Part shown: positions 1 to 64,000 of the stretch, piece by piece
How the letters are laid out: each line of letters opens with the position of its first letter
How positions within the stretch are numbered: the first letter of the stretch is position 1
Assembly (NCBI RefSeq): GCF_029227915.1
Contig: NC_079889.1
Span: forward strand, 11,284,001 to 11,348,000
Direction: 5' to 3'
Length of the DNA stretch: 64,000 nt
Source of the DNA: Hydractinia symbiolongicarpus
Taxonomy: Eukaryota > Cnidaria > Hydrozoa > Anthoathecata > Hydractiniidae
Program-made: the position numbers and the translations under genes
Notes under the pieces: generated by a model
The model's input: the letters and a program-made list of their open reading frames with translations, nothing else
Databases searched by the model: none
What the model was told of the DNA's origin: nothing

Positions 1-278
1 ACTAACCTGTAAGTCTGAAGTTTGTTTATATGGTATCTATGGTAACAAAGTCAGTGAATTGAAATGTATATGCAGCAAGTCTTAACGAAATATTTTTCAG
101 TAGGGGAGTAACAAATACAAGTGCATGCACTAATTTATATGTCAAATCAGTTTCAGTAATGAATGTCCATCGTCTTGAGACCGTTTTTGCTGTCTTTATT
201 TAAAATGTTTTTCTACTCCACTGCACTTGCAATGTATAATCTGATAAAGATTTTACTAGCAAAATTGTTTTCTTGTAG

Positions 279-3200
279 AATGAATAATCTCGCTCTCCAA
301 AGAAATCCTAAGGTATTGTTTGTTTTTCCATTTGTTATTATGCTTTATATTTTCAACAGCTTTAGTTTTTTTTTTACTTCTATTTATTTTTATTTATTAT
401 TTTTTTTTTGTATTTTAGGCTGAGGATTATGAACTACGCAAAAAAATGGCTAAAAATGGTATGTTGTTTCCTTATTTTAGGAGGATGTGTTGTGGATTGT
501 TTATTCTCTAAGAATTGTAAAATAATACATACTTTTATTGATCCTTACTATTCTTGAAAAAGATTTTAAGCCTAGCTATATTCTTTATTGACAGTGAAAG
601 ACAGTCTTTTAGCAAAACAGGAAAACCTAATTTTATCTGACGTTCTAAACCATTTAAAATTACCGGTGGTGTATATAGTGATATATTTAACATTTAAACC
701 TGGGAATTATTCAATATTGCAATTTTAGCTTTAATATATAAATTATTATGCTTGCCATACATCTGTCTGTTGTGTGCCAAAAATGGTAGCTTCAAGCAGT
801 GACATTATCATCATCATTCTTCGCTTAACGTCCGTTAGGGTTAGGGTATATTAATGCTCTCTTTCAATCTGATCTAGACTGCGTTAGATCTAAACTCAAA
901 TAGCATTAGTTTTTTTTTGCTTCCAATAATTATTCAAAATATTAATCTGTAACAATTTTAGTGTAAAAATATTTTTTTATTTTTTTCAGCAATGCATAGT
1001 CAAGTTCAGTATGGTAAAATTCGAACACCAACAGATGCATGGGCTGGGTTAGGATTTTCAAACTCAATGCCAGAAGCTGTAATCACAGAATTGGTAAGTC
1101 CTTATATTTTTACACAACAAAACAACATTGGTATTTGGTTAGTTTCTGCCACACTTACTAAAATTTATTCTTCAAATTTTATAGCAGTAAGTTTCATGTG
1201 GTGTAACCATATTCAGTTTTTATTAAAGAAGGTGAACCTGCTGAAAAATGCATTAGGGTTTGTCAAGGAAATTATTTAAAAGTACCCATACCAGAAAATT
1301 ATTTAAAAGCAAAAATCGAATATTGATTAAATAGACAGGCCTCCCAGCGGTCATATATTTCATATGTTTCATATATTTCGGAAATTCATCGAATTTACAA
1401 TATATCTTCATATATTTTGGAGATTTTTCATATATTATCATATATTTCGACTGTTTCTTCTTGTTTTTTTAGATATATTTGTTTCTGATTCCTATCATTA
1501 CCCTATTGTTGTTTGTTCTTATTAGTTGTTCTTATTGATCTTGTGTAAATTGTGCTCATCTCAATAAGTCAAAAGATTTTTAAGTTCTGAAGTTTGTATT
1601 TAAGCCAGTAATTTACTATTTTACCAATCTTTGTTAGTGCTAACGTGCTTCTATAACGATATCTAAAATCCAATTTTTTTTGCCTAATTTTAACAGGTAT
1701 TTGGCTTAGTTTTTATTTTTAAACCTACTTTTTTATCATATATTTTGTCAATTTATCATATATTTACCTGAAAATATTCATATATTCTCATATCCTATTT
1801 TTGGCCATATATTCATATATTTTGTATGATAATTTCCCTAGGAGGCCTGAATAGAGTCTTCTAGATTTGTCTTTTCGACAGCATGCTCAAAGTCGTGCTC
1901 TTATGTTTTTCCAGTTAGCCTTACTCAAAGTAATGCTTTGTGTATCTTGGTTAAGGTGGATTCTTACTTGCCCATTTTAAGCATGGAAATGGGACAGAAA
2001 TAAAAGTATGCTCATGTGCACTTCCTTTCTTGGGGGAATTTGCCTGTCTTATATCCTGTAAAATAAGAAAAAAAACACACACTGTCCTATGAACTAATGG
2101 CACATGACAATTATAAGGCATTCATGTTTTTTATTTCTCGAGTACGCAATCAAAAGTGTACAAGTTAAAAAATGTGGTCATAATATTACAAATCTTAATA
2201 ATCCTTCTTTTTAGTGGATAACAAGGTTTTCAGTGTTCATATGTTTTATAACTTTGCTACTGTAATACTTTTTAGTAAACAATAATTTCCCCTTTCCGTC
2301 CTGTTTTCCTTCCTGTCAAATCAGTAAAAACCCTCCTTTATTCTTACTCAAAGTGGCACTCTTTCGTTGTCTTGATTGATTGATCTTCTCAATGTTGCAT
2401 TGCAAATGGGCATATCTATCTCATGATATTATTTTTTTCTAGTTGAACAGAGAAAAGAATGCTAACCAGTTGCGTCTGAATGGAATGCGAAACATATTGG
2501 TTTGTTTATTTATTTATTTATTTATTTGTTTATTTGTTTGTTTGTTTGTTTTCCCTACATAAAAGCCTGAACAAATGTATATTGATTGAAAGCTTTTAAC
2601 CTGTGTCTTTTCTCAAAGCTGACAATGTTGTCCTGGTGTTATTAAAAACTCCAACTTGTTTGGGACTTTTATTGAACATCAAATGTATTTCATTGTACAC
2701 ATTCTCCATATTAAACATGTTTGAAGATTGCCAAGAATATCCACCTGCCTATGTTATTGTTGTGAAAAATGAAAACAACGCCATGTTTTTTTTGATGAAA
2801 TCAAAATTATCAAGACAATCTCTTGTTTGTATTTACACAGTACATACACACATTTGGGTATAGGTAGTCAAAATGGAATGAGTCAGATGGGACACTATCG
2901 GGTCTTTTCCACCAAACAAAATCTCTCTTCAAATAAAGTGGAAATAATATTTCTTCGTAACTAAAAGAATTCTAGACAAGGGAGCGCATATAAATACATC
3001 TCTTGTATAAATGGAAAAAGTTTCTCTGTGACTGAAAATTCCGAAATAGGTTAAAATTTACTTTTCCAAGCGGATGTTTTATTTCTCCTAAAGAATGCGC
3101 AAATTGGAAAAATTTTGTCTAATTTATTTAAATTGCCATTTAATAATTACGTAATTACAAAGATCGAAGTCAATGATATTATTACAGTTGTTGAGACCAT

Positions 3201-6056
3201 TGCAGTGTACGGTTAAGTTTGAGACCAAATAACTTAACCCAATTTCTCCCAAACAAACCAGCAGACCCACAGCTTAACAACTAGTCTTGTTTATTAATAC
3301 CCCTATTATGTCTATGTACGCGAATAAAGGTTATGTCGCAAACACACAAAATAGCAGGTAAAAATATGTTTTTATCCACTTTGTTGAATCGGGTGAAATT
3401 TCTGTATCATTTTTCGTAGGCCAACAGCGTTTTGGAATTCTTTCAAATTTTGTAGGCGTTGAAAAGTAATGCAAGCTCAGATTTTTCTGAATTTCACGGA
3501 CAACAAAATGATGTTGAATTATTGTTTTCGTGCAGTGTCATTATCAAAATATGAAAGCTGAAAAGTTAAGATTTTATTCCTCATAAATATAAACCTCTTT
3601 AAAACCGCATTGATTACATCAGAAAAAAACCTTTAAAACTTCAACAAAATCAAGTTTAAAAGCTCCAAAAAAATTTGGTGAATCATTTCGGATGTAATGT
3701 TACTATTTGAATTGGAAAGTAGTTTTCCAATTGTTTAAAAAAATTTACAGTGCTAAAAACAAGGCTAACAGCCATGTCATTGATAAACATCGACAGAAAA
3801 ACAATTCTTTTTCTTTTACGCACAGCGAACCTTTGAAGTACCAATGTCTAAAAAATAGTTTCTATAATCTATGTACGCTGAAGACAGAAACACAAAAAAC
3901 TAATTTGGCAAGTTTTTCAAATTTCAAGCAGGGTCATATTATTAAACTCGAGAAAGATATGAAGGCGCAGGAATTAGGCGCGAAAGAAAAATAAGAAGAC
4001 ATGATTCATTTATCCAAGAAAAAACAACAATTTCGAATTAGAAATTGAATTTTAAAAATTTATTAGGTTTATCACATCCAGAATGTTATGCAATCAAGTG
4101 TAGCAACAATTTACTCGAATGTTTACTCGCTAAATACGAATTGATATAAATTTTTGAAATTTGAAGCAGTATAATAACATATAGTATTTCTTGCAGCAAC
4201 CTTCCCCAACAACTTCATTGGATTCATCTGTATCATCAAACGGTTCGTCCACATCAGCTCATTCCCATGGCATGGGTCATCAGTCGCCGTCGGCTTCCAA
4301 ACCTTTGCGTAGACCTCCCCCAGGTCTTGAAGATGTAAGTAGCACCTGCAATAATTCATGTTATTTTTTTATTTGTGAATATGCTTTTGAAATAAATAAT
4401 ATGATATTGTTTTGATATCCGATCATTCCTTTTAATATTTCTTTCCCATAATGCAATTTCTTTTTTTAGAGTCACCCATCCATTGATAATTCGTTGTTGC
4501 TAAACAACAATTGTAAGTGAATTATTTTCCATCTTTTAAACCAAGTTTCTTTAAACTGCTTGTAACTGGTCGATCGATGTTGTTTCAGGCCATGTTATTT
4601 AGTGCATTATTTTTTTAGATGATTATGGATCGATGCTTTCTCCTCCCGACCATCATATGAGTCACAACGCATATGCAAACGTGAAATGTAAGTTTTCTTG
4701 CGTGTGGAAACCATCCGATGGAAACACGCACGTTTAAAATGTGTTTTGGGCCATATGGTTTTTTACAGAGTCGAGATTATTTGTTAAATGCGAAAAAGTT
4801 AAAACAGGTTGGCCATCGGCCCTAGAGACTACTGGAAGTAACTCCTAAAGCGCTTGGATTTATTGTTTAATACGAGTTACCGCCCTATGGAAAATTTCTC
4901 ATTTCTTCGTCTATTCTGGAACCGCAGCAAATTTACTTTATGAACTCTTATTTTCAACTCTATAAACGAAAAATACAGCGCTCATCATATAAAGAAATAC
5001 GAAAATACATCTTCAAATGGACAAGGATTTACACTATGACATTTTACATCATTTAGGCATGTCTGATTTGTTTGCTATGCTTGGTTTGGAACAATACATT
5101 GACGCATTTGATAAAGAAGAGGTTAGAATATTTTTCATTATTTCTGTTGTCTGTGTGTAAATACCTTGTGTGGTTCGTGCGTCTGTTTGTCTGTCTGTTA
5201 CGGAAACACGAAATGCGATATATAAAAGAAGGGCGACCCCGTAGATTTTTCCACGGGTTAAAGACTAGTGTCTACATTAATATAAGCCGTATTCTGTCTG
5301 TCTGTCCGCGAGAAAAGCGTCATCCAACAAAATAGCTTGTAATTTAATGATTGGCGACCCCGTGGTGTTTCCATGAGTTAAAAACTCGTGTATATTAATA
5401 CCCGTACCCAAGATGGCTACGCGCAGCTTTAGTAACGACCCCCCACGAAGTGAATCATTTTCTAAATTGAATTTCTAGTCGCCGTCGTGGCAACGATGGG
5501 TAGTTTATATACTAAGCATCTTGGGTTATCTAAGGATTATGGGTAATTTAAGTAACTGAGTTGCGAACTTTTTGTGAACCGAGTTTTCACTATTTACCGC
5601 CTTGTTTATTTTGTTATTTATATTTGACGCCATATACGGTTAACGTGAATATTTTGTCCATAGGTTGACTTGTCGACGTTTATGTCACTCACTGACGAAG
5701 ATTTAAAAGAACTCGGCGTTTCAACATTTGGTGCTCGTAAAAAGATGGCAAACGCTATGAAGGGTAAGTCGGTGTTATTAGTATAGAACTGGTAGTACAA
5801 AATATAAGTAGCACGAAATCAGCTCGCGTTTCAGCTCACATCATTTATTGATCCTAATCAAATAATTAAGAACTTTAATATGTTATTATTATTCTTTACG
5901 TAATTTCTTTATTTAGAATTACAAGCTGTCCATAATCACCAAACATTAGGCCTCACGACTGGTCTGCCATCTCCCTTGCAAAACTCAATGACGTCTTTAT
6001 TTCCACCTCGACCGATTCATAATTTCGATATTGCTGCACACAGTTTGCGTTGGTGA
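279..6056 (+). CDS. BICC1: Bicaudal-C homologue, C-terminal exons with SAM domain (5' part outside window)
   Basis: RNA-binding regulator of translation; BICC1 proteins have N-terminal KH domains (outside this window) and a C-terminal SAM domain that self-polymerises. Exons read: 279-312 (probable), 419-458, 990-1093, 2443-2499, 4197-4334, 4470-4512, 4619-4687, 5057-5121, 5664-5763, 5917-6056, all with GT/AG borders and matching phases; stop TGA at 6054-6056. Exon 990-1093 carries RTPTDAWAGLGFSNSMPEA, which aligns with the conserved block before the SAM domain in vertebrate BICC1. The SAM domain is split over 5057-5121 and 5664-5763, with LTDEDLKELGVSTFGARKKM as its signature. Between them lies a Ser/Pro/His-rich linker. 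After the SAM domain come about 45 poorly conserved residues. The first listed exon is the least certain, because only its phase and splice sites support it. Identity is firm from the SAM domain and upstream block. Confidence 0.9.
810..905. repeat. Dispersed repeat fragment in BICC1 intron
   Basis: This stretch shares a pattern with 39125-39240 in a KIF3B intron: GGGTATATT, then about 20 variable bases, TCTGATCT, and TTAGATCTAAACT. Two diverged fragments of one interspersed family are the likely explanation. No termini or coding potential are visible. Confidence 0.4.
1336..1849. mobile_element. hAT-like MITE in BICC1 intron
   Basis: A 514-bp segment bounded by CAGGCCTCC and its inverted copy GGAGGCCTG, flanked on both sides by AATAGA. 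The CAGG start is typical of hAT termini, but hAT duplications are normally 8 bp, so superfamily is tentative. The interior is full of imperfect TCATATATTT units in both arms and has no reading frame, as expected for a non-autonomous element. Confidence 0.6.
2503..2550. repeat. (TTTA)n/(TTTG)n microsatellite
   Basis: About twelve tandem tetranucleotides TTTA changing to TTTG, immediately after the donor of the BICC1 exon ending at 2499. Confidence 0.85.
2551..4196. other. BICC1 intron, no further feature seen
   Basis: AT-rich intronic sequence. A 95-codon open frame at 3707-3994 has low-complexity Lys/Asn-rich composition and no recognisable motif, and I treat it as chance. Confidence 0.5.
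5145..5388 (+). mobile_element. Two tandem degenerate mini-Helitron-like copies
   Basis: Copy one ends in a hairpin of the CCCGTAG/ATTTTT/CCACGGG type followed by TTAAAGA and CTAG at 5265-5268. Immediately after, a second diverged copy begins with TCTACATTAATATAAGCCG and ends in a decayed hairpin near 5388. They match the cleaner copies at 15406-15513 (-) and 44583-44711 (+). They lie in the intron that separates the two SAM-domain exons of BICC1. Confidence 0.6.
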
Positions 6057-7798
6057 GGCCACGTGTCGCTTCAATGCTGGGATGTGAACCATCAAATTGG
6101 GTTATAATGGTGTTCGGAAATACTTGCTAAATACAAATTCATATAAAAATGTGGAATTTTTTGCTGACGCGGCTGTTTTGAAACATGCTTTGTCCGCTTC
6201 GGTAGTTGAGAAATCTTTCTTCCGCCTTTTATAAAATATAGAAAGAATGTTATTTTCACTGACGGATTGGTTGTGGGCACACGCACATAGATAAAAAGAG
6301 AAGAATTATTTATAATACTGTGAACGCACATGCACTTCTACCTAAATGGCAATTTGACGATTTATTGCTACCATTTTAATGGCGAGTTTTTTAAGCAATG
6401 CAATATTATCCATTTTTCCTTTGCACTTATTTTTTTTTACTTTTTGTAATTTTGGCTCCTTTTAAACAACGACCAGGATTGAAATCTCTTTAGCAAAAAA
6501 TTATCGCCATGTTAATTTCATTCATGTTTCCATGGAAACGTGTTTACGACCAAACTAGACATCAAGAGTACACAAGTAGTTTTTTTGGCTTATTTTTTAT
6601 TCAATTTTTTATTGTTGTATAATAAGTTTTTTGTTTACATCGGCGCAGTCAGTTCTCCTCCACTGTGTTGTATAATAATGAGGAAAAAATATGTAGTTAC
6701 ATTTTTTGTTACTTAATTTTTAAAAAACAATTTTTTACGTAGCAAGTGTTTGGCTTGTTATTTCAGTGGATGTAAAATCTGGACTTGTTTTGACGGACAT
6801 CAACTGCTCTGTAATGCGAAATTTTAGTCCCGTAAAAATATTGCTGGTCAAATAGACAGAATCTGCTAGAGGTACCAATTATGATGACGTCATCACAAGT
6901 AACAGTTTTTCACTGGCGCTTATTAACGTATACCAATTTAGTTTCCAATCCTTCTTGTCTTAACTACGGCAAAGAAGCACTGGAAACTAGGAGTAGAAAC
7001 AATAGCTTTAAGACATAACTCAAACTTTATAACAGTCGCGGATGGTAAAGCCATCGGTCTTCTTGTAATTTGAAAGTTTGAGTTATAAATTTGATAACTT
7101 ATAATGTCACGTGACTTCATTTAGTAAATGGAATTGGTTATAATGACAACTCTCCTCTGTAGAGTGTATTTGTCCTGTCCTGTGTTATGTTTTTTTTTTC
7201 TTTCGAACTTTTCCCCGAAAAAAGTTTTATAGATATTTTCGCTTCGGGAAGGAGAACTCTCCTCCACAGAATCTCTTGTCATGTGTTTTATTCTATTATT
7301 TCTCTAACCTGATTTTCATCTGACTTTTATGCTCCGTGTAGGAGAGTCGTCTTTAGGTGTCATTTTTGTGGTTAATTTTTTTTATATTACTTTATGGAAT
7401 TATTTGCATTTCTTGCTAGATGATGGATATCACCCAACTTAGTACCCAGATCTTTAACAATGACAATTAGGAATAATCTTTACTGTGGAGAAATCCTGTG
7501 AAGAATCAAAATGATTGATTTTTGATTTCTTTGACGATAAAAAAAAAATATAAACGAAACTAAATAAGTGGAAGTAAATTAAATTTACAAGCTTTTCCAA
7601 ATTCCTCTTCTTTTTTTTCTTCCAAACAAAACAGTTTTGCAAACAAGCGCTTTGACTACCTCGTTCATTTCAGTCGTTTTTACAACCGAAGCCTGCGGTT
7701 TGTACCCGTGTTTATAAATAAACATCATGTCATTTTTTTTCTTTCCAGCTAAAAATGGAAGTCCATATTAGAACAACGGGTCTAATTAATCATCTTCC
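6057..7798 (+). other. BICC1 3' UTR and downstream flank
   Basis: Sequence after the BICC1 stop. AATAAA at 7717-7722 is the clearest poly(A) signal in the presumed transcript direction. No coding sequence is supported; short open frames on either strand are AT-rich and unmotivated. The 3' UTR length cannot be fixed from sequence. Confidence 0.45.
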
Positions 7799-7899
7799 AA
7801 CCTCGTCACCAGTACTTTTATATTTCCATGTCTTTAGAAACAGATCGATCATGAATTTGTTTAAAGGTTATTCGAATAAAAGGTCCTGGGTACGAGGTT
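7799..7899. mobile_element. ~101-bp MITE with AACCTCGTNACCAG / CTGGGTACGAGGTT ends
   Basis: The left end AACCTCGTCACCAG and right end CCTGGGTACGAGGTT are inverted relative to each other and enclose about 100 bp without coding capacity. Other members of the family lie at 13230-13335, 50731-51174 and 53647-53755, with solo ends elsewhere. Confidence 0.6.
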
Positions 7900-8059
7900 G
7901 TTATGTTAATTTTTTACTTTATTTGTATAGTTGAACGCATTGATGAATTTACTGGTTAACAATTTCGTTTAAAATAAATGAATGATGAACGAAATTGTCA
8001 GTTATTCTGTTGTTGTCTAGTTTGTAGAAGACAGGAATGCTATCTACCAATGTCATTCT

Positions 8060-8121
8060 ATCCCTCGTTTCCAGGACTTTAAGTTTTTTTCTATATCTGG
8101 CGGCGAGATGAACGCATTATA
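8060..8121. repeat. Left part of an older repeat interrupted by the Tigger element
   Basis: CCTCGTTTCCAGG at 8063-8075 is the left terminus of the CCTGGGNACGAGGTT family. The continuation resumes at 11051 with a segment (CACGGCTCAGAATAAAACCA) that has a close relative at 53383-53402 beside another member of the family. The Tigger element therefore sits inside an older repeat. Confidence 0.5.
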
Positions 8122-8340
8122 CAGTAGAGTCTCCATAACTCGAACAGCCACGGGGAAAAGGAAATCGTTCGAGTTATGGAGACATTCGAGTTGTAGAGGT
8201 TTTCAACTTTTAGCGCAATATCCTCCCTTTACGTGAACCAGCTGGATAAAAACGTTATATTTAATCTTAAGTCTAACTTTAAGGCGGCTATTAGGTTAAT
8301 GAAAGTCAAAACAATACACTTTTAATGAATTTTTTAATGT

Positions 8341-10659
8341 TTATTTAGAAAAGAAGTCGGTGATAACTGTTTGCTTACAACTCATATCAAAATCTTTGGC
8401 GATATTACGATTCAAGTCCCTCAGGGAAGCTATCATTTCTTCTTCAAAATGTGAAAAAATACTCAAGTCTTCGAAGACGTTGATAGCTGTACGCACTTGC
8501 TCGGCCGTCGGTCTTGTGATCTTATCTTCTTCCTCCTTGTCTTCTTCGTCGACCTCTTCTAATTCTTCGTCTTGAGTCCCAGTGATCTCAGCAATGATGT
8601 CAGCAGTCTTCAGACGCCCATGGGATGTACTGACTTCAATGTCAAAATCAATGAAATCTTCAGTTGATAAGTCAGGATCAATGTGGTCAGGAAACCTTCG
8701 TTTTATGTAAGAGAGTTCAGCATCGAGGGTTGGAATTGGGTCTTCTTCTACTTCGCTGGTTAAACTTTTAAAAGGGTCGTCATCTTCGTTGATCGCTCTT
8801 TCTGCATCCTTTTGGGAAATTCCTGATTTTCGAAAGCAATTGGTGAATGTTTTGTTGGAAACATCATCCCATGCTTTCCTTAGCATGTACATAGCTCCAA
8901 GAATCGAGAACTTCGGAGTCGATTTTTCCTCGTCCAAGGCTTTTATCAATTTCCGCACTGCTAGCGATCGATATTTTGCTTTCAGGGCGCGGATAATTCC
9001 TTGGTCCATAGGTTGGGTTAGGGACGTGGTATTTGGAGGAAGAAAGATCAATTCTACCCATTCCAGGTTTTCAACATGAGGATGTGCGGTACAATTGTCA
9101 ATAATCAAAGCAATTTTTCGCTTAGAGACAGAGAATTTTCGATCAAGCTCGCGTACCCACTCTTCGAACAGCTCTCCAGACATCCAACTCTTCTTTTGCG
9201 AACGGTATCGACAGGGTAGTGTTTTGACACCTTTAAAGCAACGAGGGTTGGCGGACTTGCCAATTACAAACATTGGCAATCGTTCCCCCAAGGCATTACC
9301 AGCAGCTAAACCAGTAAGTCTAACTTTGCTGTGTTTTCCTCCAGAACACTTATCACCTTTCATGTGCAAAGTTTTACTGGGAAGGCATTGAAAGAAAAGC
9401 CCAAATTCGTCGGCGTTAAAAATGTCTTCCAGAGGATAGCGGGAGAGAATGGTTGGTAATGTTGTCTCCGACCATGGCGCTGTCATTTCCTCAGTGACGG
9501 ACCGTGATTCTCCAGCGATGGTTTTGAAGGATACTCCATACCTGAAAGGAATGGATGAGAAAAACGTTTATCTCTGTAGTTGTGACTAGTGTAGATGGAG
9601 CTTTACATTTTGTTTGATTCGAATCATGGAATTCTAAATTTAGAATGCCATGGCCATGATTCGAATAGAAAACATTCGATTGTTACCATGTTTTGATTTG
9701 TGAAAGAATTCAAATAGAAAAAGATTCGATTTTTACCAAGTTTCGAAGTTTTGACGAGTGAAAGAAAGCATGGAAGCCATGAAAGTCCAACAAGTCAAAA
9801 GATTAACAGACATTATTTGTTGTATAGAACTTCCTATCATTAAACTTACTACGTACGAAATCGACGCTTTTGTCATGGGGTATCATGTTTATAAAAGTAA
9901 TTGGACACCCTCTGTTGGAGATGAATTTTATGGTTTCATGGAACCAACAAATAAAATGGATAAATATGCAGTTGCAGTCAAGAAAAATGATGGAGAAATC
10001 ATTGGACATCTACCACTAGGAAAGTCAGGACGCTTTGCAAAAGTCATATTTTACTTTCTGAAGAATGACAGCTTCAATGTATGCAAAATAACAATTACTG
10101 GAAAGTCATTGAATGCTGGTGATGGATTAGGGATGAAAGTCCCATGCAAATTATCCTTCCTCTCTGAAAGAGAGTCTATTGATATTTTGAAAAAACAACT
10201 ACCAAAGCTATTGTAACATTTTTTTAGATTTTATCTTCACGAAGATAAACAAACAAAATCTTAGTCAACTAACCTGGTTTTCCATTTAGCCATCCACCCC
10301 TGAGAAGCTTGAAATGACTCGACACCCAACGCTTTGGCAAACTCAAGAGCTTTCTCTTTCAGCATCGGGCCACTGATTGGGATATTCTCACTCCTCATCA
10401 TAAGTAACCATTTATGAACAGCTTTGTTCACATCTTCGAATTTTTCTGGCTTTGATCTCTTCGATGTTTGCCCGTTGTTAAACTGCTTGTAAATCTTTTC
10501 TTTATTTTTTTTCCAAGTTGACAGGGTGCTTGGAGGAATTTTGAACTCTTTTGCCACATCCTTTGGCGCAGTACCCTTTTCCAACGCTTTAAGAGCTTTG
10601 TACTTGATTTTGCACGACTTATTGTCAATTCGACGCTTTGATCCTGCCACAGACGACAT
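8341..10659 (-). CDS. Tigger/pogo-type transposase, two exons
   Basis: Cut-and-paste DNA transposase of the CENP-B/pogo/Tigger group. Exon 1 is 10659-10274 (start chosen at MSSVAGSKRR, because upstream codons lack the conserved DNA-binding region). Exon 2 is 9541-8341. Donor AG|GTTAGT and acceptor TTTCAG|G join in phase to give 528 residues. The N-terminal HTH contains DVAKEFKIPPSTLSTWKKN, followed by a second CENP-B-type HTH ending in ASQGWMAKWKTR. The catalytic core has three acidic positions: NADEFGLFF, LIIDNCTAHPH and PMDQGII, the DDD triad of Tigger enzymes. The C-terminus is acidic (EELEEVDEEDKEEEDK). No stop or frameshift is present. The 732-bp intron contains the opposite-strand HIRAN-like gene. 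Confidence 0.9.
9617..9666. promoter_or_regulatory. Hairpin upstream of the nested HIRAN-like gene
   Basis: ATTCGAATCATGG (9617-9629) and CCATGATTCGAAT (9654-9666) are perfect inverted copies, with AATTCTAAATTTAGAAT forming an inner inverted repeat. It lies about 90 bp before the start of the HIRAN-like frame, within the transposase intron. It may be a regulatory or transposase-binding site; function is not shown. Confidence 0.45.
9758..10216 (+). CDS. HIRAN-like domain protein nested in transposase intron
   Basis: A single-exon frame of 152 codons, antisense to and wholly inside the transposase intron (10273-9542). Residues about 42-118 resemble a HIRAN domain: YHVYKSNWTPSVGDEFYGF, then EPTNKMDKYAVAV, then GEIIGHLPL. 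These match the usual HIRAN order of a G-E-x-hydrophobic strand, an N/D-x-x-D-x-x-A-hydrophobic-x-V strand and a G-hydrophobic-hydrophobic-P turn. HIRAN domains in HLTF and bacterial helicases bind 3' DNA ends, so a role in handling transposition intermediates is conceivable but inferred. No intron, signal peptide or membrane segment is visible. Start at 9758 is the first ATG; a second ATG at codon 5 is equally possible. Confidence 0.72.
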   Translation: MKESMEAMKVQQVKRLTDIICCIELPIIKLTTYEIDAFVMGYHVYKSNWTPSVGDEFYGFMEPTNKMDKYAVAVKKNDGEIIGHLPLGKSGRFAKVIFYFLKNDSFNVCKITITGKSLNAGDGLGMKVPCKLSFLSERESIDILKKQLPKLL

Positions 10660-11050
10660 TGTTATGAGAGTGTCTTTCTTTTGAAATTCTTTAGATTTTC
10701 TCGAAAACGTTCGAAAAAGACGTTCGAAAGGTTTGGATGACGCATCATTAATCATTCGAATTAATAATAAGGCCTGCAAAACACGTATTAACAAGATTTT
10801 TAGACCCAATTTATCAGGAAAACTGTTCGAATTTTGATTATGATGTCAGAAAATTCGAGTTATGGAGAGAAAAGTCTCCAAGGGACAAAAAAATTTGTTC
10901 GAGTTAAGGGAAGATTCGAGTTATGGAGGTTCGAGTTGTAGAGGTTTTTTTATAAGAGTTTATTAGGAAATTTTCACGGTGCCAACGAATTTGTTCGAGT
11001 TAAGGAGAGATTCGAGTTATAGAGGTTCGAGTTATGGAGACTCTACTGTA

Positions 11051-12471
11051 TTTCTCATAATCAGATGAAGTCTTGACTAATCACGGCTCAGAATAAAACC
11101 AGCTGCCTTCTTGAACATTTTTGTCAGGTCTGTCCATGAGAAACAAACTTGTCACAGAAATTTGTTAAATTTTGACAAAAAATTAAAAATGACCTAAAAT
11201 TGTCTTGGAAATTCATTATGCTGAGTTAAATGTTTGCATATCCACATTTTCTGAATTTTTCTACAAAACATTCTACACAGAAATTAAGAAACTTTGTTGT
11301 TTTAGGATGTTCAGTTTGTTTTTTAAGAAAACTTCAAGAATTTATTGAGAAAAAGATTTGATTCTAATTTATTCCCTAGTTTTTTTTAAAAATTTAACTT
11401 CATAGGGTTTAAATTTTCTTGAGATTAATTAAAGTTCTAAGAATTATACACAGGATTTCCTAATTAAATCTATTTAGCGTTGGCAAAAAAGCCGCTCATT
11501 TAAAATGTTATTTGTCTGATTCAAGTTGGCAATCGTTCTTATCCAATCCTGACATAAACTTGTCTTTCATGTTGACGATTTTTATTCATCTGCGTGTTTA
11601 CAAGTAGGCATCCTATCCTATGAAAGTTCAGTTTTAAGCTACCGAAGTTAGCAAAGTCATTTCAAGGACCTTGTTTCTAAAGAAGAGTAAACTCTGCACA
11701 AACCGGACATGGTTCCTCACATGGTCGAATCCAAGTGTGGAAAAGGAAGGTAAGTAGTTGCAAGTGAGAGCGTAGTTTGTTTAAAAAAGGATGACTATCC
11801 CTGCTTATGATGATAAGTCGTGCTCATGTTGTGTCATAATGTATCAACTATCATTTGCGCCACTACAAATGCGTGTTTTAGTATCAAGTGAAATAGCAAA
11901 TTGAGATTTTTCATATTTTATGTTGTTATTTTGTTTTCTTGAAAGGTATTTGTCTTCTCCTATATATAACTTCTATTTTATAATTCTCCTGTGAGCGTAT
12001 TTAAACAATCAATGCTGTGCGTACCAGTAATTTCTTTTGTTTGCAAATGACATGTTTTAAATAGCGTTGAGAGAAACTAACCAAACTGTTGTGAATTAGA
12101 CTTACACGACAATGTGGATTTCTTGTGAAGCTCCTTTTATATTTTGTTTGTGTTCATTATTAAAATAACTGAAGTGAGTTGCATTGAGTCTTGTGACTTG
12201 TATTGATGTCTATTGATATTTCCAATAGCGCGGCGTCCCTTTTGAGCCGAAAATAATTGAGCGGTAAAACGGTTTGTGAGAGTTTTTGCAAGGCGCACCG
12301 AGTCTATCAATAGTGTAACATCGTTCGCGGTCCCTTTCTGGGGTTCACACAGATAGGGAAGCAGGCGCGCGATGGTATAGTGTATTTGTTTTTAGCTCAC
12401 CTGTACACCCAACGCGCTTCACTTCTTTGATCAATTTTTGTACACCAATCCTTTCAATAGTTTAAAATAGT
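11051..12471. other. Intergenic: right part of interrupted repeat, then no gene seen
   Basis: 11051-11150 continues the older repeat split by the Tigger insertion. The rest to about 12.2 kb is AT-rich with no supported gene. From about 12225 the sequence becomes richer in GC and CpG. Confidence 0.45.
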
Positions 12472-12481
12472 GCGCATGCGC
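12472..12481. promoter_or_regulatory. Perfect NRF1-type palindrome GCGCATGCGC
   Basis: GCGCATGCGC matches the consensus bound by NRF1 at many animal promoters. It lies in a locally CpG-richer patch (about 12225-12740) in otherwise AT-rich DNA. It may mark a promoter, possibly of a non-coding first exon of BET1, but the BET1 start codon is about 4.9 kb away and no linking exon is proven. Confidence 0.35.
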
Positions 12482-13229
12482 ATTAACGACTTGCCTTCCA
12501 AAAGATGCTAACGATGTTATAGTTCCCAGTCCCTTTTTCATCAATGTTGAGCGACAAAGGCGAAGTGCACAGTCTATGAGTACGCTAGAGTGTGTTGTAA
12601 TATTTGAATGCTCGTGGTGATCAAAATAATACTTCTGGCCACATTTCCAACCTCATTCCTGAGCTTTTTCTCCTTTCTGACCTACTGATGGCTGTTCAGG
12701 TCCGGTGCCAATGGGAGACGAGTATGGCCGCGTTTCTTTATCCTTATCCAGCCGTCATTCTCGAAAATTACCCTTGGTTTAGCCAAGAAGACTGATTTGA
12801 TCCATTTTATCCTACGTACGTTCATAAAGTAATGTGCACCCTAAATGCAAAACAGTCTTTATGTATCATGAATGTTTTATGTGCATTACATAATGATTTT
12901 TATAATACATGCCGCACGCTCTCGACACAGCGAATTGCGTACGTATTACTATTTGATTTCTCTCGCAGTACAGATGTTAAAGAAGCATGTCTTCGTCTTT
13001 TGCAATCGGATGCAAGAGTTAAATTCAGAGAGAGAATGAGAGCAAAAATTTTTAGATAAAGTTACATAAAAATTAAATAAAAAACGTTTCCGGCATGTGT
13101 TGGGAATTTGGAACGTTGGCATTCATCTCGCCGAGTACGAAACGAGTTCGTCAGAATGTCACTTGAATCAGAAAAGCTGATGAATCAGAAAGGTTGATGT
13201 AAAATCTCATCACGCGTAGGAGAACCTTT

Positions 13230-13335
13230 ACCTTGGTCCCCAGGTCTCTTTTACGTCTATGACTCTTATGATATTCTAACGTGAACGGCTCCGTTTAGAA
13301 TCATGGGCGTAGAAAAAGCCTAGGGACGAAGTTGG
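13230..13335. mobile_element. ~105-bp MITE of the CCTGGGNACGAGGTT family
   Basis: ACCTTGGTCCCCAGG at the left and CCTAGGGACGAAGTTGG at the right are inverted, diverged versions of the family terminus, the same size and arrangement as 7799-7899. No frame inside. Confidence 0.5.
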
Positions 13336-14036
13336 AGAACCATATTTTGATTCTAAATTACTTAATATCGCATCATTGTGCAGTGCAATTGCTGAAATTT
13401 ATTTTGTCAATTGCTAAGAAAAATAACGCTTTTTTTTCAAAAAATTTCTAAAAATTTGCTAAAAAATTTTCGTGTTTTCTTCTCTAGATTTTGTCGTTAA
13501 ATTTTCTTTTTTGTAGGTTGATAAAAATAATGAGTAGATTGTGTGTGATATAAACAAGTTTGAAGGCTCTATCTTCATCTCAATAAAAAGACCTGGGAAT
13601 GAATTTGCTAAATTTCATTTCTAAAAATAACTTTTTCACAAAAACCTTAAAATGGTTCATTCGTGAAAAAGAGTCTGCGAAATAACTCAACATGGGTGAT
13701 TCGCGGAAAATTAATCTTTTTTTGGATCTCGCGAAAATAATTCGGGCTTGGTGACACGGGTCGGGGTCGTTTTTTAATATCACATCTTCCGGCTGGGTGT
13801 CATGCCGCGTCACTTCATAATGGCAGATATTAGCTGCGATCACTTTTTTTTGTAAAAAAAATTAGGTTGTTTGTGATGTTGTTGTAGTTATTTCTAATTT
13901 TTATTTTCTGCATGACTGAAGTGTAGAAGGTTTATTATTACTTTAGGACATAGCTATAGTCTCGCACCTTCCAGATTGCTTTATTAGCATATGCGGCCTA
14001 CTTTTTTGTGAATTGAATTTAAAAATCGGCCTAATA
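13336..14036. other. Intergenic repeat-like sequence with CGCGAA/TTCGCG units
   Basis: 13560-13860 contains several dispersed TCGCGAA/TTCGTGAA-like words and a solo CCTGGGAATGAATTTG. It looks like decayed interspersed repeat. No coding region is supported. Confidence 0.35.
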
Positions 14037-14658
14037 GAGAGAGAGAGAGAGAGAGATTTATTTTCTATTAGGAGTTTACAATGAAAATATATAATATGAA
14101 AAATATATTGAACATTTACCTAATAAAAGGATAACTAGCACAAAGCACTTTATGTGCTTAAATAACGTGCTAGCTACCTGGGAGAACAACAGGTAGGACG
14201 ACGCCACAGGACAACACAGGGACAAGACGAACATTCAGATGAGGATATCACAGAGTCAAAGTCAAAAATAGCATGAAATGTCTGGAAGCTGCTTAAAACA
14301 AACCTTCAAGCAGGAAAAAGGAATTTGGACTGGGTGAAATAAAATAAAATTGTAATTAGATTTTATATGTGTTAATAAAGTGACTATGTAAAAAAATTTT
14401 TAGCTCAAAGGTATTTTTACTCAAGATTTTAAAGGGTAAGGAATTTTGAAGACGGTTCCATGAGTTTATTGCAAAGAACTTAACAGACTTTTTACCAAAC
14501 GCAGTTGAATGAACAAGAGGTAGATTCAAAAAGCCTTTGTCAGCAGCACGGGTGTGGTGGGAATGGGCGAAGTCGATTGCGAAAGTATTGATGAGGCTAA
14601 TAGGAAGAGTTTTATAATAAAGGTTCAGTAGGAAAATTATATTATGTATACAGATCAT
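14037..14658 (-). mobile_element. CR1/L2-like LINE, 3' fragment
   Basis: The minus frame 14658-14356 ends in the conserved C-terminal block of CR1/L2-type ORF2: FAHSHHTRAADKGFLNLPLV followed by FGKKSVKFFAINSWNRL. The larger LINE at 24686-26878 has the matching block TRGASKNRFTLPLVNTEFG and AAKVWNNLP. Beyond the stop comes about 300 bp of 3' UTR ending in a (GA)n tract (14038-14056). Everything 5' of the C-terminus is missing, as is usual for 5'-truncated LINEs. Confidence 0.7.
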
Positions 14659-15278
14659 GTCAGAGAATTTAATTAAGTTAAGGTTAATACAAAATGGTAA
14701 AACTTGAAAAGGGAAAACAAAGGTTTTTATGGTGTGTTTTTATGGTATATATATTTTTTATGTTTTTATATTTTATATTTTTGATTTTAATTATTAGCGA
14801 AATATTAGCGTAAACACCACGCTATAACTTTGAAATTATTCAAGATTTTAAATATTTAAAATCCAGGATCTTGTGATGTCATTAGTAAGTTTTAAAAAAT
14901 GCTGACATCACATTTAACATATAATACACTCAATCATAGTGCCTTGTTTTTCCTGAATGCGCAGAAATGCAGGTAACTTGTCCTCTTGGTTTATTTACAT
15001 TTTTACCTCCCTGCACGCGCATTACGTAATCACTTAGATGCTCGCGCAAGTAAACATCGGGACTGTGATTCCATGTATTAAAGATGAGGCCATTCCTAAT
15101 AAACTACAAAACTTTCCACATGCCAAGATATCATCAAGAGCATAAGTCCACACTGCTTAAAAGATATATATTAAGTAAATTTGCAAGATATCAAGTAATA
15201 ATTGTGCTTACTACCGTATGATCGTACTACCGTATCAGTGATGATGTCATAAGGTCAGCTGGAAATCTTTCAAGCTCA

Positions 15279-15355
15279 ATATCTTGAGAACAAAAATAGA
15301 TTTTTAAAAAAAATTCAAAAAACTTGTTAAACAAATTTTTAACCTCTATAACATA
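15279..15355. repeat. Dispersed repeat, partner at 16647-16728
   Basis: Both places share TATCTTGA(g/c)AAC, an A-rich run, AAACTTGTTAAACAA and TTTTTAA(c/a)CTCTATAA. They are two diverged copies about 1.37 kb apart in the same orientation. Nature unknown. Confidence 0.5.
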
Positions 15356-15405
15356 CAAAAATTTTATTATCAATGCAGGAATCACTTTAAATATTTTTAA
15401 GGATA

Positions 15406-15513
15406 CTAGTCGTTAGCCCGTGGAAAAATCCGGGTTCACCCGTTGGAGCTAAGCTACCATTTTGCGTGACAGACAGACGGACGAACAGACGTATACGGGC
15501 ATTATAATATAGA
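15406..15513 (-). mobile_element. Mini-Helitron-like element, 108 bp
   Basis: On the minus strand it starts TCTATATTATAATGCCCG and ends with a hairpin (CCCGGATTTTTCCACGGG) followed by CTAACGA and CTAG, with T next. A 5' TC, a 3' hairpin about 10 bp from CTRR, and insertion between A and T are the defining marks of Helitrons. It is far too short to encode Rep/helicase, so it must be non-autonomous. Confidence 0.65.
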
Positions 15514-17379
15514 TAACTAAAACAATTGTTAAATACTTTATTTTCTTTTTTATGAAATGTATAAATCAAGAAATAAATTGCGTGGTGAATAACTGGTATA
15601 AATAATATGAATAATTTTATTTTGCATGGGTATTATATACACCTAACCAAATCAAAGTCATTGTCTAAAACAAAAAGCCGAAATTCAAGACCCCTTTTCT
15701 GAGTTGTCACGTCAAATGCAGACATATAAACAGTACCACTTGAATGTAACTTAAAGGTAGCATTAACCCTTTTTTTGCATAATTAGTTAGGAAGGTTATT
15801 TTTATATATATATATATCCTTTTTTTGCATTATAACACACTTTGTTATAGCTATAAAACTATTTTCTTTTATAAAAAAAATTCAGCTTCATTAATTTCCT
15901 TAGGCGATTGTGAGAAAAATATATATAAAAAAAACAAAAGTTTCTCATACAACCAACCAACCTAAGTTTTAATAAAGAAGTCAATAAAAAATCATAGGGT
16001 TGTAAAAAGTTAGGGCTCGCAAAGCCACTTATTGAAATTTCCGATTTGTTTGGCACCTTTGATCAACTCTCATTGGGCAAAATTTTGTGTTCTCAAAATA
16101 CTAAAGTTTCACCAAAAGCATCCCTTCAGTAGCCATGAGACTCAGCATAATTTTTGTTACCATAAAATTATGATGTAGTTGCAAAGGAATTTTTAGTTGT
16201 CTGAATACTGATTTACTTTTTCATTGGTCCCTGTTCTTTAATCTTTGTGGAAAGGTTTGAATTTTCTGGGAATTATTATTATAATTATAATGAATATTTA
16301 TACAGGATATAGCCACTTCAGTGTTGGAAACACTGTTATCAATGTGGGTCCTGTGTTCAGAATGCAAGTATACACAGGCATTTTTCATCCAATTTTCCTC
16401 ACATAGCATGAAGTCCACTTTATTATGGAAAAGCTTATAGGAAACCCAAAGTAAAAAATAATGTTAGCAAAAAATATATGTTAATCAATTCACTGTTAAA
16501 ATATCTCGACATTGATAAAGTTTAAATGTACATCCCTTAACAGGTCTATAATTACTGATGACGGAAAATGTCAAAATTTGCTATTACTGAAATATGTCAT
16601 CATATTTTATGCAGCATAATAAACTCTGAAATTCTTTAAATGTGAATATCTTGACAACTAAAAGAGCTTTCCAAAAAATTTTAAAAAAAAACTTGTTAAA
16701 CAACTTTTTAAACTCTATAATATAAGTCCAACATCATTTTAAACCTTGGGTTTAAGTTTTCGCAGGATAAAGAAAAGCCCTAATAGAAATGTTTGGAACT
16801 TTTTGCGTCAAACAAGATTCAAACTAAAATAAATACACAGAAAATATGAAAATTGAAGAAAAACACAACGTCTAAATTTGAAATAAACAATAACTAAAAT
16901 AAATAACAAATGTATACAAACTATTCTTTACAGGACTGGAAAGAATAAACATTGTTGGGTGTATAACTTTCTTCGAACTTCTTTAACATACGTAAATTAT
17001 TTGAATTTTGATTAAAAAAACTTGTAACTTTATATTTGAAATTTGATTTTAAAATGGTTACTTTGTCTTTTTGAGCGGGAATGAATCAAGAATAAATTTT
17101 ATCAATGAAAATAGCACACTTGCGACTCGAACATAAAACACTATTTAATTATGCAATACACCGTAAATAAAAAATAAAACATGCACATAACATACATATT
17201 GAATCATCATACATCATACATATTAAATCATCAGTGTCTTGTAGTGTCTTGTATTCTTTTCTTAAATCGATTTATAAGTGGCCCCTTAATTTTGTAGCTA
17301 AACCATGCATTGAAATAATCTTTCTTATTTCAGGTGAAAATAAATAAAAAAAGGAAAATACAGGAAAGTGTATATGAAG
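15514..17379. other. AT-rich intergenic sequence before BET1
   Basis: Contains the repeat copy at 16647-16728, a short (TA)n run near 15803-15818, and a good 3' splice site (TTTCTTATTTCAG) ending at 17332, 47 bp before the BET1 start codon. No other gene is supported. Confidence 0.45.
17320..17332 (+). promoter_or_regulatory. 3' splice acceptor in the BET1 5' leader
   Basis: TTTCTTATTTCAG precedes a 47-nt leader and the BET1 ATG at 17380. It is either the acceptor of a 5' UTR intron or, if the species uses spliced-leader trans-splicing as some hydrozoans do, a trans-splice site. Sequence alone cannot choose. Confidence 0.5.
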
Positions 17380-20300
17380 ATGAGGAGGGCTGGTGGTTAG
17401 TGTTTTTTTTTTCATTTATTTACTCTACGGCTAATAAAATTTATTATGAAGACCTCTAGCAATTATTAAATTTGTATGACGAGTATGTACCTTGGTTTTT
17501 GGGTTGATCTAAAGATCACTTATACCACACATAACTTTATATCTATTTGTGTTTTTTTAAGGTTATGCGCAGCCTGGCATGCAAAACAGCTATGACATGG
17601 TTGAAGAAGAAAATGAAAGAATGATGGGCACTTTGTCAAGCAAAGTGAAGGAATTAAAAAGTGTATGTTAATTATTTTTGTATCTATTACAGTACTTTTG
17701 ACTGCCGAACATGGTTGCTCATATTTAGCAATATTTACTGACTGGTGTATAAAATCAGATAATAATGATGACTGATAGTGACATGATTCAAATTTTATCA
17801 CTAAGGGTTTAATAAACGACAAAAATTCTATCAGTTAAACAGTATTCATCATATAGCTATGATAAATCATCCTGAGGCCTCTTTGTAAAAATAGGGTTTT
17901 TGAATTGAAAATTGTGATAAGGAGCTTTTAAATTTAATGAAATTAGTATAAAAACTATGTTTTAATTTGTATTAGCTATACTTTCTAAGCTCATGAATTT
18001 AGGCATTAAAGTGAGGCCGATTTTAAACAAATAATGAAGAAATTATAGGCACATTTTTTTTTATCAAAATTATGTGTACATAATAGAGCAACTTAGCATG
18101 TAAATGTTTTAGGCCAAATGTTGTAAGCTCTACGCAACACATTGTGATCCCACGACCCAGTTTAAATATAGGGTTAATCCATTGTGAATCAAAATTACAG
18201 GTCTTCCAATTTTCCAAAAATAGTTTGTGAAAAATGGTACCTTATCAGCTTTGTTAGAGCGTAAAACTGCAAGACTTTTTCTGCTATCATTGGAATGAAA
18301 ACACAGGCTGTCATGGTGGACATTTTTGGCACAATATGTTGCCCTGAATAAACCTGTTTACTCTTAGTTATGCCAACTTAAAAGTCTAGTTACTTCTTGG
18401 CACGAAAAGCATTGGATTCACAAACCATATGAGAATTGTGGAAGGCTAGTTAGGTATACTTTTATTATTAACCAAAATAACAATCCAAGATGGTTTGCCA
18501 ACTTTTACTTTTACTTGGAAAAAGAGAGAATGAAAATAGCTAAAAATCCCAAATAGTATATTATGTCAGCTGGGGTAATTTGAGAAAATCTTAAAGTACG
18601 GATATTTAAGATTTGTATATAGTATGATATTTATGTGTGAAGGTGATGAAGATCTTGCTTAAGTTTAAATTATATATAGAGAAGTTAAGAGTAAAAACCA
18701 AATATACAAAATGGATGCTTCCCTTTGTATGTGCTATGACCTTGAAGCAGCCTGCACAGTGCTGTATCCCACGATACTGGAATGAACGAAACACTTGATC
18801 ATGCATCAAATATCGTATTGTAAGGGAAATCGTATATATTTACAATCAGCTTATATGTATGATCACTGATGATGAGTTACACACCATCATATATATATAT
18901 ATATATATGACTTTAAAGCCATATATATGGTTAATATACCATACGTATACACCTCGATTTTGCAGTGCAGAAATGAGTCGTTTAACATTGCTATATATGA
19001 GCAACGATATCCGGGATGTGGTGCTTTTGGCTTGGCAAAAAATACAAAGTAATACGATAATACTGCAAAATGTACATTTGTAAATTTGTGACTGCAGTTT
19101 ATGTAAAAAAAAAAAAAAAAGTTTGATTAATCATTGTGGCTTAAATTTGCAAATTGATCCTGTTCTCTGATTTGCCATAATGATAATATATTCCTCATTT
19201 AATTCTGGTTCTTGTTTTATTTATCTCGTTTCGAGGTGGCCACACCTACTAAAATCTCCAAAACTTAAAATTTAAACTTAAAATATCGATTCCTAAAATC
19301 TTACATTGAGCTTCATAATTTTTTAAGTATTAAGTTGTTGTTATTACGTTTTATGTGACAAAAGTCAGCTTAATTTCATTTTGTAACAGAACTGATGAAT
19401 TATATTTTGATTACTTCAATACAAAACGAACAGCTTCTCTGGCATTGAAATAAGAAAAAAGTTTAATTAGGCATAATATTTTTTAAATACAGAATGGTTT
19501 TTATATGTTTTCGAGTTTTTTCTTAAAATTCGTCATAAAAAGCCCCCAAGTTTTCAAAAAACCGGTTAGCGGTTATTGTCAATGTTATATGAAGTCCATT
19601 ATATTATTGTAAACATTAAACCTCATTATTGTTTAATTACAATGAAGTGTAGATTAAGAAAGGAAACTTAAGGGTAATTTAGGGATAGTATAATTGGTGT
19701 AATAAAATTGAAGTAGCATGGTAAAACTTTATTTACCTATATACACTATCTAGATAAGTCATCTTATAGTGCATCTATTTGATGCACGAAAAGTTCATTT
19801 AAAATATTTTTCTTTTTAGTTATCTATTGATATCGGCCAAGAAGTGAGATACCAAAACAATATGTTAAACGACATGGTAAGAATTTTGTTGTGACTATCT
19901 TAAAACAGTTTTTTTTATGCTTTTTGTTTTATCTGGGTTATTCGTTACTAGCCGGTGAAAGCAGAGGTAAAATGGTAGCTCCCCCTACTCTTCTCTGTGA
20001 TAAAGAAAAATTGGAGTTAATTAGAAGATTACCTTTCTGTGTTAAATAGGGTTTCGTTAGGCTTGCCTTAATCCGTTTTTTCTTCGTTTTAATAAAAATT
20101 TCACCTGGTCTTCTGTTATTTTGCTTCTATGTTTCGACATAAATTTGTTTGTTTTTTGAGAGAAAATTTAAAATTATTAAGAAAATTTTTAAAATTTGTT
20201 TAGATTTGGTAACATATCTCGGCTTTTTTAGTAATTATCATTATGGCTTTTTTATGCTTATGCTATACTGATGCTCATCTTTCTTCCCATTTGAAACAAC

Positions 20301-21120
20301 CTTTATTTTTATCGGTCGCCATTTTTAATCAGAATTCCAAATAATAAACACGCATTCGCATCCGCGAGATAGGACTATCAGAGGGGAGCATTAACGAATT
20401 TTATATGTAAAATAAAAAGATCACAATAACGATATCTTAAAAATGTTGGCCTTTTTCCTCAGAACTGTACTTAGCGTTATAATTATAAATGTTGCAAATA
20501 TATGCATATTATAAATATGGAATATATAATTACCAAATTGGTGGCTTAATCTTAGGAGCGTTAATTAAATTGTGTAATGGATGAGCAAAACTAGGATTTG
20601 TTGCTGTCATTGATTTTGAAAATATGGTCATGTATTTTTTATAATTCGTGATCGTACTTTATTCAATTTATGACATAATGCAGCTATTCACTATTCAATA
20701 CTTTGTAACGTTTTTTCTCAGTTAGAAGTTTCCCTGTACCTTTTAAGAGTTTTCACATGAACGAATGTTTGTTATTCTAGTCTGCTGTACTGTTGTTGTA
20801 AATCTAATCTGCTGTACTTTTGTTGCAAAGCTAGTTTGTTGTACTGTTGTTGTAAAGCTAGTTTGTTGTACTGTTGTTGTAAAGTTAGTTTATTTTACTG
20901 TTGCTATACACAAAACAAAATCACAATATTAACTCATGGTTAACATGAAATACTCTATTTTTAGGACCAAGAATTCTCCACCGTGGATTCCTTCTTGCAA
21001 GGCACTATGGGAAGGTTAAAAGCGCTTACTAAAAAGGGCCATCATAAGCTATTGTGTTATGTTTTGCTATTTTGTTTTTGCGTGATGATGGTGGCTTGGT
21101 TTATTGTGAGATTTCGATAA
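17380..21120 (+). CDS. BET1: BET1 Golgi vesicular membrane-trafficking SNARE
   Basis: Qc-SNARE for ER-to-Golgi vesicle fusion, anchored by a C-terminal membrane helix. Exons 17380-17395, 17562-17662, 19820-19876 and 20965-21120 splice in phase to 109 residues (human BET1 is 118). The protein begins MRRAGGYAQPG, close to the vertebrate MRRAG start. The SNARE helix runs from about residue 21 to 80 and includes EEENERMMGTLSSKVKELKS and LSIDIGQEVRYQNNMLNDM. The membrane segment is LLCYVLLFCFCVMMVAWFIV near the C-terminus, followed by RFR, matching the short lumenal tail of the family. Exon 1 holds only five codons plus one base. AATAAA at 21127-21132 begins seven bases after the stop, so the 3' UTR may be very short. 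Identification is firm. Confidence 0.94.
17663..19819. other. BET1 intron 2
   Basis: 2.16 kb AT-rich intron. It contains an (AT)n microsatellite at 18889-18908 and a poly(A) run near 19107-19122. No nested gene is seen. Confidence 0.6.
20777..20909. repeat. 27-bp tandem repeat, about 5 units, in BET1 intron 3
   Basis: Units beginning at 20777, 20804, 20831, 20858 and 20885 share CTAGTTTGTTGTACTGTTGT; the last is diverged. The array ends about 55 bp before the acceptor of BET1 exon 4. Confidence 0.85.
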
Positions 21121-21126
21121 AAACTC

Positions 21127-21132
21127 AATAAA
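21127..21132 (+). terminator. BET1 poly(A) signal AATAAA
   Basis: First AATAAA after the BET1 stop codon at 21118-21120. Use is likely but not proven. Confidence 0.5.
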
Positions 21133-22619
21133 GAACGACATCATGGTTTAGTATACCTGGCGTATGTGCCTGATACGTTCGCTTCTCATTCCACGCATGC
21201 GTATTATGCAACAAAAGAAACTCCCGTAATTGATTTCCGGGGTTTTTTAAATTCTGAGGAGGAGATGAAGCGAGCTTCTTTGCTCCTATTTGTGAAGATG
21301 CTTAGAGAGATAAAAAGATAAAATTGGTGATTTAGTTTTTTTTATTGACCACAAGAGTCCTGGCATAAATATATACCCTTGCTAATTCAATATTTGAATT
21401 TGAAAAGTCTGTTTGAAAATTAATTTAATTGTTGAAATTTAAAACATGTACATAACAATATAATTTATTATATAAATTATTTTCAGTCGCGTCGTGCTTC
21501 TCTTAACCTCTCTCTTAACGAGTACTCGAAGTGTACGAATGACAACTTGAAGAAATTTTATGGTTTGAAACACTTGTATTTTCTAATTTTTATTGATTTA
21601 TTTTTTAAATTTGAATTTTCTTAATTTGATTCGGTTTAAAGAATTCCTGTTTTCTTGGCATTGGCTGGTTACAGTTAAATGAACTGTATCTTATCGGATA
21701 AAGTTGTACAAAAACTCTTAAAAATTTGGTCATCTTTGTTCATCTCTCAACCTACTCGTAATATAATATAGACTGAAAATTTTCAAGAAAAAAACAACAA
21801 AGATTTTTATTCTTTAATTGCTATGTCATAAGATTCATCAAATGCAAGATCTTTCATCGTTTTGAAAAAAGATATTGCATTTCACGTTTCCACACTCGGC
21901 TATTGCTTTCTTGCTTTCTAATGTTCCAAGATTTTATTATCTCTCTGGCTTTTCTTTGACAGGATTGTCCTCGTACTTTTCTTTTTCTGAGCTCGTTTTA
22001 CGATTTCGTTCTTTCGTTTTTTTTCATGTTCAACTTAAGGAGATGGTTTTCTCCCGATTACTTTCCAACTTTGCTATCACTTTCATCTGACGATTTTTAG
22101 ATTAGCAGATTAATTTCTGCGTTGGTCTGATAATAATTTTTTCCTTTTTTTTTCATTTTTCCACACAAATAGAGTTTAGAAAGTAACTCCCTCATGTTTA
22201 AATGAGTAATATAGCGGGGGCGTTTGAAATTTAATGTCTGGCAGGAATAGGGGAAGGTGTGTGTCTTTAAGGGAATTTACTGTTCCATTGATATTACCAT
22301 TCTCTTCTTTCTCGTGCGGATGTGTGCAAGTGTCTTGATTTGTTGGACAAATGTTTTAATTACACACCAATACGAATGAATCTCTTGAGTTTTTGCCAGT
22401 TTCAATTTCAACGTGCACTTTTTCACAACTTTAGTCGTAATACAATAATAACCGATTAGCCCCGGCTGTACCGCAAAATATCTTCCATACCAAATGCTGT
22501 CTGAGCTTACGAGGTCTGTGTAACGACTGACGCAAGAAGTATTTACAGTAACTGGAATAACGAATAAGATAAAAACATTGTGGCTTCACGATAAAATACC
22601 AATATTAGGACCAACAATG
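21133..22619. other. Intergenic, no gene recognised
   Basis: AT-rich sequence between BET1 and the Penelope-like fragment. A 71-codon frame at 21875-22090 is hydrophobic and unmotivated, and I do not support it. Confidence 0.45.
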
Positions 22620-23649
22620 AGTATGTTTATTATTTTTTATTGACAATATATTTCGGATAAAAATTATCCATCATCAGGTCTAAAAGCAAATAAATAATGT
22701 TAAAAACAGTTAAAAACAAGTATAAAATTATTCAACATATCATACATAAACTACACCTCACACTACAACAAATCAAATTTACAAGAAAATCTAAAAACAA
22801 AACGAGTTTAGAAGAGAGTAAGGTAAGTCGTTTGATTAAATGTCGGCTCGTCTGTCCGACATAGCACGAGTTGCATCGTGGACATTCTATTTTGTATACC
22901 AAACAACTTTTGAAACATTTTTCAATTACAGGTTTCAATGGAGGCAGAGAACTTTTCAACTTTTTCAATGTGAAAATAATTTTACACGGAATATTCAACT
23001 TTCTCATAGAAGTTTCAAATTTCTCCGAAACTCGCCCACGATATTGAATGAAAATCATCTTCTCTTCAGACTCTTCTTTCTCGTTTTCTTCATCAGGATT
23101 CTCGTTATCATTATTTTCCATAATCTTAGATATCGTACTTTTAATTATCGGGTCATAGAAAGCTTTCGGATATTGATTTTTCTCAAGAACAGTTTTACCT
23201 TTTTCTAGACTTTGGTGAAAATTCGACCATGTGCTACACGCTCGATGTATTCGATGAACTAGGCCGGATACGACTGACCGTTTATATTTCCGTGGTGCCA
23301 GTGAATGAAAGTTCATCGTCAGGCCTGTATCGGTAGCTTTCGTGTACCATGTCGATGATAAATTGTTATTTGAACGAATAATTAACATATCCAGAAAAGG
23401 TATAGACGTATTCTTCCCTTCTTTTTCAATGGTAAATTTGAGTGACGGATGCAGGTCGTTAATTTGTAGAAGTTTTCCGTCAATTCTATTACGTTCTATG
23501 TTTCTCAAAACATCATCCATATACCTTGAATACAGTACAGCATCGTCTTTGAGGATAGAGTCAAACTTGCTTAGCCAACCATTAGCGAGAAGTGGAGCTG
23601 GTGGGCTGCCCATAGCTAAGCCATCGATTTGCTTGGAATAGTTCATCAA
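22620..23649 (-). pseudogene. Penelope-like element fragment: RT motifs B-C, linker, broken GIY-YIG
   Basis: The minus frame 23649-22732 begins inside the reverse transcriptase at QIDGLAMGSP (motif B) and continues through YSRYMDDVL (motif C). It then has the basic linker typical of Penelope-like elements and the start of a GIY-YIG nuclease, CPRCNSCYVGQTSRHLIKR, where similarity ends. The stretch after that has a different composition and reaches a stop, so the nuclease is broken. The fingers and motif A are absent at the 5' side. Downstream, 22642-22677 carries a hammerhead-like core, as expected for Penelope terminal repeats. This is a dead copy. Confidence 0.85.
22642..22677 (-). ncRNA. 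Hammerhead-ribozyme-like core at the Penelope-element end
   Basis: Minus strand: CTGATGA, a perfect 6-bp stem GGATAA/TTATCC closing a TTT loop (after one T), GAAA, then TATATTGTC with GTC as potential cleavage site. This is the conserved order of a hammerhead: CUGAUGA, stem II, GAA, stem III, NUH. Stem III would be only 2-3 bp, as in the minimal hammerheads known in Penelope-like elements. Stem I does not pair well here, so this copy may be inactive. Confidence 0.5.
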
Positions 23650-24433
23650 TTTTTATTAAAGACTTGTTTTAACAGAATTAATGGAGACAACTTTGAAAAA
23701 TATGAAAATGCAAAAAAATGAAATTATAGATGGTCAAAATGTGTACGTGCGCACGTATGCTACCCTATCCCATGCACGCTGTTGATATTAGTCTGACCAC
23801 CCTTCCCATCAAGTGTGAAGGAATTGATACAATTAAATGGTATTTTCTCGAAAAGAACGAAGGGGGGGAAATGAAACTTTAGCGAAGCAGGTGTTCCAAA
23901 ACTGATTCAAAAGTGTGTTTTAAACACTTTGCCGTTGTCTCTTAGAATGCTAATACATTATTTTTTTTTTTGCTAATGGTCCTCAAATTTCTGATGCTAC
24001 TGTTGTACTTACTATATCTGTATTGTGAAAAAGAAAATTTTCATTAGAAAACCGATCAGGCAGTCTGCATTTAAACCTAGAACCCATTTTCCATTCCAGA
24101 GCGCTTTGAGATAAACTCGAGGATTTAATCTGAAAGAGTTCTGAGGACGAGAATGCTTATAACCTTATAAATCTGCAGTCAATTTGTCCTATTAACTTAT
24201 CGTGTATTTTTTAGCCTGTTCTTTAAAAGAGTAGTTATGGTCAAAATTTTATAAAAAAATATTAATTGATATAAACCCATGTACCTCTTCAACTGGTTGC
24301 ACTTCAATGCCAACCAGATGTTCAACGCGAGGTCAGACTGTTACTAGTGGCTTAACTCAGCGTTTCACCACCAGGTCCCCGGCTAGTCATATAAGAGCTT
24401 TTTATCCTAGCCAATAATATTGTTAATTTGTTC

Positions 24434-24435
<2 letters not shown>
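23650..24435. other. Intergenic between Penelope-like fragment and LINE
   Basis: No gene seen. AT-rich with no clear repeat termini. Confidence 0.4.
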
Positions 24436-24481
<46 letters not shown>

Positions 24482-26896
24482 TTTAAAGTGGCTAGCCCAG
24501 AAAATCACAAAAACCTATAGTTAGTGGATTGTTTCCACTGGGGGCCACTAGAACAAAAAAGAAACAAAAAATGATAAACCTTAGACTGCCTCAGCTCAAT
24601 CAAACATAGTAACATTTATAATCTGTGAAAATTGAAAAGAAAAAGAATAAAAAACAAAAATTAAAAAGTTAAAAAGTGATCTCCATTAGAATTTGCCAAA
24701 TACATTCGAGATGGAAGTCTTAAACGAAAGCAGACTTCCATCACAGGTCACTTGGTCTGGAAGATTATTCCACACTTTTGCAGCTCTAAATGGGAAGGCT
24801 TTTTTGCCAAATTCCGTGTTGACCAAGGGAAGTGTGAACCTGTTTTTTGAAGCTCCTCTTGTTTGATGATTATGACAGTTTTTTGTCAAAAGGAATTTTG
24901 AGCGCATGTAATCAGGAGCAATGTGATTCATGGCTTTGAAAACTAATATGGCATCGTTTTTGATGAGTAAATTATTCATTGAATATTCCCTCTCTTTCCC
25001 AAGAAAGGTACTGACACATTTTAATCGTTTTTCTAGTTTTCCCAATCTACCTTGGGTGGCACAAGCCCATGCCGAGGAGCAGTAGTGGAAATATGGCATG
25101 ACAAGTGCATTAATTAAAAGGTTTTTTGTGTGAGGTGTTAAACAGGATGCAATGGTTCTAATTTTAGAATATTTAATTAGTATTTTTCTATTTATGTCAT
25201 TAATGTGCTTTTCCCATTGCATTTTTTGATCAAATGTTACCCCAAGATATTTAACTTTTTCGCTCCTCTTCAAAGGAATACCCATATAGTTGATAGTTTT
25301 GTTCTCAACTTTTTTTAACTGGCTGTGGTTGCCGAAAAAGATTGTTTCAGTTTTGTCCGTATTAATAGTCATTTTGTTACTATTCAGCCAGAGGTCGACT
25401 TGCGAAAGTTCTAACTCGACCTGGGAGACAAGGGTATCCAAGTTTTTATGAGACGAAATAATTATTGTATCATCTGCATATAGATGGTGGTAGTTTGAAT
25501 TGATGACAGATTTTAAGTCATCAATATACAAAAGAAAGAGCAGGGGCCCCAACACAGATCCCTGCGGCACCCCAAAAGCGTCTTCATGAAGCAGATCTGA
25601 TTCTGTGTCGTTTACAAGAGTCAGCTGCATTCGGCCCGTTAAGTAGGACTCGAACCAGTCAAAGGCAGCATCTCTGATGCCAAAACACCATAGTTTTTTT
25701 AACAAAATTTTATGATCAACAGTGTCAAAAGCTTTTTTAAGGTCAATGAGCACAGCACAAACAAAGTTATGTTGGTCGAGCTCAGTAAGAATAAAATCAG
25801 AGACATCGACTACTGCAGTTTCTGTGGAAAAGAGTTTTCGAAATCCGGACTGTCTGTCATTCAGGAAGTTGTGCTCAGAAATAAAATGAGACATTTGCTC
25901 ATGCACTAACTTTTCAAAAATTTTCATAGGAATTGGCAAAATGGAGATAGGCCGATAATTAGTAGGATCTGTTTTATTGCCACTTTTAAAAATAGGCGAG
26001 ACCCTTTTAGTCTTCCAACATTTAGGTACATAACCAGTAAATAAAGATTTGTTGTAAAGACTTAATAAATACATACTTAAAACTGACGAACCTGCTTTTA
26101 GCAGTCGTGAACCAATTCCGTCCAAGCCTGTAGCTTTATTAAGTTTTAGTGAACTAATTATTTTTTCGACACTTTTGGTCTCAATACGAGCCCACCGAAA
26201 ATCGTGTCCGCTAACAGGTGGATAAACATTAGTAGTGTCAGAAGAAAATTTAGAGGCTAGTTTGGCACCAACACTGACAAAAAATGAATTGAATGTGTTG
26301 GAAATTTCTTTTGGGTGAGAAGTTTCTGTACCATCGTTTTGGACTACTCGTTTTATCGAGGTAGTATTGCCTGACTTATCAGGAACCAGTTTTTTTAGGG
26401 TTTTCCAAAGTTGTTTTGGCCGTTTTTGAAAGTCCTGCAAAACGTCATTATAGTACTCGTTTTTGAGTCGATTTTTGAGACCTATTACCTGGTTCCTTTT
26501 TTGTTTGAAAGCTTCCCAGTCTATGATGGATTTTGTTTTTGATGCTTTCCGTTTCAAGAAGTCTCTTTCTTTGATGGCTATTATTAATTCATCAGTGACC
26601 CATGCCTCAACACGGCCAGAAAATCTATGTGTTTTGAAAGGGGCATGTTTGTCAGCCACTGTTTTAACATTTTTATTCAGTTTCTCACATGCTTCATCAA
26701 GGTCATCATAATTATTAAAATATGACCAGTCTAAATTCCTGAGGTCCTTCAGAAAAGCCTCTTTACTGAAGTTCTTGTAGCTACGAACCTTGCATGTTTT
26801 AGGTTCAAATTTTGGCCTTTTGAATTTTCTGATCACATAAACTAAATTGTGATCACTGATGTTCTTAACAACGTACATTTCACGTCTATTTTGGAT
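24436..26896 (-). mobile_element. CR1/L2-like LINE, 5'-truncated, with long intact frame
   Basis: The 3' end is marked by an (ATT)n tract on the minus strand (24436-24478), the kind of short-repeat tail typical of CR1/L2 elements, after about 200 bp of 3' UTR. The 5' side stops within the last part of the endonuclease domain: only NISDHNLVY remains and a stop codon lies 6 codons upstream of the first Met. It is therefore 5'-truncated although its reverse transcriptase frame is unbroken. Confidence 0.85.
24686..26878 (-). CDS. Non-LTR reverse transcriptase (C-terminal 730 residues of ORF2)
   Basis: RNA-directed DNA polymerase of a CR1/L2/Jockey-group LINE. From N to C: the tail of the endonuclease (SDHNLV), a basic linker, then reverse transcriptase motifs: NYRPISILPIPMKIFEKL, motif A VCAVLIDLKKAFDTVDH, motif B GVPQGSVLGPLLFLLYI, motif C LYADDTIII. 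After the thumb come the C-terminal TRGASKNRFTLPLVNTEFG and AAKVWNNLP blocks. All 730 codons are open, so the copy is recent, but most of the endonuclease is missing and it cannot be a complete element. The neighbouring plus-strand frames are shadows. Confidence 0.9.
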   Translation of the reverse strand: MYVVKNISDHNLVYVIRKFKRPKFEPKTCKVRSYKNFSKEAFLKDLRNLDWSYFNNYDDLDEACEKLNKNVKTVADKHAPFKTHRFSGRVEAWVTDELIIAIKERDFLKRKASKTKSIIDWEAFKQKRNQVIGLKNRLKNEYYNDVLQDFQKRPKQLWKTLKKLVPDKSGNTTSIKRVVQNDGTETSHPKEISNTFNSFFVSVGAKLASKFSSDTTNVYPPVSGHDFRWARIETKSVEKIISSLKLNKATGLDGIGSRLLKAGSSVLSMYLLSLYNKSLFTGYVPKCWKTKRVSPIFKSGNKTDPTNYRPISILPIPMKIFEKLVHEQMSHFISEHNFLNDRQSGFRKLFSTETAVVDVSDFILTELDQHNFVCAVLIDLKKAFDTVDHKILLKKLWCFGIRDAAFDWFESYLTGRMQLTLVNDTESDLLHEDAFGVPQGSVLGPLLFLLYIDDLKSVINSNYHHLYADDTIIISSHKNLDTLVSQVELELSQVDLWLNSNKMTINTDKTETIFFGNHSQLKKVENKTINYMGIPLKRSEKVKYLGVTFDQKMQWEKHINDINRKILIKYSKIRTIASCLTPHTKNLLINALVMPYFHYCSSAWACATQGRLGKLEKRLKCVSTFLGKEREYSMNNLLIKNDAILVFKAMNHIAPDYMRSKFLLTKNCHNHQTRGASKNRFTLPLVNTEFGKKAFPFRAAKVWNNLPDQVTCDGSLLSFKTSISNVFGKF

Positions 26897-27124
26897 TTAA
26901 ATTTGGCCACCTGTCACAATTCGATGTCTTCTGTTTATTTATAACAAGAACAAATTCGTGCTTATTACTTGTGGGATATGACAAAATGACAAAACTCCTT
27001 ATAAAAAGCTCGCATAACACAGTACGCGCAAAACAGTGCACACTTTTATGAATCGCAGTCATCCCAACCTAGTCCCTAGGCCTGATGGCTTTCTACCGCA
27101 TATTAAAAAGTGCAGGAAATAACA

Positions 27125-27235
27125 AAGTTGGGGGCACGGGCGGCACCACAATTCCCAAAGTGGGGGGGGGGGGGGGGCTCAGGCATAGTGGTATATTTTG
27201 ATCCCCCCAGCCCTCCTAGTGGCGCCGCCCCTGAG
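27125..27235. repeat. Short GC-rich MITE with 16-G run
   Basis: GGGCGGCACCAC (left) and GTGGCGCCGCCC (right) are near-perfect inverted copies. The right end read on the minus strand starts CAGGGGCGGCGCC, a hAT-like start. A run of 16 G occupies 27162-27177. It has no coding sequence and lacks a clear target duplication. Confidence 0.45.
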
Positions 27236-27802
27236 AGGTTATCTATGTGTCGCTCGGCATCATTAAATATGAGTAATTTTGACACACTAAAATTTAAATT
27301 TAAAAATACTCTTAGCGTAAATATTTGCACTTAACCTTGTTGTATGGTACTTTTTTTTGCACATTGAAACCTGAACCTGCTGAAGGACGAGAGACTGAGG
27401 ATAAAGTTGGTTTGCTCTCTGTTTTTGGGGTATGCCGATTGTGTGACTCACACATACTCCTCGACCTGCTTGGTGCGCAAATTATTTGTTTATACATGGT
27501 CACACACTTGCAAAAAGATAAAAAATATTGGTTTGCCTTTTCTTTTAGTTCACACGTCCATTGATTAGTACAAAATGGCGCATGAAGTTTTGAAAGTTGC
27601 TTTTCGTTTTTATTCATATTTCGTTTTACTCTTCTCTTTCAGTAATCTGCAATATAAATGTTTTATGTTTTTAGACTAGCTTGGTCTGTAACAAGTATTT
27701 TTGCATAAAGTGTTTTACAACTCAACATTTTTCTGTTTAGAAAGGTCTTTATTACTGACCAGCATTACTGACGAGCACATTTTCTAGCTATTATAGCTAT
27801 TA
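27236..27802. other. Intergenic, no gene recognised
   Basis: Two overlapping opposite frames here have no motif and are not supported. Confidence 0.4.
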
Positions 27803-28152
27803 GATAGATAGATGTGCATATTTTACATGGCTAGCCTCACAAATATCGAGGGATATACCCTGTCTATTATTTCCAGGAGGGGCCATGGCTTAGATGGAGA
27901 GTCCTAGAGTATTTAATGCTCATTTTGAGCTACGCAGACCCAATTAGTAGGGCCCACGCTCTACTAGACAACTCCCGGCAACATCCAACGGCCCACACAG
28001 TGTGCCATCTCCCCAATTTCCCTCACATGGCTTGGGTTAACCCGGGGCTATGGTAACATTCACTCGCCCATGTTGAATCGCCGTCAAGAGGAATCGAACC
28101 CCGGTCTCCCGCACAGAGTACGAAAGCTATAACCACTAATCTACGGCGCCAC
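27803..28152 (-). mobile_element. tRNA-headed SINE, copy 1 (350 bp)
   Basis: On the minus strand it begins GTGGCGCCGTAGATTAGTGG, with a box A like TAGATTAGTGG and a box B GGTTCGATTCC within the first 75 bp. An unrelated body of about 250 bp follows, then a (CTAT)n tail. It is flanked by a perfect 13-bp duplication ATTATAGCTATTA at 27790-27802 and 28153-28165. Copy 2 lies at 31889-32242 in the opposite orientation. The tRNA-like head is not a functional tRNA gene. Confidence 0.88.
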
Positions 28153-28169
28153 ATTATAGCTATTATAGA

Positions 28170-28315
28170 GTATAGCTAGCTAGCTAGCTAGCAAGTAAAA
28201 CTTGCTGCTAGCAAGTTAGCGTATGCAGATGTGTGAACTCACCCGCATCGAGTGGGTGACACCCACAATCACGACTGAAAAGTTATAGCTAGCTAGCTAG
28301 CTAGCTAGCTAGATA
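28170..28315. repeat. (GCTA)n microsatellites
   Basis: Two GCTA runs (about 28176-28193 and 28286-28313) separated by about 90 bp of unique sequence, next to the SINE. Confidence 0.8.
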
Positions 28316-28358
28316 GAATCACCTGCATCAAATTCCAAAATCTGATGTTTGTTTTTTT

Positions 28359-29245
28359 GAAGTGGATATTCATCCGCACTTTAATAATGTGCGGACAAAT
28401 AATTTTTAGCTATTCGTCTGCACTTTTTTAAATTTACAAATGAATACTGTTTTAGTTATTCTTCTGCACTTTTTCAACTTTAACTCTGGGTCAGAAAAAA
28501 CAACAATTTTAATTTGTCCGCACTTTTTGGAGTAAATCTAAAAGATGACAAGACATTTGCATTTTTTTACTTTTCTTTCTCAAGTATTTTACAATAGCTG
28601 CAAAAACCAATGCTTCGTTTTAGGAGGCTTATTTTTACTAAGACACATGACCAATGATACCCTTTTAAACATTTATCACATTGAATAGAGTTTTCTTCAT
28701 TCATAGAAAAACATTTGAAACACCCATTACAAGAATAATTCGTAGATTTTTAAAACGTCTGAATAATGTTTTCCACTGATCTCCAGGCTCGTGCAGTAAA
28801 ATACTTTTTAATAATGTTGAAATTAAAATCATCTGCTAATGCTGGGTGATATTGTGATGGATCCTTTTTGATTACACTGTCATCCAGTAGCATTACCTGA
28901 TTAAGAGCAGGTAAAATGTTTCTTTTCTCTTTTTCACGAGGCAACATCTTTATAAATCGAGTGGGACCTTGAGTTTTAAAAATTTTTGGTAAACCGATAG
29001 TTGATGTTTCTGCCCCCTTCAAAGAAAAGAATTTTGTACCCAATTCCAGAAAAAACATATTAAGAAATAAAACCAACTCTGGTACACGCTCTTCTTACGA
29101 AACAGTGTCCTCCTCAGCGGATACTTAGTTACTTGGCTCTGCGCATGAGACATAAATGATACGCTGCATTTTTTGGTGAAGTGCGGACGAATAGCTAAAA
29201 ATCATTCATCCGCACATTATTAAAGTGCGGACGAATATCCACTTC
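28359..29245 (-). mobile_element. DNA transposon, 887 bp, ~67-bp terminal inverted repeats
   Basis: Both ends read GAAGTGGATATTC(a/g)TCCGCAC and continue for about 67 bp with only a handful of mismatches. Within each end GTGCGGA pairs with TCCGCAC to form an inner hairpin. Further GTCCGCACTTTTT-like units lie inside near 28420-28530. Possible imperfect 8-bp flanks are GTTTTTTT and GTTGTTTT. The interior carries a minus-strand pseudogene with a PHD finger and no recognisable transposase. Superfamily unassigned. Confidence 0.75.
28567..29076 (-). pseudogene. Transposon-borne PHD-finger protein, interrupted by one stop
   Basis: The frame from 29076 reaches a TAA at 28750-28752. The same frame then continues to a stop at 28567-28569. 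The part after the stop encodes a PHD-like zinc finger: SCNGCFKC, then IQCDKCLKGYHWSC, then FCSYCK, giving the C4-H-C3 ligand order of PHD domains. The N-terminal 108 codons (for example LADDFNFNIIKKYF) are unrecognised. PHD fingers read histone H3 tails; several transposon proteins carry one, so this is probably element cargo or a transposase C-terminus. It is disabled by the stop and lies wholly between the inverted repeats. Confidence 0.65.
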
Positions 29246-29737
29246 GTTGTTTTTAATTGTTTGCATGAATTGGTACCAAACAGCTTTATTAAAATGTATA
29301 CCCCTGCAACTCAAGTTCATAGCCATCTAACTAGAGGTACTGAGAAAGGTCATGTTATCATGAAATAATATAATTCCATAACTCACGGGCTTAACTCTGT
29401 ACACGCAAAATCAGCTTTAGAATGGAAAAACTCAAAATTACTTACAATCGTAATGGAAATCAAACTTTTCCCCTAGTTATTTAAAAAAAGCTCATGCAAC
29501 TATTAACATACAGTAATACCCTAACTCTCTTTCTATTTTTGTACACAAATAAATGACAGAATTATTACTTTTGTTTCTTCTTTTTTTTTTTATTATTATT
29601 TTTTGTATAGTAGGCATGCTGGGCCTTTTTTCTTCTTCTATTCTTCTGTTCTTTCTTTTTATGTCTCTCTTTGCATATCCTTCTAACTTAGGTACATTTT
29701 TTAGTTTATCTATTAGTGGTTAACCTCGTGTGACTCG
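29246..29737. other. Intergenic, no gene seen
   Basis: AT-rich spacer with pyrimidine-rich tracts near 29570-29660; nothing recognised. Confidence 0.4.
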
Positions 29738-30695
29738 CTAATGGTAATTTAAAATAGGTATATAATGTGAATGAATGCAATAATGTCCTGATGAGGTACT
29801 ATCAATTTCTACTTCTTTGCCCAAAATTTCAGCTTGGTCATTTTCAAGGTCTAATTTGATTTTAGCATTCTTCATTGCAGTTTTGCTCAATAATAATGGG
29901 ATTTCTAGGTAACAGTCCATCCAATGCCTGCCTGCCATTGGGTTTACCATTGAAACCCAATGGGTTTGTTTTAGTGTCAGTGTTTCTAGATCGAAAATGT
30001 TCATTTTCACCATGTTTAAAAATTCTCTGCGGTCTGCTAAAACGGTTATGTTGATATTTATTTGGACGATTGTAAAGTATCTCTTCTAAAGCTGGGACTC
30101 CTTTGGATTCTAACGCAATACCAGAAACATCACTCTCAGATGGGATAGCTTGTTCTCCATAGAACTTTCCGAGAGCAGTTTTCATTTGATCAAATAACTG
30201 TTCTTTCTTTGAGTAATCAACACCTGTTAACACCAGATGTCTCTCCTTGTGAGGATGTTTTAAAGCATCAAGTAGTTTAAATGCTAAGACTGATGCAAGC
30301 AATTTCATATCTTTTTGGATTATTTGATTGTACCTTTTTTCAAATTCCAAAACAAAAGTCTCAACTTTCTAGTTAGCTTCACGTATGTATCTATCAAATA
30401 TGGTATAACGTTCGTATACCTCACTTTTCCAGTTTCAGTTCATTAAACATTTGTCTCTAATATCACTTGGATCATCTTCCGGAAAAGACAATGCTACTGC
30501 AACTCCCCGTTTCTTTTTATCTAAATCTGTAACAATGCACCAAGCACGTAACTCTTCACAGTATCTGTCAGGTGGTTTGTCTTTGCTATTGAACACTGGT
30601 GGGTTCTTATAGCCACTCATATTCAAATTCTTCAACAACCCTTTGCCATCATGTAAAACTGATAATAACCATAGATAGTGAAACGATGTACACAT
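29738..30695 (-). pseudogene. LTR-retrotransposon gag-protease relic
   Basis: Three neighbouring minus-strand frames look like pieces of one gag-protease polyprotein of a retroelement. 30695-30435 has the gag-like start (VFNSKDKPPDRYCEELRAWC). 30350-29862 continues the capsid region (EFEKRYNQIIQKDMKL and LVLTGVDYSKKEQLFDQM). 30013-29738 resembles the segment following an aspartic protease active site (LPLLLSK-type, here IPLLLSKTAMKNA). The pieces are separated by an in-frame stop and a short deletion near 30360-30434 and by a frame change near 29940. No long terminal repeats, reverse transcriptase or integrase were found nearby. It is a dead fragment. Confidence 0.6.
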
Positions 30696-30699
30696 ATAT

Positions 30700-31888
30700 T
30701 TATTACACCCACCAGTTATAATGCTAAACTATAAAGAAACAAATAATAAACATAATGATCAACACTAACAACAAAGTTACAATTAGAAAGATTTTCCTAC
30801 TAATTTATTATAATAAAAACAGAAAAATTAGAAATTCATGTACTTTCCTTGTATTATAGAGGTCACCTTTAGCCTTTCCACATGCAAAGAAGCTGGTCCC
30901 CAAGAACTTGTGAGGGTTTGAGGGTTTTCGTTCTCTGCCCCTCATCCTTTTGCCCGCGCAGATTGTCAAACTGACTTTCGCTTCCTCCGTACCGACCTTG
31001 CATCGAGAGATGGAAGACTTACCAAATTCCCGAAATGGGCAACAGCAAGATTTTGAGAAATACACCTGGGAAAGGTTTTTTCTGCCAATCTAAAAGTCTC
31101 AAATTCATAATTTTTCGAAGGTCGCACCTTACCAGGGAGTCTCTGTTCTAAGAATTATATACACCCGCAGAGCATATCAGTAGGGTTGGTATCTCTTTGT
31201 ATGCCTATCCTTTGTTATATGCCGCTTGCTTTATTTAAGGAATATATCTACAGTTTCCTACATAGTCTTTAAACCATTTAAGGTATTTATTCAAATTCTT
31301 ACGAGAAACATCAATTTGATATTTCTTTTTGTCTTGAAACCCAACATCGCACCTGCAAAACACATAGTTTCAAGGTTTTGGAAGTACAGATGCAAAATAA
31401 TTCAAGATATTTGTACTTCTGTCTAGTCTCTTTTTGGCATTTTCTGCTTGCCTGCATGTCCAGCTTGCTAAAATATGATCATGCACGACTGTTTTGCTAC
31501 GTTCAAAACTAGAAATTATACAAAATTAAAAAAGCTTCTGCATTTGTATTTATCATTTTCTAAATTACTATACTATATTTAAATTACATAATTTAACTTT
31601 TTTTGCTAACTTTCTCTGTTCTGGCATGACTGGCATGGCTATGGCATGATATCTTTAGCAATATATTAAGTCTATGATCTACCATAACTAATATTACTGG
31701 TACAAAAACTTGTGTATTTTACAGATCAGACTGCTCAAACATCGCTTTGGTAGCTCACCGATTTAAAAATTTATGTGCTGTAAAGATATGACATTTAACC
31801 ACAATCAGTCATTAAAAATAAGAAACCTTTATATATATTATTATGATATAATAATATATTATTATTATAATATAATATATTATTATTT
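30700..31888. other. Intergenic, with one GC-richer patch
   Basis: About 30840-31060 is noticeably richer in GC than its surroundings, with an 85-codon minus frame (31065-30808) that matches nothing I recognise. The rest is AT-rich, ending in an ATT-rich run just before the SINE. Confidence 0.4.
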
Positions 31889-32242
31889 GTGGCGCCGTAG
31901 ATTAGTGGTTATAGCTCTCGTACTCTGTGCGGGAGACCGGGGTTCGATTCCTCTTGACGGCGATTCAACATGGGCGAATGAATGTTACCATAGCCCCGGG
32001 TTAACCCAAGCCATGTGAGGGAAATTGGGAAGATGGCACACTGTGTGGGCCGTTGGATGTTGCCGGGAGTTGTCTAGTAGAGCGCAGGCTCTAATTGGGT
32101 CTGCGTAGCTCAAAATGAGCATTAAATACTCTAGGACTCTCCATCTACGCCATGGCCCCTCCTGGAAATAATAGACAGGGTATATCCCTCGATATTTGTG
32201 AGGCTAGCCATGTAAAATATGCACATCTATCTATCTATCTAT
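31889..32242 (+). mobile_element. tRNA-headed SINE, copy 2 (~354 bp)
   Basis: Near-identical to copy 1 in the opposite orientation: head with TAGATTAGTGG and GGTTCGATTCC boxes, same body, and a (TCTA)n tail ending about 32242. It is inserted in an ATT-rich run; no clear target duplication can be read. Confidence 0.88.
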
Positions 32243-33229
32243 GAAACTAGACAGACTGGATAATATTGTTAATATTGTTTTCTGAAAGTTACGTCTATAC
32301 TGTGGACGTTTAAAGCAGCCACTAAATAAATCATAAGAATTGCAACTATTCTTATTATAACATAGTCTATAGAACTAATTCTGGTGGATCTCACATCATG
32401 TATTTGAAATGTATATGAATCATGCAACTAGGACGCTTCATTCCTTTTTTTCTGCCCAATAACTGGCCCTTACCAGTATTTTTGCAAAAAAATATGGCTT
32501 CAAAGCCATAAAGGTATATGTAGCAAGTTGTTTGTTTTGATTGTCCCCAAAGTCCCTTTGGACAATTCGGCCAGATCATTGATTTAGTTATCAGACCTTG
32601 ACATGATTTCAGGAGTAGCAATGTATTTAATGGTTTTATTAACTGAGGATCATAAAACAGATGGCTTAGAAAGTTTTTTTTAAATAACTTGATCATATTT
32701 GCCCCCAAAACATTGGCAATTTATACTCAATTACCAAACCAAGTCTAATGGGTTTTATTGTTATTTTCTAGATGTTTCTTTTCATAGATTTCGTTATTTT
32801 GTGTCCAAGAAAGAAAATTAAAGCAGTTTTGGACAACACCAAAATTTTTTATTTTTTTTATTTTATCATATTTTATCTGATTTGTAGACCATAAAGTGTT
32901 TTCTTCACTTTATTCCAGCTCGACTTGTAGTCGAATGTGCCAAAAGCTGTGCACTTTTTTTTATTTTTTCCTTTTATCTGTGTTTGTTTATGCTTTAGGA
33001 TTGAAATAAGTCTGTTTAAATGATCTTTAAAACCAACTGTATACCATTTATTTACATATATATAGCACTACCTGTTAACCAGCAAATGTTAGAAACATGT
33101 ACTATTTGCCATTTGATCAGTAAAACTATTTTTCTTTCAAACAACATTAAACTTAAGTTTCAGCCAGTCTAAATGTAAAAAAAAAAATTGATTTGGAGTG
33201 GTAAAATCTACAAAAACATATAGTTGATT
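32243..33229. other. Intergenic upstream of KIF3B
   Basis: No gene supported. Confidence 0.4.
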
Positions 33230-33560
33230 CGAACTAACCAGGAAAGAACATGTGTTGGCAAGAGGAAAAACCTCAGTATATGTGCTTTTTTAGATCTATT
33301 ACCTGGATCAAGGGATCCGATGATTGGATCACACGATCAAGATTACACAAAGAAGTTTTTCAGCCTAATGTCTCATTAGATATAGTTGAGAACTTCTGTT
33401 ACTTAGGTGATATGTTAGGGCAGTGAAGAAAGTGCAGTAACTTAGGTTCTGTTAGGAAAAATTTACTTCCTACATATGTTAAATAGCAGAGCAATGATGA
33501 TCGAGGTAAAATGCCTGCACCATTTCTTCAAGGTTAAATTGGTCGTTAATGCGAATTAAC
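33230..33560 (+). mobile_element. Degenerate LINE reverse-transcriptase C-terminal relic
   Basis: PNVSLDIVENFCYLGDMLG at about 33363-33420 is the widespread LINE motif (V-x-x-FxYLGD) after the reverse transcriptase core. Surrounding frames are broken by several stops, so the relic is old. Confidence 0.5.
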
Positions 33561-33911
33561 CATGACTGCACTAACCAAATCATCTTCATACAATAACTTC
33601 CATGGAACCTGTATATAACTCTATTGACCGCACTTCTAACACTTAAACAAACAACAAAGGATTAAATACAAAGACCTGATTACACCATTATTCGTGCTAA
33701 ATATGCCAGTGAGTGATGGTCCTAATCCCAACAATCTTCTTGCTGTCTGTTCATATGTTTTTGATGTTGTAATGTATTGCATGCTTTTTAGTATATATCT
33801 GTATTGTTTTAGGTAAAAAATAAAGTTTATCACTGGTTAATTTGCAATGAAACTTATTATGTAATGCTACCATATGATTTTGATTGATTATTACAAGAGA
33901 CAAGAGAAAAA

Positions 33912-36900
33912 ATGGTAAGTAAAAAATTGCACCTGAAAGACTGTTAAAATAATATTCCTCTAAAAAAAGGCCGTTAAATTTTCTTATGTAATCCTTTTTT
34001 AATTACTCTATTAAATCCTGACTGATTTAACAGGAGTATTTTGTTACTGGCTGAAAATGTGATAAGCGGTGTACAGGGGATAAGGAATTTTATACTTTTG
34101 CCTCTGGGAAGTTTAATTTTTTCAGATTGCACGTACGATTGCGTGTGCGATTCATTGCACGCCTACCTAAATTCTTATGAAATGGAGTGTGAACCATTAT
34201 AATCAACAGCTTAAAGCAGCTGTTAGACTGGTTCTAAACATTAATAACCATAGAATTATTAGTTAATTTAAAACATCCTAGAAAGTCCTTAAATTTCATT
34301 TTCAAAATTGGCTGGCCAGGCACATTAACAATCAACCGTATTTACCGATCTTTTTAACCACAATATTATATTTTTAATACTTTTCATTATTACTTATGTT
34401 TTGTTCCCAATATTTTTATTTTAGTCGAAGAAAGCTGCAGAATCTGTGAAAGTGGTAGTGCGATGTCGTCCAATGAATGAGAAAGAGGTTGCAGCTGGAT
34501 ATGAAAGGTGGGTCTTGAAATAATTCTGTCTTCCAACATAAGTAAATTCTTAAACTTACTGAATCAAAATTTTCAGATGCAAAGTGAGAAGATTTAATTT
34601 AGTTAGCGAATAAATCAACGGGTAGGATTTTATGTCTTATTATATTTTTAACACCAATTTGTTTAGAGTTGTAGATATGGATGTTAAGAGGGGAATTGTT
34701 GATCTGAAAAATCCCGCTAAAGCAAACGAAGTTCCAAAAGAGTTTACATTTGATGCTGTGTATGACTGGAAGTAAGTTTATTCCATCATGTTTGTTTATA
34801 TTTGAAAACGTTTATGCCCAGATTATTTATATAAGAACCTGGCAACTGCAATTGATCCGAAAAACAAAGTCAAACCAGAGCTGCAAAGTTGTAATATATT
34901 TTAACTAGTCACTAGCCTGTGGATGAATCGTAGGTAAATAATTCACAGAAAGCGCCTTAAATGATCTCATATCAATTTAATGCGGTTATTCTTAACATTT
35001 TTATGAAGGAAAAAAGCTAATAGTTAGTGCAAAAAAAACTTTGTGATATAAAAAACTTTTTTCAAATTTAATTGTTGGAGAATGTTATTTTAAGCTATCA
35101 CTGGCAGTATTCTTCCTGTTTTAAGCTATCACTGGCAGTATTCTTCCTGTTTTAAGCTATCACTGGCAGTATTCTTCTTGTTTTAAGCTATCACTGGCAG
35201 TATTCTTCCTGTTTTAAGCTATCACTGGCAGTATTCTTCTTGTTTTAAGCTATCACTGGCAGTATTCTTCCTGTTTTAAGCTATCACTGGCAGTATTCTT
35301 CTTGTTTTAAGCTATCACTGGCAGTATTCTTCCTGTTTTAAGCTATCACTGGCAGTATTCTTCTTGTTTTAAGCTATCACTGGCAGTATTCTTCTTGTTT
35401 TAAGCTATCACTGGCAGTATTCTTCTTGTTTTAGTTCAAAACAGCGTGATCTTTATGATGAAACTTTTGCAGATCTTGTTGAATCAGTGTTAAACGGCTA
35501 CAATGGTATTTTATTTATTTCGGCATACAATGCATGTTTCGTTACTCTAACTCTAATGCACTGTAAATGACTGTGGTACTTAAGCTTTTTCAAAAATACT
35601 TGAAAAAACTTATCCCAGAAAATGCTTAAACTCAATAAAATGAGATGTTTAGGGTCAACTGGTATATAAAATTTATCCTGAAATATGTCCTGAAAAAATC
35701 GGGAAATTCATATTTTGATTTTTGTTTTTTCGAGAATTAACTATATGGAAAAAAGTTTCACTTTAACATGAAGATGGAAAAACAAAAATACTTTTTTAAC
35801 ACCCAAATTTTTCACACTTTAAGGCAGGAGTTGAAAAAAACTATTTTTATTTCAATGTATATATTTGGAGCAGATTATATTGAGCACTCGGTTTATTGTC
35901 AATTGATGTAAAAACGTGCATTTCCCATTTTCTAAGAGGAAAATAATAGATTTTAATTTTTTGTTTATATTTGTTGCATGTTTTATAAATACATTTCTTG
36001 CTGTTGTTTAACATTTTCTTGCCCACTAGAATGCTGTTAAAGTTGGCCTCACAACTTCCTTTTCCACTCAATTTTTTTGATTGTCTTCTTCTTTTTCTAA
36101 TTTCTTGATTGTGCAACATTCACAGGTACAATCTTTGCATATGGGCAGACTGGTACTGGAAAAACATTTACTATGGAAGGTATGGATAGCTTCTACAGAG
36201 ATGAACATGAATGTATTCTTAAGAATTCATGTTTCAGTGTCAATGGGAAGTCGCACAACATTTTATTCAGTATTCGTTTTTGTTTTGAAGTTCCATTCAT
36301 GAATTTAAGTCCTTATTTTGAATCAGACAATAAGAGATATAGAAGAAGTACAAATTTTGACTTTACATTTCAAATTATTTTTTTTATAGGTGTTCGAAGT
36401 GATCCTGAGCTGCGTGGTATAATTCCAAATTCTTTTGATCACATGTTCACGCACATATCGAGAACACACGATCAACAATACCTTGTTAGAGCTTCATATT
36501 TAGAAATTTATCAGGTTTGTAACATTTTTTTTATGGTAAATATGATAAGAAATAAGGACTATAAGTGATTGATGTTAAACTTTACTCAGGGTAGCCTTCC
36601 TTTTAAAATCTTCTAAATAATAAGAAAATTCAGACTCAAAATATTTATTCCTCCTAGGATATTATATTTATTATGAGTGCCAACAGCGAAAAGATACATG
36701 TTATGTTATAAAGCCATGTAACCAAACTGAATGACACTTGAGAAATTCAAAGAAGATTAAGCCAAGTCAATTAACCAAAACATATATCTTTTTGTATGCT
36801 TGCTGCTAAATATTTGTTTTTAAATTTTGAAACAAGCTTGGGTTATTATCACAAAAAGACAAACAGATTAAGTGCGCTTTCCAGCTCACATTCAGAATAT

Positions 36901-39900
36901 ACACCGGGTGTACAAACAAAGAAGTATGTGTGAACAGGCTATTAGATAGTATTTTGGATACACGGGGAACAAAAAATAATTAGACTATACTTTTTCCATA
37001 CAATGATAAATTGCCAGAAAAGTTAAAATAAGCACATAGAACAATCATCAAAAGTAGATTGAGAAAAAAGTCTAGAATTTATTTAAACTGAACCTTGCAT
37101 ACATTTACCTCATAAACCTTGTTTTATCAGCTTTTTTTACTTTCAAAGTGGGTAAAGTTTTATTAAAATTTTTAAAGAGAAAACGCAACCTTTTTTCAAC
37201 TTTTTCTGTAAGAATATATGAAATGAAACTAAAATTTTGTTTTTGTTGACATATGCAAAAAATAAAGTATGTGTTACCTACCCCTCCAAAGTTCTCCTAA
37301 AATCCCCTAAAGTTTTAAATCTGTGGTCACTCTGTTTACATAAGCACAAGCACCTAATGTTCTTTTATTTTAGGGTAAAATTACAAATGTGTAATGCCCC
37401 CACTTTTACTAATAAAATCTTTTTATATAACCAAGGTTTTTAAATTAATGCTATATATATTGCAAAAAATTTTTTTTGGTGGAATGATCAGGTTTAAACA
37501 GTGTTATTTACCACTCTTCTACTGGTACTTTTCTTTTAATGTCGATGTCAATCAAAAACCGAAAAATTGTTGCGTTGAATAATTCGATAAACAAGTTGTG
37601 CCACTTATTACATACTTTACACATTAAAGCTAACAGTACCAAAATGTCAATGTACTTAACTTTCGCGGGTTTTTTATGCATTGCACAATGAAATGTTATT
37701 ATTATTTTAGGAAGAAATTAAGGATCTCTTGTCTAAAGATCATAAAAAAAAGCTTGAGTTAAAAGAAAGACCAGATACTGGTGTTTACGTGAAGGTAAAA
37801 CAATATTTTAAATATGAGATGACAGTGCCGTAACCGCGTACAAAGCTTAAATCATCAATTTTTAAGAGTTTGGCAAGAAACATAGATTTTGACAGCCTCC
37901 CAGCAATTTTTCTACTAAAAAAAAAAAAAGAAAGACAGAAAGAAGGAAAAGAAGAAAGAAAGTCATTCAGGAATATTAGGATCTTTCCCAAAGATCATTA
38001 TTAAAAAAATCACTGAATGTTTTAAAGGGTTGAAAAAACATTTTTATAAGTCCAAATGCGATGTAAATTTTCTAAAAAGTACCACCACACAAATTTCTAG
38101 CGTTCTTTTTAGTTTTAATATTATTTTAGTCGTGCCATGTAAATACGTATATCTCTTTTTATCTTTTGGTTTCTGATAGAAATTTCGATCTAAATTTTCA
38201 TGCCAATTAAACAATGCAGCTTTTCTAAATTACAAAAATATCGAAGCATTCATCGTGATTTTTAACGTTGCACGTCTGGAAGGGTATTTTCCGCTAATAT
38301 AGAGATGTAAAATTTAAAAAGTCCCCCCCCCCCCAATATATATGTTGTATAGTGATTTCTACCTGCAAGTCCTTCGGAACATTCGTCGGGGTAACAACAC
38401 TATGGATCAATTCACTAAAACATGAGATATTGAAAAATTCTTACTGCAAGCTTCTTATCAGTATTGCATTTCGAAATATTGGATTTATATTGTTGCTAAA
38501 AGCAATTATTTAGGTCGAATGTAAAGGATCGAGTAAAAGTAAAAGATTTATATAAACCTTTTGAACTTTCTAACATACCTTTTTTTGGAATATTTGTTGT
38601 AGCCTTAAATGACGTTAAAAGAGTGTCTGTCTATAAAAAGAATTGCGCACAAGCAATTATTTTAAAAGACCATCAACCGACATTCATTTGTATTCTTTTA
38701 TGGGTAGGCTTGATCTGCAGACTGTTCCCTACTAAATGCTTTACTGAGCTGGTGTATTTTTATAGGATTTACAATCTTTTGTAACCAAAAGTATAAAAGA
38801 GATAGAACATGTCATGAATGTTGGCAATCAGAACAGAGCTGTTGGGTAACTATTTTCCCTATTTATATTTTTTTAATTTTATGTTTGCTTTAATTACAAT
38901 TATGTTCTTTCCAGAGCTACAAATATGAATGAACATTCTTCAAGGTCACATGCTATCTTCGTTGTTTACATTGAATGTAGCGAGGTAAATATAAGAAAGC
39001 TGTTACTTTGTTTTTGATGACTTGAAAAAAAATATGTCTGTTTTAAGGGTAAGTGGTTATTGGGCACAAACGTCTATTGGTGCAATTAAATTTTAAAGCA
39101 TTCTCAAATTCCTTTTTATTTTTCATAGGGTATATTTTTATTGATTCTCCAGTCTGATCTGAATGATTAGATCTAAACTTAAATTCCTGTGCAACAAATC
39201 TAAGTTTTATTTGAGACAGGGTGACTCATATATAAGATTGTCGGTCTTTTACAGTAAGCATTGATGCCACAACTTTTTTTTTTACTTTAGGTTGGACCAG
39301 ATGGAGAAGCTCACATAAGAGTTGGTAAATTAAATATGGTAGATCTTGCTGGCAGTGAACGACAGGCTAAAACAGGGGCTACAGTGAGTAAATTAAAGTT
39401 AAAGTTGTTACTATGTTTTCACTTTCGTGTTTCGTTTTTAAATGTTAAATCAAAATATACAAATAAGATATGTCTGATTTTTAGGGTAATCGTTTAAAAG
39501 AAGCCACAAAAATCAATTTATCGCTATCAGCTCTTGGTAATGTGATTTCAGCTCTTGTAAGTTTTCTTATTACTGTGTATCAACATCTGAAAACCTGTCT
39601 ATTATGTATGTCTGTTTAATGGAATTTGTGATGTTAATTTTAGGTTGACGGAAAAAGCACTCACGTCCCCTATCGAGACTCTAAGTTGACTCGTTTACTA
39701 CAAGGTATGAAATGTATTGGTGCTATTCCTAATGTATTTTCCAAAGGTTGTGATATTAAAAAAATTTTAAGTTCACAAAACGGCTAGATGATAAATTTTC
39801 AAGATTTTATTTTTTGCAAGGTCCAAAAATACACTTAGCATCATGTATTGATGTAATTAAATGTTTCTGCAAATATACCATTAAGGTTTTTGTGAAGAAT

Positions 39901-42900
39901 TATTTTTGCAAATCTATTGTCACAATTTTAGTTAATTTCAGACATATTTAGTGAGATAAGGTAGCCTTTAATTGAACCTACTTGTATCAGAGAGGCAGGC
40001 TATTATTTTTGTCAATTACAACAAAGAAAATGTCCTGAGAAATGTTTGTCAGAAAGTTTAATCAAAATTTTAAAATTCGCTTTAGAACTAAAGTAATTGA
40101 ATTTTAAGCAGAGTGCGGTATTTTCGGTCATAATATATTCAAAATATACCCCCAGACTGAATGGAGTTAACGAAGACAACGATCTAATGATTTCCCAGTA
40201 CCTATACATTTATATCATATAATTTTTGTATTTTTTTGTCTCACGCTTATGAATGTATCATTATTGTGTATTTTTATGTCATTGTTAGATTCACTCGGAG
40301 GAAATGCAAGAACTGTCATGGTTGCAAATATGGTAAAATTATTTTAATTTTTGTTTAATCAAGAAAGAATTTTGTTTTGTGCAGTGATAGACACATTTTT
40401 GCGATAATATTCTCTTTGTAATGTTTTGGTTCAACAGTTTACCGTGCTACACTTTCTTTCGGTGCACATCACCAATATTTTTTATATACTATACGTAAAC
40501 ATAATATAAAACCTTGGCAAGTTTAAATAGGAAATCCATACTACAGATTTCTAGTATTAAATGGATGAAGATACCTATCAGTTAGTAATATTTAACATTA
40601 TCTATATAATATTTAGGGACCTGCAAGCTACAATTATGAAGAAACTTTAACAACACTAAGGTAACGAATATACCTTGGCAATAATTTGTGGATACTCACA
40701 TTTTTCAATTCAAGAGGAAAAAAAATGATTTTGCTAAAAATTAATGTGTCATTTTAGGCTTTTTTTATGAGTTTGATACTAAAAGTGCTCATTAGTGTTG
40801 CACAGTTAATTCGGATTTTATTGCGCAAGTATTGCAGCGTCGTTAGAGGAGCGGGCAATAAAATAGCTTTAACCTATGAATATTCTAAGTTTCTGTTATT
40901 TTAGATTAAATTTTTATGTATTTTTAGATATGCAAATCGAGCAAAGAATATAAAAAATAAACCTAAGATAAATGAAGATCCAAAAGATGCTTTATTGAGG
41001 GAGTTCCAAGAAGAAATAAAAAGGTTTGCTTAAATTTAACGTTATGAAAAGTAAGGTAAGGCTCGTGCTTTGGTAACACATTGTGAATGTATGAGCCTTA
41101 CTTACTACGTAAGAAACTAAAGAACATTGAAAAGTTGATAGTACGTCAGGGCGCTTGATATCAAGAGGAAACAAAAAAGGTTTGTTATAAAAAATCTGAT
41201 GAGAAAATCTTAACTTTCACGTTATAGACAGTGCTGTTTTGTGTGTTTTGTAACTAAGGCTTGTGCAGTGGTAACACATTATAATGTAAACAAACAACAT
41301 TGAAAATTTGATAGGATATCAGGGCGTTTCGTAACAAATGCTTTCTCGGTGAATTTTCTGAATTAAATATATTCTCTTTGTTTTTGTAGATTACGTAACC
41401 AACTAGATAAGAAAGGTGGTGGAAAATCAGGAAGCGGAAGAAAAAAGAAAAAAGTACGAAATGCTGATGGTAGTATTGGTAAGAATAATTGGTATTTGGT
41501 TGTTACCGTTTACTGACTCTAGTGGATTAATTTGGTAACCCTGGATTTAATCTTGCCACATTATTCTTTGCAGGATTTATTTTTACGAATTTTTCTACCT
41601 CCAAGATATTTTTGGGGGACCCTATTCACAATACTAAATCGATGTCCATTGTTAAATAAAGCAGAATTTGTCAATGGAAATTTACCAATTCAGTAAAATC
41701 TTATACTTCTTTCTTCAATAATTTTTGTAACCTTTCAAGTCTTATTTGGTGTTCAGCTACATGATGTAACTTTTTATTTTTTTAGTTGAAGAAGATGATG
41801 ATGACGATGATGATGGTGATGAATATTTAAAACAACAGCAAGCACAACTTGAACAAGAGAAACAAAAACTTCTTCAAAATCACACCATGGTCGAAGAAGT
41901 AAGTGAAACCTTTGTCTAATTATTTTTTGTGATTAACTAGTAATATTTTTGGGTAATTTTAAAACAAATTCAACTTTAGCGGAAGAAGAATGCACCAATT
42001 AATATATAAGGACAATTTCTAATTACCCTGCCACTTGTCTTTTTTTCTAAGTCTTTATTCCTTGTTAGAGCTGCAGACACAGCACCACAAACTTGCTGTG
42101 GTGGTGTGAAGAGGGGCTAGGTTTTCCCTACAATCCTGTTAGAATCCTCTCAATTGGTCATTGTGTACATTTAAAAAATCTTGGGCCTTCACCAAGGCAA
42201 TTAAGCTGATAGTGGTATCTCTGGGACGATTTACTTTTAATACTGCTATGAAGAGAATTTGAACCATGGACTTCTTGTGTCTAAGCACAGTGATTTATTA
42301 CTAATTTCATTACTGCTTTATCAAATCATTCGACATTGATTTGACTAAGCGAATACAACGTACATCATATTTGTGAATATTTATCTTTTAATTTAGGTGT
42401 AGTTTCCATATAAATAGAGTGGTAGACTTTAGACAGTTTCATTATTTGTATTGTGAATAACTGTTTTGATCAAATGAATACAATGCAAATCATACTATAG
42501 ATACTACTGTTGTGAATATTTGTTTAGGAAAAGCAAAAGTTGATAATGGCAATTGATAAACGTTCTAGTCAAGTAAAAAAAGAACGTCAGAAAGCTGCAG
42601 CTATTGGTTCTAAAATCAAGGTAAAAGTATTGTGCACTTTAAAATGCAGTATTTGCTGTGTATGAAAGGCTGCTATTAAAAAGTGTGGCTTACCTTAAGC
42701 GTAGGGGAAGAAAATTTTGCAATCCAGTGTTTCCAAACTCTTCATTTCGTGAAATATTTTTTTGCTATTAACTACTTTTTCCGAATTGCTGAATTAAAAT
42801 TTGCGGATACCAAAGTTTCCGAAATTTTTGTAGAAACAGAATCAGTATTTTGCAAAGATAACTTTCAGTGCTAAACTAAATTTTGTATATTTCAGTAAAA

Positions 42901-45900
42901 CCACAAAAAAATGTTTCACAAGTTGTTGTTTTTTGTACTATAAATTTTATTTGGTTTGTGTTGTTTTTAATTAAGTCCATTCTTCCAGGCAATGGAAAGT
43001 AAGTTACTTGTTGGCGGAAAGACCATTTTAGACAAGACAACAGAACAAGAAAAAGCACTGGAACAAAGAAGAAAGGAAATTCTTGAACAAAAGGTGTTTA
43101 GATTTCGACCATCATTTGAAATTTCTATTAGTTTGCATTTCTTTCTAACGTAATGTGTAAGGAACGGTATGTCTACTATAAAAAGTGCTTTTTAAGCTGA
43201 TGATAATTACTAAGTGGTGGCACTTTGTGGGACAAACTTTGAGATAAGTTTCCCAAGATTACATTTTTGCGCGTTTCACTTGATGTTTTCATTTTACTTT
43301 TCTGACACTAGTATTTATCTTGTTGATATAGAAACGTGAAAGAGAGATGGCACAAAAACTGGAGCAGGAAGAAGAGAATGCTGTGGAAATTCGTGAAAAC
43401 TACAGTTCTTTGCAACAAGAGGTTGATGTCAAGACTAAGAAACTAAAAAAGGTAAAATATAGTTGAATTAAGATGGACTAAAAAAATTTCAAGTGTGATG
43501 ATGTTTTTGCGTTAAATCTCTCAAGAAAATCTGTCGATGAATTGTAAATATTGAGGGGAAGATTCGATGCATTGTAAAGAAATATGCTGTAAATATCTAA
43601 ACAAGGGATCTTTTTCAGTGAAAGAAAGGAATAATATGTCCTAATTTGTCGTAATTTGTTTGTATTTTCTCCCAAAAGTTTTAGCAGCTTGATTGAGGGG
43701 GAGGGGGTATTGGTGTTTATGTTACAAGGCTATTGAAAGCATTCATGATTTATAAGGTTTGTCATATGTTAATAAATCTCTTGGAGATGATGTCATGAGG
43801 AATGATTTTAATCTATGGCGATGGTACTAAAATCTGTTTTAGTTGTTCACAAAACTTCAAGTGACGAAACAAGAAATTATTGATGTTCAAGAAGAACATA
43901 TTCGAGAAAGACAAGAGTTAGAGACAAGTTTTGAGGACTTGAACAGAGCTATCAAATTAAAGTAAGCTTTACTGTTTTTTATGTTTTTTGTAATAAACAA
44001 TACTGGTGAATTTCCAAGCTTGGTGCTTGTTGTGTACCTTTTGAATAATTGTTGAGTTTATGTGATGAAGTGTTGACAGGAATAAAAAAAAATACTACAT
44101 AAATATTTTACAAATAGAAATTTACGTTCTGAAGAAATTATATCTTTATCATTCACCTCATATCAAGACCATTGTTACGTTCTGTGAAGTTTTATCCTGA
44201 CTTTAAGTCGTTGTTTTCACGGGCGAACTATACTGGAAACAGTGTCCTTGGAGAAAAAGCTTGTGTAACCTTTATTGCTTTGATGTGCTGTTAAATTTTT
44301 TTTTCGTCTTTTAGAACTCTAATCATCGAAAATTTCGTACCAGCCGCAGATCGTGAGAAGGTGAAGAAAAGAGCATTATACAATGAAGAAGATGAAAACT
44401 GGTCATTAAAACCATTAACTCAAGCTGCTGCGTAAGTGTTGCCAATAGTAACAATAATACAACTAGTGTTCTCAAATGTTCAAAATTATTTCACACATGT
44501 TACGGTCTATACCTGTGAAGTTATTTTGCCTTTGTTATGCAGCATTATTACAAAAATATTCTTCAGGACTCCTTTTAAATTATCTATAATATAATACCCG
44601 TATACGTCCGTCTGTTTATCACGCAAAATGGAACTGCAAGTACTGAGGGGCATGCAATGTGGTATAAAAAAACGGGCAAACCCGTGGATTTTTCCACGGG
44701 CCACCGACTACTACCTTAATAATACTTGATAAAGTTCTAAAATTTTAATGAATTTTGTTGGTGTACGTTAAAATCTTTCTGTGTATAAAATGCAGGCGAA
44801 AAAGTTATTTTGAGTAAGAATTCAAGATCACAATTATATGCTTGCAAGTTATCTAATGTTAGTTGTGTGAGTGTGTGCACAGCAGTTGTATAAATAGGTG
44901 CGTGTTATTTATGTTTGTAACTAAAGGTGGATATTGGCGAACATTTTCTTTGTAGTTTCTATGCTTTTATGTTTTTGTTAACCGTGATTCAATCACAGGT
45001 AAAAACTAGTCTTTCAACAGACTTTCTGAAACAGAAAAAGGTTATTTTGCTTGTAAACTATAACACAATTTTTGTCCTTGCATTGAGAATTCTAAATTTG
45101 TTTCCCAAAGCACCCAATAACTACTTCCATATTTAAAATGCGTACACTTCAGTCGTGGTGGCATCAGGATATTATGCAAAACCGCTATAAAATCCACCTT
45201 TATGTTGAGGGTTTTCTGCATAGCACGTAAACTACTTGAGAAACTAAATGAATTGATCCTATCATTAAAATGTTGATATTTGGCAGTATCTAACTTTTGA
45301 AGAAAAATCTGTTGTAAATAGTGAAGATAGGATTTAATGAGCACTTTTTCAAACATTTTCCCAGCTGGTAAATGTTCGTCATGATTTTTTTGAACGTTTT
45401 TGAGCAAGTAAATGGACTTCACCATTAACTTTGACAACAATTACATATAGAACTCAGCAAATGGCTAAACGACCAGCATCTGCTTTTGGTAATAAACGTC
45501 CTATATCAGAATATGCTAGAAAAGCAGCGTTGATGGGTGGAAGTGCAAGATACAAGGTAAGGCGTCGTTGCAGCTTACCAAAAATATGTTATTGCAATCA
45601 AAGCATTTCATATTTCATTGCAAATAGTATGAATACATTGCTAGTTTTGTATAGTGGGTGCCAATCCATACGATTTGAGTGAAATGAAAATCCTATTTAG
45701 ATAAAATTTTAAAAATAAACAAAAATTCAAAAAAAAAAATCAGTCACAAGACAAATCTTCTCTATTCAATGGAGGTTTGCTTCAAGATACTAACCACAAT
45801 CTAATTTTGTTGATTTTTACTTTAGATGGAAAATATCATCCAACTGGAGTTAGATATGCCCACACGAACAACACGTGACTACGAGGGACCTACTGTTGCT

Positions 45901-47381
45901 CCGAGAATACAGGCAGCTCTTGATGCAGCATTGCAAGATGAAGATGATCTTATATTGGATGCGTCGTAAGTATCACGTTATATATGCTTTCATATGATCA
46001 AATGACACGAATAACTTTTTTCAGTTATTCCTGTTTGCTGACAACAGAACTAACGTGATGATCTGTCCTTAACACATATCAACGTAAATATATATTATGT
46101 TGTAGTACTAATGTTTTTAATTATTTAGGCCCAAACTCTGCATTTAACCTTCAATCAAACACAAGTGATTTTAGCTTGTCATTTCACTCGCTTCTCTGCA
46201 GTGCTTGTTGGATAGCTAAAATCACTTAACCACTAATCGTTTGTTCACCTGCCTTAACACGGTACAGGAGTTCAATAATAATTTTGATTATTAACCTTCC
46301 CTACTCCCTCCTTCACAGAGCTTTGAACAGTTTCAACACGAAGATTAGAATGAAGGGCAAACGAGGGGAAAGACCGAAAACTGCGAAATTGTTGGGGTGA
46401 GTATATTTTTATTCACATCTCTTTTCAGGTTAGTGTAATACTTTTGAATGATATTTCGCAAATTTTACCTTAACGCAATAGAAATTATTTAGAAACTCAA
46501 TTAAGATTGTGCTAATAATTTAAATTTTAGTGAATAAAGAGAATACATGTGATTACAATAGCTATCGACTATTTAACTCTGCTTTCAAGTAATTATTTTC
46601 ATAATACGTCTATTCTTAGGCTCTCTTAAACAATGGTTAACCTCTGACTTAATTTTCGTTTCGTGGGTTAAAATTACTATTCAGGGTTTCCACTCATAAA
46701 CTTGTAGTACAGGTAACAAACGTTTCACGTGGTTACTCGATCTTAATCCTGCAAAATTGAAACTGATGTGCCCTAACCAAGTGTTGATGTTGTCTGCTAA
46801 TTTTTCATTTTTCCAGGGTTATTGGTTTCCACAATAGCTTGGTTTGTGAGCTATGGGATTTCTTTTTAATTAAACCTTGGTGTTTAAGTTACAATGCGAC
46901 AATCCATGATTTTGTAGCTATATTAAGATGTTCCTTCACATAGACTTTTCCCTTATAAAAATTGGGAATTTCCCTTAAATACCCGTCTTGCGTGGCAATG
47001 TGGTCTAACATTATCTAACAATGAACAATGGTATCTAGTAATTTGTGTATATTTTTATCACACCAATGCGAGTTATAAAGACGTGTGGTTTTAATACAAC
47101 TTATAAATAGTACTCTCTTAGAAACCCAATGTTGCTCCTTTGTGAGATTAAGTTCTAACGCATGTTTGTATAATTTAATCACTCATCAGCGCGCGTTAAG
47201 TGATGGTTGTGAGAGTATTCTTACTGCTATTCTTATCTTCCCAGAAAATTAATAATTCATGTCAGCACATCTAAAAGTGTTCAAATCAAAATATTTGTAT
47301 CTTAGAAACGGGGGTGTAATACGTAATGGTCTTGATGCAACGGAGAGTTTTCCAACTGCGAGAGGGCTGGTAAAAAACTGA
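33912..47381 (+). CDS. KIF3B: Kinesin-2 motor subunit KIF3B
   Basis: Plus-end microtubule motor subunit that, with KIF3A and KAP3, drives anterograde intraflagellar transport. 26 exons: 33912-33914, 34425-34507, 34667-34771, 35435-35505, 36126-36179, 36390-36514, 37711-37794, 38766-38845, 38915-38984, 39291-39383, 39485-39556, 39644-39704, 40289-40332, 40617-40660, 40928-41023, 41390-41478, 41786-41898, 42528-42620, 42989-43093, 43332-43451, 43843-43961, 44315-44431, 45451-45556, 45826-45965, 46319-46396, 47306-47381. They sum to 2241 nt, 746 residues (human 747). Motor: P-loop [16 protein letters not shown], switch [14 protein letters not shown], switch [15 protein letters not shown]. After the neck comes an acidic run ([11 protein letters not shown]), then coiled coil with [12 protein letters not shown] and [19 protein letters not shown]. 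The tail includes [16 protein letters not shown] and ends [10 protein letters not shown]. Exon 1 is only the ATG. Identity is firm. Confidence 0.97.
35088..35428. repeat. 31-bp minisatellite, 11 units, abutting a KIF3B acceptor
   Basis: Eleven units of TTTTAAGCTATCACTGGCAG plus TATTCTTCYTG run without gaps, with only C/T variation at one position. The array runs directly into the acceptor CTTGTTTTAG before exon 4 (35435). Each unit ends in the same pyrimidine-rich stretch, so the array looks like an amplified copy of the intron's own 3' end. Confidence 0.95.
35506..36125. other. KIF3B intron 4
   Basis: AT-rich intron with no additional feature seen. Confidence 0.5.
36515..37710. other. KIF3B intron 6
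   Basis: 1.2 kb AT-rich intron with no nested gene; short frames here have no motif. Confidence 0.5.
37795..38765. other. KIF3B intron 7
   Basis: Contains a purine-rich GAAA/GAAG tract near 37920-37962 and a run of 12 C near 38323-38334. No gene. Confidence 0.5.
41008..41335. repeat. Diverged tandem duplication spanning the exon 15 donor of KIF3B
   Basis: Unit 1 (41008-41158) begins in exon 15 with AAGAAGAAATAAAAAGGTTTG. Unit 2 (about 41163-41335) begins AAGAGGAAACAAAAAAGGTT. Shared anchors in order are ACGTTAT, GGTAACACATT, AACATTGAAAAKTTGATAG and CAGGGCG. Unit 2 thus carries a second AAG|GTTTGT donor inside the intron. Confidence 0.65.
44583..44711 (+). mobile_element. Mini-Helitron-like element in KIF3B intron 22
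   Basis: It starts TCTATAATATAATACCCG and ends with the hairpin CCCGTGGATTTTTCCACGGG followed by CCACCGA and CTAC, where CTAG is expected. Same family as 15406-15513. Confidence 0.65.
44712..45450. other. KIF3B intron 22, right part
   Basis: No additional gene; a 132-codon minus frame at 45042-45440 has no motif and overlaps nothing conserved. Confidence 0.5.
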
Positions 47382-48638
47382 ATTTTATCAATGCACTGCA
47401 CTTGTCGGTAGAAGAAAAGAATTACATGGCTTTCAAAGCGAAGTATTATTTGCGATTATAACTGTGACGCTGAAATGTTTTTTATGAACTGTAAAAAAAG
47501 AAGAATTTGTAAATAGGATTATAATGATAACAAGATTAACTTATTTGCAAATGTTCTTTCTTTTGTCTGCTTATTTGATTAGTTACAAACAAGAGTCTTC
47601 TTCCTCTTTTTTTGAGCTAGAGAGGATAGAAATTTTATAGAAATTTATATACCTCAAATGTTCCTGTTGTCATTACTATTAGTATTCCTTCCGCCTTTAG
47701 GGATATTTTTTTATCCTAAAGTTTCGTACCCCTTTTGGGTATGAGGCTTAACCATACCCTTGAACCTCGAGAGACAATAAGTTGAATTTGAAATAATATT
47801 TGAAGACAAACTAACTTGCTAGGGACCACAAAATATCCTGCAATCTCGTTTAAAATTCCAGCTCAATCAGTGCTCTCAATAAAGGAATTTTTATCTCCAT
47901 AATAGTTGTTGTTATCGGTCATGTACCTGAAGTCTTGAAAGATCTCTGTCCTCTATCACTGCTGGAAAAGCGAAATTTGTGCGAGATAAATCTACATATT
48001 CTTGTAATTTCAAACCGACCGCGGTTTCTTGTGTTGTTTAAAAAAGATATGTACGTGAATCTATCAGATAAAAAAAAAACCTAAAAATATGCAGTTACTT
48101 TTGTGCATAAAAGTTCTTCTTGACAATAATATTTTAATAGGAGGAAGCAAACATTTTAGCTAAGCATAAAATATCATTTGTTTCGTTTATTAAACAAAAC
48201 ACTATATATACAATATAACGTAAAAATCATTATCAATATTTTTTTTAAAAACCTATGTGTTAATAACTCAGACAGTCTAGAAAGTGTCATTGTCTATCTA
48301 TAAATAAAATATTTCATTTCGAATGGTGACACACATTCGAACAAAAATTGTTTCTCAATGCGTTGACATTTTCACTTTTTTTTTAAGACGTTTGATTTAG
48401 CTCTAGTATGAATATTGTTAGTCAAAGTAACTTTGTAAAATAGATTTAAGAGCCAGATGAATGTTGATTTTTGTTATTAAGTAGAATGGAATGTTTGATC
48501 TGTGTCTTCTAAAAAAAATATTGAAATAAAATAATGAAACATTAGCAGAAAGAAACAACCAAAAATGTAAAATTTAGTTAAATCCATGGCCACACTTACC
48601 TAAAAAATACTTCTTGTTAACTTAATTGAAATAAGTAT
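47382..48638. other. Convergent 3' flanks of KIF3B and the Death/NTPase gene
   Basis: No coding sequence. AATAAA at 47878-47883 on the plus strand is a plausible KIF3B poly(A) signal about 500 bp after the stop. The two genes end tail to tail here, so the 3' UTRs may overlap. Confidence 0.5.
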
Positions 48639-48643
48639 TTATT
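48638..48643 (-). terminator. AATAAA overlapping the stop codon of the Death/NTPase gene
   Basis: On the minus strand the last codons read GAA TAA A, so the poly(A) hexamer AATAAA contains the stop codon. It could be used only with a very short 3' UTR. Confidence 0.35.
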
Positions 48644-51600
48644 CTCTCGATTCTTTTCTTGACCTAAAAAAAACAGAATTGAGTCAATATCTCTCTACTG
48701 CATTTCTTTGTTACAGTTTTCCAATCAATTGTTTTTAAAACCATTTTTCTCTAATTTATTTTAAACTGGACATTTACTTTTGCACTTGCAGTCACTCAAA
48801 CCTAACCTGGGTACGAGGTTAGCTAGAACTATCTAACACGATAGTCTGAGTACGAAGTTGCGAATGATTTTAATATTTAAATTTAATTATATCTTTATTT
48901 TATATTTTATAAATATGTTTCATATCTTTTCCATGTTTTCCCGTAAAGTAAAAATTTAACATCAAAAGAATAAAAAAAGAATTTTCAAAATACACGATCT
49001 GGGTACGAGGTTTATTATTCGAATAGCTTTATTACATTCAATCTTTGTGTTTATTAAATTAAAAATAACACACAAAATAATTTGTCTTTCCAACTTTTAA
49101 ACTTAGTAACTAAATTAATTTATTCATTTATAAATATTAAAAACTTACTTTTCGTAATCTTTAATCATCTTTCTTATTTCGTCACGATTTTGTTTATTCA
49201 TCAAACTTCCAGCCATATCATACGCAGTTAGTCCCCGTCTATCTTTAACCGCCACATCAATATTATTATGACGTAACAAAACATCAACACATGAGATGTT
49301 TCCACGATATGCAGCATGATGTAATGGTGTCAAGTTGTCACCAGCTCCACGGTTGATGTTTGTTACATCATGACGACATAACGTGTCTAATATTTTGTGA
49401 TGATTATACAATGCTGCGATATGATAAGCGTTGTAGTTGTATTTATTATTCATGGCCCAAACATCACATCCATATTCGATGAAAATGTTCACTATTGATG
49501 AATTGTCAGTGTATTCTGCTGTCATCATCAATAGTGTATCTGCAATTCCATCTCTCATATGGACGATGTTTGGGTGGATTGAGAGAAGTCTTTTTAACTC
49601 AATTGTATTTTCGTTTTGGATAACTTTCACCATATCTAAAAGTAAAAAAATAAATAAAAAGTATAATTATTAATTTAAAAATTTAAGAATAAAATATTAT
49701 AAAATTTGTGAACAAGAAATTAATAAAAGATAGGAATGGTAGAGATAAATGGTGTTAAGGATATATTTTTGTAAAATCATTTATGTATATTATAGTCAAA
49801 ATAATTTTTTTAAAGTACCTGCGTTGTCATATTGTTTTGATAATAAATATCAAAATAATTTTTTTAAAGTACCTGCGTTGTCATATTGTTTTGATAATAA
49901 ATATCAAAATGTTATCTGGTAGGAAAGAAATTCTAGCTGAATACGTTTACTCGGTCTTAACGTTCTTATAACCTCTTTTTATAAAAAAAGTTTAGCTATT
50001 AATGCCGTCATCGGAAATGCACATAACATACAAAATTGAGAAATTATGGAACTTTCTTGGTAGAACATGGAGGTAGAGGTAGAAATAGAAAGAACAAAGA
50101 ACGTTACATCAATAAATACAAAATTATGAACATTGAAACAAATAAAATTTTAACTGAAGGGAACGATCTTTAAGTGACATCTTCACTTTAAGAAAAAATT
50201 GGATTTGAAGACAATTTATAAAAGTAGACCGAATCAAGATGACATGAGCATTTTTGTACAAAAAATAAATTGTAAGTAAAAAAATATGTGCAGTAGATTG
50301 CTAAAAGTCATAAAAGTTAAAAATTATTTTACATCAATCAGATAAGCAGACAATTTTTTAGTTTATAAATTTTCTCACCGCGCACATCCAACTGTTCTGG
50401 ATACTTATTGTTGAATGAAATATTTCAATTTGCTTGAAGGAAATATACTTCCAAAAATAGATCATTGTATAAAAAATTTTCGATTTCAATTCGAACGCTT
50501 CTTAAACTATCTCAAAAAATATATTTTTTGACACGCGATGTAAAAATGAGAGCAGTTTTTGCGAATACAAATTAAAGTTTTCTGCAACTGGGTTTCCAAC
50601 TTTCTTTGTCAGATTTAGCGTATCAATCAAATGTATAACGGATTATATGATAAAGATTAAGGAAAAATCTTGGAGTAAGAAATTATGGTATATTGTTCAC
50701 GATTGGTGGCGGCGATAATTTTGAACTGTCCACCTTGTTCCCAGGATTCGTTTTTATATTGTAACGTCGCAATATAAAAAGGCAAGAGAGATTTTCATCC
50801 GTGGCATTAACATCCTGTACTGCTTACACCAGTCCGTATATATAGAATCGTGTCAAGGAGAAAATTAATGCATGAAACTGACAGTTTACTTTTACTAGGT
50901 GGATCCTCGCAGTCTGTGAAGGTATCGCAAATATGCGTATCAATTTGTTTTATGCGGCCACAAAATCCATTCCACGTAGCGAAATTTGCAGTGTTTCATT
51001 ACTGGAAGAAATAGGATATTAGGTGAAGTTCAAGGATGTTTTACTCTTCAAGCGGCAATTGTATAAGTTAAAAGGGTTAATTAAAACATTAAGTACTCCA
51101 ATTGAAATAATATTCCCAAGACCTCTTGCCTTTTTGTATTGGAACGGACACAAGAATTCCTGGGAACGAGGTTTGGTTGAAATGTGTGTATCTGGTTAAC
51201 TTGGGTGTTTTTTATTAAAAGTAAAATCTTGTATCTGGTGTAAAAATGTTTTACAGCCAGACAGAAAATTTATTGAATGAATAATCGAATCGCTGCATTT
51301 CCGAAACATTTTGTGCATTATTTTTATTACGGGTTATAATTAATCCTAAAAAAATACTAATAATATAAGTACTGAAGTAGTAGTATTTGAAAAATATATT
51401 TTTCATTGACTGGGGAAAATAATTTTTTTGATTTAATGACAAGTTATTGTTTTGTATCTTGCCCTTTTGACCAGAGAAGAGGAGCGTGTTTATTATGTAG
51501 AAATTTTACTTCAGCCTGAAGTGTTTTTAATATTAAATATTTTTAACCTTATTATTCTGGTTTTATTCCTATACTTGGAACATTTTTTTATTTACCGCAC

Positions 51601-54600
51601 AGTACATTACAAATATTTGCCGTTCAATTAATCTAGGAACAAATTTTACGGAATCTTAGCATTGATTTGTGCCTCGTAAAAAATGTAATATTTGCTAATC
51701 TTTTTTCATTATCTCTTTACATGAACAAAGAGGAAATCAGTAAACTTTCAGCCATTGTTATATTTTTTTATTTTTCACCCATTCACAGCCTCATTGTTCT
51801 TACACAATGTTCTAAGAAAATCATAGGTAACTCTAAGAACCTTCTTGATATTTTGGCGTTGAAATTTGTATTAATTGTGCGCAAGGTTAAAATAGAATAG
51901 AATTGAATGAGTACTGTGAATCCTAGTAAAATCAGATAAATTCATTAGCACTGCGTCCTTTTAAATTGCGTATGGTTTCAATTAAATTTTTTTGTGAAAT
52001 TTTAAATTTTTACATGGCGGCCGAAGGGCGATTTTTGAAGTAAGCGTAATTAGGCCCGGTAGTAAATTTGCAGTAAAATAGGCCGGCAGTAAAATACATC
52101 GAGAGAAAGAGATATGTTTTTTTTTATAAATAATACACTTTTACATATGACGATAACAAAATGACATAAAAAAATTTATTTTTAAAAAAATTTACGTGGC
52201 CAAATTGTCCCCCAAAAATCGATAATTACATTAGCGGTCGCCGCCATTATCGAACAAAAGTCAACTTGGTTTGTTTATATTTTGTTGATTTATGTCGTCA
52301 CACGGCGTGCAAAGCTCAAAGGGATTTGTAAGACGATGGACGAAGATTTAGTGACTGTTCGTCTCCTCAGAGTGTTTCAACTTTATCGCGAAGTTTTAAA
52401 GTTGTAACATCTTCTTTAATTAATTGTAAGAATTAGTTAGAAACAAGTTTCTTATTTCAAAAACAGACATAGAATGTAGTAGTAAAAGTTTCTTAATTTT
52501 TGAAGATTCTTAATGTAGGTTTCTTATAAACATGTTTCTTATAAAAAAGACGTGTAAAGCATTCGTGTCTCGTTTATCCGGAATTTTGTTCTTCCTATTA
52601 CTTAATAAGATCGAGTCTCAATCCACGCTATAAAAAATATGTTGAGTACGACAAGCAATATCAGAGATTATCCGCAAAAGAAGGCTCATATGGTTCGGTC
52701 ATGTCTGTAGACTGCTTTCTAACAGTATAGTGAAGAAAATTTTGAAGAGGATTTCATAGGTATGCGAAGGCGAGGAAGACCAGCGAAACGATGTATAGAC
52801 CTGATTAAGGAAGACACTCAACTTCGCCCTGGTACCGCAAAAAGTACGCAAAAGATCGCAAAAAGTGGCGAAAAATTGTCGACACAAATTGGGCGAAGCC
52901 ACTAATTGGGGTGTGCTACAAAGTAAAGCAAGTAAGTACAATAAGAACGAAGATTTTCGGAGGGAAAAACTTTCAGATTTTTGTTGTTCGAAAATTTTTC
53001 CGCTCGAAATTTGTGTCTGCCGAAAATTTTCCGTCCGAAAATTTTGGCTTTCCAATTTTTTTAAAAGCCGGGACCAGTGCATAGAAATTATATATAGGGT
53101 AATCAGAAAATTAATAAAAACTTCAGTTTTAGAATTTTTCCTATTTTCACATTTGGTTGAGGCTCTATTTATAATGTTGGATCCTGAAGTTCCTAATGTA
53201 AGTAAGTAAGAAAGTAAGTTGCTAAGAATAATCTGAGCATAAGTATATAAATGTATTCTCCAAACATTTTTCTCTGAAGCAAACCATGATTGTTTACAGT
53301 TAGTTTCAGCGCGATAATTTCACCGACCGAGTGACGTAATATTTTTTTTGCATAATGAGTGAAAAATCTCGACCAAACACGGCTCGGAATAAAACCAGCC
53401 TCCTCGACGACCTTTTTCATCAGATCTGTCAAAAAGCGCAGTGTCGATGAGAGACAAAAAGGCCTGGGAACGATGTTAAGCGTAGCTACATAGGCTAAGA
53501 TATGGCGGATATTTTGACTTGGCAATGTTGAGATTGACGTAGGGCTGTGTGTCAAACCTTAAATTTCATGTAAATATCTGGTTTGTCGCATAATTCTTAT
53601 CTATCAAATTATTTGGTCAAAATTGCATCAAAATTATAGCAATTGCAACCTCGTTTCCAGCACTTGTAGTCTCTCTTTTAATATCGAGATGGCGAAAGGA
53701 ATTGTATTGCCGTCCCTGTGGCACAAAAGATACAAGATAGCCTGGGTATGAAGTCGGGCATTAAGACATGTTGCAAGTGTATTGTTGTAGTTTCTGTGAA
53801 ACAGAAATGAAACCCTAATTTCCAAGCCCTACCCTCTTTATTTTGTTGTTTTCAGAATATTTATGCCATTTTACATTTTATTCAAATATTATACACACAA
53901 CGCCAGCACCTGTTTAACTGTGCAAAGTTGTAGAAGAAAATACTAACGTAACACCACAACTTTGCTTTTCGTTTTAGTAAAGAAACATAAAACTGTATTA
54001 AAAATCGCCATACGAGAAAAAGTGGAACCCGTGATCCATAAACCCTAGAGTGTTAGTCCTGGGACGTAGGGCAAACCTTGTGATTTTAAAGTAAATCGAA
54101 GAGCGGAATGCTGAAAATATATACATGTTAAAGAACGGGCAAGAGTAAGGGACTTTGACGCGATTTTGTTTTGTAGAATGTTTGGTTAATTCCTGAAGAT
54201 TGTTGTATAGATACTATAGTGTTTAAATGTAAAAAAGGTTAGTTTTTTAAATTTTCCATAGAACAACCCATGTAAATGGAATTTTTACTAGCTAGTTTTA
54301 TACGCTGTCCAAAATATAAAAATTGAGTGATCAATCTGGATTTATTGTTACAGTTTCTTGATACATGTCATATGTTACATTATTTTTTCTCTTTTAGTGC
54401 TGGTTAACTTAGCTTTCTCTGAATTTTACAACTTACTTCTCCGTTTTTTCGACGGTAAAAAATATCACGCTAGGTCTCGTAGCTATTTTGATGTTTGTCA
54501 AATACTGTTGCCTATATTTTAAATTTCGATTTGTTCTTCTGTCTAAACAACAAGTGCTGGCTTTCTGTTGCTTGTTTGGCATGATCTTGAGTGAAAATTT

Positions 54601-57600
54601 AAACAACTCGACCTTACTTAGCTAATTTTTCTTCAATTCAAAGTTGAGTATTCTCCGATTTCACGGCGTTAAGAAGATTCACGCTGACGTCTATCCTGGC
54701 GAAAAAAATCTCTGCTTTAGCCATTTTAGTTTTGGACCAAAGTCGTGACATAAATATTTTCCGTCTTTTTTCTGCATGATGGACGGAACACAAGTTTATT
54801 ATAATAATCTCAATAGTTAACTGTTGATATTGAGAGGGTATAATCCGAACTTACAAACATGTGAAAGTTAATGGATGTTTAAAAAAAGAGTAAACGTAAT
54901 TCATAGAAACATGTTAAATAAACAAAAAATATATTCAAAAATAAATCCGTAGAAGCAGTAACGACTAGACAACTAAAATAAAGGTAAATTTCGCTTCAAA
55001 TGACACAGCGTGATTCTTCTGCAATAGTCGAAAAGTTGCAGGAGACTCTATCCTTCGCTGATAAATCAATTAAAGGGAAAAATGTTTGCCTGTCAATAAC
55101 ACGCAAAAAATGTTTGTAGCACGCGAAAAATGTTTGTAGCACGCGAAAAATGTTTGTAGCACGCGAAAAATGTTTGTAGCACGCAAAGTCATGAAAGAAG
55201 AAATAAATTACTAACTTTATGATTTTTGTTTTAAAAAACATTTATAACTTCGCGTTTTGCTAATTTAAAATTTCATCAGTAAAGGTATGACTGAAAACGC
55301 GAAAGTTTTTCTCTCTTAAAGTAGTTGATATTTTAACTCTCGGAGTTAAAATCTTTTGTTACTTACAAGTTTCGGCAATATTCGTTCTAATAGCATAAAT
55401 TGTAGCAAAAAACAAAAACAAAAAACGTTTATTTCGAAGGAAGGGAATTTTAAAGAAAATAATGCAAAATTAATATAAATATTTGCTGTGTCTGCGGACT
55501 TAAATTTCGCAATCTTTAAACAATGCGATATATTGTTTCATCTTAAATTCCGCATGTTCTTAATTCTGTTTCTCTAAAAATTCTCATCTCTTCTTATTAC
55601 TATTCTGGTCAATGCATTCGTCAACTAAAACAGTTTGTCTCAAAATTCGTCTCGAGAACATTCAAGCGGATAAAGAACCGTCCGATAAGTATTATTATTT
55701 TTAGTGTATTTTTCGTTGTTCTTAAAAAAATATTTGATCTCAATTTGTCATTTTCATGCTGTTTACAAAGACATTCTCAAATTACGTAGTACAAGAAGTC
55801 ATTGACACAATACGGAAAACCCAATAAAGCCTTACCTTTAAAAGCACCCAATAAATTCTTTTTATGACTAAAAATATATAAAATAACTCAGTAAATGTTT
55901 TTTGTTCTGTTTAAATTATCGGGAATCTATTGTGTTTGTCGTTTTTTGTTAAAAAAATGGTTAAAAGTTATTACTTACTGAAAATATGGGGTTATTTTCG
56001 TATCTGATTCATCCAAATTACTAACAGCAGTCACGGAAAATTGATAGTTGCAGTAAAGTTTCAAGTTCGTTATTGTGCATGGTGATTGACGAGTTCGACA
56101 TACTTCATACCAGTCACTGTTACTGTTCGTTTCTTTTGCACGTACAATGTAAGTGAAACCTTCAGCTTTCCAAGCTAACGAACATGTCCTTTCATTCTTG
56201 TACAAACACTTCAAATTTTTAATGGAATCGGTAGTTTGAAGCCTAAAAATAGGTGAACACGTGAAAAAATCCAAAGGTTCGCCCATTCTTTATATATGCT
56301 ACAATAAAATATATCCCACAATGAAAAAATAAAAATTCAACATTCATTTCGTGCTATCTCAAGTCCTTTTTCTCATAAACATGAAATTTAAGACAGGGGA
56401 AAGTATTTGTTGAATTGTTCCCACACCAAAAACTATCTTAAACGAATTTTTGTCAATTAATTATGAACAGGGAATAACTAAATAACTCTTATTTAACTAA
56501 ATATTATTAAACATTATTACACTAAAATCTTTCCCCAACTATCTGAAGTACGTTCCCTCATAATGATGTCAGCGTGAATCACCTTACAGTTTGTGTTTGA
56601 TAAATGCTCCGACAAATAAAAAAATAAACTATTTGTCGGACATATTTTCTGTCTCAGTTGTTCCAGTGGCGGTTTAAGACATACATTAAAACACTGCATT
56701 CTGATAACTTTAAAACACAATTGCGCGCCTTCCTCAAAGAAGAAAGAAGTCTTACTACAAAAGTTTTTGCCGACATTTTCTGTTTCGATGTTAGGACTTT
56801 TCTCAATAAACAAACCAGAAGCGGGAATAATTTTCAGGGGGTAGCACAGCGCGCACCAACTTCCTTTGTGTATCAAAACAATGCAAAATTGAAAAGAAAT
56901 CTAAAAGCACGCTGCAAGTTGGGTTTTTTCTCTTTTTTATTTGTCCAGCTTCTTCAAAAACTCTTTCAAAAGCACAAAAATACGGAGATTGTCTGTAATT
57001 ACTACACCACTACCCACTATCAAAAAAATCGAGCCTCGTTTCAATTTTTTAGCAAGTTTTAAATATAAAAAAACAACGAAGAATCCTTTTCCGAAGAATT
57101 ACTGTGCAAACTTTGTTTTTTGCTAGAATTAAGTCTTGAGACATTTTTATAAATATAATATGTTAAAGCCAAACCATGGAAAACCAGCATGTACTACTAA
57201 AACATATGGCATTAACTATTCCGGCCAAAGTTTTTTTATAAAAAAACGGGTAAATTACTTACAGTTTTAATGTATTGCTTGGAACAGATGTTTATCTGGC
57301 AACTATCAGATATTATGGTAGCATCTTTATCCATGGAGACACTGCTCCATTGTTCACATTCAAGAAGTTTTTTATTCTTAATAACATCGAAGATCTGAGC
57401 AAAGCATTCTTCTCCCGACCACAATCTCTGAAGCCAATACGGTAACCATCTCTCACCAAATGTAGCGGCCTTACCAGCATCGATTCCAAGAATAATTAAC
57501 TCTGAGTGACTTCTCGTCATACACTCAAGCGCTAAATGCTTAAGTTTACGAGCAGCTGGATCAATACACATCACAACTTGATCAGCTTCTTTACCACGAC

Positions 57601-60600
57601 AACCAGCGTAGTTTGTCAACGTGCATTGACTCTGGAAAGGATAAGCCACATGCACTCCATTTTTATCTTTTGGTTGCCATTTAGAATATTCGATGAATTC
57701 GATGAAATCAACGTTAAGAAGTATAAGGACATTTTTCATCACAAAATAATGTAAGTATTCGTTGCACAGAACAAGCCGTCTTGTATTGACCGAAGCAAAT
57801 GAATTTTCAAGTATGGTGGCTAATTTTGAAATTAAGTCATGTTCTAGTTTTATGTGCGACTGATTTTGATTTAAAAATGTCACATATCTTGGAACACTGC
57901 CTGTTATGTTGTGACCAATACAGCTGGTTTCAGGATAATAAAACTGAGTTACTGTCTTCTTAGACTTGTCCAGTGGAAGTTGAGATAGGCTGGCCGCAAC
58001 AACATCTAAATCAATTGGTGTTTCAAACGATGATTTATGATCTCCATCAGTGCTAGGTCTTTTTGATGCCATTTCAGACTCTTTAACGCGAGTTTCAGTT
58101 CCACCAGATGAGCTTTTAGGTATTCTTAGTTCATTTGATTCTTGGGTCGTTGTTTTTTCATTTTTCCTTGGATTTATTTGAATTGAGTCAGTTTCTGGTG
58201 TGTTTGCTTTCATTAGGTTTGGTCGCTTTGGTTGATATATTTTTGTACGCTCTTTACATAATATATCTTCAATAGCATTGGTCAGTTTGAAAATATTTTC
58301 TGTCGTTCTCATGCATTTGGTTAGCCTAAAAATTTTTATATCTGTTTTGTTAAATTGATAGTTTTCGTGAGGCTCTTCTTTTCCGTTGTAGACAAAAGTT
58401 CGTTTTTTACTTAGAGAATGGGGCAATATGGTGATAAAAGAATCTGTCAATTCCTTTCTCGTCAGTGTTTTTCTCAAATCTTTCGCTGCAGTAAGGTTAA
58501 GCTGCTCACCATTAAATTCATCAACAATTAGATGAATCACTGTTTCTGCATACTTTCGAAGTAACTCAGTAATGAGAAGTGCTAACGAAGGTACACTTGT
58601 AAGATTTAAATGTTCACACATTTCACTAATGCTAAATACATGGATTTTTACTAAATCATTTGATGTAATGGTTTGAACAAATGTTTTTACGTCATTGACT
58701 AACATACTATTTATTTCCCAGCAAATATAAAATATTACAGTTGCTTTGTCAGCAAATTCAACAAGATCTTTAATCTGATAAAGTGCTATTAATGATTTAC
58801 CAGAACCAAAATTACCAAATATGATTTTCTTCTTTTCATTACTGTACAATATTTGCAGCTGCTCAGTATTCAACATCAGCGATTGAATTTTTTCCACTGG
58901 CTGAGCTTTTATTGCTGGTACGTGACTTCTAATCGTTTTTCTCGTCGCAAGAAAACCAAATATATTGCTTAATACTTTCATAAATGTTGAATTACTATCA
59001 TTACTATTTTTTAGGTCTTGACAAGGTTTTAGTAAAATTTTGTCGAACCAAACTTTCAAGTTTTCCACATCTTTCAAGTCATTCTTGTATATGATCAGAC
59101 ATTTTCCACAGATTAAAGAGTTTTCACCATGGACAAGATTCGGTGCTGCAATAATGTTAAAGAAAAGTTTTTGATGAAGTTTCAGTAGGGTTTTGTTCAG
59201 AATAAGCAAAGATTTGATATCATTTTCACCAGCCCCTATTTCGTCTTCCAAATCGTATAAGCTTTTAGACTCTGTATATCTGATGTTGAAGAAAATTACA
59301 GGGTTAGGATAAATAACTAGTATTCTTTTTTGATAATTTCCAAGTTTTGACATTCTATCTTTCTTTAAAAATTCTAGATGATCATCAGTATTATAATTTG
59401 TGATTACACCAACTTTTTCTTTCTCCATTAAAGCGTTTTTGAGTAGGTAAGCTAACTCAGATATCTTGTTTCCCTTTCTGTATGGTGGAAATTGTATAGC
59501 TTCTATTATGTGTTTTGCATCTTTTAAAGAAAAATAGGTACGAATATACTCCCAACATAACTTATACCATTCCTCGCGTGTAACAGTTGTTCTATGCTCT
59601 CCTCCATTTGATATAAATTCAACATCATCAGTTGGTTCCACGATATTTTGTATTTTTTTGATAAATTTTAAAATATCATCATACCCATGCGTCACAATTC
59701 GGATTTTTTCAGTTTCATTGGTGTGAAGATGAGGAGTATCTAAAAAAAAAATATACGATGTTAAATTCATTTTTTCTTTACATTTTTCTTTATAAAATTC
59801 GTCATTTGGAGTATCCGTATTTCACGAATAAGACAATGTAGGCAATCTGACAATTGAAATCTCTTCTCACTGAAAAAAGTTTAATTAACTTTATCTTGTG
59901 TATTAAGTATTGTTCGTTTTTAGCATTACAAAGACTTTTTTGAGAAGGTTTTTTTGGAAGTTGATATTAAAAACATTAGTAAATTAAAAAAAGAATTTTA
60001 TAGCGATGTGCAAAATTTTCACTATGCATGTATATTGTTAAAAACACTATATTTTGAGAATTTACCAGTGTAAATATGCCGAAAATTATGTGTGTTAGAT
60101 GTTGTTGCATGAATTACTTTCATTTCCATCCAACAGCGTTAATTAACGCTGTTGGAGAATGATGATGCAATGCTATGTTGAATAATAATATTCAACATAG
60201 CATTTTTCTGAAGCTGTCTGACTAAAAATATTGCATCTGTAGTGCCACGCCCTGGAACAAAACCAAATTGCATCTTATCTATATCAATTCTTTCTCTAAG
60301 TAACTTATCAATCACTCTTTCAATAACTTTCATTACTTGATCAACCAACTTCAAACCTCTATAGTTACCTCTTTCTAATGCATCACCCTTGCCCTTGAAA
60401 CAATTCACTATTACACTGGACTGCCACTCACTCAGAATAGCACAATCCTTTATAATCTGGTTAGCAAGACTTGTAATAAGCTCAACTCCAATATATCCAG
60501 ATGCTTTTACCATTTTTGCAACAATACCCGAAACTCCTACAGCCTTGTCAACCTTCAATTTCCTAATAACACTACCCATTCTGTCTTGATCTGCATAGCT

Positions 60601-63600
60601 GGTGCTTCAACAACATCATCATCAGACAAATTATCCTCATCCCATTTAAACTCAGTGTTAAGCAACCTCTGATAATAATTCTTTTAAGCTACCAATGACA
60701 AAAAAAGTAAAAGTGAGTACCTTCGATCAAAACATGTAATTTCGTATCATCCAGTGTTGATATTTTTAACTTGTCAATAGGAACGCCATTTGTTTTGAAA
60801 ACTTTTATCCTCATCCCTGTCTCAGACGATTCTTCTGTAATATAATCCAATCCTTCGTTTAGGTTTTTAATTTCTTCTTCTGAATGACTTTGAATTTTTA
60901 TGTTAGGTATGGACAAGGTTAACGTCAAGATGATATTTCCTTCAAAGTCTTTGTGTGTGCGAGTGCTGGAATAAATATGTAATGGGTTTTAAACATAATA
61001 AATAAACCAAGGCAAAAATATGATAACACACACAACAAGTAAGTTTCTCTTATCAAAATGTTGATTTCTCAGTACTTTTTTAAATTGAATTTTTTCCAAT
61101 AATATCTCATTAGGTTCTTTATTTTGGAAATGGTGTCACTAAGAAGCTTAAACGCAACACACATGCTGGATCTCCTCACCCAAAAGTGTAGTATGTATTT
61201 TTCAAAAGATATGAAGGCTCTGCAATGCAAATAGTGATGACACAATGTTAAAACACTTAATAATATAATAATATTGGACCAATAAAAAACTAGAATTTTG
61301 TTCGAAGTCTGTCTGCAACACGTGCAAATATGTTATATCCAATCGGAAATTGTTTTCTTGCATAAGTATCTTAAGCGAAAATAATTGACATAAGTACTCC
61401 TTTCCAAATCAAATACAAACCTTGGTATGTTGACAGAAGAAGAGCCTAAAAAGTAATTACAAAACATACAAACATAATACCTTTTAAGAAAAATAACTTC
61501 TCATATTATAACTTATTTATTAATGTTGACAAAAACATAAACATAAAAATAAACAAGAAGGCATATTGTAGTTGTGTTATACCTGTAATAAAGGATGGAT
61601 TCAATCACTGGATAAGAAAAATATTAGGGACAAAAATTTCAGCATTTTAAAAATTGTTTTCCTTTTCGTTAAATATTACATTTAAAACCCAACAGCAGTG
61701 TTCTTTTTCCTCGAAAATGTTATATTTCCTTCCTTGTTAAACAAACGTTGTTTTCTATTGTCCTTGTAAATATTCAAAATGTACTAATTTCTTGTGGAAT
61801 AATTTAAGTAACAAATTTTAAATGAGAATACTGCTCAAAATCGAAAATCTATCTAAAAAATCAAAGCTTTATCTAGAAATTAAGGGAGTAGCAGAACTTA
61901 CCAGTACAGCCCCTCAGTATTTTATCTACATAAAAAAAGTACATATGAGTAAATGTTATATCAATTTTTTAATTGCAATATCATCTGATGGAAACCAGAC
62001 ATGATTTTAGTAACTGGAATTTAAAATTGATGCTTTAAGAAACAAAAAATGAGCTACTTATACCTTCAATTTCATGTATTAATTTTTCCAGAGAAAATAG
62101 TTCCAAAACAGATTTCAGATGACTCCAGCTTGGAGTTGCGGTTGAGACATCCCATGTTTTTAACACAGTCAGTAAAACACGTTGAATGTCATTGGGATAA
62201 TTTTCATAAATTGTACTTATTTGATTGTACGGGAGTAGAAAATGTGCTATTTCTCTCGCATGTGTGATTGCATTTGCTGATATCTTTTCATACATTTCTT
62301 TTCGAATTATTTTCTCCAAGTGAACTGAATCAGCTAAAAAGGAATCCAAATAATAAATTACATCATGGAGTCCTAAGCTCATTCAAGTTGTAAGGTTGGG
62401 ATGGCGTGGCGAAAAATTTCCCCTGCCTAAAAATTTATTGCTGTTTAATTTCTAATTGGATTACAGGATTTACAAAAGATTTGTTTTGAACTAAAATTTT
62501 ATATGAAAATGAGGGCAATATTTCCTATCATATTTTTCCTCGGTTGGCATGTGCATTATTTACAGTATTTTTATTTTAGTTCTTCATATTTTGCGAATGT
62601 TGCTTAAAAAAATAACATTGACATTTACATTCAATTTAATAATTTTCAATATTTTTAAGAGCAATTTATTCTTGGACACTAGGTTTCGAAATACATGTCA
62701 ATACCACTTACGAAACAGTATGGGTAGATAAAACGCTTGTTTTTTGAGGGTGCCAGTATTAATTCGTTTTATAATAGACATGATTAACTAAAACATTTCA
62801 CATTTGTCTGTCAACTAAATTATTAAAAGCTTGTCGTAGCCATTCAAAAACTACTGATGGTGGTTATAGACAGGTTCTAACACAGCCAATATTTATGGTT
62901 CCCTTTAGTAGCCATTATATAAAAGGTTTGAATGTAAAAAATTCCATGGTGATGTAAGCTGTTATAACGCTGTGATTAAGCTACTGCAATGAGTAAAAAC
63001 AATAACATGTTGATAAAAAATTAGACTTTTATATCTCGAATATTTTGTTATTATTCAAAAGTTAATAGAAGGTTCAAAAGTTTCCAGGGTTAAGTGTTTT
63101 TGTCTGCTCTCTCAACTCCAAAGCTGCGTTGATTACACTCAAACATTAAAGATTTAATAGCGTAAAATAATTTGTTACCTTTGATATGATGAAAAGGATG
63201 CTTTTGCAAATCACTCATGTCCATCAAAAGATTTAGTGTTCCATTTCTCTCTAAACTTTCATTGACCTTTTGGAGTGCTGTTTCTGTTTTATCACTGTAA
63301 TTGGTGTGAAGCAGCCATTCAGAAATACAGTCTAAAACCGCATCTTCTCGTCTAAACTCTCTATCAAATATTTTTGCTACTCTATCAAAGTTTTCTTCCA
63401 ATAGATATTGGCAAAAATATTCTCCTTCCCGTTTGTGTTGTTGAAAACGAACTGAAATTTGGTAGGCCATCCATAGTTGTTCTAAAAGGTAGAAAAGACA
63501 GTTTAATAAATTATTTATCATTGTCAGTTTTTGCCGTTTTTGTAAAACCAAAAGTTTCAGCAACATTCGGTCAGTGTTTTTTTTGAGCTCATATCTAACA

Positions 63601-63754
63601 GCTATCGTTGTCAGTTTTTGCTGTGTTGATAAAAATGAAGCAACATTTAGGCAGTTTTTTTTAGCTAATATCTAATACACGTTTTGCAATGTAAGTATGC
63701 GAAAAAATATACCGATATATACTTCTTACCATAATTCATCTTGCTACTACTCAT
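48639..63754 (-). CDS. Death-like domain / SF1-type P-loop NTPase / FN3 / ankyrin protein
   Basis: Not a family I can name. Exons in transcript order: 63754-63730, 63481-63179, 62372-62064, 61925-61902, 61445-61421, 60965-60721, 59739-57263, [57122-57103 candidate], 56242-55979, 55867-55836, 49635-49149, 48663-48639. All joins are in phase, giving 1411 residues. About 9-109: helical, unknown. About 128-212: Death-like domain (IYENYPNDIQRVLLTVLKTW, then HLKSVLELFSLEKLIHEIE). 311-1136: helicase-like NTPase. It has a Q-motif-like LNTEQLQIL, Walker A GNFGSGKS (619-626), Walker B LIVDEFNGE (717-718), FRLTKCMRTTENI, YAGCRGKEADQVV and ECMTRSHSELIILG, as in UvrD/Schlafen C-terminal domains. 1143-1231: FN3. 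About 1245-1400: about four ankyrin repeats (NLTPLHHAAYRGNISCVDVL). No signal peptide or membrane helix, so probably cytosolic. A signalling or immune-sensor role is inference. The 20-nt exon and the 6.2-kb intron before the ankyrin exon are the weakest joins; two genes remain possible. Confidence 0.75.
48806..49013. repeat. Solo CCTGGGTACGAGGTT repeat ends
   Basis: CCTGGGTACGAGGTT at 48806-48820, a diverged copy near 48846-48860 and CTGGGTACGAGGTTT at 48999-49013, all in the same orientation and without visible partners. They lie in the last intron of the Death/NTPase gene. Confidence 0.55.
49797..49904. repeat. Perfect 54-bp tandem duplication
   Basis: Two head-to-tail copies (49797-49850, 49851-49904). 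On the minus strand each contains ACGCAG|GTACTT, a donor-like site, and the copy nearer the 5' end is preceded by TTTCTTTCCTACCAG. It lies just upstream of the ankyrin exon. Confidence 0.9.
49905..50730. other. Intron before the ankyrin exon, left part
   Basis: No exon or element recognised; AT-rich. Confidence 0.4.
50731..51174. mobile_element. ~445-bp MITE of the CCTGGGNACGAGGTT family
   Basis: CACCTTGTTCCCAGGATTC at the left and GAATTCCTGGGAACGAGG at the right form terminal inverted repeats. It is longer than the ~105-bp members and has no coding capacity. Confidence 0.6.
51175..52599. other. Intronic sequence, nothing recognised
   Basis: AT-rich; short frames are unmotivated. No exon with matching phase was found. 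Confidence 0.4.
52600..52940 (+). mobile_element. RTE-like LINE 3' relic
   Basis: Plus-strand pieces IRKRRLIWFGHV and, in another frame, YAKDRKKWRKIVD are the classic C-terminal LINE signature (RRLxWxGHV ... DRxxWRxxV). Several frame changes and stops lie between them. The relic ends in an AAGTAAGT-type tail. It is antisense to the host gene's intron. Confidence 0.6.
53263..53477. repeat. Repeat fragment ending CCTGGGAACGATGTT
   Basis: Contains CACGGCTCGGAATAAAACCA, also found at 11081-11100 next to the Tigger insertion, and ends at 53463-53477 with the family terminus. It is a relative of the element that the Tigger copy interrupted. Confidence 0.5.
53647..53755. mobile_element. ~109-bp MITE of the CCTGGGNACGAGGTT family
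   Basis: AACCTCGTTTCCAG at the left and CCTGGGTATGAAGTC at the right, inverted, enclose about 80 bp. Same size class as 7799-7899 and 13230-13335. Confidence 0.55.
53756..55110. other. Intronic sequence, nothing recognised
   Basis: No exon, element terminus or regulatory feature supported. Confidence 0.4.
55111..55190. repeat. 20-bp tandem repeat, four units
   Basis: Four units of TGTTTGTAGCACGCGAAAAA with one diverged unit to the left. An 81-codon minus frame over this array is a product of the repeat, not a gene. Confidence 0.9.
56300..57100. other. Intron between NTPase and FN3 exons
   Basis: Contains a hairpin TCCGACAAATA/TATTTGTCGGA near 56608-56641. Overlapping frames of about 120-134 codons on both strands have no recognised motif. 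No better bridging exon than the 20-nt candidate at 57122-57103 was found. Confidence 0.4.
60130..60204. repeat. Two adjacent strong palindromes
   Basis: 60130-60155 is a perfect 26-bp palindrome (half-site CCAACAGCGTTAA). 60169-60204 is a hairpin with 16-bp arms (AATGCTATGTTGAATA) around a 4-base loop. They sit at the 3' end of the LINE relic. Confidence 0.9.
60206..60690 (-). mobile_element. RTE-like LINE reverse-transcriptase fragment in intron 6
   Basis: Minus-strand pieces YYQRLLNTEFKWDEDN, then (after a frameshift near 60580) RKLKVDKAVGVSGIVAKM, GNYRGLKLVDQVMKVIERV and MQFGFVPGRGTTDAIFLVRQ are typical of non-LTR reverse transcriptases before motif A. The fragment starts about 30 bp from the donor of the exon ending at 60721 and has no 3' half. 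Confidence 0.75.
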
Positions 63755-63927
63755 TGTTCATTTACTGATCCTTGCTAGGTCATACCGCAATCGAACTTTG
63801 CGATAATTGCCAAGTAGTTAATGAGTAAAAACATTTACAGCTTCACAATATGATTACATCTCACAATATGGCAGCATGTTGGACAACTAGAGTTAACATA
63901 AAAAAGAACAAGAGTAATTCTGGCAGA
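63755..63927. other. 5' flank of the Death/NTPase gene
   Basis: Upstream of the predicted start codon. No TATA box or other promoter element is convincing. Confidence 0.35.
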
Positions 63928-64000
63928 CTAGGTTCGCCCGTCCTTTTTATGCCGCATTGCGTGCGTCTCGCTACTTGTGCAGCTAAGCTACCATTTTGCG
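63928..64000 (-). mobile_element. Truncated mini-Helitron-like copy at window edge
   Basis: The minus strand shares CGCAAAATGGTAGCTTAGCT with the copy at 15406-15513, but the terminal hairpin is missing and the 5' part is outside the window. Confidence 0.5.

Follow-up and report, generated by a model that had tools for sequence, protein, structure and literature searches.

A Hydractinia gene family combining Death, SF1 NTPase, FN3 and ankyrin modules, with a hypervariable ankyrin exon copied between loci

Results

Exons of a predicted multidomain gene

The window analyzed here is a 64,000-nt stretch of the Hydractinia symbiolongicarpus genome (contig NC_079889.1, positions 11,284,001 to 11,348,000). 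Its minus strand carries, from 63754 to 48639, a series of open exons with good splice sites that together make up a predicted gene. A putative start codon lies in exon e1 (63730..63754; ATG, eight codons plus 1 nt), whose GT donor is in phase with e2 (63179..63481). The N-terminal domain encoded by e2, probably helical, is conserved upstream of the Death exon in loci L010, L012, L016, and L018. The next exon, e3 (62064..62372), is helical and models as a Death domain; it is followed by linkers of 24 nt (e4, 61902..61925) and 25 nt (e5, 61421..61445), both present with their splice sites in L010, and by e6 (60721..60965), a module without an assigned fold. The 825-aa P-loop exon e7 (57263..59739) encodes an N-terminal module (∼284 aa, with an invariant CxxC) and an SF1 helicase-type NTPase. 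Downstream lie an FN3-encoding exon (55979..56242; Pfam fn3 E = 6.1e-6, 26.8 bits, cut-off 25), a 32-nt linker exon identified by splice sites and phase only (55836..55867) and, after a 6.2-kb intron, an ankyrin-repeat exon (49149..49635; Pfam Ank_2 E = 2.1e-15, 57.5 bits, cut-off 27.3), a cassette that is hypervariable across much of the family. A putative last exon with a TAA stop (48639..48663) was placed by its acceptor and phase only. In this scheme, phase agrees at every junction except one.

The exception is the junction between e7 and the FN3 exon: e7 ends at 57263 in phase 0, while the FN3 exon, from 56242, requires two carried bases. Our eleven exons total 4,216 nt, which is not divisible by 3. 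An earlier note on this DNA had joined the exons in phase over 1,411 codons without a stop; that frame requires a 20-nt microexon (57103..57122), which brings the sum to exactly 4,236 nt, or 1,412 codons including the stop. When the 1-kb intron was searched with loose donor patterns, it held 12 open candidates of fitting length and phase, so that finding one is no evidence. No counterpart of the microexon appeared in the alignment to the closest paralog, L009, and at most other loci inspected the splice phases of e7 and FN3 fit without one; we therefore rejected it as unsupported and probably not real. In eight of nine other loci inspected, the e7 frame reaches a phase-2 donor, which fits the FN3 acceptor, carrying one base in the seven loci displayed; in the ninth, L016, the e7 donor would have to be GTTAGT (read by eye). 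After the last shared e7 codon the window has 9 nt, compared with 89 nt in both L009 and L012, and by our reading this 80-nt shortfall breaks the frame of the window copy. Hence the earlier note is confirmed in part: open exons with good splice sites are present, but the unbroken chain holds for the family and not demonstrably for the window copy, where the e7-FN3 junction is unconfirmed. In the window copy a deletion following the NTPase seems to disrupt the frame, and its product may be limited to a Death-NTPase protein or be absent altogether.

A family of at least 55 loci

With its relatives in the H. symbiolongicarpus genome, the gene makes up a family of 55 loci or more; this lower bound was obtained by scoring 55 of 117 NTPase candidates. 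The same exons occur at many of these loci in equal order and on equal strand, mostly also in equal phase, and this recurrence in paralogs places them beyond chance. Of 55 NTPase loci, 51 have an ankyrin exon 3′ of e7 on the same strand and no more than 15 kb away; at four of them the distance is only 1.1–1.5 kb. The ankyrin search scored 150 of 326 candidates and the linkage count used 70 of those 150; the 80 omitted were mostly from chromosome C1 and partial copies, and 51/55 can therefore only be too low. The phase of the ankyrin acceptor was identical in all eight loci looked at. In 45 of the 55 loci, FN3 followed e7 at a distance of up to 5 kb under a lenient threshold (E up to 1; 22 of 62 rows had E > 0.001), and one of the ten loci scored without it (C11:27708138) has FN3 by profile. 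For 10 of 28 Death matches, window included, the Death exon lies 5′ of an NTPase, against ∼0.02 for random placement. Tested splice phases were consistent in L012 and also in L016, except for the e6 donor, which was not found there. Some NTPase matches contain stops; most of those listed have none, and C15:10557279, C14:2589317, and C2:6441291 are examples of open members. These data support a gene family in which Death, SF1 NTPase, FN3, and ankyrin modules occur together, and uphold the earlier assignment of FN3 and ankyrin to the same genes. The earlier note could not show the size of the family or the recognition signature of the ankyrin exon.

Death and SF1 folds in predicted models

Structure prediction could have rejected the Death and SF1 folds proposed in the earlier note; both were recovered. 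The model of e3 (62372–62064) has the six-helix Death fold, with a modest Foldseek E-value of 0.027, though the Pfam Death model matched none of five members at E up to 5. Searches of e2 against Pfam and PDB gave weak, unrelated matches only; its dN/dS is 0.42 relative to L010, whose e2 copy holds an in-frame stop. A profile of e6, built from three loci, matched 11 loci including those three (L014 and L015 being one gene). The window copy of e6 had no Pfam match, and otherwise only weak, unrelated Pfam or PDB rows were returned. We considered e6 as TRADD-N, which was unsupported by any such match in Pfam or PDB sequence searches. Using hhalign, we found no kinship between e2 and e3, or between e6 and the start of e7.

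The predicted model of e7 has two RecA-like lobes in SF1 topology. What we take to be the Q motif, Walker A, DE Walker B, the motif IV Arg, motif V, and the motif VI Arg are intact in all 16 aligned members. The top Foldseek matches of the model were human SLFN11 and SLFN14, SLFN11 aligning over 765 columns (E = 1.4e-13). A PDB sequence-profile search gave weak rows throughout, with SLFN5 best (E = 0.15) and SLFN11 third (E = 1.2); a PDB sequence search with e7 alone found nothing, and its N-terminal module alone returned two weak arginine decarboxylase rows only (E = 0.37, 0.57). Pfam families listed for the 16 members included generic P-loop models, NPHP3_N (8/16, best 3.6e-4), and nSTAND_NTPase5 (2/16, best 0.067); helicase model PF09848 was matched by one member (E = 0.05). 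NACHT and NB-ARC were absent both from the three families of window e7 at E up to 1 and from the 25 listed for the 16 members. The SWADL motif, following the pattern in the consulted portion of PMC8875196, was found in 0 of 16 members. The AlbA core was not among the Pfam families listed; structure alignments to full-length SLFN extend into the AlbA region and superpose loosely. A bacterial NERD+UvrD protein (PADLOC C3a187) matched at E = 0.0014, around Walker A only (residues 268–377). A search for NTPase relatives in viral contigs gave 88 pattern hits, of which none was confirmed. Modeling thus supports a Schlafen/UvrD-like SF1 motor. Among genes of C15 and C14, dN/dS of the NTPase exon was 0.15–0.30; it is under purifying selection.

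Hypervariability of the ankyrin exon

Selection was analyzed in 18 of the 55 loci, picked as one ankyrin type; 15 of these gave 105 pairs and 14 a group mean. dN exceeded dS in 90 of 105 pairs (which are not independent) for the ankyrin exon, but in none for the NTPase exon. Mean pN and pS of the ankyrin exon were 0.110 and 0.053, and pN − pS was at or below zero in 1 of 2,000 codon bootstraps. When we placed on the exon what we take to be the contact positions of DARPins, 18 of these 27 columns were hypervariable, compared with 8 of 103 others (p = 7e-10). In the 14-locus group, pN in the hypervariable columns was about three times pS (0.454 and 0.142), while the remaining exon was near 0.04 for both. 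The same columns are rich in Tyr (14.7% versus 3.3%) and Trp (7.2% versus 1.5%). The window's own trio differs at 22 of 26 hypervariable columns versus 48 of 132 others (p = 5e-6); ankyrin dN/dS in its group is below 1 (0.54–0.85). In a near-identical pair (C2:32438855 and C2:35873498), the ankyrin differences amount to one nonsynonymous and one synonymous change. The mixed substitution spectrum at variable codons gave no support to mutagenesis that targets a single base, the mode of diversity-generating retroelements. It is in the ankyrin exon, not in the motor, that a ligand-recognition signature is seen.

Copying of the ankyrin exon between loci

In 55 of the 105 pairs, ankyrin dS below 0.1 accompanied NTPase dS above 0.5. 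When three loci were compared, the continuous match around the ankyrin exon ended ∼50–260 nt beyond it; additional shared patches of ∼130–433 nt lie 1.0–1.6 kb upstream, along with shorter ones. In trees of 20 loci, NTPase data rejected the ankyrin groupings (p = 8e-77 and 7e-11; groups picked after viewing identities and trees), while AU tests on the ankyrin trees gave no significant conflict with the NTPase tree (p = 0.148, 0.117, 0.114). The case for exchange is therefore based on the dS contrast and the flank identity. We conclude that, in the loci examined, the ankyrin exon is copied between loci.

Discussion

Our main proposal, to which we give a probability of about 0.62, is that the window gene and its relatives form an expanded set of intracellular receptors. 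The order of modules, the folds of the predicted Death and SF1 models, the intact NTPase motifs, purifying selection on the NTPase exon and, for the loci examined, the contact-site hypervariability and copying of the ankyrin exon were calculated rather than inferred. In the proposed receptor the N-terminal Death domain would be the signaling end, the Schlafen/UvrD-type SF1 NTPase a switch or oligomerizing motor, FN3 a spacer, and the C-terminal ankyrin array the recognition surface. A ligand bound on the ankyrin face would alter the nucleotide state of the SF1 core, which would expose or cluster the Death domain; this could then seed a Death-fold assembly and trigger defense or cell death. With the recognition signature in the ankyrin exon and not in the motor, the ligand would more likely be of protein type than a nucleic acid. 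The family resembles an inherited set of immune receptors that act inside cells.

Several known systems share parts of this architecture. TRANK1 combines ankyrins with a UvrD-like helicase; by the earlier note's description, it is set apart from the Hydractinia family by having neither Death nor FN3. Schlafen group III proteins (SLFN5/11/13/14) share the SF1 helicase domain and gave the best Foldseek match; the Hydractinia family differs in its lack of a SWADL motif and its additional Death, FN3, and ankyrin modules, and an AlbA core was not among the Pfam families listed for it. The likeness to bacterial NERD+UvrD proteins is confined to the P-loop region. Animal NLRs (Death/CARD, NACHT, and repeats), including cnidarian expansions as described in part of PMC8260672, are alike in their Death-fold N terminus, central P-loop NTPase, C-terminal repeats, and large expansion. 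Here, in contrast, the NTPase is a two-lobe SF1 helicase type and not a NACHT/NB-ARC STAND, FN3 lies between motor and repeats, and ankyrins replace LRRs. Within the Pfam families listed, this supports the earlier suggestion that an SF1 motor takes the position of NACHT in an NLR-like sensor. Lineage-specific expansions of Death-like/TRADD-N proteins, some with ankyrins and others with helicases (Mov10, DDX60, RLR-like), occur in cnidarians and other marine animals (PMC8195603, in part). These too are expanded Death-superfamily proteins, but e6 has no TRADD-N match in Pfam or PDB sequence searches, and the portion of PMC8195603 consulted does not mention an SF1 family with FN3. In Podospora NLRs with ANK, TPR, or WD repeats, the repeats are positively selected, in ANK mostly at concave contact sites, and are exchanged within and between loci (PMC4986451, in part). 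The Hydractinia family shares the selected repeat surface and the exchange, but it is an animal family with an SF1 motor, and its diversity appears when whole germline copies of a single short ankyrin exon are compared, not among many near-identical tandem repeats.

Other explanations fit some of these data. The family could consist of Schlafen-like effectors whose SF1 core and N-terminal module sense or process tRNA, DNA, or RNA, with ankyrin and Death domains only scaffolding or regulating. SLFN11 and SLFN14 as top structural matches and the weak SLFN5 and SLFN11 profile rows favor this explanation, which we consider unlikely. Hydractinia is colonial, and the ankyrin repertoire could detect conspecific non-self after colony fusion. 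Such receptors would parallel fungal incompatibility NLRs, which the hypervariable repeat surface and inter-locus exchange resemble (PMC4986451, in part), but a germline array numbering 50 loci or more suits pathogen recognition equally, and we regard allorecognition as slightly less probable still.

Two further explanations question the gene itself. There might be two genes that travel together, one for Death-NTPase(-FN3) and another, downstream of it, for the ankyrin repeats, as the 6.2-kb intron would allow and as the many ankyrin exons away from a scored NTPase exon, 3′ of a B-box exon in the two looked at, might suggest. The order and strand shared by 51 of the 55 loci, the distances of only 1.1–1.5 kb at four of these, and an ankyrin exon that begins at a splice acceptor of the same phase in 8/8 loci make this very improbable. 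Marginally less credible again is a dying family, amplified in TE-like fashion, whose ankyrin variation is neutral or reflects relaxed constraint. The frame-broken window copy, the stops in some NTPase matches, and ankyrin dN/dS of 0.54–0.85 in the window's group agree with decay, but most NTPase matches listed have no internal stop, the NTPase is under purifying selection, and in the 14-locus group variation is focused on contact positions with pN ∼3 times pS, the rest staying near 0.04.

If the receptor reading is correct, the family bears on an old open question, the germline recognition of diverse non-self in animals without antibodies. In the loci examined, it offers a recognition surface readable from sequence: beside a conserved motor and a Death adaptor, the ankyrin face is hypervariable at what we take to be the positions that protein engineers chose for DARPins. 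Ligand discovery, the rate of exon exchange, and the SF1 motor as an immune switch become testable, and the family would provide an animal parallel to fungal NLR diversification. We put at even odds a more specific proposal, a cnidarian inherited DARPin-like repertoire. Here one ankyrin exon with ∼26 hypervariable Tyr/Trp-rich positions would move among about 50 Death-SF1-FN3 genes through copying limited to the exon, with a related ankyrin exon in a B-box family. The outcome would be an NLR analogue that has a Schlafen/UvrD-type motor and an antibody-like specificity that can be swapped.

Results

Across the assembly searched (480,894,487 bases, 76 contigs), 59 matches to the NTPase exon (e7, of Schlafen/UvrD-like SF1 helicase type) merged into 55 loci, with 32 on contig C2; this number is a lower bound, since scoring covered 55 of 117 candidates. 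At no fewer than 51 of the 55 loci the NTPase exon has an ankyrin exon on its 3′ side, on the same strand, and at 45 it is accompanied by an FN3 exon (lenient threshold). The Death exon has 28 matches, including that of the window; for ten of them an NTPase locus follows in the 3′ direction on the same strand at a distance of at most 15 kb, compared with about 0.02 expected from random placement. The order e2-Death-e6-NTPase-FN3-ankyrin was found again in loci L009-L011, L012, and L016, and partly in L018 and L014/L015 (one gene). The splice phases tested in L012 (e2, e3, e6, e7, FN3, and ankyrin exons) follow the scheme of the window gene with a phase-2 e7 end. Most phases in L016 match this scheme as well; its e7 donor is GTTAGT, and a search of this locus for an e6 donor found none. 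As far as gene models can tell, the joined architecture is real at the family level. Pairs of FN3 and ankyrin exons without a scored NTPase exon were also observed (C2:12906459/12910584, C2:13741506/13745667, C2:13263697/13267415, and similar); these probably belong to the family as well, with NTPase exons that fall outside the 55 scored candidates.

Divergence was compared between exons in 105 pairs (not independent of one another) formed by 15 loci that do not belong to the window's group. dN exceeded dS in 90 of 105 pairs for the ankyrin exon (45 with Fisher p < 0.05) versus none of 105 for the NTPase exon. Group means for the ankyrin exon, from 14 loci, were pN 0.110 and pS 0.053, with pN − pS at or below zero in 1 of 2,000 codon bootstraps. 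The near-identical NTPase exons of C2:6441291 and C2:11859535 (dN 0.001, dS 0.007) are followed by ankyrin exons with 40 nonsynonymous and 2 synonymous differences. The opposite contrast, ankyrin dS below 0.1 with NTPase dS above 0.5, was seen in 55 of 105 pairs. The window gene has the same contrast, more weakly: dS for the NTPase and ankyrin exons is 1.15 and 0.35 against C15:10557279, and 4.3 and 0.53 against C2:6441291. By these sequence measures, the ankyrin exon differs in kind from the NTPase exon.

At 26 ankyrin columns at least four residues occur among the 14 loci. With the repeat register fixed by the TPLH motif, these hypervariable columns comprise 18 of 27 positions of the type randomized in DARPins, which we take to be repeat positions 2, 3, 5, 13, 14, 26, and 33, versus 8 of 103 others (p = 7e-10). 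pN and pS are 0.454 and 0.142 at the hypervariable columns and 0.039 and 0.041 at the remainder; Tyr (14.7% versus 3.3%) and Trp (7.2% versus 1.5%) are enriched at the former. In the window's own trio, which was not used to define the columns, 22 of 26 hypervariable columns differ versus 48 of 132 others (p = 5e-6). Hypervariability is not universal, since ankyrin dN/dS within this trio is 0.54-0.85 and the ankyrin exons of C2:32438855 and C2:35873498 differ by one nonsynonymous and one synonymous change.

For three C2 loci (three pairs), a continuous match of 85%-90% identity stops about 50-260 nt outside the ankyrin exon, and the rest of the surrounding intron is mostly at the level of unrelated sequence. 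Such a match, limited to the exon and short flanks, fits copying of the ankyrin exon by gene conversion or transfer. Additional shared patches lie 1.0-1.6 kb upstream; the longest, in one pair, spans 433 nt at 95% identity, and each of the other pairs shares roughly 130 nt at 85%.

The window corresponds to C15:11284001-11348000. The earlier note had proposed an uninterrupted chain of 1,411 codons for the window gene (minus strand, 63754 to 48639). Its splice sites are good and phase is consistent at every junction but one, where a phase-0 NTPase exon end (57263) meets an FN3 exon that requires two carried bases. The 1,411 codons would be restored by a 20-nt microexon (57122-57103, minus); the intron contains 12 open candidates, of which this is one, and alignment with L009 shows no counterpart of it. 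A phase-2 donor that fits FN3 directly ends the NTPase exon in eight of nine relatives inspected. After the last shared NTPase codon there are 89 nt in L009 and L012 versus 9 nt in the window, an 80-nt difference that breaks the frame. The window copy is thus probably frame-broken before FN3. That both its FN3 and ankyrin exons remain open suggests either that the event was recent or that the splice form is different. Scaffold 15 of the HSymV2.0 assembly of H. symbiolongicarpus is described as a single contig from HiFi reads (PMC10411563); if it corresponds to contig C15, an assembly error is less likely. The closest paralog, L010 (NTPase 80% identical), has an in-frame stop in exon e2 (L010:2406-2705, minus).

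Discussion

Contact-site diversity and intact motor motifs were both obtained by calculation, and members of the family are most likely intracellular receptors. The ankyrin face would bind a varied ligand, probably a protein, while an ATP switch may be provided by the SF1 core, and the Death domain would nucleate signaling. Published work provides parallels. Fungal NLRs, like the Hydractinia family, combine ankyrin contact-site variation (positive selection at mostly concave sites) with exchange between loci (PMC4986451). Death-superfamily/TRADD-N expansions, some with ankyrins and others with helicases, are described in cnidarians and other marine animals (PMC8195603), as are cnidarian fusions of HEPN domains with NACHT and DEATH domains (PMC3710099); cnidarian PRRs have been surveyed (PMC8260672). 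Judged by titles and abstract openings, none of the open-licence papers listed in literature searches dealt with the Death-SF1 NTPase-FN3-ankyrin combination.

Additional Observations

Contig C1 carries 64 of the 150 ankyrin matches listed. At two of its loci, L085 (C1:31001600-31008000) and L086 (C1:26065000-26070500), a B-box zinc finger exon (Pfam zf-B_box; E = 4e-6 in L085, 2e-6 in L086) is followed on its 3′ side by an ankyrin exon with 43%-44% identity to that of the window; the arrangement suggests a TRIM-like family that bears an ankyrin array of the same type. By eye, the two ankyrin exons differ at the same turn positions.

Within the window, a reverse-transcriptase fragment (60139-60606, minus; RVT_1 E = 3e-4, below cut-off) lies in the intron preceding the NTPase exon. 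A long minus-strand ORF with reverse transcriptase (24686-26896; RVT_1 E = 2e-37) appears by eye to be a non-LTR element, and an RVT-like frame (22732-23652, minus; E = 0.007, below cut-off), with a GIY-YIG-like motif at its end by eye, is possibly Penelope-like. A DDE_1 transposase frame (E = 7e-39) and, just upstream, a CENP-B-like frame recognized by eye (the pair occupying 8341-9567 and 10261-10845, minus) form a predicted pogo/Tigger-like element. A HIRAN-like frame (9755-10216, plus; Pfam E = 2e-4) is below cut-off, and a kinesin motor domain exon lies at 36101-36568 (plus; Pfam E = 1e-16).
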